Below, one piece after another: positions 1-64,000 of a stretch of DNA of 64,000 nucleotides. A program made the position numbers and the translations under genes. How positions within the stretch are numbered: the first letter of the stretch is position 1; the number at the start of each line of letters is the position of its first letter. This DNA comes from Zygnema cylindricum (Eukaryota; Streptophyta; Zygnematophyceae; Zygnematales; Zygnemataceae), in assembly GCA_037447655.1 (NCBI GenBank), contig JBBHKE010001902.1:71756-135755 (forward strand), in the 5' to 3' direction. The notes under the pieces are model-generated. The model did not search any database and was not told the DNA's origin. It saw nothing but the letters and a program-made list of their open reading frames with translations.

Positions 1-590
1 CAATTACCACATTGTCAATGTCTGAACATTCCAAAATCACCCAAATCAAAATCTGAAAATTATAAAAATTTTAACCTATCAAATATCAATGTCCAGAAAT
101 CATCAATGTCAAATTTCTTAAAATCCAATTACCACAATGTCAATGTCTGAACATTCCAAAATCACCCAAATCTTATAAAAAAATTAACCTATCAAATATC
201 AATGTCCAGAAATCTTCAATGTCATATTTCTTAAAATTCAATTACCACATTGTCAATGTCTGAACATTCCAAAATCACCCAAATCAAAATCTTAAAATTA
301 TAAAAAATTTAAACTATCAAATATCAATGTCCAGAAATCTTCAATGTCATATTTCTTAAAATCCAATTACCACATTGTCAATGTCTGAACATTCCAAAAT
401 TACCCAAATCAAAATCTGAAAATTCTAAAAATTTTAACCTATCAAATATCAATGTCCAGAAATCTTCAATGTCATATTTCTTAAAATCCAATTACCACAT
501 TGTCAATGTCTGAAAATTCCAAAATCACCCAAATCAAAATCTGAAAATTGTAAAATTCCTACCTTTTAAAATTTCACCCTCGAAAATCTA
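1..590. repeat. 125-bp tandem repeat, about 4.6 copies
   Basis: Units begin at 1, 126, 239, 364 and 489 with the phrase caattaccacattgtcaatg. Spacing is 125 bp except for the second unit (113 bp), which lost about 12 bp. Each unit also contains atcaatgtccagaaatc. There is no coding potential. The left end runs off the window, so the true copy number is unknown. Confidence 0.95.
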
Positions 591-649
591 AAATGTTTCA
601 ATCGTACATTCTACAAATGTACCTAAAAAAAAAAAATTACCACTACATT

Positions 650-2350
650 AATTTTTTTTTGATGTACATTTCCACCAATCTCCAAGTACTTTTCCCGATT
701 CCCTTGGTCGTTTTCCACTCCGGAATACCGTATTTCCCGCATTATCATCGTTTTTTCTTTCCTTTGCAATCGCCTTCCCTTTTTCATCACGAACATTTAT
801 GAGGGACTCGGTCGCTTTCCAAGATCCTTTAAGAAAAACCAGATTTTCAACGGACTCCGGACTAAGCCGATTCCGTTTCACCGTTGCAATTTGACCGGCA
901 ACTGGAAATACCCGCTCCGAAGGAGCCGAAGTAGCGGGTATAGCTAAAACTATTCGAGCTAAAGAGCTCAATGCCGGAAAAAGGTGACATTTTCCTGCCC
1001 ACCATTTCAAAGGGTTCCCGGGCTCATTCTGGGAATGCTCTAAACTTTGACGCCCTTTGTACAGTTGAATTTCATGGAGCAAGTGGTCCTTGAACTCATC
1101 TCGAGTGAGGTCATGAACAGAATTTTTAGGAGGACCTTCCATTACGGACGTCGAAGACATCGGTAAATCTGTTTTTAGCGTCAAGAAAATATCATCGTCA
1201 TCTTCATTCTAAGTAGCCACCCCTTTCATGATATAACTATTTTCACTTTCCAAAATTCCACCGTCGGCACCAACCTCTAAAGGTTGAGAACTTAGCACCT
1301 CCGCGTCAAACCTTTCCAACAAAACATAGAGTATTTCTTGCCAAACTTTATCTTGTTCTAAAGAAGACAAAAATGCAAGTTGTTTCGTCCTAGGATCTAA
1401 TGCTGAAGCAATAAACTTTTTCATCGGAAGAGTCGCAAGCTCAAGAGTGCCAAATCGGGTTTCAAAATCGGAAACCATTGCGGATGCAATTAAGTGAATT
1501 GTCGAATTCCTATCATGTTCAATTGAGGTATCATTTTCAATTGAGGTGTCTTGAACCACGTTCTTCAAACCCTTAAGAAGAGAGCTAATAATCACTGGAA
1601 CCCAACTCAATGTGACATAACTATCTCCCTCCAAAACTCTTTGAGCCACCATATAAGGCCTCAAAAGATTCACTCCTCTTTCAATAACAATCCATGACTC
1701 ATCGCTAAATTTTGCATTTATTGGAACCGATGTATTCATCAAAGCACATATTGGTTATTTCAAATATAAAATTGAAGCAAGCATAGAATATCTAGACCAC
1801 CACCTTGTTGCTACATCAGGCACCAATGTCTTCCACTTTATTCCTAATTGAGTGGTAAAACTTTTGAGTATGTCATTTGCTCTCGAGGAGCTCTTAAAAA
1901 ACCCAACTAGATTCCTGGCAGTTTTCATGTGTGCTAACACACCTGGACCTGCAAAGAATTTCCCCGTGACCAACTCTAGAAGGTGGTCAACACACCCGTG
2001 CCAATCTCGAGTGCTCCTGGTTTCTCTTCAATCTCTTTCCGTTTCCCATCTACAAATAGATTTTTGTGATTATGCTCTTGGTGGGACACTAAATTTGAAG
2101 GGCTTAGTGATTTCTCTCTAGCCACAGGCATGTCACAGTGATTACAAAATGCCTTATCTGAATCCTTACCATCGTTCAACACCTTAAAATGCTGGCATAC
2201 TTTTGATACTGCTCCTTTCGGAATGCCTTTTTTAGAATGTTTGCATTCCTACCTAATTTTTTGTAAGTTCTCTAATTCTTTGACATTTTGAATGTCTTCT
2301 ACCTCCTCATCAAAAATCTGTGTCCCATCCTCCTCTCCTCCTACAATTTC
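650..2350 (-). pseudogene. hAT-family transposase, internally deleted and frameshifted
   Basis: On the minus strand, in order: a BED-type zinc-finger piece (2182-1976) with CNHC and HQEHNH; a segment with VTGKFFAGPG and ATRWWSRYSML (1973-1755); a middle segment (1742-1209); and the C-terminal hAT dimerisation domain (1184-648) with NPLKWW and SAPSERVFPVAGQ. In hAT elements this C-terminal block mediates multimerisation and the BED finger binds element ends. The pieces lie in different frames with stops between them. The BED finger is followed almost directly by the late CxxH-like stretch (WHGCVDHLLELVTG in another frame), so most of the RNase-H-like catalytic half is deleted. This is a dead copy. 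I could not define its terminal inverted repeats. Confidence 0.85.
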
Positions 2351-2359
2351 TTGATAATC

Positions 2360-3080
2360 CATTAAATGGATAAATATATAATTTTAGTTTTTTACTATAT
2401 CATAAAAAACTAGTTTTTCCTGAAATACGTGCTGCCTGGTTATAGAAGGTTCAAAAATATGGTCGCAATATGGTGGCTGTAATGGCGGCAGTCTGACAGA
2501 TGTGATCGTCTGTACATCTGGTCGTTTTTTTTTTCAAAAAATGTGTGAGTCACAATTTTTACAATGTATTTTATTTTTTTCGTTTCGGTAGTATAGTTTT
2601 AGAACTATAAAGAATTATTTTAAATTTGTCTACGTTTTATGTGCTTCGCTGTCCGTAAAATTTTTCAGTTAATAGTCACGGAACAGATTCTCATACTTGA
2701 CATGCCACGCTATACAATGTACATATTATAGTACAGTATAAAATAAAGTACTAAAAATTCGTACTTTATATTTTTAAAGTTATCGCCGATATGGAATTTG
2801 TTGGTCTCAGACCGATATATCGGGACCTCTGACCGTTCGATAACCAGAGGTCGCAAAAGTCAAAAAAATCCATACCCGACACCGACCGTTTTTTTTTTTT
2901 TCAAAATCTGAGTAACCGACGCCCGACCGAGTTTTGTCACGCTCCAAAATTGTTAACCGTTAACCGACCGTCGTTTACGAAAAAGAGAATTAACCGAATC
3001 TTGATTTTTCACGACTAACCGTGCCCGCCCGTAACCGAAAAAGTACAATATTAATCAATGTACGACGGAATAAGCCAATA
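2360..3080. other. non-coding; remnant of an ATCGG-rich element
   Basis: No ORF of interest. 2780-2860 (tatcgccgatatgg, gaccgatatatcggg, gaccgttcgataacc) closely resembles 22060-22170. It also echoes the ATCGG-rich hAT-type MITE at 55871-56255, so it is probably a diverged relative. The rest is unassigned. Confidence 0.4.
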
Positions 3081-3084
3081 ATTA

Positions 3085-3610
3085 CGATTTGTCGCATTCC
3101 CTAAGATTTGCGAAATGAATATTGTTAATACCGTGTCAAATTTGCGACGCTTTGTCGCGTTCCCTAAGATTTGCGAAATGAATAGTGTTAATACCGTGTC
3201 AGATTTGCGACGCTTTGTCGCGTTCCCTAAGATTTGCGAAATGAATAGCATACTACACCGCCAATCGCTATTAGTGTCAAGGAATAAATAGCGTCAAAAA
3301 ACAATTAACGTTATTGATTCTAATTTAGTACCGGAAACGTGGCAGATTATGGTCCACGTCCTCAAATAGCGTTATTAATTCTATTTCAAGTTTTGGGGTC
3401 AAAATTTAGGGGCTCCAAATAAGCATTATATACTCTAATAGCGATTGGCGGTGTACTGTGTCAGATTTGCGACGCTTTGTCGCGTTGCATAAGATTTGCG
3501 AAATGAATATTGTACTACCGTGTCAGTTTTGAGACGCTTTGTCGCGTTCCCTAAGATTTGCGAAATAAATAGCTTACTACAGTACCGTGTCAGATTTGCG
3601 ACGCTAATCA
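3085..3610. repeat. 60-69 bp tandem repeat interrupted by a MITE
   Basis: Five units share tgtcgcgttccctaagattt followed by gcgaaatgaat. They occur near 3089, 3155, 3215, 3477 and 3540. A 202-bp MITE (3254-3455) splits the array. Short ORFs here only reflect the repeat. Confidence 0.9.
3254..3455. mobile_element. TA-flanked MITE (type A), 202 bp
   Basis: Both ends carry the inverted repeat TACACCGCCAATCGCTATTA (left) and its complement (right), each finished by TA. The neighbouring repeat unit at 3515-3530 (attgtacTAccgtgtcag) shows the empty site. The flanks here read gcatac-TA...TA-ctgtgtcag, so the target is TA, as for Tc1/mariner-type elements. No ORF; non-autonomous. Confidence 0.9.
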
Positions 3611-3619
3611 TGATGCCAC

Positions 3620-4145
3620 TTACTTCCACGATACCAAAAGTATAAAGAACAATAATGTTGGAAAAAAAAGTACAAAATTCTCATTTTTTTGGTTTTTTGT
3701 TTGCATGACCGTAACTGACCGTTTTTTTTTTTACTGGTGAGTCAACCGACCGTAACCGCCCGACCCCCAAAATTTGGCAACCGGTTGACCGTTTGCGACC
3801 TCTGTCGATAACCGATAACTATCGGTATCGGTGTTATCGCGATAATTTTTTTACCGATACACAACACTATAAATTTCAAATGTATTTCTGAGTGTTGTGT
3901 ATAAAAATATCGCGTTAAATTCGATATTTGATATAGCGAATATCGATTTGTAAGAGGTCTCGATATGGTACGGTAACCCGAAAGGTAAATCGTAAGGAGA
4001 ATAGTACGGTACATCGTACGATCGGTCATACGATTTCCAATGACAAAGAAAAGTACATAGTTAGCTATCATCTGTCCGTTTCCATTATAATCAGACGAAA
4101 TGAAGTACACCGTTTGTTTGATTTTGTCCGTTTTCGTCCAGTACA
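3620..4145. other. non-coding; hAT-type MITE ends
   Basis: ccgatacacaacacta at 3854-3869 is the same terminal sequence as the right end of the element at 55871-56255. gagtgttgtgtata at 3889 looks like the start of another copy. I could not pair the ends, so boundaries are not given. Confidence 0.4.
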
Positions 4146-5560
4146 AAATTTTTATGGGAATTGATCATGACAGTGACTGTTTTGGTTGCGCACAGTCACT
4201 TACGTCATTTTGTCAAAAAACGTACGTTTGAAGTACACATTGGTACAAATAAAGTACCGTTGAGTATAAATTTGACGGTCAATCGGTTGGACATCTTTGA
4301 CTTTCACAATATTGCTTCAACCGCTTAAAAGTTTGTCGCGGTTGCGAACGTCGACCGTCATAATAAAATTAGCAATTCACACGGCCGGCGAGCGTTTACG
4401 GTAACAAAACTGCGACGACCACATGTAAATAAAATGGTTGCAGACAGTAACTTTTTGTCGTTATGTGAGCTCCACGGTGAGAACCTAGCCGCAAAATTGA
4501 AATTGAATCGTCTAAGTGTTACATTGAACTTAGAGCGTTGTTCCATTAGGCGCTCTCTGTAAACGTCAAAAAATCGTTTACTGAAGCGATCGTTCCATTG
4601 TGTCGGGTCAGTAACCGACATTTGTTTTGCGTGGCCATGTTGATTGGTCCACGTAATAAATGAATACGATTCTGTTAATCTTCAAAGAATCTCTGAGAGC
4701 AAATTGTGACCACATATTTGAGCCAGCGAAAGGTAAAAAGTGACCGTAAGACGTATTGAATGAAATCTGTACGGGCGGACGAAACGTAAGATATGTAAAA
4801 GCGTACGAAAATGTCACAATGGTTAGTGGATACCAACAGAAGCGTGAAACAATATCTTCCGTCAAAGATTTTCTTGCGGCTTCTGGTGGCCTCGCATCCT
4901 CCCTGGCGGAAGGCACATGTCATACGCGACGTGTACCCATCTGGTAGCGCGGTCGTCGTGGAAATTTGTTCCCTTTTCCACGAGGCACGACGGTATTCGT
5001 TCAGGCGCTGAGAATTGACCTACTCCGGGTCACTTGTTGCGAACTGAAAGTGTCAGACGACGGCGTATCCGATTATGAATCCGACGATCCACGTTTACGC
5101 CCATAAACGTGGAGAATCAAATCCCTCATTCATTAGCCTTGTTTTTCTGACATTTTTTTTTCTTTGGTACGGCACTGTACGAAACAGTACGCCTTTCAGT
5201 AAACAACGTCATTTTTCCCCTAATGGAACTTTGCCCTTAGACGCAAAGTGAAACGAAACCTATTGAAACTGAAAGTACTATAAGTCTCGTACGGAAATAT
5301 TATAACGCACGAAACGAAATAAACTTTTATAATAAAACGAACCGGCGTAAAAATATCATTTGAAATTAAATGAAAAAAATGAGCGTCGTCACGCGCGACG
5401 AAATCGAGCCACGCTATTTAACGTTCGCTTTCTGTCACGTTGCAGTCACGTCTATGACCAGCGTCACGGACGTCATATCGTAGTCCTACTCTGCTTTTGC
5501 CATTTTGCAAATAGCGTGTACACAAGGGTAATTATGAGTTTTTAACGAGGGGTGACTAAA
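4146..5560. repeat. dispersed repeat; inverted copy at 13.86-14.48 kb
   Basis: 4150-4400 (cagtgactgttttggttgcg, tttgacggtcaatcggttgg, attagcaattcacacggccg) recurs in reverse complement at 13860-14480, where the copy is split by a MITE. No long ORF in either copy. 4400-5560 continues with the same base style, and I recognise nothing in it. Confidence 0.7.
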
Positions 5561-6034
5561 AAGAATTGACTTCAGGGGCACGTGGACGCATTCTTTGCTG
5601 GACGAGTGCGCTGACTCCACACTAAATCCGAACCGTCACATATGTGACTGTGCGGTACTGTAACCTCATACGAATATCCAACCCACAAACAAAGAAGGAC
5701 AGTTCAAACGATATACTACCGTACAGCACAGTACTGTACTGTAGTGTACTTTCTGCACCTGAATTCTGTACTGCAATTTATAAAGCGTCCAGCTTTACCA
5801 GCATATCCTAAACAGTGTGGTCCACAATAAACTCAAATCCAGTGTGTTTTTGAATCCGCACTCATGATAGCAACTGACATGAAACCGTTAGGAGGTCCAT
5901 CACGCGTTGTCATGGAACATAAAATAGTATGGATCCATGCTAAATCAGAACCGACCTAGATCCAACGGAGATCGGCACAGCACCGTAGTAGACAACGGTT
6001 TAGCGGACGGCATAGCCGTTCCCTGATGCTACAG
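5561..6034. other. non-coding, nothing recognised
   Basis: Short palindromes such as acagtactgtactgta occur near 5735. There is no ORF, RNA gene or repeat boundary I can support. Confidence 0.4.
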
Positions 6035-6253
6035 TACACCTTGAATCGCTATTAGAATTAATAGTTTTTTCGCCACTAAAAACATCTTTTCTGCGTACAC
6101 ACTTGTCCGATTTTCAATTTGAGACCGCCAATCGGCAGCTGAGAATCCTATCCTTCAATCGCGACCGTCAGATCCACAGTCGGACATGTGTGTACGGAGA
6201 AAAAATGTTGTAAGAGATGAAAAAAGCATGAACACTAATAGCGATTCACGGTA
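6035..6253. mobile_element. TA-flanked foldback MITE (type B), 219 bp
   Basis: Ends TACACCTTGAATCGCTATTA and its near complement with TA at both sides. Unlike type A, the inner arms (cttttctgcgtacacacttg and catgtgtgtacggagaaaaa) are also complementary, so nearly the whole element can fold into one hairpin. Confidence 0.85.
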
Positions 6254-6449
6254 CAGTGACGATTTGTCACGAGCAGAAAAATGGGTTAGGTGTTTCGCTT
6301 TAGAAAAGAAAAAAAAAAACTATGGCAGCTTTGCAAGGAAGGAGCATATGAGCTCCTTGCAGTCCTTTTATTGGTCGAATCGTACGGCTATCTGCCGGAC
6401 TTTTAGAACCATGGCTATTGTACGGATGCTTTAGCATCCCGCGTTTCTT

Positions 6450-6760
6450 ATTTTAGGGTTTCTCTAGGGTGGGATGTCCCTTTTAAAGAGACTTGGAGAA
6501 AGGCCGTCCGTTTGAATCAAGAAACCCTAAAACGGTCTCTCGAGGCAGATCCTGGTGTATTTTGTCGTATTTGTCGTTTATTGGTTTTATTTTACCTGAA
6601 ATGAGCGGCTTCGGCCTGGTTTCAGAGGCTGACGTCATCAGACACAGCCTGACACGTGTGTTGTAAATCTCTTGTTGGAGAGAAGGCGGTCATTGGCTAA
6701 GGATTAGCGACGTCACACTTTAATCTATCAGCGTCTGGGAGAGGTAGAAACAAAGAAATA
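6450..6760 (+). promoter_or_regulatory. plant-like promoter upstream of the 7234 exon
   Basis: A cluster of known plant cis-motifs: telo-box TTAGGGTTT (6453-6461) and its inverted partner AAACCCTAA (6522-6530), the TGACGTCA palindrome (6630-6637), a G-box CACGTG (6653-6658), an inverted CCAAT box ATTGG (6692-6696) and GACGTCAC (6709-6716). The region lies 0.5-0.8 kb upstream of the first ATG of a GC-rich exon. The motifs are seen; promoter function is inferred. Confidence 0.5.
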
Positions 6761-6769
6761 ATTTAGAAA

Positions 6770-7233
6770 CGGGAGACGGAAGAAAGGACCTGAAGAAGGT
6801 AGCAAAGGGACGGACAGAAAGAGAGAAAAAGCAGGTGGAAAACGACAGAAGCGGGAGACAGGGAGTGGGAGAGAGAGTGAGAGGGAGAAAGAAGTCCATG
6901 TAAAGACGCAGAGAGAGAGACAGAGACACAGAGAGAAATCCATCTAGACAGAGAGACGCATAGAAACAGAGAGAGAAATTTATTTAAACACAGAGACAGA
7001 GAGAGAGAGGCAAGATCTCTGTCGCTCAGCCAGTCACTCTGTCGGTCGTCCAAAGCCGCGATCGTTTGAGGTCCCAGCCAGAGCCCTCTTTCCCCTCTCT
7101 TTCCCTCTCTCATTCTCCCTCTCTCAGTCTTTCCAAAACTCCTGCACCGCCTCTCCCACACTCCACACCATCCGCTCGCGTCACGTCCTGTCCCGCGTCC
7201 TTCGTCTCGAGTCCCCCGCCTTTGGTGTGGTCT
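6770..7233 (+). promoter_or_regulatory. probable 5' leader, purine-rich then CT-rich
   Basis: 6770-7010 is dominated by GAGA/CAGAGA runs and 7080-7150 by CTCTCT runs, a composition common in plant 5' untranslated regions. Base composition jumps to GC-rich at about 7040. Several Ser/Leu-rich ORFs on both strands are products of this low-complexity DNA. Confidence 0.4.
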
Positions 7234-7449
7234 ATGGCCTCTGGCGGTCCGGGCGGCGCCAGCAGCAGCAGCACAGGCGGCAGCGGCATGCCCGTGGCGG
7301 CACGTGGCAGCAGCAGCAGCAGACCGGCCGTCGGCGGCAGCAGCAGCAGCACTACTACGGCGGATCAGCTGCCGCGCGAGATGCACGAGATGCGGCTGAG
7401 GGACGACCAGCACCAGAACCACCAGCTAGGGCACCAGGGGGAGGATAAG
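7234..7449 (+). CDS. orphan first exon of an unknown Ser/Gly-rich protein
   Basis: From ATG 7234 a 72-codon frame reads MASGGPGGASSSS and, near its end, LPREMHEMRLRDDQHQ. It ends at a donor (gaggataag|gtaggg) in phase 0. The N-terminal 45 residues are Ser/Gly/Ala-rich and presumably disordered; the last 27 are charged. Supporting a real exon: GC-rich coding-like composition against AT-rich surroundings, a promoter-like region upstream and a clean donor. The following intron starts as a GGGGAGGATAAGGTA minisatellite and runs into the scaffold gap, so downstream exons are missing. An upstream in-frame ATG at 7066 exists, but that stretch is CT-repeat translation. I do not recognise the family. 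Confidence 0.5.
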
Positions 7450-7642
7450 GTAGGGGAGGGAGGGAGGAGAAGGGGGAGGATAAGGTAGGGGAGGGAGGGA
7501 GGAGAAGGGGGAGGATAAGGTATGGGAGGGAGGAGATGGGGGAGGATAAGGAGGAGGGTAAGGGATGAGGGTAAGGTATGAGGGGGAGGATAAGGGGGAA
7601 GGTAAGGTATGAGAGGGGGGAGAAGGGATGAGAGGGAGGAGG
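7436..7642. repeat. G-rich minisatellite (ggggaggataaggtaggg)
   Basis: Imperfect 15-37 bp units built from ggaggataaggta and gggagggagg repeat up to the N-run. Such DNA breaks assemblies, which probably explains the gap. Confidence 0.9.
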
Positions 7643-7652
7643 NNNNNNNNNN
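7643..7652. other. assembly gap (10 N)
   Basis: Ten N bases of nominal size. The sequence class changes from a genic G-rich repeat to retrotransposon across it. The two sides may not be truly adjacent, and the 5' LTR and gag of the following element are absent. Confidence 0.99.
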
Positions 7653-7951
7653 ACCCTTTTGTAGAACTTTGAGTTTTTAGTTTAGGAATTGTCGTTGTAG
7701 TCTACATAATTACAGTCAATGTTTTAGTCTAAAATCAAAAAGCTTTCAAAATCACCACAGACTAAATCACTACTGTAGTTACAATCACAAAAGAGGGGGA
7801 GAAAGTAGTTATTGACGGAGTCAATGATTATTGTTCTTTCCTACTAAACAAAATAGAAAATTCACAAAAAATTTAACAAATCATCTATAGTTTGGAAGGT
7901 GAGGGTTAGACCAATACAATAAATATACTAGATAAAACAAATCATCCTTTC

Positions 7952-10929
7952 TTGTTATTAGTAACTGAGGCAGTTATTGATGAAAGAGGGGGAGAAAACA
8001 CTAACATTGATGTCATCACTAAATCAGACACCACTAAAACTTTCGAAAAACTAAAATCTGATTTTGTAACTGACATTAATACATCTGATGTTGCTGTTAA
8101 GGATTTGATTTTTGAATTTCAAGATGTTTTCCCAAGTGATTTACCCTCAGGAAGGCCACTTCGCGAGATGTAGAACATGTTATTAACCTTGAACATGGAT
8201 GTAATCCTCCTGTCACAGGAATTTATAAACACAGTTTCTTTGAGCAAGAGGAGTTAAAGAAACAGATCAAAGAACTCTTAGAGAAAGGACATATTCAACC
8301 CAGCAAATCACCGTACGGAGCACCTGTTCTTTTCGTCAAAAAGAAGGACGAAACGTTGAGAATGTGTGTCGATTATCGTAGTTTGAACAAGATTACGGTG
8401 AAGGATAAGTATCCGTTACCTTTAATTTCTGATTTAATAGATCGTTTAAAAGGTGCTAAAGTATTTTCGTTGATTGACCTACGTAGTGGCTTTAATCAGG
8501 TGCCGATTAGAATTGAAGATGTTGATAAAACTGCTTTCAGGACTAGGGTGGGTAATTTTGAATAGATAGTGATGCCATTCGGCTTAACGAATGCACCACC
8601 TACTTACCAAAGATTAATGAACCAAACCTTTTCAGATTACATAGATGAGTTTGTCCAAATGTTTATAGATGATATTTTAGTTTACAGTGAATCTAAAGAA
8701 CAACAAATAATTCATTTTAAAAAAGTTTTGGAAAGGTTAAGAGAAAGAAAATTATATTGAAAATTGTCAAAATCTAGTTTTCTTAAAAGTGAACAATAAT
8801 GTTTGGGACACATAGTTAGTGAGGAAGGTGTTAAAACAGATCCATCCAAAATTTTAGCAATCCAAAATTGGAAACAACCTACAAATGTAACAAAAGTTAG
8901 ATCGTTTTTGGGATTGGCCACTTATTACAGGAAATTTGTCAGGAATTTCAGTATGATCGCCGCACCTTTGACGGATTTACTTCGCGAGAAGGAGACGTTT
9001 GTGTGGGGAGCTGATCAGGATGGAGCATTCGAGGAATTAAAAAGGAAGTTGACCTCTGCCCCTACACTAGTGTATCCTGACCCTGCCGAAGAATTTGAAA
9101 TTCTAATCACCACAGATGCATCGGATAAAGGTCTAGGTGCAGTCATAAGTCAAAAAGTCGGCAAACACTTTCATCCTATTGCTTTTGAGTCCAAAAAATT
9201 TAATGATGCTGAAAAGAACTATACAGCACAGGAGAAGGAATTACTTGCAATTGTACATGCATTGGTGAAATGGCGTTGTTATTTGCATAATAAAGAATTT
9301 ACAGTTCATTGTGATAATAAAGCACTCTCTTATTTACAAAGATTAAGTGATGCGCAGATTATGACTGGCACAGAGGTTAGGTGGATGCAAAAATTGACAT
9401 ATTTCAAATTTAATGTCAAACATATTCCTGGGAAAACAAATGTAGTCGCAGATCCTTTAAGTAGATGTTTTGAAATAAGTGTTATGGTTCAAGATGAATT
9501 GTTTTTAGATACAGTTAGAAATGGTTATGATAAACATCCTTATTTTGTTGTGATTTACAAGAACATTTCGGGAGGGAATTTTAACCCATTGAGTGAGAGA
9601 CATGTCAAAAACTTTAGACTAGAGGATGGTTTATTGTATTTGCAAATTGGGGATAGATTATGCATTCCTGAAGTGGGAGACTTAAGAAAACAAATTTTAC
9701 GGGAAGCTCATGAGCATTTAGGACATCTAGGTCGAGATAAAACTCTTAGTCGATTACAAAGTAGATTGTTTTGGCCTGGGATGGCAAAGGAGGTGTCAAA
9801 ACACGTGGAAAGTTCTGTCCCTTGCCAACAAAGTAAACCCAGTACTCAAAAAATTAAAGGTCTCTTAAAACCTTTGGATATCCCCGAAAGACCGTGGGAA
9901 TCTGTCAGTATGGATTTTATTGTTAGGTTGCCTGCTTCATCTAAAAGGAATGACAGTATCATAGTCGTAGTTGATAGGTTCAGTAAAATGACAATTTTTA
10001 TCCCTTTCAAAACCACTCATTCAGTTGTAGATATTGCAAAGTTATATTTTGACAACGTGGTCAGAGATCATGGAGTTCCTCTATCTATAGTCAGTGATAG
10101 AGATTCTAAATTTACGTTTGCTTTTTGGAAAGAATTATAGCAAAATTTAGGCTATGAATTGAAAATGAGTACCGCTTATCATCCTTAGACAGATGGACAA
10201 ACAGAAAGGATGAACCGCACACTAGAGGAAATGCTTAGGACTGTTTACAGTGGAGTTCAGAACACACGGGAATCTAAACTGCCATTAATGAAATTTGGAT
10301 ACAATTCATGTAAACATGCTAGTACAAGATTCTCGCCATTTAAAGTTGCATACGGATACAAACATAGAGAAGCATTGGACTTAATAACTTGGTTCACTCA
10401 AGAGAATAGGGGTTCTGGAACAGAGTTTTGGGAATACGTTCAATGAATTTGGAAAACTGTCCCGAATTCATTAATGGAGGCACAAAGGAGGCAAGAATTA
10501 AATGCTAACCGCAAACGGGGTGATTGGGTGTTACGCACAGGTGATAAGGTTTGGCTTTCTACAACTCATTATTGGTGCAAGATTGAGGGACAATCGGATC
10601 CTACGCGGAAATTTGCCCCTAAGTACATCGGACCATTTACTGTAATCGAGATGATATTGTCAGTTGCTGCCAAATTGGACTTCTCCCCTTCAACAAAAAT
10701 TCATCCAGTGATACACATCAGCCAATTGAAACCAGCGAAACTTCGACCAACTGAAAGAGAATTGGAATTGGATCCCTCAATAATTATAGAACCTGAAGTC
10801 CACAGATGGGTAATAGATTGGGTTGGTCAACGGTTCAAGGTTGGTGATACTATATTCTGGCAAGTGCATTATCTAGGAAGGCCTGAGGATGAGTTGACTT
10901 TAGAGGATAAAAATTCTGAGTTTTTATAG
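7952..10929 (+). pseudogene. Ty3/gypsy (chromovirus-like) pol polyprotein, decayed
   Basis: In order: a spacer after protease (from 7952); reverse transcriptase with [14 protein letters not shown] (about 8350), VMPFGLTNAP and FIDDILVYS (8570-8680); RNase H with [12 protein letters not shown] (about 9110); integrase with the H-H-C-C zinc motif (HEHLGHLG, about 9710) and the catalytic Asp/Asp/Glu core; then a C-terminal chromodomain-like tail (QVHYLGRPEDE, about 10860). Integration into chromatin is the known role. It is broken by a frameshift near 8170 and stops near 8563, 8758, 8800, 10138, 10186 and 10444. Several stops replace a conserved Trp or Gln codon by TAG, as cytosine deamination would. 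There is no gag or 5' LTR because the scaffold gap lies just upstream. Confidence 0.9.
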
Positions 10930-11013
10930 AGGTATTGGAGGGATAATAATATAGAAGTCCCGTCTTGAGAATTAAAGGTGTTTAACTGAGGTCAGTTAAA
11001 AATATAGAGGGGA

Positions 11014-11560
11014 TGATGTAACAGCAATAGCGGATCGAACTTGTTTATAAAGGGGTATTTAGGTATTATGATTATAGAGTACTAAATTTGGTAGATGTCC
11101 GCGAAAGAATCACGCTATTTGGAGTTATATTTTAGAAGTTATAGCGATAGGTGTATTTAGGGGATAGCGTGGTGTCTTAATAACAAGTGGGTATCATTGA
11201 AACGGGTTAAGGGTCAAATTAGTACCAAAATTAGAGAAAAGGCATTTTTTGCATTGAAATCTCTTACTAACTAAATAGTGTTTTAGTAGTTAAAAGATAG
11301 AATTATTAAGAGTGGATAGTAGAGGAAACACTTTAATATGAAGGGTTGAGCCACGAGGGCAAGAGACCAAGCTAATGTTATGTGGACAGAAGCTTCTTCT
11401 AATTTAAAGTTTATCCTTATGTGAGTGTTTTCCAATGTGGATGTGTATTTTCCAATGTGTGGAATGGTGTGGTTGAAATTGTTTGTAGTAATGGGATTTT
11501 CAGAGAGGTAGGAAATCCTGTTACAGATGGGGTAGGAAGATAGGGGAGGATAAGAGTGAC
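11014..11560 (+). mobile_element. start of the gypsy element's 3' LTR
   Basis: A polypurine tract (tagaggggatga) is followed by TGATGTAACAG, a typical LTR start. The LTR's right end is not defined, because no second LTR is present to compare with. It may extend to about 12.4 kb. Confidence 0.5.
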
Positions 11561-11584
11561 AAAGTCACTCTTACAAAGAAAGGT

Positions 11585-11662
11585 GAGTCGTATAGGACTC
11601 AAACCTTTGACCGGCAGAGTTAGGCGTAGCCGTTCGCTCTAACCGCTAAATCGCAGAAGATC
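11585..11662 (-). other. tRNA-like segment (A- and B-box), probably SINE or tRNA relic
   Basis: On the minus strand, tttagcggttagagcg resembles a tRNA A-box and aggtttgagtcct a B-box, about 35 bases apart as in tRNAs. The anticodon stem does not close properly and the T-stem has mismatches. I call it tRNA-derived rather than a tRNA gene. Confidence 0.35.
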
Positions 11663-14142
11663 TTTGAAGTATATAGTGTTTGATAACTAGTTAAAGTTTG
11701 TAGTGTACCCTAAATCATTTAACTGGGTAAAGGGATGTAGTATATCGTAGAACCAGTTGTATGATACCCCGCACGAAACAAATGTATTGGACATTTGTTT
11801 GAACGGATAACATTAAAAACCGGTCTACATTGGACGGCTTGCATATGAGTCGATATCACAGAATGGCCATTTTAGCGATTTTCGGGCATAATGTCACCCG
11901 ATGACACGTGGCCAACTCACATTGCTTTGTGGGATTTACAGAGTGCACCAAAACAAGTTAAGGGGCGACAAACGTCTCCTGCTAAGCCACGTCGTACACT
12001 TAGCGTACAGAAAGTACCACGGCTTGTGTACCTTACTATACCATACAGTCTTCTCATTGGATATGTACTTCATTAGTAGGGAGTTTAGAGAGGGGTTTTA
12101 AGACTTAGGAAAATGTGAGGCGGCCGCCTCTCTCCCATCGAACTTGTGTAAAAAAGGCTAACTTTGGCCTCATCTAATTAACTGCTCAGTTGAGCAAATT
12201 TAGAGATTTCTTTTGTGTTTGACTCAAGGGAGTCGGGCCCTCATAGGGGTGTGGAAAGTCAGATATGTTAGGGTTTAGATTGAGTATTATTCTTGTGCGA
12301 AGTGGGTAAGCATATTTTATTCTAGAGGGCTTCCGATAGACTGCTAATTATGTGTGCGAATGGAGGCTTGAGAATTACATGTGAAACAACGAAATTGTTA
12401 CTTAGTGTGACGATTGTATATGTTAACAATGCCCGTGTCGGCTGTCAACGTCTACAACCTGTGATGACGCACGTTATTTTTTGTAACTGCTTGTGACGTC
12501 GCATGACTTTACATGACATTGTAGACGTATTGCCTTTGAGCCTGTGGGATTTCATTGTTGAAGGAGATGCGCTTTTCACATGTCTGGTTGGCGTGAAATG
12601 GCATCAAAATCTTGAGACCCCTGAAAAAAATAAGAACATTAACGGACAGAAATATAAAACGAAACAAATTTTGTATTTTTAATCGTCGTATTGAACGGAA
12701 ACGGAAATAGGGTATTTTTCGTCATCGCTTGAATTCGTTTTAAATTTTTGAAAAATTACACATTGGCCAATACGTGTTTCGATTTGTTTTTCGAAAATAC
12801 TTTGTTTTAAAACACATTGCCTATATGTTTCAAAGAAAAGTTTGAAGATGACGTTTTTTGGCGTGGTCGTGGGTCGAAGAACACAAGACGACAACCTGCA
12901 AAAGTACAACAAACGTCAAGTCGATTCATTGAATGTACTTCATGTTTGTTATCATGTGAACGCATTTTGGCGTTTTCCGTTTTATGACTATTAGGCAAGA
13001 GAATCCAACCCGTCAAAAAACTTCAACAGAATCCGCCTGGCGACTGGATTCAAGGAAAGTACCACCCAAACAACGAATGAAAAACGGTCCACCCACTCGC
13101 CACACGAGTGGGAAAATTTTAGGACAAGGGAGAGTGCTCGCTATTTTTCTTCCTGCTCGTCACGTGCATGTACGGAAAAGACGAGCATGTGTGAAAAAAA
13201 TATGCAGGGTCTTGAACCTCTTCTTTCGTTCATGGGTCCTTTGCATAATTTTGCGGCGTCGTCGCCTTTCTCCTCTCCCTCTTACACAAAATTGGATAGC
13301 CATGGCGGAAAGTTCTTGAATTTGTGACGTCGACGTTGTCACAAGTGAGCATGGCGTGACAATGTCAGAAAACCCTAAACATCTACAATGTCACAAAATT
13401 ACAAAAATCTAAACGTCTACAACTGTCGTTGTTTTTGTTAGCGTCACTGATTGTCAAAAGTTTGTAGTCATCTTCATCAGTCACAAAATTGTACCTACGT
13501 CTACAACTATCACAAGTCAAAGTTCCGATTTCATTTTCACACATTGGGACGCTCTTCAAAGTAGTACGGAGTTCAAAATACTTTATCAAAGCATTGATTA
13601 CTTGGGGACATACCCTTATGCGTTACGGCTCCAAGTTTTACAAGAAAACGATAGAAAAAAACTCTTACTTTGACACATGGAGACGCACCTTTATTCGCGG
13701 ATGATGACCAAAGTGTAATCGGACGGTCGATGTTTTCTCTCGAACCCTTAGAGAAACTTTATTGTACCTTCTGAAATGTTGTTTGCAAAAAAATCACGAA
13801 AAATAGTACGATATGGTACGGTCAAGTACAAAGCTTTCTAATGTACCTCACTTTTCGTGTGATGTAACTACACCTTGGATTTCAATTTTGAGGCCAAATT
13901 AAAAGTCAACATGCGCTCTCAAAGTGGAGATCACATAAAGTTAGAAAGTGATTGTGTGCAACACTTTCATTTACATGTTGTTGATGCAGTTTTGTTGCCG
14001 TAAACCTTCGCCGGCCGTGTGAATCGCTGATTTTATTATGACGGTCGACGTCCACAAGCGCGGCAAAATCTTAACCAGATGTTTCAATAATTTGAAAGTG
14101 AAAGCTGTTTAACTGATTGACCGTCAAAGTTATCCTCAATGG
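11663..14142. other. non-coding mosaic of dispersed repeats
   Basis: No gene seen. 12590-12625 (ggcatcaaaatcttgagacc) recurs in diverged form near 15950. 13240-13290 (gtcgtcgcctttctcctctc) recurs near 49300. 13370-13540 (aaacatctacaatgtcacaa) recurs near 49530 and 53515. Two Harbinger-like element ends abut at 13585-13612 (acttggggacataccctta) and 13660-13690 (acacatggagacgcacctt). 13860-14142 is the inverted copy of 4260-4400. Confidence 0.6.
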
Positions 14143-14367
14143 TACACTGTGAATCCCTTTTAGCATTCATAACGCTATTTCGGAGCCCCTAAAATTTGAC
14201 TAAAATTTTCAAATGGAATTATTAATTCTATTGTGGAAAACCCCACATTTCCAATTAAAGTCAATGATTTCCTTGAAAAACCCCAAATTCCCAATTAGCG
14301 TTAATAACGCTAATTGTTTTTTTTTTACCGTAATTATTTCATAACGCTAATAGTGATTCACGGTGTA
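14143..14367. mobile_element. TA-flanked MITE (type A), 225 bp
   Basis: Ends tacactgtgaatccc and gtgattcacggtgta. It interrupts the inverted dispersed repeat. The uninterrupted copy at 4240-4260 provides the empty site: the flanks there meet at one TA. Confidence 0.88.
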
Positions 14368-14512
14368 ATTAACTTCTACCAATGTGTACTTCAAGTGTAT
14401 AATCTTTGACAAGATGATGTAAGTGACTGCACGCAACCAAAATTGTCACAATTTTTGTTGCGCGCAATCACTTGCGTCAGCGTAACGCAATTTCCCATGT
14501 AATCGAAACTTA

Positions 14513-15206
14513 GGGCGTGTCCCCATGTGTTCAAGTAAGGGTTTTTTTCCGTCGTTTACACAGAAAATGGGACTTCCTACTTGAAAATATTACGCCGTAC
14601 GAAAAATGGTCAAAAACTCAAATACATTTTGCGTCATCTTGGAACTTGAAAGGTACGGCGATTTGGCAGTATTATCATCGCGACCCACTTCCAGCTCATC
14701 TTCACACTTGCACTAAAATCAAATCGCGACCTGCTTTTAATCAAAATACTACCCTATTGACGAATAGAAAGCCTGGGTTGCACGCGTCAAAAGTTTTCAT
14801 TTGTTTTTTTGCAGTTGGGAGAATACACGAAAAAAAAATTGTTTGTCCGTTTGCTTATGTTGTCCACTTGTGGGCGTCTACAAATGTCATTTTGTAGACG
14901 TAGGCGATTGCTTATGTCGTTCACGTGTGGGCGTCAACAAATGACAGTTGGCGTCGACAATTGTCCCAGTATGTCAGGAGCTCTTTGCGGCGTACAAATG
15001 TCCGCAGTTTGTTCTGAGACCGTTGGCGTCTACAAATGTGCAGTTTGGGTGTCGCAAGTATTGGTGACGTGTACAGCTGCCACATATTCAAAATAATGAA
15101 CGCGCAAGTAACGATTCACATAGGCACACTTTGAAAAGTACACCGTAAAATCAGCGCTAAATTCCAAAATAACGTTTCAAAATATCGGTTACATGGGGAC
15201 ACGCCC
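14513..15206. mobile_element. Harbinger/Tourist-like MITE, 694 bp, TTA target duplication
   Basis: Perfect terminal inverted repeats GGGCGTGTCCCCATGT at both ends, flanked on each side by TTA (14510-14512 and 15207-15209). TTA duplication and G-rich ends are typical of PIF/Harbinger elements. No transposase frame; non-autonomous. Same family as 26662-28311. Confidence 0.85.
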
Positions 15207-15347
15207 TTAGTCTTGTCATTTTGTTTTTTAGCGAAGATATTCCGTACTACTTTCAAAGCGTAATGCTGCACCGCAATAAAATCGTTACTTTAAAATGTGA
15301 CGGATGTAGACGTTGGTGTAATTTGCAATGGTTGTAGACGACTACAG

Positions 15348-15582
15348 TACACCGCCAATCGCTATTAGGCTATTAGCGTTGTGTACGCTAATTCCGTCCC
15401 GCTTTTTTTTTTAATACTCAAATAGAATTATCCATACTATTTAAAAAAACCTTAATTCATAATTAGAGTGGACGATTTCTTCGAATATTTCCAAATTCCC
15501 AATTAGCGTAAACCACGCTAAATATTCGTATATGGTAAAGAATTTTCTACGCTAATACAGTACTGTAGCGATTGGCGGTCTA
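15348..15582. mobile_element. TA-flanked MITE (type A), 235 bp
   Basis: Left end TACACCGCCAATCGCTATTA; right end tagcgattggcggtcta. The internal sequence has lost similarity to other copies except next to the ends. Confidence 0.85.
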
Positions 15583-16458
15583 CTGTACCAAACTTGCGTC
15601 TATTGATGACGTTTAGAAAATGGCGACGGTTGTTGTACTATATTGTAGTATCTTATGACATCATTGTCGACGTTTAGGGTTTATGATAGTTTGACGTCAT
15701 GCTCACTTATAATAGCGTCGACGTCACTAATTCCAGAAATTTCCGCCATGGTTTCTCTATTTTGTTTTTTCGTCCTTCATCATTCTACTTGCCATCAAAG
15801 TAAACCTAAAGACAATAAAAAGTAATATTTTTCAGAGATCTTTCATTTGATACCATTATTGTCGTTTTTCGTTGCGATAATTGTGAGATAGACGCGGTAA
15901 CGGGAGAGGGAGGGAGAAAGAGGCGCCTTCAAGGACTTCGCTTTTGTGAAATGGCATCCGTTGCTCGAGACCCCTCCACGGCCCCAACATGTAAAAAAGT
16001 ACGCACGGGCTGGAAACGTGCTGTGGGTTCTTTTTTTTGGTACTCCTCGCAGAATAGCCGGTGACAAAATAATGATGTTGAATTGGTGACATTGGAACTT
16101 ATGGCATTAGAACGGTAAACTTGGAAATCACGAACATACAAAACTATGGATATTAACTGTTTTGGAGACTGGGAAAACAATAGAAAATGTGGACAAAGGA
16201 TATTTTGGACTCGCCAAATGTGTGGATCGAAAACTGTGAACATTTGTAGTGTGGACATTGGTAACCCTAAGAATTCTGAACATTGGAAGCTTGGACATTG
16301 GAAACGGAATACATTAAAATAAAAGCGGCAATTGAAGCCAAAAATCTACAAGTGTAATCAATTCCATCCGTATGTGATTTTTTTTTCTGTTTTTTTTTCT
16401 CCATATACTTTTTCAGAAATTTGAGGCTGAAATTGCGAAGGATCCATGTATCTGGAGA
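15583..16458. other. upstream region of the protease-like gene
   Basis: 15600-15740 is a dispersed repeat (tgacgtttagg, gcgtcgacgtcac). 16080-16310 is a degenerate array of gaacattgg/gacattggaa words. A pyrimidine tract ending ctttttcag at about 16416 could be the acceptor of a 5' UTR intron. No clear TATA box. Confidence 0.4.
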
Positions 16459-16644
16459 ATGTACGGATCCATGTCCATAAGATCTGGAATGCTTCAACTT
16501 TGTTGCTTCTTCATTCTTATTGGTCAAATTGTCACAGTTACGGCCATACAGCATGTTGTTGTCCCGCTCGACACAAATAGTTTAAAAAATGTCGGCAAGG
16601 AGAGATGGCACGACGAAACTAAAAAAACTATATCGAGGGATGAG
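16459..16644 (+). CDS. protease-like gene exon 1: signal peptide
   Basis: 62 codons from ATG 16459, ending at GATGAG|gtaaga in phase 0. [19 protein letters not shown] (residues 11-29) is a typical secretory signal core. Met5 and Met11 are alternative starts. The remaining 33 residues are polar and unrecognised. Confidence 0.75.
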
Positions 16645-19600
16645 GTAAGAATTCGTGAAGAAAATTATGAAAATAGATGACATGTCTGGAGTTTGGAGAA
16701 TCATTTTTTCAACCTGTTCTCCAATAGTCATTGTTCGATGCCTACTGTTCAATGTTCATCATTAGATATTAATTTTTAAGTTTTCAATGTTCTATGTTCA
16801 AAGTCTGTAGTTGAAAGCTGATTTTTTATTTTTCCATGTTATATTTTGGTCTCAAGAATGCTTCAATACTCAATGTAAAATGTAAAATGTTCGTATGTTT
16901 GATGTTTTCTTTGAAAGCTGATTGTCGACTGGTCAACATCCATTGCTCAATGTTCAAAGTACAAAAATCCAAATTTTATTCTCTACTGGTCATTACTCAG
17001 TGCTCAATGTCAAGAGAAAAATATTCCATTTTCGGTGTCGCAGAGCGTTGTCTGCAGTTTCCAATGCCGAATGTTCAAGGTTCACTATTCGATCTGTATA
17101 TGCTAATTGTTGAATGTCTAATGTTTACTGTGCATTGTGCATCGCACAATGTGAACAACATTTAATGTTTCATGTTGTGCCAAATGCGTTCAAGCATGCG
17201 TTGTCGAATCCCCATAGTCGGCAGGGCAAGGCTCAATGCTACTTGCAACTTGTCGGAGTTCAATGTTCAGCCAAAATCCTTTGGTTAATGATCAGTATTC
17301 AGATTTGGGCAAGAGTTGCACATTTCGCACATAATTAAAGGTTGCTATTGTTGGTTTACTGATTTATTATTGATCGCTTAGACTTTTTCTTGTTTTATTT
17401 TACATTTATGTATTCCTTGAACAATCGTTGCACTCCCATTTCTTATTTTGTTATTACCGCAGATTAACTGCTGTCAAGGAAAGCCTTATGGAATTCACAG
17501 TATTACGTTGAAGGAGACCAGCCAACCTCGCAGGTATGCCTTTTTTGTATTTGCTGTTTTGTTTTGTTTTCTCAGTTTGACATTTTTTGAAAAGGGAATC
17601 GTCAATATTACTGACAGGTCGTGGAGATTACCCACATTTTTTCGAATGGTGATAAACATACAAATTAAATTCGACTTATTTTACCTTCTCTAGCTTCCTC
17701 ACTTTTGCCGCCGCAATATACATACCTATTGACTTATAGTATATGATATTCTTTGTCTGTGGCACAGCAAATTCTGTATATGTCTTCACAGGCAAAATGG
17801 GATACTAGGGATTTGTCCAAAAGGCACATTTTTTTCATAATTCACAAAAATATGTGAAAAAAACGTTACTAGAGATTCTTCGTACGTCAAAAGAGATAGA
17901 AGCAAAAGCCCAGAAGTCGGCCCCCTCGAGATTTGAATCCTCGAAGGCTTTTGTCCTTCCTTTTACGGAAAATTCCTTCCCTTTGTCTCCTCCTTTCCTT
18001 TGATTTCTGCTTAAAACATTATCTTTAACGAAAGTATTTTTAATGTGTGTTTTTTATATGATTACCTGCTTCAGTCAGCTGATTTCCGATCATTAACTGT
18101 AAAATCTTGTTGTCCACAAAGAACCAAAAGCAGGCATAAGGGACAAAATAAGAAAGTTTTTCCTGTGAATGTCATAAGAAAAGTACGTTACAACTATACA
18201 CTACTCCAGGAACACAAGGAATCATCACACCAACAGACTCGAATGCTTAATTTTGATGTTTTCGTCATTCGAGGAATGAAGATTTGATATAAGATGCTTT
18301 GTTTTCAATTTCTTAAGCTGCCGTACTATTGCCTATCTTTTGATTCATGTCAACTGTATTTCTTATTTTAATTTTTCCGTATTTTTGTGTTTCAGAATCT
18401 GCCAAACTGTTGCGTCGGAAAGGACAGCGGTACATTTGCTGACACAAGCGGATCCACTCCGTGTCGGTACATTCTACATTTCCTGAACTTAATTTCGGAT
18501 TTGGAAAAGAGTTGGATTTTAAAAATGTGATTGTATTCTCAAGTGTAGGTGTTTTGTTTTATTAGTATCCTTTCCGTGACTTACACGTTTATTCTCTCCC
18601 TCTCCCCCTCTCTCTAAATGTTTTACCCCTCTTATTTTGTCTGTTTGCTTTTCTCACCCTCTATCTTTCTCCCATTGTCGTTTATATAAGGTCAATAGCC
18701 ATATCAGGCATTTTCTTATGAATGCACATTTCTCTCAATATTTGTATGGCTCCATTTTCTTTTTGCCATCATTCTCTCACTCATTCTCTTGACCAATGTA
18801 GGATGGGGTGGATGGCGACCAAGCAGATATTATTGCACGTGCCAAAATGGAATCCAAATTTCTGGACAGAAATGTGAAGGCATCCTTCTCTTCGACCAGA
18901 TTTCGGGTTATTGTGACATCCCTCAATATGTTTATTGTCCAATTTCATCTCCTCCTCCTCCTCCTCCCTCCGACAGTTCCAATTACACCACAGGATTTAG
19001 TCTGCCCATTGGTGGCCCGCGTGGTGGTGTTCCAAAAAAAAGTAACTCGTACAGATATGAAAGTTCTGACGTACCTATGGTTGTTAATTGGTCATATCTT
19101 TTCAACGGCGTTCGCAACCAAGGAAATTGCAGTGAGTTTTTTGTTTTCCTCCCAATGTTTAAAAATTTTGGAAGTCTATTTTAATTTGATGCGGCTATTT
19201 AAACTCGGATCTGGAACTCAAATAGTGAAGTTGTACGGTTGACAAGTAAGAACGTGTGTTCGTCAGATGATACCAGGTTTTCAAATGGTTTTGTATTTAC
19301 TACTTTTAACTAAACCGTGAATCGTAATTAGCGTTAATATTTTTTTTCTGTCTGTACACATTTGTCCAATTTTCAATTCAAGACAGCCATTCGTAAGCTG
19401 AGAATATGACCTTTCAATCGCAACCGTCAGATCCACAATCCGACATGTGTGTACGGAGGAAAGATGTTTTAAGCGACGAAAAAAACATTAACGCCAATTT
19501 TGATTCACAGAGTACTTTGTTTACTTTATCTCAACTGTACAGGTATTTATGGTGTAAATCACCCATAGCCTTGAATTTTACCATCTTCAACAACCTCTCA

Positions 19601-22600
19601 TTAAAAGTCCATGTTACTGAAATTAAAAATATATGTATAATTTTTTTTTAAGATTAGGCTGTTTCATCGGCATCTTTGTTGCAGCTGGAATACAAATAAA
19701 AATTGGCCAGAAGAAAGCATTGAGTGGTTGTGCTCTCTTTTCTTGTTTTGTAATTCACAAAAAGGCCATATATTTGAGAACAAGTGGATTGATATAGTTT
19801 AAGTTTAAATTGATTGATGTTTTGTTGAATTGTTTCGGATTCCAAATTCTACAGGTCCTTCTCCTGCAAATGTTTTAAAGTATGATGATTATGAGATTCC
19901 GATTATATAGGCTTTACACATTCTCCTGTAAACAAACAGCCAGAAAAACTCAAAACAAGACTTAAATGAACGACCATGAAATAGACTCATTAAAAAAACA
20001 CTTGGACCTATTAGCTGTGAGAATACCTGACTGATATTTTACAAAATTTCATCGCATGTTCCCTCGTCAGTGAAAGCAAACTCAATGGATGCACACATTT
20101 ATGCAATTTTACGCAGAAACGGTGTCAGCCGTTGTTTATTATCTAATTTTTGTTTTTTTTTACCCACACTGTTTGTTTTAGGTGGCTCTTGGGCATATTC
20201 TTCAGTGGATGCTTTAGAGGGAGTGGCTCTTATAGCCAACAATCTCAATGCTAGCACTAGTGGCGGTAGGCGACTATCTGTAGAACAAATATTGTCCTGT
20301 TCTTCATTTAGTACATGTGATGGAGGTATACCCGAGGATGCATTTGATGGCGTTGTAATTAATGGAGGTGTGGGCTATGAAGGCACTTTTAATGGAACAT
20401 GCGTGAATACAACTGTAAGACACAACTGTGACTTCTGCCCAATCTTTTGACACCTTTCCATCTTTTTTTTATTTTCTTGTGCCGGTTCGTTTGTCATTGT
20501 TTTTCTTTTACATTCAGATGGAATAGAAAATTGATTGGCATCCTCGTTTTGCAGCTTGGGTGGGAGTTCTCTTGTTTTTTATTGTTTGATAATACCATGT
20601 AATCTTTCCCCTTATCATATGCTAAACACGGAAGCTAAACGTGAGGCAAACCCATGTCCTGATATGGCTAAAATATTTGATGATGTAACAGGATTCTATG
20701 AAAGGTTTTGTCGGATGGGAGACGGTGAGAGAGGAAGATCCAACAGCATTGCAACAAGCCGTGGCTAATCAGCCTGTAGTAGTCGCAATTTCGACCGAAG
20801 GAGGACTTAGAGAGTGGAATTCTGTGAGTACTGAGTCTAAACATTGTTTCTTGTAAAAAGTGTTCTGGCTGGACTGTGTATTTTTGAAGAATAGATGGAT
20901 CTATGGACCAGATCATGTTCCAGGACCGTTTTAGAATACGGCTATGGCTGACATTGGTTTGGGAATATTTGTAATCGGGAACATGTCCTTCGTATTTTCA
21001 CTAATGCAAAATCTACGGGACTGAAAAATATTGTAAAACAAATATCCACTGTATTATCAAATAGCATCATTAGTGTCTGTTATCCAAGGAGTCGCGATTT
21101 TCCCCTTGACAGACTCAAGAAAAATTGACCTGGAATTTGTATTTCTTACCCTAAAAAGGAATATAATGCTTCTCAACCAATGTTCCGATACCTATCCCTC
21201 ACTATTGGAATATTCCTTCCTTCCCGTAAGCAAAGTGTTCGATCCCAGTTAAAGCTGCCTGGAAATGGCTTTCTAAGATAATATCGCTAATTTGGCTGTT
21301 TAAATTTTTGACCCAGGCATAAATTATCGTCATTGACGGTACACCGTGTATCGCTATTAGTGTTAATTATTTTTTCGTCACTTAAAACATATTTTTTCCG
21401 TACATACTTGTCCGAATTTCATATAAAGACAGCCAATCGGAAGCTAAAAATCTTGACTTTCAATCGCAACCGTCAGATCCATAAGCCAGCAAGTGTGCAC
21501 GGAGAAAAGATGTTTTAGGTGTTCAAAAAAAAACTAACACTTATAGCGATACACGGTGTAGTTGCGGATAGCGCCAGTTTGTTGGGTAATACGGTGTGCA
21601 CACAGAAGCCGCGCCACTTTTTAGGTATCCGATAAAATATATATCGTATATATGATAAATACATATATAATATGATAAAATATTGTCATTAACCGACATT
21701 TTCCAGTAATCGTCAGAACAGGTTGACAATTTCAACCGCGGTCTCATCCATCTTTTTCTATTTCTATTGTCTACGTGACACCGTACATAAAAAGTAAAAG
21801 TTTTAAGCGCGAGAAAAATACAGAAATACCTGCTAATTTTAGCGCAAAAAAAATAAATTGCGCTTCTCGTATCAATGAGAGGAATAGAATAGAAAAAATA
21901 GAAGTCCCTTCGCCGATATTCGATATGTACTTAATTTTAGGTATTCGATAGTCGATGAATCGCTTCAGTATATTGAGAGCGCGGGGGTTGAGGGGGGCAT
22001 TGCTGTACTGGTTTTCGTACATTGTTTCCGTACTTAAATTGTACTACAATTGTACGGACCATTACCTCCGACCAAATATATCGCGATGATTTTTGTTGGT
22101 CCCGGAGCGATATATCGAGTCCTCTGACCGTTCGATATTACTCGAATCTATCGCGATAAATTTTTTCCCGATAATCCAGGGACATTCAAAAAACAAATAT
22201 AAAATGTCGTTACTTGTAACAAAGAGTTGTGCGATGATTGAAGCTGATAGGAGGGGACAGGGAAAAAAAAAAAAAAAAAAAAGAAAACAGAAATTGTAGC
22301 TGACAAGTAACTTGAGGGCTCTGCAAGCGTGGGAAAAGGGAAGACGAGCTGGACTTTAAGTGAACTGTTAGAGAAAGCTCACAAAACGTAGAGGAAAATA
22401 AAATAAAATCAGATCGAAAAGCTACTCGCCAGAAATGAGGACTCCCTCTCTTGATTTGACCGTGATGTGGGGAAATATAATGGGAATCTTTTTCGCCAAG
22501 ATTTGACTGACAAGACTAGGAAAGTATGGCAAAAACAATATCTTCTTAGCTCCAAGAAGAAAAGAGATTGTTAAGGTTAAGGTACAGCCAGTAGTGGAAG

Positions 22601-25600
22601 CAGGAGGAGAGCACAATCTTACCTGGATTCGCGGCTCTCAAGCACCACTCAAAAAGGCGTCGCCAGAAATATTGTAGATTTTCGGATGTGCGGATACTAC
22701 ACCGTCAATCGGTATCAGTGTTAATGTTTTTTTTTTCGCTTAAAACATCTTTTCTCCGTACACACATGTCCGATTGTGGACCTGACAGTTGCGATTGAAA
22801 GGTAAGATTCTCAGCTTTTCGATTGGCGGTCTCAAATTGAAAATCTGACAAGTGTGTACGGAGAAAAGATGTTTTAAGCGGCGAAAAAAATATTAACAGT
22901 AATAGCGATACACGGTGTACCGGATGTTTAAAAAGACTACCACGTATCCGATGCCTAGCCCTCAAGAGGTCGCCAATCCTCTTGCACTAATTTTCACCTC
23001 GGTCGCAGTGGCCACAATCTGTTTCTCTTTGAATCTGAAAATTGGTCACCAGGTTCCAAATGGAGCCCAAAAGAACTGTTCTTTTTGTTGGAACCAAACT
23101 GTATGGATGGTTGGTACATGCCATTTTGGATTGAAAAATGCCCCCGACAAATTCGGAAAAATCATAGAAGAGGCTCTTAAGGAAGCTGTTTGTGCCCGGT
23201 GCTAACATGGAGTCCACCCTATCGGATTGGAAATAATTGAGTACAACATCGTTCTACCTTGTGAGTTTAACATCTTGAAAAATATAAAATTGCAGAAGCG
23301 TTAGCAGAAAGGTTCGGGCCAAAGTCGACGAAGCTCAAAGATAATGATTGTCAACTGTATTACTAATTATAACACCGTGAATCAAATCTTTGAAATCCTT
23401 TTGTTCCACCGGTTCAGCGTTCTAAAGTTAATTAAATAACCATTCTCGGGTTTGACAGGGTGGACACTACGGTACATTAATAGTGGCATAATTTTCTTGA
23501 GGACTTTTGAAGCACACCTGGTGCACTCTTGCACAGATTTACGATTTCGAGAGTAGCAAGCTGGAGGCGCTTTTTTGAAAAAGTATTTCCGGTGAAATTG
23601 TTAATAGACTTTATTGGTGAACGTAAATCTGGTACTATTCGAGCTTCGCGCTTTTGAGGTTGTTAAAAAGGCTTCGGTGTGCACAGACTTGAGACGAAGG
23701 TGGCCTTGTGAACATGTAAAATTGCGTATCTATGTAGCAAAAAACTGAGTCATTTGCAGTGGTCCCAAAAATTTACCCGACATTGACCTAGTGAAATACC
23801 ACCCAGCGATAATGCTCAAATTCATAACCTTCTTCAAATTCACACATCCGCAAAACGACAGATTCCATACACTTGCCAACATTTTCCAGAAAACATTAGC
23901 CCTTATGCCCTTCCTCCCCCAAGCACTAACCCACAAACCATACCAATAAAAAAAAATAACCTTGTCTTTTCCTTGATGGGCAATGTCTGGCATATGATGC
24001 CCTATTCTGAATGCTTAAAGCCCTATATATGACTTAGCGTCAAAACTAGACAGTCATTACGTTGTGTCCACTTTCAATGTGATGTTTGACACGTCATGTT
24101 TAATTTAAGTTCTCCAATAGTTGTTATCTGCTTAATGTATTCTCTTTTCGACTGTCTATATTTTTCTGTTTTACTAAGATATAATTGACTATTTTTCAAT
24201 GTGCAATTTTTGTAGGCCGATATCTACAATGGAACACATATGGGTCAAAGCTGTAAATTAGACCAAGTAAACCACAATGTTTTAATTGTGGGATATGGAG
24301 AAGGCTATTGGCTTGCTCGAAATTCGTGGGGTTCGTCATGGGGAGATAATGGATATTTTCGAATCCAGCGTACAAATAGACGAGATAGTGGCGTTTGCAA
24401 CATGCTAATGTTTCCCCCTTTGTTCCCCATTATTAGTCCTCAATGTATGTTTAATGGTTGTTTTTCTGATTTTTTTGTAACGGGTCTAACGGGTTAGTTT
24501 GGCATGTGTTAGCTCTTCGACACTGTGGAGTTTCAAAGAATAAGCAAATATATCTCAACACAGAAAGGGACTCGTTTCTTTTTTTTCTGTCTTTGCTATA
24601 TGTTTCTATGTACTTTTGCACAGTCCGTATTAAAAATCAAATTTTGTGCTCCTTTTGCACTATTAAAAGCTACACCGCGAATCGTTATTAGCGTTATGAA
24701 CTCTATATCGGCACCCCAAAATTTTGACATGAATACCTTAAATAGAATAAACTACACTATTTAAGGATGTGGACCATAATCTGCCACGTCTCCTGGCACT
24801 AAATTAGAATGAATGACGCTAATTTTTTCTTTACACTAATAATTTCTCAACGCTAATAACGATTCGCGGTGTAGCTTTGACATTATATGTCGACCGAGAC
24901 ACAAAAAAAATAATAAAAAAGGTAATTTTAATACTGAAAAATATACCTTTGTCTTTGTCATTTCCAGATCCAAAGACTACGACTGCGCGTCGACTACTTC
25001 AATCAAATGAAAATTCGCACCCTCCTGAATATCCGTTTTCACTTCCTCCCAAGAACTCTCCTCCTCCTCCATTGACAAGACAACCTCCTGCCAAAAATCC
25101 ACCTCCACGATATCTCCCTCCCAAAAATCTAGCTTCCCAAAATTTGCCCACTATAATATCACCACCTCCTCTCAAATCCCCTCCCCAAAAACCTCCTTTC
25201 GCTACTGGCCCCATCCAACAACCACCACCTGTCCCAAAATCCCCCTCAAAAAGTCTTTTTCCTGTACTTTCTTCTCCTTTTCCAAAAGAACGTCTATCTC
25301 TAGATTCTACACTTAATCTAAGACTATTATCTGATTTTTCTCCTTCACCTAAATTTTCTCCCCCTCCCCCAAAATTTCCTCCTCCCTTCAATTTTCCTCC
25401 TCCCTTCAATCTTCCTCCTCCCCTTAAATTCCCCCCTCCCTTTGGGTTTCCTCCTCCCCCTAAACCACCTCCATTTCCTCCTAAACTACCTCCATTTCCT
25501 CCTAAACTACCTCCATTTCCTCCTTCTAAACTACCTCCATTTCCTCCTTCTAAACTACCTCCATTTCCTCCTTCTAAACTACCTCCATTTCCTCCTTCTA

Positions 25601-28600
25601 CACTACCTCCATTTCCTCCCCCTTCGCCCGCAAAGGGTTCTTCTCCTCCCCCATCCCAAATACAGCGCAATCCACCGCCCGCACCTTTACGTCCGTAACA
25701 ACCTCTTTAACTTCTCTTCTTGTTTTGCCCGGTCTATTAATATTCTTATTTACTATGCTCTTATCTTTTCATCTCCTTCATTTCCTCTTCCTCTGGGCTT
25801 ATATTTCTTAAACTCAATGTCTGATCACTCCTCTTGTTGTCTTTAGAGTCTCCTTCGCCTCCATATATCCTATTCCGATTTTGTCAAGGGAAGGATCGTT
25901 AAAACAACCTCCATATGTGTTTCCTCCTATTCCCCTAACTGATCAATTTGCACATTCCCCTCCTTTTTTCTACCCTTCAACAACTCCATCTAGTAATCAA
26001 CACTCATCACAGCCTCCTTTGTTTTTTCCTTCTCCGCTTTTATCATATTCTCAACCTTCAGATCCACCAACCATCTCCTCCCCCCATCCATCCAGATCCG
26101 CTTCACAACCACCGTCGTTTCTTGTTCCGTCGCCAGTTCTACCTTCCCCAGTTCCACCTCCCCCTGCAATCGCTTGTCCTTTACTCCATTCGCTTTGTGG
26201 TGGTGGACAGTGTGTGGTGAAAGGATCAACTTCCGACGGATTTCTTCTTTACTCTTGTGTTTGTCCTATCGGCTTCCTGAGGATTGCCGATGTTTTTGGA
26301 ATGAGCATTTGTGTCTACGGTAAGTAAGACATAATTTTATTTCAAAAAGTGTGATAGAAAAAACCATCAAGGTACAAAAGGGTTAAGAAAAAGTAAATAA
26401 GCGCTTAATGCTGAAAAAAAGCCAAAGGAGACTAAGGTAAAGAAAACATGTGAAGACACCAAATCTAACTAGAATAACTGCCAAAACTAAAACTAAGCGA
26501 ATACTGTTGGTTTTACCGAAGTCCTAAATTGAATCTAATATCACAATCCTGTTTTGGATTAATCACATTGTTTTTTTAGCGGTTACTTTATTTTTCTCAA
26601 AAATTCTAGCATTGCTAGTTTGGATTAGCTGAAGCCCGTACGACTTCGCCGCTAATCGTTAGGGTGTGTGCCCATGTAACCGAAACTTTGAAATGTTACT
26701 TTGGATTACTCTTTCCTCCCTTCTCCCCCCAACACTATTTCCCCATTATTCCCCCCAATACTCTTTCTCCCTTATTCCTCTAACACTATTTCTCCCTTCT
26801 TCCCCCAAAATTATTTCCCCGTTCTTCCCCCAACACTATTTCTCCCTTCTTCCCCCAACACTATGTCCTCCCTTCTCCCCCCAACACTCTTTCCTCGCTT
26901 CTTTCCCCAACACTCTTTCTCTTTTCTTCCCCAAGCATTTTTTTTGCCTTCTTCCTCCAACACTCTTTCCTCCCTTCTTCCCCCAACACTTTTTTTATTT
27001 CTTTACCCAACACTATTTCACCCTTCTCCCCCCAACACTATTTCCTCCCTTCTTCCCCCAACCCCATTTCCCCCTCCTTCCCTCAAAAGTGTTTTTCCTT
27101 TCTTTTCCCAACACTATTTCTTCATTCTACCCTCAACACTGTTTCTCCATTTTCCCCCCAACACTATTTCCTCCTTTCTTCCCCCAAAACTATTTCTCTT
27201 TTCTTGCGTCAACACTATTATTTCCTTCACCCCCCAACACTATTTCCTCCCTTCTCCCTCCAACACTATTTCCTCCCTTTTTTCCCCCAACACTTTCTCT
27301 TATCTTCCTCCAACACTATTTCTTCCTTCTCCTCCCAACACTTGTTCCTCCCTTCTTCCCCCAACACTATTTCCTCCCTTCTCCCCCCAACACTCTTTCC
27401 TCCCTTTTTCCCCCAACATTATTTCCTCCCTTCTTCCCCCGACCCTATTTCCTCTCTTATCCTGCCGAAACTATTTCCTCTCTTCTCACCCGAACACCCT
27501 TTCCTCCCTTCTTCCCCCAACAATATTTCTTCCCTTCTCTCCCCAACACTCTTTCCTCCCTTCTTCCTCCAACACTCTTTCCTCCCTTCTTCCCCCAACA
27601 CTATTTCTCCCTTTTTCCCCCAACACTATTTCCTCCATTCTTCCCCCAACACACTTTCCTCTCTTCTTCCCCCAACACTATTTCTCCCTTTTTCCCCCAA
27701 CACTATTTCCCCCTTTTCCCCCAACATTATTTCCTCCCTTTTCCCTCCAACACTCTTTCCTCCTTTTTCCCCCCAACACCTTAAACCTCAATCGCCTAAT
27801 TGCAAGCCCATGTAATGTGATTGCGAGAAACGGTCGAGTGAGAAAGAGCGGGAGAGACGAGGACGATGTAAAATTTTGCAAAAGGACCCATGAATGAAAG
27901 TGGAGGTCCGAACCCCAACGAATTTTTTCCGTACATGCTTGTCATTTTCGTACGTACATGCGCGTGACGAGCAGGGAAAAAAATAGCGTGTACTCTCTGT
28001 CGTTCAAAATATATCGAAGACGTTTCACGCGTACAATTCCGTTTTGCTATTCGTCAATAGGTTATTATTTTAATTAAAATCAGGTAGCAATTTGATTCCA
28101 GTGCAAGTGTGAAGATGAGCTGGCGTGACGCAGAAGTGGGTCGTGATGATAATAACGCCAAATTGACATACCTTCCAAGCTCTAAGATGACGCAAAATGT
28201 ACTTTGGTTCTTGCCCATTTTTAGTACGGCATAAGATTTTCTCGTTGCAAGTCCCATTTTCTGTGAAAACGACGGGAAAAAACCTTTACTTGAACACATG
28301 GGCACACACCCTTATTAGTGTTTAAAAACAATAATTTTAACATTAGTTGTATGTACGACAAGTATGTTTTGGTACAGAATGTCCACGTGGCATATCATTT
28401 CTACAACGTTAAGCGTGATCCATGTAAACTAACTTCAGTACCTTTTAGCCGCCGGAAATTGCGAGAACATTACTTAATATAAAGCATAAATAAAGTAAAC
28501 AGAAATCCTGTTAAATTTTACTCCAACTTATGTGTTTCGTACTATTTCCGAACCCTTAAAGTACGTCTTTCGCCGGATGCTGTCATGTTGTACACTTGTA

Positions 28601-31600
28601 CTTGAAATAATGTCGATGCCAACTTATGTGTTTCGTACTATTTCCGAACCCTTAAAGTACGTCTTTCGCCGGATGCTGTCATGTTGTACACTTGTACTTG
28701 AAATAATGTCGATGCCAACTCAGTAGACACTATAAAGTCGACACACAAATTGGCGTTAAGTGCCAAATTAATGTTAATGTTTTTTTTTTCAACAGAAAAT
28801 ACACTAAATAGCATTATTAACATTAAAGTAGTGTTTACGTTTTTTTCTTTTAACACTAAAAATGATTAGCGGTGTCCTGTTGGACAATCCTTGAAACCAT
28901 TCATTCCGCGATTCTTTATTGAAAGGAATGTCTTACAAAATTGAGGTTTTCCTTTTCTTTTTTGAGAGAATTCATAATCAATTTCCTCACAGTCCATCCC
29001 AGTCTTGTTATTCTCGTGCCTCATCAACAGTCTGTCGAATGGAAGAAACAAGATTGTTAACATTTTTAATTCCAAATAATATGCTCGACCTAACAAACCC
29101 GCTCAAATATGAATATAAACAAAGACAAATAGTCAGCTAACGCTCATTGGAGCTACATGGGTTGCAGGGGATGTGTGTGGTAAATACCCATTTAACCCCT
29201 GTGGAATCGGTAAATGCCGAAACGATGGATATGGAGGCTACACGTGTACCTGTCCTAAGGGGTTTCGCGCCTACCAAGGGGCAACCAATGACACTATCTG
29301 TAGTTCAGGTAGGCTTCCTGCCTTCGTGACCAGTGGTGACGCTTACCCCTAAAAATGAGGTTATCTCTGCCTTCTACCTGTTGAAATACACTTAAAGCAT
29401 TCTACACTACTTGTTGTTTCTACACTATTTTTAGAGTCCTACTCGCTACGCTATAAGTCTAGCACTACGGTTTAGCGTTTTGTACATTATTTGTGGAATG
29501 TACAGACCTTTGTTAGAGTTGATGATTCTTACGTAGGAATCCTTTTTAGACTTTGATTCCTTTTACCGTAACTAGTCGTACCTTCCTAAGTTACGCCTTA
29601 GATTAGAAGTACCTTTTAGAGTTTTTTTGGCTACCTCTTACTTTGTCTTACTATAAGACTCTCTTGTGTCGTAATGTAAATCAATTAATTGAAAAGACAC
29701 TCAAACGACAAACCTCTCACTTGTTCCTTTGTTTATCGTTACTCTCCCTTGTCTTTTCTATCTCGGCCTTTTCTTCTCTTTTGGCCTATCTTTGCTATTT
29801 TGTCATATTAGAAATTTCGGCTTTTCATGGCCTCACATTCAATAGGTTATGGGCCTAGCCCTTCGTCTGTCTCAAACTCAAGGTGACATATTCTATGATT
29901 GTAAATTTCAAATCCAGCATTTGTTTTCTTTCGAAAAAAAATTGGGACACATTAATGGCATTGTCACGTTGCCTGTCCTTCCTGACGCTACTGTTGCCAC
30001 TTTTGCTGCTGCTCAGGCAGCTGTCGCTTCATGGGTTGAAAAACATTCTGTAGCATTTTCTCATATTGTCCTTTCTTTGGACGGCCAAATTGTGAATCGG
30101 ATTCGCGCTGCGACCACTTCCCATGAGGCATGGCGGATTTTGTGCCGCGCCTACGAAACCAACACTTGGCCACATTGTTTGGCGCTACTTCGACAGTTCA
30201 ACGGTGCTTAAAAAGATAAAAATGATTCTATGCTTGTTTTTATTCAACGAATTGAATCATTGGCTAAACGACTTAACACTGTCACACATGAAGATCTAAT
30301 ATGTACTATTTTGGGCAGATTACCTCTCTCGTTTGACTCTTTTGCAAGTATGTCAGTACTAATGCCTCCTCGGTCATGCTGTCAAATCTCACTAACCGTT
30401 TGTTACATGAAAAGATGTGCTTGAATCTTAACAAACCTGTCGTTTCTACTGGCGGTTCGGCTTTTGTTGTCTTTTCCCCCAAGATACCTTTCAAACTTGC
30501 AAGACCTCAACTCTTTTGCAAATATTGCAAAGAGCGTGACCACGTGGTCGATGTGTGCCCCGCATTGATCAAGAAACATGAAAAAGAACGTACGGCTAGG
30601 GGACCGCGAGGACTTCCTTCGATAAATCCAAATCCGAAGTCCTTTGCGTATCCCCACGCCTACACGCCGCCAGTTGGTCATGCGGCGCACGCGACGGTCG
30701 ACTTCAATCTTCCGTACGGCCCACCGCCACCGTGGTACCCTACTCCTCATTACTACTACCCTCCGCAAAATCAAGCAGTTTCATTTTTTCCTCAAGACCT
30801 TCCAACCGCCAACCAAAACGTTGGATCTGCGTCACTTGCAATTGTCCCTGTCCCATGCAATTGTCCCATGCAATTGTCCCTGTCCCAGATGTACCTCCCC
30901 ACTTCCACCCTTAGACTATGGGTACGCCTTTACTCAATCAGGCAATCCTTCTGATTGGCTAATTGACTTTTGCGCTTTTCACCACGTGAGTTTTCGACGT
31001 GATATGATGCTTAATGTTGTTCCCCTTGAAATTCCTTTATGCATTTATTTGGGGAACAACATGATTTTGACTTCCACTCTCGTTGGACAGGTGCATATTA
31101 ATGCGGATTCGCACGCCTCTCGTTCAATAATCTTGGACAAGGTTTATTTTGTTTCTGGCCTCAAAAAGAATCGTTTTTCAGCTAGTTAGGCTTTGCGCCA
31201 TGGGAGTTTTGGCGTCATCACTGAATCCAACGTTCAATTTTTTTTTTCCACTATGGACCTCATTGGTAGTGGCATTGGGTTGGGCAATCTATATCTTTTT
31301 TTTTTTTTGCAATGATATTGCTCATGCTTCTTTAGCCCATTCTCCCTCTTCTTCCTCTTTTCTTACATGGCATTTTCGTTACGGCCATCTTAATGGTGCT
31401 AGCTTAGCTTCCCTTGGAAAAAGGCTTCTAGGAATAAATAAATTTAATGAAAGCAAAATTGACTTTTATCTTGGTTGTGTCTTTGGCAAAATGCCTCGCT
31501 TACCTTTTTCTTCTTCTTCTTCTCGCTCTTTAGCTCCCCTTGATCTCATTCATAGTGATGTATGTGGTCCTATTCCCATTCCAAGCCTTAGTGGCGCCTC

Positions 31601-34600
31601 TTATTTTCTCACCTTTATTGATGACTTTTCTCGCTTTACATTCCTTTACTTTATGCGTCATAAATCCAAAGTTTTCACCCATTTTCAACATTTCAAAGCA
31701 CTTGTGGAAAATCACTTATCATCTCGCATCAAAACCTTCCGCACAGATAATGGGGGGGAATTTGTTTCCAATGATTTTTTCCGATTTTTTACTAATTGAT
31801 GGCATTTTTCATCACAAAACTTCTCCCTATTCTCTGCAGCAAAATGGTGATGCCGATCGATTAAATCGCACTCTCATGGATATGTCTCGCTCTCTTCTCC
31901 ATTTTGCTTCCTTACTATTTCATTTTTGGGCCGAAGCATTACTAACTTCCTCTTATATTCGAAATCGCTCCCCAAACTCTTCTCTTTCTAACAAAACCCC
32001 TTTTGACGCGTGGCATGGTACTAAACCTGATGTCTCTCACTTTCGCATTTTTGGGTGCGAAGCATACTCTAAATTCCTTCCCCCCTCTAATGAAAAATTA
32101 GGTGCTCAGGCCATGCACGGCATTTTTGTGGGATATTCCCCGAATTCCAAAGCCAATCGTATTTGGTGTCCTTCTTTACGCCGAATTATCACCACTCGTG
32201 ATGTTATTTTTCATGAGACTCCTCTCTTACGTACGCTTGTACCCGATTTTCCCATCACTCCTCTACCTAGTTTATTTCCTCCTTACAAAACTGTCCCCTC
32301 TAATTCTGTTACCACCTTTCTGTTACCACCTTACCTACGTCCCCTTTAACCCCTTCGCCAACTACGCCCTTTAATCCCTCACATATCTCCCATTTCCTCA
32401 GATTTTTCTTTTTCTACAAATTGTGTCACTTCCTCCAATTCCGACGATTTAAATTTCTTGGGTACGTTTGAGGATTTCCGGCTGTCCACCCCCCGGTCCA
32501 CCCCCTCTCGGTACAGTCCGTTGACAGTGACGCGACGGTCCTTGACGCTATAATTTTCCCTGTCGCTACATCGCGTATCGTTATTAGTGTCAAAGTTTAA
32601 TACATTTTGAAGAAAATTTACCGTAATTGATGCTAATTAAGAATTTGATTTTTTTCAAAAAAAAGGTGTATTCTAATTTCGGCGTTTATGCTAATTTGGG
32701 AACATCAAAAATGGAATATTCTCCGTACGATTATATACATTAATATATGTATCCGTACAAAATATTAGAAATCGTACGCCGTCGCAAATTTAAAATATCC
32801 GTACATGCTATACTAATTTACGTTTCTGACTAATCCTGTTTTTTTTTAGCCCACGTTCTTATGCGTTCGCGTCTGATTTAATTTTTTTTTGTAAATTTTC
32901 ACTTGAAATGGTACAATTATGTACGGTCTGATATCGACCATACACCACACTATTTATATTTTATTGTACTTTCAAGCTTTACTTTATTTTATACGGTACC
33001 TTAATTAACGTCAAGGAAAAATTAAAATCATGTATCTTATTTGAAAAAAAAAATCAAATTTTTAAGAACCCAAATTAGTGACTTTGACACTAATAACGAT
33101 TCGCGGTGTAGTGACGCTACGGTCTTCCTTTCGACAAATTTACTTCCACGTCCTTATGGTCTTCCTTTCGACAAATTTACTTCCACGTCCTTTGGACGTT
33201 ACGTCGCCGGCAAGATTGGTTTGCAATTCCGTACTTATTACGCCGTTGGCACCACCTGACGAACAACTTGCCGTACGACAAAGTATTCGTCTTTCCCAAC
33301 CAACGTGGAAGATTCGTGAGAATCTTGCTCACGCCAACCTTGGCGACGTCAAGGATCCTACCACATTAAATGCCGCCTTGAAACGCCTTGATGGTGACAA
33401 GTGGCTGCTCGCTGCTACACAACAGTACGACGCATTAATGTCCAACAATACCTAGACGCTTTGTACTCTTCCACCAAATCAGCGTGCGATTGGTTCCAAG
33501 TGGGTCATAAAATTAAACGGTTGGCAAATGGATCTGTCGACCGTTACAAGGCACGTTTCTTTGCCAAACAGTACTTACAAACATAGGGCGTCGACTACAA
33601 CGAGACTTTTGCCCATGTCGCAAAGTTTGACTCCATCCGTACGATTTTGTCCCTTGCCGCTCTTCATGATTGGGAGTTACAGCAACTCGATGTCAAAACT
33701 GCTTTTATTCACGACAGTCTTGCTGAAGATATTTTGATAGAACAACCACCTGGTTACGCTGTCCCTGGTACTGAAACCTTTCTGTCATTTACGTAAGTCT
33801 ATTTATGGTCTTTAATAGTCACCTAGAGTATGGCATCAGGCAATTGTCGCAGCATTAATTTAAAAAGGTTTTAGGGAAATCAGTGCAGATCTTGGAATTT
33901 ATATTAGAGGTACAAGTGACCAATTAATAATCATTATTATTTACGTCGATGATTTAATTCTCGTAGGTCGTAGTAAGTCCTCCATTCATCAGGTCAAAGG
34001 TGTTGTTCTTTGGTCTAAAATAGACTGCAGAAGCCACCCAAACTATCATGCAAAAAGCTAAGCAAAAATAGGTCGACGAACAATCATTTGAAATGCATCC
34101 TCCATTTAACATACAACAACATTTAGGGTTTCATGGAATAATCAACATAAATAAACCCTATGACAACATCTAAGGTTTGATGGAATAATCGACATAAACA
34201 AACCCTAGGACAAATGCATAAACAATGCATATCAAACATATATAAAAACATAAATAAATAATAACACACAAATGCATCACACATAAACAAGAGTATAATC
34301 AAAGTATAATCATTATATCATTCAAAGTGCATGACCTAATCGGCAACCCTAAAAGTCTACATCTTCGGTCCCCACTTTACTAACCAGCATTGATTAATTA
34401 TTCTAATGAAGCTCAAATCTATATATACACTTGTGAGCTGTTAACAAATCACTAAGTGTCAAAATAACCAACGTAAATTACGTAACTGTCATTAAATAAA
34501 ACTAATCGTAAGCGTACACCTGAAAGTCAAGCAATCGTAAGCGTACACTTGTCTGCAAATACGACACATAAATTAAAGTGTCGATATCCTCATTAATCAC

Positions 34601-37600
34601 GTAAAATATAACTATTTTAATCAACACTAAATCATTAATTCAAATAAGACAAAACATTGATGCTTCAAATATTTACACCGACGCATCCAAAAATCCGCGT
34701 CATAAGTGACAACTTGCTTAGTCACTTGTCGATAAGTCCACGCAGCAAGCCGATGTCACATACTTACGGCCCACTTGATCATACATTCTCAAAATAGTGT
34801 GATCCATCAAAAAGCGGCGGACGCCGTCCGCCTTCAAAGTACAACACAATCCACTCGTTGAAATAATACGGTACCATCAAAATCTTGTCCGTACCGAAAA
34901 CCGCGTACTTCGTCATAAATGCCGCACGTCAAAATTGAAGTATACTTATCCAAAAAGATTCTTTTGTACCATCGCGTACTTTCCATAATTGTCGCCCGTC
35001 ACATTAGATTCCGTACGGTCAGCGTACAATTTAAATATTTCAAACATTTCATATCGGATCGCGAAGCGATCCGCCGTCCATTTCCATTTTGTATTCCGTA
35101 TTATTCGTACGCTTCTTCGCGTCACTCAATTTGTAATTTACGTCACTTTAAATTCATTCGTACAATTACCCCCCAAACTACAAATCCATTCGAACCACCA
35201 TATTCATTTGGTTACTAAGTATGCGAACATGCAAGCGCACGCATGTACGAAAATGAATCTTCCAAAAACAACAAAAGGCATTCTCTCTTCCTATTGGCCT
35301 ATGACCGATTTAGGAGATCTTGACTATTGCTTAGGTATCACTATTCTATGTCAAAGGTCTGCCCGCATTTTGCAAATGAGTCAAGAGCATTACATTTTTG
35401 ATCTCCTTGAGCATTTTGACATGTCCGATTGCAATTCCATGCCTACTCCCCTTGATCCCAACACCACTCTCACCAAAATGTCCTCCGATGGGGTTGCCAA
35501 AGGAGATATAAGCTCACTCTATCAACTGATTTTAGGAAAATTAATGTATGCTATGCTTGGTACACGGACGGATATTTATATCGTTGTTTGCCTTTTGTCT
35601 CAATTCTTGCATTGTGCCACTCAAACCCATCTCCAAGCCGCCAAACGTGTCCTTTGATACCTCTAAGGAACAAAGCATCTTCATCTCACTTTTTCCCATC
35701 CTTCTCCTCCCTCGCCTTCCTCCTCTTCCTTTTCTCTGGACACTTCTATTATTGGTTTTTGCGATGCGGATTGGGGAATCAACTCGACGATCGTCGCTCC
35801 ATTTCTGGTGTATGTTTTACTTTAGATGGTGGCCTTGTCTCTCGGTCGTCCCGCAAGCAAGTCACTGTTGCTCTTTCCTCGACGGAGGCGGAATATATAG
35901 CCGGCACTACCGCCACAAAATCAGCTATTTGGTTCCGACGCCTTCTTTCCGATCTCTCTTTCCCTCCCTCTTCTCCCACCTTCATTTTTTGTGATTCTGA
36001 AGGGGCATTAGCTCTTATAAAAAATCCTATCCTTCATACACGCACTAAGCATTTTGATATTCAATTTCATTTTACGCGTAATAAAATTCTTGATGGCACT
36101 GTCTCTTTCTCTCATTGTGCCACCGGCTCTCAACTTTCCAATTTTCTCACAAAACCTCTTCCTCGCCCCTTTTTCATCATCAGATTTTCTATGCCGATCT
36201 TCGTGACTAACCATGCTTTAATCAAGGGGGGGTGTTGAAATACACTTAAAGCATTCTACACTACTTGTTGTTTCTACACTACTTTTAGAGTCCTACTCGC
36301 TACGCTTTAAGTCTAGCACTAAGGTTTAGCGTTCTGTACTTTATTTAGTGGAATGTACATACCTTTGTTAGAGTTGATGATTCTTACGTAGGAATCCTTT
36401 TTAGACTTTGATTCCTTTTACCGTAACTAGTACCTTCCTAAGTTACGCCTTAGATTAGAAGTACCTTTTAGAGCCTTTTCGGCTACCTCTTACTTTGTCT
36501 TACTATAAGACTCTCTTGTGTCGTCATGTAATATCATTCAATCTAAAAGACACTCAAACGATAAACCTCTCACTTGTTCCCTTGTTTGTCCTTGCTCTCC
36601 CTTGTCTTTTCTACATAGATGTCTCATGCGCATAAAACGCACGCATGAAACGCCCCAAAAATTACGAATATGCGCATGAAACAAAATTCAAAACTTTATA
36701 AAATGCGTTGACCGAATTTGACTTTATAAAAAAATAAAAATAAATAAAAACATCTAACAAAAAAAACTACTACAACTCAATCAAACTTATTTTTGTTTTA
36801 CATTAATACGCATACTTTTTAATTAGCGTTAGCTACTGTGACTTCTTTTAAAAAGTGGAATGAATGAATTGTTTGTACAGAAGTACAAAATAAGTGTCAA
36901 GTAACGGCGTCGACAGGGAAGTAGAGTGTGTCGCCACAGAAAAGCGTACTCAGATTTGATTCCAAGTCATAAAGAGGAAGGAAAATCACAAAAACCTGTT
37001 CGCACATGTTCAAGTGTCGAATATGTGAACACAAACTATAGGTTTTGTTTAATTAGCGTTTATTGCTCCAATTTCGACTTTTTAAATATTTAAATAGAGT
37101 AGTGTAAAAAATGAATCAGTTCGTACGTTTGTACAAACGTACTGAATAAGCGTCACATAAAGGCGTCGACACAAGAAATTGAGTGCGTCGCCACGAAAAA
37201 GTGCATTCGGATTTGAATCCCTGTCACAAAGACGAAGGAGAATCACGAGAACCTGTTCTCACATGTTCAAGCGTCGAACATGTGAACACAGTGGCTACAT
37301 CCAAATTAGTGTTAGGTGTGTCTTAATTAGCGCTAGTTTTTGACTTTTTGTTGGCGTTAGGCCTTTAACCCAAAATAGAGTTTAGCTTTAATAGCGATTC
37401 ACCGTGTACATTCAACCCTATATTTGAATATTCCCGTACATTCTTATCGTACATTGCGTCCGTACAAAACGTATACGCATTTTACGAAAGATTCAAAATC
37501 TACAAAATATAACGAAATTTCGTAAAAATGTCAAGATTCTTACGAATGTGACATCTATGCTTTTCTATCTTGGCCTTTTCTTCTATTTTGCCCTATCTTT

Positions 37601-40600
37601 GCTATTTTGTCATATTAGCTTTTTCAGCCTTTTATGGCCTCTCATTCAATATGTACAAACTAGACTAGCACTAGATTTAGTGATGGCTCATAATGACAAC
37701 ATTAGTGGACCCGTTAGTACGTTTAAGGAAGGTCACTTACGGAGGCCGCTAAAATTGTGAAATAGAAAAAATTATGTTTGGGAATTAACAACGAAATTAT
37801 CGGCTAACATGCATTAAGTACAGAAAAGGACATGCCTACAATATGTAGAAGGTAAGGGCATGGTGGGCAAAAGAGAGAGATAATGGAGAAAGATATCCAA
37901 GATGAAAGAGAAAGGAACCATGGCAAAGAAGAATACGGAAGCAAAAGATAAGACAAAAGAAGACAGAAAGAATACAAAAGGAGAAGCACAGGGGAGAAAA
38001 AGTCTTCTCATTATAATCGGTTAAATTTGAATGTATAATGAACAAGCTAAGAACTAAACCTAACTATAGATTGAGTGGACAGGTACACGACGTTTACAAA
38101 AGAATCAAAGCCGTAAAAGACAAAAAGGTTTAACTAGTGACGGCCAAAGACAAAGTCGGTGGACTGCAAAGTTAAGGACAAAAGTAATATTCAGTACAAG
38201 GAATCTAGGATGAAAGATTCATTTAATAGACGATAAATGTGGTTAACGTACACTTCGTCGTTTGTAGTATGTGAAACGACAAGACGGCTAAGTGACGGTT
38301 CGCTAAACAAAGTGACAAAGAAATACAATGATTACAAGTTACAAATAGATAGTACTAAAGGTATTTGTACATTAACAATAAAAGTACATGAACCGACCTA
38401 AAGGGATGTGAAGTGATATTACTACATTGCAAATAGAATACGCACAAAAGTACATTTGTTAAATGACAATTCACTTATTACACAGCTGAAATTGTAGTTC
38501 AACACTCCCTCTCAATTTTAGTTGTGGAAAAGGAAGAATGGTTGTGGAAGAGAAAATGTGGGAAAAGAGGTTGTGGAAGAGAAAATGTGGGAAAAGATTT
38601 AAGGCAAAAAGTGAGCCTTGAAGAAAAAATGAAAACAAACTCAGCATAATGTTGAAAACATATCATTAAAAGAGATGCAATCATAAAATATGATGAATTG
38701 GTAAAATGTAAAAAAAAACAAAAAAGAAAGGTCTGATGTATGATCTATGTAGAAAGAGGTTTGTAAGAAGAAATCCTTCATGATTCAAAGAGAGGAGGTA
38801 AATTAATATTTGTGTATGAGAAAAAAATTAAAGGTGAAATGCAAGAACTACAAGATGGAAATAGAAAGAGTGGAGTAAAAGGATGTAAAAAACACCAATG
38901 AGAAATGAGAAAGTCAAAGCAAGTGACATAAGTTGATGAACATGGTATAGTGATTAGAAAGAGTTAAAAAGATGTTGAAAGCATCAATATGCGAAAGAAT
39001 GAGAGAAATTGATTCCAAAGGAAAAAATGTTGGAAAAGAAAATGGCCCAATGGTCTAATGGTTATTCGTTTATGGTTTGTGGTTTATAGACGTAAGGATG
39101 GAAAAGAGTTGTGTTAAAGAAAACATAAACCGTTGAATGTAAAGAAAGTTTAAAAATATAGAAAATGGTGTGAAAAAGACATAGACACTATTGGGGAAGA
39201 TGAGAGAATTAAAGTGTTATACATAAAGAAGATGATTGAAAGGGGTTAAAGGAATTATAAACGGAGTCAATGTGAGAAAAAATGGAAGTGGTAGAAAAAT
39301 GATTCCAAAACAGAAAAGCCTCTATAAAGGCTAAGTGAGAAGGTGGGATGGTAACAAGAGAATTTACTTAAAATCAAGAATGTCACAAAAAATGGAGAGC
39401 TTATAGAGATTTTAGTGAATGCAAAAAAGGTATTTCACAATTATAGAGGCTAAGTGAAAAGATAGTCCATGAATAGGGAATTATATAGAGTAAGGCTAAG
39501 TGAAAAGGTAGTCCATGAATAGGGAATTATATAGAGTGGAAAGTGGGAAATCACTACAATAGGGAATAATATAGAGTGGAAAGTGGGAATTTACAACAAT
39601 AGGGAATTATATAGAGTGGAAAGTGGGAAGTTCACAACTAAAAATGTCTGTTAATACTCCCTCTCATTTCTAGTAGTGAAAAATGAAAAAATGAAAGAGT
39701 AAGAGAGAATAAAAGGGGAAAAACAAAACAATGGTAATGCGTTCAACTTTATAAGTATGGTAGAGTATAGAGGATATAACAAACTTTGTTATGATTAACG
39801 GTGTTTGAAAGGTTAACAAGAGAGAAAATAAAGGACAAATTTGTCAATAAAAGCAAGATAGAAAGAGAAAAATTTGGGGAAGAGTGTAAAGATAAAAAGA
39901 AATGCTCAATGGGAGGACAAAAATTTGGGGGAATGGAAAAGTCCCAAAAAAATGTACAAAACAATAGCGGTTGGTGGGAGGAGAAAATGGAGGTGTTAGA
40001 AATTTGGAAGAGAAATGAGAATTATTTTCCTTCCGATGCTCCAATAAATCGTAATTTCTCCAAAAAGAATGATGGCGGATAGAGGTCAAAATGGAATGTC
40101 AAGGGGATCTTCGAATATAAAGCTTCTAGTACTCAAACACTCCGAGGAGGCCTCCAAAAAATGTCGTAATGAAGGATAGATAAAGTGATTCCTTAAAGTA
40201 AGGTGGTTTATGGAGTGGAAAAATGGAATATTGGGAAATTTGGAAGAGAAACAAAAAGTCCTTCCAATGCTCCAATGAACCGGAAAAATCTCCATGAAGG
40301 GAGGATGGCGAATAGAGGTCAAAATGGAATGTGGAGGGGATATTTGAAGACAACTTCTAGTACTCTAACAAACCGGGGAAGCCTCCAAAATGCCGAAATT
40401 AGGGATAGATAAAAAAAATCCTCAAAATAAGGTAGATGATTAAGTGAAAAAATAGAAATTGGGAAAATTTGGAAGGGAAGATTAAAAAAAAAAGTCCTTC
40501 CGATGCTCCAATATACCGAAAATCCAAAAAAGGTAACATGGCGGATAGAGGTAGAAATTGAATGTTGAGGGATCTTTAAAGACGAGACTTTAGGTATTCA

Positions 40601-40801
40601 AACACTCCGGGGAGGCCTCCAAAATGCCGAATAACAAAAAGAGAGACAAAATCGGAATGTTGAATAGAGGTAAAAAATAGATGGAGGAGGGATTTTCGAA
40701 GAATGAACTTCGGGTGCTCCAACAAGCCAAGGACCCTCCGAAAACGAAAACAATAAAAAGGGATGATAAAAAAAAAGATATAAAGGAGAAAAAAACCATT
40801 G

Positions 40802-40837
<36 letters not shown>

Positions 40838-40940
40838 AATTCCAAAAAATGGCATTTAAAGAGCCAAAATGGAAAAAATGGGAAAATGGGACGACCAAAA
40901 TTGTAATCTTTAAACAATGTCTCGAAAAAAAAAAATAGCC

Positions 40941-40971
<31 letters not shown>

Positions 40972-43900
40972 GGAAAAGATGGGAGAAGAGAAATTGCACA
41001 GATAACGAGCATGGTGTGGCCCATAACCTGTAGAAGGTAAGGGCATGGTGGGCAAAAGAGAGAGATATTGGAGAAAGATATCCAAGATGAAAGAGAGAAG
41101 AACGATGTCAAAGAAGAATACAAAAGCAAAAGATAAGACAAAAGGAGACAAAAAGATTACAAAAGGAGAAGCACGAGGAGAAAAAGTCTTCTCATTATAA
41201 TCGGTTAAATTTGAATGTACACAAATGAACAAGCTAAGTACTAAACCTAACTATAGCTTTAGAGTGGACAAGTACACGACGTTTACAAAAGAATCGAAGC
41301 CGTTAAGGACAAAAAGGTATAACTAGTGACGGCCAAAACAAAGTCGGTGGACGGCAAAGTTAAGGACAAAAGGAATATTCAGTACAAGGAATCTAGGATG
41401 GACGGCAAAGTTAAGGACAAAAGGAATATTCAGTACAAGGAATATAGGATGAAAGATTCATTTAATAGACAATAAATGTGGATAACGTACACTTCGTCAT
41501 TTGTAGTTTGTGAAACGACGAGAGAGCTAAGTGACGGTTCGATAAACAACGAGACAAATAAATTCAATGATTACAAGTTGCAAAAAGGTATCCGTACATT
41601 AACAATAAAAGTACATGAACCGACGTAAAAGGGCGTGAAACGACATTACTACATTGAAAATAGAATACGCACAAAAGTACATTTGTTAAAGTACAACTCA
41701 CTAATTACACAACTGAAATTGTAGTTCAACACAATAATTACAATATGTTCGGATAATAGTACGGGTATCCGTACACGATCACGAACAGTGAATTTGCGGA
41801 AATCGACTTATAACAGACACGAAATAACAATATCGTATTAAAAAAAAATTACGCACCTACATATACATAGGAATGTACATTTCACTAATTCACTGCTAAA
41901 AGTTTACTTCGGACACTACATCCTTTTTTTTCTAACATCTCACGGCTAATCTACCCTAAGTTGTAAATTCCAAACAAAAATTTCCTGCCTAACAATGCTG
42001 GTAGACCCTTAACTATCCCAGTCTAATACTTAACACGATCCAAGCAGCTATTTTAACCGACATCGAAAAATTTCAGAGCAACATGACAAACAGACACAAA
42101 GATATATTGCAGGAAAGATGCTGTCAACTGATGAAGAAAATTTGTACAAAGTCAAAAGTCCAAATATTTTGAGTTCTATAGGCTGGTTTATTGCTCGCAA
42201 AGCCCACTAACACGTATTGATGTCTCTACAACCTACAGTAAAACACTTAATTGCATCTTGACCGACTATCGCATTAAAATATACATGCTCAACTAATTGC
42301 CATGTCGTCGCACAAAATTCTTCAAAATTCTTCCCTGACAATGAAATTCATACCACGACAGTACTGTCGTGTCGTCGTGGTTGGAAATTTATTTTGCGGC
42401 AGATTTTCCACTTCATAATTTGTAGCATTTTGTAGAATCTGGAATTTGGCTTGTCCCGCACTTGGAAAAATTGAACGACCAAGGTTTCTAGGGCATTTAA
42501 CTTAACCATCAAATTATAAGAGGGGAGATTATTAGAAGCCTTGCATGTAATAGTAGTGTATTTTTCCTTCTGTTTTTAGGTGAGTTTCTTTATATTTGTT
42601 TGCTGTTATTTTTCCTATGAGAAAAAAGAAAGAGGCGGAAAAAGTGTGCTGGTTTGTCTTGTTGTTGTTGCTTTTTTTTCTTTTTTTCCATTGGTTTTGG
42701 CACAATTATCATTGTTATTCCGATATTTTTTTTACATTATTTTTCGCTTTTTATCATCCAGATTTTAATTTCAAAAATACCTTTCAATTTTTGAAACATT
42801 TACCTGTTAAAATCATAAAAGACAATATCAATTTTAGCTTTGATAATTTTAACATTAATAGTAAGAATAAAAGTAATTGTAACAATAAAAACTGTGTATA
42901 GTAAAAATAACATAAATGGTGATGATAATACTTCTAATAATCATAAGAATTTATTTTTAAATAAAAAATTAAAAGTACTAATAAATGTTAATCATAAAGA
43001 TAAAAGATAATAGTCATAAATAATAAATATTATTAATAATAAACAACATTGAACAAGAAATATTGAAATAACTTCGAAGAATTAAAAATTGTAATAACAA
43101 ACAATAATGATAATGAGTTACATCTAGTTAAAATAAAGCGATGATAAATATCTAGAATTGAAAAAGATAATAATCAATAACAATAAATGTTCGATACTTA
43201 AAAATGACATCTTCCTTTTTAATTAGAAATAATGTAAAAAAAACATATGTATATATATTGTGTATATATATTTAAGAATGTTTTTTTTTCAAAAAATAAG
43301 TTGATGGAGGAGGGAAGCTAAAAGGGTGAGGGCATTGAAAGTGGCTCGAATCTGATGTGCAAACGTCATTTTTCAAGATTTTGCTTTTTATTCCTTTAAT
43401 TTTCTATATGGGTTATTTCTTGCATTGGTTTTGGATGATATATTTTATCTGATTTAGCACACGTAGGGATGACGGGAATTTCACATAAGTCATTTGGTAT
43501 GGTATTTACATTTTTTTTCTATCCATTTTTTACCAGGTTTTTTTTTTTACGGGTTTGACCTTTTTAACTTTGACAATTAATACCCGTCAAAAGTGTGCAC
43601 AAATGCTGACGGTTTTTTCCAACAAAAACTTTGCCACATTGTATATTTCTACAATAAATGATTTTTTTGACATAAAAAATGAAAAAAATCTGTTTATTTT
43701 CCTTCATTGTTATTGTAATTTTAATCGAACCTCAATATTCTAAACAGTCATTTAAGGTTTTTTTTCTATAAGTTTTCCAGGTAGCAAATGAAGAATTGCA
43801 ATTTTTAATTAACGGAACTGTTTAAAAATGTTCGTAAATACATATATATAAATATATACACATATATGTATGTATATCGGTTATAAACACATTTGTTATC

Positions 43901-46489
43901 TTCCTAATAAAGTTTTCCTTAACAACTCCTTGTCAAATGCGTAATTATGTCTAGTAAAATTGTCTTAATGAGCAAAACTAAAACAAAAATTATGTGATAT
44001 GAAAGATATAGTGTGTGCATTCTTTGTATGTCGTGTTTGATGCCTTTTTTTTAAAAGATCATGGATTTTTATGGCTTGTCGAATAATATTCTTTCATATT
44101 TGTTGAACTATATTTACAGTCATATATATAACAACTACTTGAGCGGGACGATTACCACAGCCAACGGCCACCCAAATTGTTCCGAGTTACAAAACAATTG
44201 CTTATTTGACTCAAACCTCCCAAATGGGTGTGCACCCAACGAACAAAAAATAAAAAACGATTGTGACGCGTTTTGCAATGCGACCCAAAGTAGAGGCCCT
44301 TGTGGGGGAGGCGGTATTTGCTCTAAAGGGACAAACGGGCCATCATGTGCATGCAATGAAGGATACAACAATCAAGAGAGCAAATTCATTTGCAAATGTA
44401 TGTCCTATCTTGAAGGGATTTGCACTAGTAGTAAATTTCTTCTCTGAGCCATCAATGATTGAATTAGATATGTTTATCTAATTAAGTTGCAAATTACACT
44501 AGTAAAATTTAAATATTTGGATTAAACATTTAAGAATTAACCGAAACCTGAATATGTTTAAAAACTTATTAATGAACACTAGGACTATTATTTCGTAAAA
44601 ACGTTGAAAATACATAGTTTGAAATGATTTTTTAGAACCCCACTTTAAGATTTTTAAATCAAGAATTACAGGTTGGTTATGGATTTCTTCAAATCAATTG
44701 TTTTTGTAGCACAATAATACACTCGGCTAACATGTTTCACAGCTGGTTGGCATTATATTATTGGTCGGTGGAAAAGAAGCTGATAAATTGGACACAGGTT
44801 TTTTTTGAGCAAAAACGCACAGTAAGGAAACTAATGCTAAACCTCCAATTACAGGCAATAGTAGGGGTTACATATGAAGAAAAACTGGCAAGACATTTTT
44901 TCTTGTTTAAGTTTATTTAAACTAATTGAATCTGCGAATTCCTTCAAGGGGTATTATCTTTGCATGAACTGGAAACTTTAACAAAGAACCTAATGTTTTG
45001 CAAAAAACTACGAAAAATACAAGCTTATGTTACCTGTAGCTTAAAATAACCCTTCCCCATCAAAATAAAGTTGTTTGAAAAAATAACAATGCTTCAAATT
45101 CATTGCAGTAAGCCAGTCTTTTCAAAACGGAAAGTGTCAGATTTAATTTCAATATATATTATTTGCCTGATTTTAATTCAAGTCATATTCTCCACTCACC
45201 TCTCTCCCTTGGCTAAAACCTTTTATTCCAGCGGTCCAGCCCCCTCCAATGACTCCTGCTTCCGTGCCAGGAGTCCAGCCTACTCCAACACCTAGTCCAG
45301 GTTTGCTCGCTCTTCCGTGTATTCATTTCATATATTAAACGATGCAAAAAACATACAAAGTAATAAAAAATAATAAATAGGCATAACATAACCACCGCCT
45401 CATCATCTACCTCTCTCCTTAATTCTCGCTCCTCCCTTCTCCCTTCTCCCTCCTCCCTTTTTCCTCCTCATATTCTCCTCCTCCCCCCTCCCTCTTTCTT
45501 CCTCCTCCCACCTCCCTCCTCCCTCCTCCCTTTTCCCTCTTCCTTCTTCCCGCTTCCCGCCTCCCTCCTCTCCTCCCTCCCTTTTCCCGCCTCCCTCCCT
45601 CCTCCCTCCTCCCTAGTGCCGCCTATTTCCTCCCTCTTTCCTCCCTCCCTCCCTCCTCGCTCCTCCATCCTCCCTCCATCCTCCCTCCCGCCTTCCTCCA
45701 TTTTTCCTCCTCAAAACTCTTTGACGTATCATCTCTCTCCTCAACATCCCATAGGTCTCCGTTTTTAGCAACTATTTTTCAAAATTCTCAAGGAATTAAT
45801 TTTTTTTGTCTTTTTTTTCTAACAATGAAAACAATGGTTACGCATGAAAATAATGTGTTAAAATAACTATATTTAAATAATAGCTTAGATTTTTCGATAT
45901 ACATATGTAAACCTTCAAAGTATTATATTTTTGTTTGTGTCAAAATAATCATCAATTTTAAGTGAATATGCATTTGAAACCAAAAACTTTCAATATTGGC
46001 ATATAATACCCTAGACTTTACAAATACTTTAAAGAGAATGTACCCATACGCCTTTTTTTGTACTTAAAAAACGTTAATCATTCATATGCATGTTAGAAAA
46101 CACTTTCTTTTATATGTATATAAGCCAGTAAATAAGTAGAATGTGCATTTTGCTTTCCAATTATGTTGAAAATAATATTATTTTCCTTAACTTCCCAAAG
46201 AAACGTTTTCTAAATCCCTATAAAAAGTTAATCAAACTCCAAAAAATAAAAAATAAACTCTAAACATCTCTTAAAACTATGAGCGCGTGAAAAATCTACT
46301 CTATTTTTGTTCCCAGTTAAAACCCAAGGAAACATCGGAGCGATAATCCGAGGAGTAGTGGGAGCTGTTGTCGTCTTTTTGCTTATTGGTGGAGGTTTAT
46401 TTTTTGTACTCAAAAAGCATAAATATCCAGACAATAATCATGGGTTAGCAAAACCTTATGTTCGGCCTGATGAGGTCTCCGGGTCATAG
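16459..46489 (+). CDS. membrane-anchored papain-like (C1A) protein with Ser in place of catalytic Cys; 14 exons
   Basis: My exon model (16459-16644, 17463-17533, 18122-18182, 18396-18466, 18827-19131, 20182-20414, 20692-20823, 24216-24444, 24968-25694, 25847-26319, 29168-29308, 44161-44397, 45232-45300, 46317-46489) keeps one frame throughout, with GT-AG introns, for about 1035 residues. Order: signal peptide (about 1-30); CBM14/peritrophin-A-like module (about 111-167); papain domain (about 216-420); Pro-rich stalk (430-780); EGF-like modules (about 780-955); Pro/Thr spacer; transmembrane helix (991-1010); 25-residue tail. The papain core has Gln228, Ser234 where Cys25 of papain sits, His373 and Asn389, the arrangement of silicateins and Plasmodium SERA5. 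There is no I29 propeptide between the chitin-binding module and the core. It presumably acts at the cell surface or wall, as a serine-type hydrolase, a binding pseudoenzyme or a matrix scaffold; I cannot tell which. Exon 3 boundaries are the least certain. Confidence 0.82.
16645..17462 (+). other. intron 1 with degenerate CAATGTTC array
   Basis: 16720-17280 contains many copies of caatgttc and variants (atgttcaa, tcaatgt). This is the reverse complement of the word enriched upstream of exon 1 (16080-16310). The ORFs here are repeat translation. Confidence 0.7.
17463..17533 (+). CDS. protease-like gene exon 2
   Basis: Acceptor ttattaccgcag and donor cctcgcag|gtatgc. It encodes [13 protein letters not shown] followed by a polar stretch, in phase 0 to 2. 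The NCC(x)GK pattern recurs in exon 4 (NCCVGKDSG), suggesting a second, partial chitin-binding-type module or a duplicated exon. Confidence 0.65.
18122..18182 (+). CDS. protease-like gene exon 3 (boundaries tentative)
   Basis: Encodes a basic linker ([20 protein letters not shown]), with donor ataagaaaa|gtacgt in phase 0. Acceptor at 18121 (tccacaaag, branch-like cattaac 25 bases upstream) is chosen because it restores the phase from exon 2. A better-looking acceptor at 18074 (ctgcttcag) would give a longer exon that does not join exon 2 in frame. Confidence 0.45.
18396..18466 (+). CDS. protease-like gene exon 4: first half of CBM14 module
   Basis: Encodes [16 protein letters not shown] and a final Cys before donor tgtcg|gtacat, phase 0 to 2. 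Cys-x-Gly-Lys-x-x-Gly-x-(Y/F)-Ala-Asp is the usual opening of peritrophin-A (CBM14) domains, which bind chitin in animal proteins. Confidence 0.75.
18827..19131 (+). CDS. protease-like gene exon 5: rest of CBM14 module, linker, start of papain domain
   Basis: Joined to exon 4 at acceptor gaccaagcag it reads [10 protein letters not shown], then [17 protein letters not shown] and YVYC. This is the standard CBM14 cysteine spacing with the aromatic YY and F positions. An earlier AG at 18801 breaks phase. After a PPPPPP linker, [17 protein letters not shown] is the papain N-terminus carrying the oxyanion Gln. Donor gca|gtgagt, phase 1. Confidence 0.8.
19311..19514. mobile_element. foldback MITE (type B) in intron 5, 204 bp
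   Basis: Ends taaaccgtgaatcgtaatta and tttgattcacagagta. The internal arms gtctgtacacatttgtccaa and cgacatgtgtgtacggagga are complementary. The ends are more diverged than in other copies. Confidence 0.75.
20182..20414 (+). CDS. protease-like gene exon 6: active-site Ser and S2 loop
   Basis: Acceptor gtttgttttag. The junction codon gives [19 protein letters not shown]. Compared with papain Q-G-x-C-G-S-C-W-A-F, length is identical but the nucleophile Cys is Ser (TCT) and the two preceding residues are S-G. Helix and Cys63-like segment follow ([20 protein letters not shown]). Donor aact|gtaaga, phase 0. Confidence 0.88.
20692..20823 (+). CDS. protease-like gene exon 7
   Basis: Acceptor gatgtaacag; encodes [19 protein letters not shown] and [12 protein letters not shown], the conserved C1A stretch before the active-site His (plants commonly have AVANQPVSVAIDA). 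Phase 0 to 0, donor aattct|gtgagt. An alternative upstream start near 20646 would need a frameshift in the TTTT run at 20706-20709 and was not chosen. Confidence 0.8.
21340..21560. mobile_element. foldback MITE (type B) in intron 7, 221 bp
   Basis: Ends TACACCGTGTATCGCTATTA and its complement. Internal gtgcacggagaaaagatgtt pairs with aacatattttttccgtacat. Confidence 0.9.
22698..22920. mobile_element. foldback MITE (type B, opposite orientation) in intron 7, 223 bp
   Basis: Ends tacaccgtcaatcggtatca and gcgatacacggtgta with terminal TA. The centre is inverted relative to the 21340 and 6035 copies, showing insertion in either direction. Confidence 0.9.
22985..23225 (+). pseudogene. fragment of a retroelement reverse transcriptase
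   Basis: The frame reads [20 protein letters not shown], matching the PFGLxNAPxxFxxxM motif of Ty3/gypsy-like reverse transcriptases. Only this piece is left, inside intron 7 next to the type B MITE, and no catalytic YxDD block is visible. Confidence 0.5.
24216..24444 (+). CDS. protease-like gene exon 8: active-site His and Asn
   Basis: Acceptor tttttgtag. Encodes [12 protein letters not shown] (His373) and [18 protein letters not shown] (Asn389), both diagnostic C1A motifs. Thus only the nucleophile of the triad is changed. Then the domain ends near GVCNM and an unrelated tail begins. Donor caat|gtatgt, phase 1. Confidence 0.9.
24671..24873. mobile_element. MITE (type A) in intron 8, 203 bp
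   Basis: Ends TACACCGCGAATCGTTATTA and its perfect complement. It makes up about 40 percent of the 523-bp intron 8 and ends 95 bp before the exon 9 acceptor. Confidence 0.92.
24968..25694 (+). CDS. protease-like gene exon 9: proline-rich stalk
   Basis: Acceptor gtcatttccag; 242 codons. Runs such as [19 protein letters not shown] lead into a five-fold repeat of KLPPFPPS (24-bp DNA unit aaactacctccatttcctcc plus ttct, about 25480-25620). Such stalks resemble extensin-like wall regions. Donor acgtcc|gtaaca, phase 2. The 223-residue Gly-rich reading on the minus strand is its shadow. Confidence 0.75.
25847..26319 (+). CDS. protease-like gene exon 10: Pro-rich end and EGF-like module 1
   Basis: Acceptor gttgtctttag. 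About 110 Pro/Ser-rich residues are followed by a six-Cys EGF-like module ([29 protein letters not shown]). Phase 2 to 1, donor tacg|gtaagt. Confidence 0.78.
26662..28311. mobile_element. Harbinger-like element (1650 bp) carrying a minisatellite, in intron 10
   Basis: Perfect 16-bp terminal repeats GGGTGTGTGCCCATGT and complement, flanked by TTA (26659-26661 and 28312-28314). Subterminal catgtaaccgaaactttgaa matches the 14513-15206 element. Two thirds of the interior is a minisatellite; the rest (27830-28300) is a dispersed repeat. No transposase. Confidence 0.88.
26700..27780. repeat. 26-27 bp minisatellite, about 40 copies
   Basis: Units vary around ccccccaacactatttcctc followed by ccttctt. 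Because the unit lacks stops in several frames, it yields Pro/Phe/Leu-rich ORFs of 200-400 codons on the plus strand and Gly/Glu ones on the minus strand. These are not genes. Confidence 0.97.
28525..28716. repeat. perfect 96-bp tandem duplication
   Basis: Two adjacent copies starting aacttatgtgtttcgtacta (28525 and 28621) look identical, so the duplication is recent or maintained. Confidence 0.9.
29168..29308 (+). CDS. protease-like gene exon 11: EGF-like module 2
   Basis: Acceptor catgggttgcag; reads [17 protein letters not shown] and [16 protein letters not shown], ending TICSS. Six cysteines in EGF order. Phase 1 on both sides, typical of shuffled extracellular modules. Donor gttcag|gtaggc. 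Confidence 0.85.
29379..29844 (+). repeat. copia 5' LTR
   Basis: Begins TGTTGAAATACACTT and ends CACATTCAATA directly before the primer-binding site. The partner is the 3' LTR at 36233. Confidence 0.92.
29845..29860 (+). promoter_or_regulatory. copia primer-binding site complementary to tRNA-iMet anticodon arm
   Basis: GGTTATGGGCCTAGCC directly follows the LTR. Known eukaryotic initiator tRNA-Met has GGGCCCATAACC around its CAU anticodon. The first 11 bases here are its exact complement. This indicates an internal (half-tRNA) primer as described for Drosophila copia and yeast Ty5, not the usual tRNA 3' end. Confidence 0.75.
32567..33110. mobile_element. TA-flanked MITE, long variant (544 bp), nested in copia
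   Basis: Ends tacatcgcgtatcgttatta and taataacgattcgcggtgta with terminal TA. It splits the copia region between integrase and reverse transcriptase. The interior is AT-rich with gtacg words and no ORF. Confidence 0.85.
33119..33200. repeat. 40-bp tandem duplication in copia
   Basis: ggtcttcctttcgacaaatt plus tacttccacgtcct is repeated at 33119 and 33159, just right of the nested MITE. Confidence 0.8.
34001..35273. mobile_element. solo LTR (1273 bp) nested in copia reverse transcriptase
   Basis: Begins TGTTGTTCTTTGG and ends CCAAAAACAACA, a TG...CA element with inverted tips. Both sides carry the 5-bp duplication AAAGG (33996-34000 and 35274-35278). Removing it rejoins the copia reading between SIHQVKG and [11 protein letters not shown]. 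No coding potential, so it is a solo LTR or a small LTR-like element of another family. Confidence 0.88.
36233..37651 (+). repeat. copia 3' LTR, split by a hAT-type insertion
   Basis: Matches the 5' LTR from tgttgaaatacac up to ttgtcttttcta (36613) and again from 37560 (cttttctatcttggcc) to ctcattcaata. Confidence 0.92.
36614..37559. mobile_element. hAT-type non-autonomous element (946 bp) inside the copia 3' LTR
   Basis: Inverted ends CATAGATGTC (left) and GACATCTATG (right), extended to about 17 bp with two mismatches. The 8-bp target duplication CTTTTCTA lies at 36606-36613 and 37560-37567, and the 5' LTR shows the unbroken site. 8 bp is the hAT signature. The interior holds a type C MITE-like block (about 36810-37410) ending aatagcgattcaccgtgta. 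Confidence 0.9.
37844..38504 (-). repeat. LARD LTR (661 bp)
   Basis: Partner of the LTR at 41029. The two share gtacacgacgtttacaaaag, gtgacggttcg and the end gtagttcaaca. Confidence 0.9.
41007..41028 (-). promoter_or_regulatory. LARD primer-binding site, tRNA-iMet anticodon-arm type
   Basis: On the minus strand GGTTATGGGCC then ACACCATGCTC follows the LTR directly. The plus strand (gagcatggtgtggcccataa, then cc) is almost the 5' half of plant initiator tRNA-Met around the anticodon (GCGTGGTGGGCCCATAACC), with one extra base and two changes. Same primer type as the neighbouring copia element. Confidence 0.75.
41029..41731 (-). repeat. LARD LTR with internal 44-bp duplication
   Basis: About 42 bp longer than its partner because ggacggcaaagttaaggaca and the following bases are duplicated (41350-41395 and 41400-41440). 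Confidence 0.88.
41737..44160 (+). other. right part of intron 11
   Basis: AT-rich non-coding DNA. 42840-43200 is an ataata/aataaa degenerate tract; 43840-43880 is a short (TATA)n tract. No exon or element boundary recognised. The intron ends at gattaccacag (44160), chosen over tatttacag (44119) because only the former keeps phase 1. Confidence 0.6.
44161..44397 (+). CDS. protease-like gene exon 12: Cys-rich and EGF-like module 3
   Basis: Reads [54 protein letters not shown] and FICKC. The second half is a six-Cys EGF-like module; the first is an extra Cys-rich segment. Phase 1 to 1, donor caaat|gtatgt. Confidence 0.8.
45232..45300 (+). CDS. protease-like gene exon 13: short Pro/Thr spacer
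   Basis: 23 codons ([20 protein letters not shown]) between acceptor tattccag and donor gtccag|gtttgc, phase 1 to 1. A juxtamembrane stalk. Confidence 0.7.
45415..45720. repeat. CT-rich tract in intron 13
   Basis: Imperfect ctccctcctcccttttccc units. ORFs on the minus strand (Gly/Glu/Arg) are artefacts. Confidence 0.9.
46317..46489 (+). CDS. protease-like gene exon 14: transmembrane helix, tail and stop
   Basis: Acceptor tgttcccag. [12 protein letters not shown] leads to a 20-residue hydrophobic helix ([20 protein letters not shown]) with GxxxG-like spacing, then the KKHK stop-transfer signal and a 21-residue cytosolic tail ending VSGS before TAG at 46487. The phase closes exactly with all upstream exons, supporting a type I membrane protein. 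Confidence 0.85.
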
Positions 46490-47410
46490 ACCAGAATTGC
46501 CCCACCTCCTTGTCTACCTCCTATGTTGAGAAAGTAAAATTTTGATTGAAACATGCAGCTTCATATGCAAAGAAAAAGAGTGATAGATGAAAACTAATTG
46601 TCAAATGAGAGTTTCAAATCTAGAGACCAAGAGAATCCAAGGAAACCTTTGACAGATAAGTTTAAGTTGTCAACTGTAGTAATGGCTTTTAAGTCAATGC
46701 GATGGTCATATTTTAACTTTTCAAGTGCAACGATGGATGTTTAGACAATAGGTTGTTTGTATTTTAACTAGCAATGTTTCCCCGCAATTAAAAATTCCTA
46801 AAACAACTTTGTCGGGTTCTATGAAGCATTTACTTTAATCTTTTGTGAGTTTTGCTTTTTATTTGTACCGTAGTAGAAACAATAGTTTTATTTCTTTTGG
46901 TTGGCTTGGAAAACACTTAGCATGTGGGTTTGTGTTATTTGCTTTTTGTGTGTCAGCATTGTTTCTAAGATCCATTTAGACATTGATCCATATAGACGAA
47001 TGTTAGTGGCACACAACCAAAGGTGTTCGGATAAAATGAGGCAATTTTTATCCCAACTTGTTAGTAGGGAAGGAAAAGAGCTACCGTAAATATTTGTTGA
47101 TGATGTAAGGAGCATCTGAGAGTTTGGGTGGGAATGTTGCATATGTTATTTCTTAGTCTTGTGCTATCCAGTTTAAGATAAACATGAAAAATGCGGGAAC
47201 ATGAAAAATGCGCGCAGTTGTCATGCTACAACTCGTGGGTAGCAAACGCGCGTATGCTACATTAATTGAGGGTACTGACAGATCTACACGAAAGCGTAGT
47301 TTGTTCAAAATTAACGTTCAGTGCAATGCATAGCTGTACCACAGCGATCCAGTACCGCAAGCGTATTGCGGATGTCATGCCGCATCGCGTCGGCTGCTCG
47401 CGCGCACGTT
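46490..47410. other. 3' flank of the protease-like gene
   Basis: Presumed 3' UTR, then AT-rich DNA. No canonical AATAAA close to the stop. Small ORFs at 46888-47142 on both strands resemble nothing I know. Confidence 0.4.
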
Positions 47411-47650
47411 ATCATGCACGCACGCGCAGTATTTTGCACGCACGCTAGTATTTCTCACGCACGCGTAGTATTTCTCACACACGCGCAGTATTTCTCACGC
47501 ACGCGCGGTATTCTGCACGCACGAGCGGTATTCTGTATGCACGCGCAGTTTAAGGCATGCACGCTCAGTTTTATGCATGCACGCGCGGTTTTATGCATGC
47601 ACGCAGGATTTTGGCACGCGCGCATAATTTTTGTTCGCACGTACAATTTA
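47411..47650. repeat. 24-27 bp GCACGCACGCG minisatellite, about 9 copies
   Basis: Units such as cacgcacgcgcagtatttct recur with drift (cggtattctg, cagttttatg). The word tttcgtgcg continues in degenerate form to about 47840. Confidence 0.92.
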
Positions 47651-47659
47651 ATTTCGATT

Positions 47660-49977
47660 CATATTTTCACTTTTTCGTTGAAAGGTACTAATTTCGTGCG
47701 ATATGTTTTATTTCGTGCGTAGGTACACAATTTTCAAAGCTGGATGCGAAACATCGTTTGGGCGATGTGACGCAATTTCGAGTATTTCGTGCTAGACCTT
47801 TTATTTCGTGCAGTATTTATCGTTTCGTGCGTATGCACGCGATTGCGGGAGTATCGACGCAAAGTATCGTTTGGAGACGTATCGCGACTTCCGAGCAACG
47901 CTTCGATATATCATATTTTATTTAAGTCGCGAACCCATGTATGTTCGCACATACATGTAGTTAGGGAGGGTTTTTACTCTCGGACGGTGGATTTTGTCAG
48001 GCGTATGGCAGACGATGTTGGCCGCCTATTGGCCAACATCTTTAGTAGTTTCATGCATGTAAAGTAGACTAGACGTAGGCTAATTTTGCTTAGGCCTAGC
48101 GTAGCTCTTACATAGCCTAATTCTCAGACTTAGAGAATTTAGCTTTTGGACAAGAATTTTCTCTTGGCAGCGGAGCTTTTCTCTTGCTCTCACTCTCACC
48201 GATTACCCACGTGTCTTTCTTCTCCTTGCTAGCTAGCTGTAGAGGCTAGATAGAGTAAGACTATTCTCCTTGTTTTTCTGCCCTCGTTTTTAATCCACAC
48301 GGCCTAAGGCCACGTCCGGAAGGTTTCCCTCCAAAGTTTGTCATTTGGTGGAAGTGTGAGATTGGCGATCGTGAGGGAGCACATCTGGACCTTGCTGTGC
48401 CTTCCTCGGGCAGCTTGACGGTTTGGTTGTGTTGTGTGTGTCTTGTTTGTATTTCGGTTGGCTTGAAAGGAGTGTGTTTTTGATCGGATTTGGATTTTCC
48501 CTTATTCCGGTTGGAATATTTCTTGCTTTGCTGTCGTAACGAGATAACTCTTGTAGAGAATGTGATAAAGACCAGAGAGCCTAGTGGCTACCTCCTGGCT
48601 TAGCATTCGAATTATTGGGTCCACTTCACTCTAGGGGAGTATTCTTCCCTTTTCTCTCTTTGGGTCATTTCCCCCTTTATTCTTTCTCATGGTGTATATG
48701 TTTTTCTCTTTCTCATTCATTTTTCGTTTGTATATATGGTTGTCCACATGACTTTGCTCGTTGTGATGCATGTTCCATCTTTCTGGTCTCTCATGCACGA
48801 CACAGACTCGTTTTATATAGACATTTGAATTTTGCGAGAAAATCGTGGTTGTCAATTCGCCGCATTTCGGAATCCCTAGGTTCGGACGACCAATCATACG
48901 TAAGGAGTGTTCCAATGTGATAAAGTAGTGCGTGTTTTTTTCTCCAAATTACAGTACGCCGCGAGTAAATTTCCTACCGTACAAAAAGGTTGTAAAAACC
49001 ACATTATAATGAACTTTATCTTGATACTATGAATGTACTCCAAGTCCGGCGTCTTTTGTTCTCTATTGAACGTTTTCCTCCCGAACCATTGGCATACGAT
49101 TCGAGCTTATCAAAAAAGTTACCTAAAATCAGCTCGCAAATTTATGTTATTTAAAGTTTCTCTTGAGCAAGTGATATATAACGTTAATGCACGTGCCACA
49201 CGAAGCACGAGGGGGAGTACTTGTTACGCTCATGTATGGACAAAAAATTGCAAGGGTCTCGGAACTCTACTTGGATTCATGAGTCTTTATCAAAAGTCTA
49301 CGCCGTCGTCGCCTTTCCCTCTCCCTCTCACACTACCAATCCTATCTGACACTTCTTGGAATGAAACACAAAAAAGTGATATGAAATGAAAGAGATATAA
49401 AAAATTGTCTTTCTGATTACAATTTTATGGCATGTCGCGTGATAAAAGAAAAAAAAAATGGGAAACCATGGTCCAAAGTTTTGGAATTAGTGATGTCAAC
49501 ATTGTCATAAGTGAACAAAACATCATAGTGTCACAAAATTTTCACAAAAAACTAAACTTCTACAAACGTCGTTAGCTATGTTGACGTCACCAATTGTTAA
49601 AGTTTTGTAGTCAACTGCAAGGGTCAAGAGTTGAACCCACGTTTACGACCATCACATTTCAAAGTAGTAATTTTATTTTGTGTCACTGGAACGCAAAGTA
49701 ATACCTCAAAGAATCGGGTACATAGGCAACCCCCCTAACTACTGTGTTTCGACGCCTTTCATCCATAAATACGGAAAGAAAAAGTAGCACCATTGTTTGT
49801 AAGGCATTGCTGCAGGTAAATACTTGGGCAACCAACCAAACGTTTCTATATGAGAGTAGATGTTCGTTGTTACGGAAGTATTAACGCTCGAGATGCCTTC
49901 GGGACTTCTCGATTACTTCGAAAAAATCTAGTGTAAGGAAGTGTGTAGTTTGTACATGTTCGGTAGGTACTGTACAC
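47660..49977. other. unassigned intergenic DNA and dispersed repeats
   Basis: 47940-48920 has a composition unlike its surroundings (CT/GT-rich, fewer poly-A runs) and could be an LTR-type element; no paired ends were found. 49160-49740 resembles the 13.2-13.6 kb repeats (ccgtcgtcgcctttccctct), ending in a Harbinger-like tip ggtacataggcaaccccc. Confidence 0.4.
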
Positions 49978-50198
49978 TACACCGTGTATCGCTATTAATG
50001 TTAATAACTTTTTTGACGCTTAAAACATCTTTTCTCCGTACACACTTGTTCTATTTTCACATGGAGACCGCCAATCGGAAGGTGGGAATCTTGGCTTTTA
50101 ATCGCAACCGTCAGATCCATAATACGTCAAACTTGTGCGGAGAAAAGATGTTTTAAGTGGCAAAAAAAACATTAACACTAATAGCGATACACAGTGTA
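49978..50198. mobile_element. foldback MITE (type B), 221 bp
   Basis: Ends TACACCGTGTATCGCTATTA and tagcgatacacagtgta. The arms cttttctccgtacacacttg and caaacttgtgcggagaaaag pair. Confidence 0.9.
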
Positions 50199-51690
50199 CT
50201 TTACCTATAGTGGAGAGGTTTGGTCCAGGGGGGATGTACGGAAAAAGCGTGCATCCCCGCCGCCCTGTGCTGCGATTGGATGGGTTGACCAAAAAAGAAA
50301 TTTAAGGTTCATACGAACAAATATGTACAGAAGGTAAGATGGGAGGTGATTTTTATGATTGTCTCTTGCAGCCTTTACGCTTCTATGTTTTTTTTCTCTC
50401 CCTCTCCCTCCCCCTCTCCCTCCCCCTCTCTCTCCCCTTTTCCCTCCCTCTCTCCTCTCCCCGTTTTCCCCTCTTACCGTTAGTCGACGTACACGAAAAG
50501 TACCGATCGATACCCGAATGTGGGGTGCACCCACTCGAAATAACTAAGAAAAATGGACTCACTAGCAACGATATCCGGGCAAGTGCCGCGCATAAACAAC
50601 CACTGAGAATGGGCCCAGATTCAAATCTTAGCCAGCTCACAAATTCCTCTACGGAATTGTCCACTCTATCCCTCTATTCTACGAATATTAACACCCTCTC
50701 CTCTCCTCTCCTCCCCTCTCCCTTTAACTCTATTTCGTTCTCGGCCCCCAAAGCAATCTCTCGGGATCTCAAAAAAAAAAAAACTAAAAAAAAATCCACT
50801 AAACCCGGATCTCAAAAAAAAAAAAACTAAAAATAAATCCACTAAACCCCCAAAAAATACCAAAATATTTCAAATCTTACCCTCCGTTTTACACACTTTT
50901 ATTTTTTTTAATCTCATTTCCCTCCTGCTACCTCCCAATTTCTCTCCCTCGACCTCCCTATTTCTCTCAGCCCACCTCCCCAATTTTTCTCTCTACCCCC
51001 TGAAAAACAGGTTATGAGACGTTTCTAAACTCGCTCGAAATCTAACCAATCGCCAAAATCCGAAAGGCAAATTTACAAAACCGATGGATGAAAATATCGT
51101 AATAGTTAGGTTGCATCTGGTTCAATCTAAACCTAGCCGAGTGCTACGTGTCAAAATATGACCCTTTTTTAGTTGAACAAAAGTATAATCATCCGTACTC
51201 TCAACTTCGCCAGCCCAAAATTACATTTTTCCACAACGATTTTGTGGGGACTTTTTTTTTGGTTTTTTTTCATGGAATATTTTTCAAATTTCTTTTGCGC
51301 CTTGAACAAAATTGGACAGCGACATGTTAGTGACATGGCCACTGATAGCTAAGTAAAAATCCCACTTGACGAAACCTGAAGTAAAGATGACCTCGTAAAT
51401 TTGGTCCCAATCAGTTGCGATGCGTCGCCGCAAAGCGTGGTGAAGCATCGCATTTTGAAGCGTGGCAAGCATCACAAATTAAAGCGTGGGGAAGCGTCGC
51501 AAAATTTCGACAGATTGTGGATGGAGCAGAAGTGCATAACAATAACAGAAGATCAGGTGTATAAGACCAATATATTGGCGATAAATGGCTTTGTTATCTA
51601 GTAGATATAGCGAAACATAATATCGATTATTGTTAAGCAAGGGAAAAACATATGTCGAATGTGCTTAAAAAGCTACCTATATACAAACAC
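50199..51690. other. non-coding; CT-rich and short tandem repeats
   Basis: 50395-50460 is ctccctctccc repeat. 50765-50850 holds two copies of ggatctcaaaaaaaaaaaaa plus ctaaaaa. 51420-51495 has a 24-bp repeat around aagcgtggggaagcgtcgca (three copies). No gene seen. Confidence 0.6.
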
Positions 51691-52192
51691 TACATTGTGA
51701 ATCGCTAATAGTGTGAAGCGTTTATTAGTGTTGGGAATAAAATAATGTTATTAACGTTATTTAGGTCTAAGGGTCTAAATGAAACAAAACGCCATTTGTT
51801 ATCAACACACAACACTACTTTATCCACACATGTCAATGATGTAGAAGCTTTAATCTCTATTCATGTAATTGACATTCGAACATGTGAGAACACGTTCACG
51901 CTATTTTTCCTCGTCTTTATTACTGTAGATCAAGCTTGAGTCGACGCCACTCACTTCCGCGTGTCGACGTTATTATTTGATATTGTTTTTTGTATCAATA
52001 TGAGAAATCAACATAGGATCTAACACATAGTTTACATTACACTAGTCACACACATGTATTGTGATTGACGTTATTTACAAGCGTGTTGTTAAAGTGTAAG
52101 AAAATTGGCAATATTAATTTTGTGCTAGGTCCAACAATTTGTAATCTAGGAGCGTCGAGACAGTGTAATTTGTACTAACGATTCACAGAGTA
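51691..52192. mobile_element. TA-flanked MITE (type C), 502 bp
   Basis: Ends tacattgtgaatcgctaata and ctaacgattcacagagta. The inside (acatgtgagaacacgttc, gtcgacgcc) is the reverse complement of blocks at 37150-37290 and 60050-60160, defining a longer third subtype. Confidence 0.8.
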
Positions 52193-54353
52193 GTCGTTGA
52201 AGTCAAAAGATATTTGGGTAATCATAATACTTGTTCTCGTTACTTAATTCTATATTTCTCCAATCGCGCCATAAATATTGAATGATGACATTGTTACCTT
52301 TCGGTTGTCTATTTTATAACAAAAATTAAACTACCAAAACTTTTGACTACTTTAAAAAAATTTAACTAAAACAACGATAGGTGGTGTACTATTTCACACT
52401 TCGACCAATTTAAAGCAAATCGAAATATAACAAACTAAACTTTTTATTTTACAAGTGTTAGTTCCAAAAATTTCTTCACCATTTAAAATTGTTCAGGTTC
52501 CGTCGAAGTTTTAAACCGTTAATTCAGTTTGGATATCTCAAACCCGGTTCGACCTATATGCCATTGTACAAACGTATGAATTTGGGTACTAGAGTACGTT
52601 ATACTAACAGTGGTACAATAATAGTAATGTTCTTTGTCGTGTAGTTCCGGCCGACATACCCATCGATCAAAGTAAATGACTTTTTTTGGGTGTGGGGAAG
52701 GGGGCTTCAATAGAAAAGGATAGGGTTCAAACGCGTGCTCTCTCTCTAGCATGCGGAATGATGGACAACCAAAGGTCCGAGGCAAGATTTTTTCCTAGCC
52801 AACATATATGCATTTATTATACATCATGAAAAACACTATATTATTTGGGCATATTACAACGGTACAATAGTAACTAGAGTTATCGATTATGGGCAACCAA
52901 ATCGACAACATTCAATAGGTAATTAACACCGAATAATATCCAATAAGAGGACACCTCCATAATAGATAATGGTGTTTGTCAACATATCGCATCTCAGTCA
53001 CCAACAAATGATCAAACCTAATTCCCTACAGTAAGTCCCTAAACCATGTGCAATCCCGTATTGGAAATAAGAAATTTATGCGCCCTCCTAAAAATGCATC
53101 AGACATACGAAATTGCATTTGAGGTGAAGAAGCATGAATTAAGCCTACAATAGAATTATGTAGGGTGAGGAGTTCCATCTTCATCACTCGTCTATCGTGA
53201 ACACACACACTCCGACGATTTTTGAGGTACACGATTACAACTTCATGAAAATTCTAACAGTAGTATGAAATGTATGCGTAAATAGATTTTACAAGGTCGA
53301 AATACAAAAATAAAATGAGGGTTGAAGGTATAGAGAACACGTAATAATAATAAAAAAAATCGGTTTGTCAAACAATCAATCGAAAGAGTAAGTGTTTCAA
53401 GCTTACGACAAACACGAACAAGAGGGGGTGAGTCCTCTTCTTAGCGCGAGTTCTCCTTCTAGCGGGAGTCCAATGCAACGCTATCTCAAGTGAGCATGAC
53501 GTAAATGTCACAAACCCTAAACATCTACAATGTCACAAAAAACTAGATGTCTACAATTGTTGATATTTTGTAAACGTCACCAACTGACGCAAGTTTTGTA
53601 CCCACTTGAAACCGTCAAAAATTACATCCACTTCTACATCCGTCACATTTTAAAGTATCGGTTTCGTTGCCGAACATCGGAGTGGAAGAGAGGAGGGAGG
53701 AGAAGAGGGAGGGGAAAAGGGAGTGGAAAAGGGGGGGGGGGAGGAGGGAAGAGAGGGGAAGAGAGGGATAGAGGGAGGAGACAAAGGGGGGGAAGGATGT
53801 TGGTATGTTATCTGTAGAAAAAGTCGTAGGGAGGGAAAAAGGGGATGGGCTAAAGGTGATAAGAGGACTAGAGAGGGTGAGGAAAAAATGGTGAACTGGA
53901 AGAAAAGATTTATAAACAAGGAAAAGGGAAAAACAAACAATGAAAATCCATACTAATTATGGAGAGGTGAAAAGGGCAAGAAAAATCAGGAAAAATCCAC
54001 ACTAATTATACTAAGACTTGAATTTAGTAACTGGCAAGGGAGCAAAACATAATAGAAATACCGAAAAGAATAAAGAAATGGTGGACATCCACACTATTTA
54101 TAGTGAAATGTGGATTTTGCCAAACAGACAAAAGAAAAAAAAAAGGAGGTCAAACTTTGGACAATGTGGGTTTCCTGAGAAATGTTAACGTGCAAAGTTT
54201 ATTCCAATGTTTGTTTATTTATTTAATTTTTCAGCCCAACACTTTGTTTTGTTGCCATTATCAATAATCATTGTCGTTTTAGATTGTTAACTATTATTTT
54301 TTGCAAATCAATTTGAGAATTGGAGACGCTTTATACTCTTCTCTTGCACTTTG
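52193..54353. other. unassigned intergenic DNA
   Basis: 53500-53670 is the dispersed repeat aaacatctacaatgtcac also at 13.4 and 49.5 kb. 53685-53800 is a gggaggagaa purine tract. No supported gene. Confidence 0.5.
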
Positions 54354-54952
54354 TACTACTGTTAGTGTTAATGTTTTTTTCGCCACTTAAAACATCTTTT
54401 CAATACACACTTGTCTGATTTTTGATTGGAGACTACCAACCGGAAGGTGAGAATCTTAACTTTCAATCGCAACTGTCAAATCCACAATCCAATAAGTGTG
54501 GACAAAGAAATTGTTTATGTCTTTTTCATCGCATCTCTTTTTCACATAGAGACCACCAATGGTAAGGTGAGAATCTTAGCTTTCAATCGCAACAGTCATA
54601 TCCATTATCCGACAAGTGTGTACGGAGAAAGATGTTTTAAGCGCCATAAAAAACATTAACACTAATAGCAATACACGGCGTACCAATCGAAAGTGAGAAT
54701 CTTAACTTTCAATCGCACCCGTCAGATCCATAATCTGACAAGTGAAGAGTGAGAACATGTAAATATTTTTTCGCCGCTTAAAACACTTTCTCTGTGCGCA
54801 CTTGTCAGATCATAAATTTGACGGTCCGATTAAAAGTTAAGATTCTCACCTTCCAATTGGTTAACTCTATTTGGAAATTGTCCAAAGTAGGTGCGAAACA
54901 AATATGCTTTTAGTGACGAAAAAGACATTAACACTAACAGCGATACAGTGTA
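54354..54952. mobile_element. cluster of two or three type B MITEs in tandem
   Basis: Arms (acatcttttc, gtgtgtacggagaaag, caatcgcaac) recur three times with ends at 54681 (acacggcgta) and 54951 (gatacagtgta). Probably MITEs inserted into one another; the left end is degraded. Confidence 0.75.
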
Positions 54953-55544
54953 TTATATTAAATAAGAAAGTGTAAGAAAAATGTTTGTAAATTATATGTA
55001 CTATTTTAAGGTATCGGCATATTGAATCATTTTTTGCTAATTTTATGTCAACTTCATAGTTTTAAACTTTACCACATATTTTATTACCAAATATTATTCT
55101 TTCTTAATATTCTTTTCACCAAATTTTTTACGAATTATTTTTTTTACCAAACATTTTCTTTACCAATTTTTTTTTTTCCAACTATTCCTTTTACCAAAGA
55201 TTTTGTTTACCAAATTCTCCCCGTACTCAAATTCCCATAACAAATATTTTTTAGCTTAAAATTAATTGTATTATATTTATTATTTTTTATTAAATCGCCT
55301 ATGGACGGAGTTTTGACCCAAAACTCAAACAAAAGAAAAATACAGAATAGCAAAAAAGGTCAAAAAAAAAAAAAAAAAAAAAAGAGTGAATCGTTGAAAA
55401 AAAAAGAAAAAAACATTTTTTTCATTGGGAAAAAAACAAAAAACAAAAGGGAAAACTAAAAAGGCTTTCCTTCTACAAACTAACGTTTTCATAACAGAAA
55501 AAAAGAAAGAGCGAGAAAAAAAAGTTCCTTTTTTTTCAAGAAAA
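54953..55544. other. 3' flank of the acyltransferase gene
   Basis: T-rich (ttttaccaaa repeats, 55090-55210), then A-rich. No gene seen. It lies downstream of the minus-strand stop at 55547-55545. Confidence 0.5.
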
Positions 55545-63743
<8,199 letters not shown>

Positions 63744-64000
63744 TTTTTTTTCTTTTTTTTTTTTTCCCCCTGAATTTTATGCTTTTCTTTTCTTTTTGGG
63801 TTTTATTTTTTTACTTTTTTTGTTCAAAATCAAGTCAAACAAAAAAAAAGAGATATAAGAACTGAGAAAAAAAGCCTAATAAGGCCTAAAACCAAAACCC
63901 TTTTCCTGGTTTTAACCAAAGGATCTATAAAACCCTAGATAACCTCATTTTTACTTTTAAACGGATTTTTTTTATTTTTTAAATTAATTTTTATTTTATT
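63744..64000. other. upstream (promoter side) of LPCAT
   Basis: A/T-rich, poly-T next to the start codon and accaaaaccc / aaccctagata at 63890-63950. No definite TATA box on the minus strand. The window ends here. Confidence 0.4.

Follow-up and report, generated by a model that had tools for sequence, protein, structure and literature searches.

In this study, a window of 64,000 nucleotides of the Zygnema cylindricum genome (contig JBBHKE010001902.1, positions 71,756 to 135,755 of the forward strand) was analyzed, which harbors a gene for a papain-like (C1A) domain with a substituted nucleophile (Table 1). Four exons between 18802 and 24444 were re-joined to 307 codons without a stop, and all introns are of the GT-AG type. 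The exons matched PF00112 (papain C1A) with 130.7 bits (cut-off 20.7) and an E-value of 1.1e-37; therefore, the match is not due to chance. For the exons upstream of 18802, including the two probable ones in Table 1, no join to exon 5 in a single frame was found. The donor side of exon 5 reads ATTGCA/gtgagt (the slash marks the splice border), while exon 6 is bordered by ttttag/GTGGCT and ACAACT/gtaaga. Among the paralogues for which an upstream exon was found, an intron directly before G-x-C-W is present at the same position in L016 and L018-L021 and, with other residues, in L007 and L008. The exon 5/6 junction is therefore regarded as the normal one. A frameshift before exon 7 (20637-20702, other frame) was considered and rejected, because exon 7 of the closest paralogue C1898 aligns to the GFVGWETV frame. 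In the exon 9 region, the ORF ends at 25698 and the 3′ border of the coding part is provisional. Transposon-like sequence was observed within and beside the introns.

Table 1. Features of the papain-domain gene and the basis of their assignment
Feature	Position	Strand	Basis
Probable first coding exon; signal-peptide-like hydrophobic stretch	16459..16645	+	ORF and hydropathy alone
Probable upstream exon, Cys-Cys motif	18396..18464	+	Match to an ORF of paralogue C1898 (L016), E 7.8e-6
Exon 5: CBM14-like motif, short Pro-rich linker, C1A start to NQGNC	18802..19131	+	C1898 match, E 2.5e-31
Exon 6: GSWAYSSV..., substituted nucleophile Ser	20182..20414	+	Read directly and exon re-joining
Exon 7: ...REWNS	20692..20823	+	C1898 match, E 2.8e-16
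Exon 8: triad His and Asn	24216..24444	+	C1898 match, E 3.7e-34
Exon 9 region: RRLLQ, then long Pro-rich stretch	24968..25697	+	ORF in phase with exon 8
EGF-like module 1, end of Pro-rich ORF	26171..26319	+	PF00008 17.6 bits (below cut-off 21.5); C1898 match, E 1.4e-12
EGF-like module 2	29168..29309	+	PF00008 19.4 bits (below cut-off 21.5); C1898 match, E 4.3e-14

The CBM_14 match of exon 5 is marginal, with 22.5 bits for the trimmed motif (cut-off 22.1) and 21.8 bits in a longer query. Both EGF-like exons are matched by counterparts in C1898, for which LysM scored 20.8 bits at a cut-off of 20.9; in the window gene, modules of the LysM, LRR or lectin type were not found. An I29 propeptide is usual, though not universal, in C1A cysteine peptidases, and a Pfam scan of window exons 5-8 found none. 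An RD21-type papain with granulin from the same genome (L001) shares the C1A domain but, unlike the window gene, has Cys, I29 (58.6 bits) and granulin (23.5 bits, cut-off 20.9). The sequence-only reading had described the window protein as membrane-anchored, for which no support was obtained. A TM-like ORF at 46283-46486, 17 kb past the last EGF-like exon, was not attributed to the gene as anchor; it lies past copia-type remains and adjoins a separate LRR/EGF-like exon (the TM-like, copia-type and LRR labels of ORFs in the window were assigned by eye), and a simple hydropathy scan detected a hydrophobic segment within the last 40% of the protein in 4 of 95 homologues.

In the motif NQGNC-SG-S-W of the window protein, Ser (TCT, 20187-20189) occupies the position of the catalytic Cys. 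His (CAC, 24273-24275) and Asn (AAT, 24321-24323) of the triad, the Gln19 equivalent (CAA, 19119-19121) and Trp177 of the papain frame are kept. Direct reading, the re-joined exons and the PF00112 match thereby confirm the sequence-only reading of Ser at the catalytic Cys position with intact His and Asn. By homology the domain belongs to C1A, whereas it lacks the nucleophilic Cys that follows Q-G-x-C-x-x in C1A cysteine peptidases. Papain domains with Ser for Cys have been described in sponges, in malaria parasites and in a few other cases. The silicateins of sponges share the papain fold with Ser-His-Asn; their chains match the window domain worse (78.9 and 77.3 bits) than ficin 3, a plant papain (100.7 bits), and no SERA chains were among the best 60 of 162 rows or the best 60 of 174. 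Descent from silicateins was rejected on these grounds and, as far as the listed rows go, descent from SERA as well. No sign of the silica role of silicateins (PMC4671257, PMC9825947) was seen in the window gene. Plasmodium SERA5 likewise has a Ser nucleophile with His and Asn kept, but its modules differ. It is judged non-enzymatic; Ser596Ala was without phenotype, and Ser596Cys gave an active peptidase (PMC4671257).

The genome contains a large set of C1A genes, with 150 scored matches among 303 PF00112 candidates. In a sample of 63 loci drawn from the scored matches and further fetched loci (7 duplicate loci omitted; the near-identical L012 and L020 may be haplotypes), the nucleophile was readable in 46, with 41 Cys, 4 Ser and 1 Thr. 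C1898 (L016) has Thr (ACG), and three more distant genes have Ser coded by AGC, unlike TCT in the window gene. Purifying selection was seen in the gene pairs compared: dN/dS is 0.15-0.19 between the genes with AGC-coded Ser, and dN is 0.36 between window gene and C1898, whose synonymous sites are saturated. Retention of His and Asn had been taken as an argument for selection; it is no proof of catalysis, as both residues are also kept in SERA5, where Ser596Ala was without effect.

An assembly error or a decaying pseudogene is hardly credible as explanation. TCT is one base from TGT, the window sequence comes from a single assembly and transposon-like sequence lies in and beside the introns, but the sister gene C1898 is also without Cys and its ACG is unreachable from TGT or TGC by one change; moreover, frame and splice sites are intact over four exons and nonsynonymous change is far below synonymous change. 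Of the sequence-only reading, a papain domain with Ser, His and Asn, encoded by a green-lineage gene that is intact and under constraint, is supported; L001 and the best-matching multi-domain relatives agree with the green lineage.

The window gene is not a lone case: Ser or Thr was found again at this position in other genes of the genome, and Ser also in Closterium and Mesotaenium, whose proteins also render outdated the statement that no such green-lineage protein is known. In homologues (n=94, mostly Closterium), 81 nucleophiles were readable, with 57 Cys, 24 Ser and nothing else; the list (97 rows) was fetched with a Ser-bearing query, so the Ser share is no frequency estimate, and the Closterium strains are closely related, so that rows are not independent events. 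For P0066, the residue rests on a truncated start. P0001 and P0002, whose C-terminal half resembles the window clade, were rejected as Ser orthologues, since the nucleophile position lies immediately before the start of their ORFs. Ser and Cys forms of Closterium carry neighbouring gene numbers.

The best-matching multi-domain relatives come from Closterium and Mesotaenium and combine C1A with LRR, legume lectin or LysM in one protein; these LRR/legume-lectin-C1A-EGF-LysM proteins (e.g. P0049, P0075, P0120, P0146, P0150) are database entries without functional names. As in the window gene, C1A is followed by EGF-like modules, those of the window being below the Pfam cut-off, while the window gene has the CBM14-like motif in place of LRR or lectin. 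I29 was found in none of seven homologues scanned. C1A joined to LysM has been described in lectin sequences outside vascular plants, the nucleophile not being mentioned in the part of that article consulted (PMC6362431).

For the tree, 109 rows were reduced to 88 by removal of near-identical ones and to 81 in the final set; P0046, P0026, P0015, P0014, P0153 and the Z. cylindricum loci L022 and L030 were omitted as long or foreign, P0015 and P0026 having Ser. The tree requires at least 8 changes between Cys and non-Cys by parsimony, which cannot separate gain from reversal, and gene conversion between copies could alter the count of origins. The window clade (7 Z. cylindricum rows) was placed outside the Closterium/Mesotaenium group, beside the outgroup, and a quick tree also placed it outside Closterium; the tree program warned that window clade and outgroup are long branches that meet. 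Because of this separate position and the long branch, kinship rests partly on the similar modules. The AU groups were named only after tree inspection. In the substituted rows of the tree, His, Asn, Ser176 and Trp177 are kept in 21 of 21 and Gln19 in all 13 readable ones, while a Ser clade of Closterium with 10 rows also lacks Trp26. Across the sampled own-genome loci and the homologues, Cys is replaced by Ser alone, or once by Thr. Presuming a Cys ancestor and independent origins, the chance that all of at least 6 origins reached Ser is roughly 5e-4 with equal one-base missense changes (2/7 to Ser) and 0.09 when Ser and Gly are taken as the sole residues tolerated. As the exchange of Cys arose several times in related algal proteins with sugar-binding modules, it probably serves a purpose and is not accidental.

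We consider it slightly more probable than not that the gene encodes a secreted protein whose papain domain would be mainly a binding module, i.e. a pseudoprotease with substituted nucleophile. This intact streptophyte-alga gene would give a secreted multi-domain protein (CBM14-like motif, C1A, Pro-rich stretches, EGF-like modules), whose nucleophile changed from Cys to Ser or Thr in the window member and C1898, and whose papain domain may persist chiefly as a cleft for binding peptides or proteins, while the sugar-binding modules would hold the protein in wall or mucilage. Intact frame and splice sites with the strong PF00112 match, purifying selection, the lack of I29 in window exons 5-8 and the scanned homologues, and the loss of Trp26 in a Closterium Ser clade argue for this reading, as does Thr in C1898, an unlikely catalytic nucleophile in a papain frame. 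Peptidase activity is presumably absent, which is consistent with the SERA5 mutant and with the extreme rarity of Ser in triads of the N-delta type, to which that of papain belongs (PMC9825947). On the other hand, retention of His, Asn, Ser176, Trp177 and Gln19 exceeds the needs of a mere cleft, and only Ser, once Thr, ever replaces Cys. The wall location is putative, and the EGF-like scores below Pfam cut-offs, the marginal CBM14 and the negative result for LysM, LRR and lectin modules in the gene speak against it. Among known systems, TINAG and TINAGL1 are comparable as inactive papain-like matrix proteins (PMC10318531); they differ in being cathepsin B-like animal proteins.

The kept catalytic frame in 21 of 21 substituted rows and the replacement by hydroxyl residues only, with the chance figures given above, would also suit a working Ser-His-Asn enzyme, be it a serine-type hydrolase, an esterase or an acyl transferase, that acts on glycoproteins or polysaccharides of the wall, in analogy to the changed reaction of silicatein. 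Families with a conserved Ser for Cys are counted in a review, which describes them as little studied (PMC10318531). Catalysis by Ser is conceivable yet unproven, and we judge such an enzyme fairly unlikely in view of Thr in C1898, the missing Trp26 in one Closterium Ser clade and the N-epsilon rule (PMC9825947). In addition, the authors of PMC4671257 state, in the part consulted, that they know no Cys-to-Ser peptidase with significant remaining activity, which is qualified by residual activity cited for congopain and bleomycin hydrolase (PMC10318531).

The fusion of C1A to LRR, legume lectin or LysM in relatives, the large gene set and the neighbouring gene numbers of Closterium Ser and Cys forms would fit an integrated decoy, in which a dead or weak papain domain might bait protease inhibitors of parasites and modules of the same chain might read this out. 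The model is tomato Rcr3, a secreted papain-like guarded decoy protease sensed as bait by the LRR receptor protein Cf-2 (PMC7468133), although these are two separate proteins and Rcr3 is a Cys protease. In the window gene no LRR was found and no kinase or anchor was seen, and as a pure analogy with putative ligand and expression, a decoy appears quite improbable.

Compared with these alternatives, the binding-module reading is preferred. A wider and rather doubtful proposal would be that zygnematophyte algae, which are closely related to land plants, possess a repertoire of single-chain surface proteins in which LRR, lectin and chitin-binding modules are fused to papain domains that repeatedly changed Cys to Ser or Thr, the Ser forms being integrated decoys for protease inhibitors of parasites or serine-type wall enzymes. 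No report of the substitution in these zygnematophyte proteins was found in open-access literature searches. Its recurrence in the green lineage, where closely related proteins carry either Cys or Ser, provides natural pairs, which make it testable whether Ser in the N-delta triad of papain is catalytic or the mark of a binding domain. Thereby, attention is also drawn to the large LRR/lectin-papain-EGF-LysM proteins of zygnematophyte algae.

The gene was analyzed in contig C1427 (71756-135755) of the 353 Mb assembly (2,689 contigs) of Zygnema cylindricum. Joining exons 5 to 8, with GT-AG introns throughout, gave 307 stop-free codons with a Peptidase_C1 match of 130.7 bits (Pfam). The gene reads NQGNCSGSW where papain has NQGxCGSCW, Ser (TCT) occupying the position of Cys25, and Gln19, Trp26, His, Asn and Trp177 are retained. 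Thereby, the sequence-only reading of a Ser at the catalytic Cys position with intact His and Asn was confirmed. The intron directly before exon 6 has a common position in paralogues with an identified upstream exon. Besides the C1A domain, the gene comprises a CBM14-like motif, RRLLQ, Pro-rich stretches and a pair of EGF-like modules below the Pfam cut-off. The proposed membrane anchoring was not borne out, as no anchor was assignable to the gene and a hydrophobic window within the last 40% of the sequence was present in 4 of 95 homologues.

Features of the window and of the sister locus L016 (window positions unless indicated)
Feature	Position	Remarks
Signal-peptide-like stretch	16459 onwards	5′ exons not joinable in frame to later ones
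CBM14-like motif, window gene		22.5 bits for trimmed motif (cut-off 22.1); 21.8 in longer query
Exon 5	18802-19131	
Exon 6	20182-20414	
Exon 7	20692-20823	
Exon 8	24216-24444	
MITE-like inverted-repeat ends	15348, 21547, 22698-22906, 24671-24860, 33097	recurring pattern matches TACACCG..AATCG / CG..GGTGTA; several within window gene introns
Broken copia-type LTR element	29850-36235	downstream of second EGF-like exon; ORFs assigned by eye as gag, integrase, RT and RNase H-like
LRR/EGF-like exon	44055-44444	matches locus L023 382-891 (E 1.1e-11); Pro-rich and TM-like ORFs follow to 46486
Probable receptor-like gene	44055-46486	probably separate
F5/8 type C domain, sister gene C1898	L016 5569-6081	reverse strand numbering; between C1A and Pro-rich/EGF part

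Searching the same genome with exon 6 returned the gene itself, its closest paralogue C1898 (49%) and five further matches at 45-47%. In C1898 the nucleophile is Thr (ACG; CSGTW), with NHN and RNSWG retained. The five further matches lie on C2201, C1803, C2114 and C1983 (two) and carry Cys. Exon 6 matches and fetched stretches together gave 63 C1A loci, 7 duplicates being excluded. The nucleophile was visible in 46 of them (41 Cys, 4 Ser, 1 Thr), and His and Asn were retained in all 56 loci where both were readable. Three further Ser genes (C1321, C139, C2493), which also retain His and Asn, share the junction TGT G|GT GCC AGC TGG (CGASW) with an AGC codon. No single silent change links TCT with AGC, and uniting both Ser groups was rejected by an AU test (p 7e-11; groups named post hoc from the tree), so that Cys was lost at least twice in this genome. 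The compared genes are under constraint: over 204-209 codons, dN/dS was 0.19 for C1321/C139, 0.153 for C1321/C2493 and 0.155 for C139/C2493, and window/C1898 had a dN of 0.36, without a ratio since synonymous sites were saturated (pS 0.80). In the subfamily L022, L028, L034 and L068, Trp26 and Trp177 are replaced and Cys is retained (GACS/GACA, NSFG/NSYG). An upstream C1A exon of L032 (VRDQGAWS) has Trp where the disulphide residue Cys22 is expected.

A first protein search yielded 31 rows, the top two (from a EukProt transcriptome) resembling the window clade but starting past the nucleophile. A second yielded 29 rows, including four Closterium proteins (3 Ser, 1 unreadable), and a third with Closterium P0049 as query yielded 97. 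In rows of the third-search type, the nucleophile was readable in 81 of 94, always as Cys or Ser. Cys accounts for 57/81 and Ser for 24/81. In the 89 Closterium rows, the nucleophile Cys is followed by Trp (54 rows) and the nucleophile Ser by Ser (13), Trp (9) or Ala (1), with 12 rows unreadable. Mesotaenium has Ser in P0150 (GASWAF) and Cys in P0146 and P0147; two metagenomic C1A proteins (P0015, P0026) also carry Ser. Ser and Cys genes of Closterium NIES-68 bear neighboring numbers (Ser in CLOM_g14360, 14369 and 14371, Cys in 14366 and 14372; Ser in 10158, Cys in 10159), suggesting mixed tandem arrays in this strain.

Seven homologues were scanned with Pfam. C1A was accompanied by LRR and/or legume lectin in P0075 and P0077, by lectin as sole partner over cut-off in P0100 and P0120, by LRR and LysM in P0148, and by EGF and LysM in P0146 and P0150; EGF stayed below cut-off in P0075, P0077, P0100 and P0148. 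I29 was absent from all seven; locus L001 of Z. cylindricum is an I29-papain-granulin gene, which, like the homologues in Closterium and Mesotaenium, points to the green lineage. Relatives in the same genome contained PAN_2 (26.0 bits, cut-off 21.1), F5/8 type C (45.3, cut-off 27.8), LysM (20.8 vs. cut-off 20.9) and CBM14-like motifs. A careful tree of 81 rows with blanked nucleophile column required at least eight Cys/non-Cys changes; counted separately, 2 fell within Z. cylindricum and 5 within Closterium rows, and a single Closterium Ser clade was rejected (AU, p 4e-7). On neither tree did the window clade (window gene, C1898, five Cys paralogues) join the Closterium and Mesotaenium rows, with which most other Z. 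cylindricum rows grouped; its placement with canonical plant papains on the careful tree is to be read with the warning that long branches meet there. Therefore, the common kinship of both groups is based on similar modules, and the swap in the window lineage is a separate event in a neighboring lineage.

In the 21 substituted rows of the tree set, His, Asn, Ser176 and Trp177 are always retained, as is Gln19 in 13/13 readable rows. This intact catalytic frame, together with hydroxyl residues as sole replacements of Cys in own loci and homologues, speaks for a working Ser-His-Asn enzyme, which we nevertheless consider rather unlikely; a natural Ser25 is described for EnCL2, a fish-parasite cathepsin L (excerpt of PMC5840727). 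A binding cleft is somewhat favored as role of the substituted domain because in SERA5 the Ser596Ala change was without phenotype and Ser596Cys turned the protein into an active peptidase (excerpt of PMC4671257), Ser is rare in N-delta triads (excerpt of PMC9825947), C1898 carries Thr, and Trp26 is lost in one Closterium Ser clade (10 rows; 3/59 among Cys rows). In the boldest form of the binding-cleft reading, the domain might be a decoy for parasite inhibitors, by analogy with Rcr3 acting as decoy for Cf-2 (excerpt of PMC7468133), which is less probable still. Of the original interpretation, the constrained Ser-His-Asn papain gene stands, but it is no lone case, as the replacement recurs in the same genome, Closterium and Mesotaenium. 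The interpretation is thereby widened to multi-domain papain proteins of algae, in which Cys was repeatedly exchanged for Ser or Thr.
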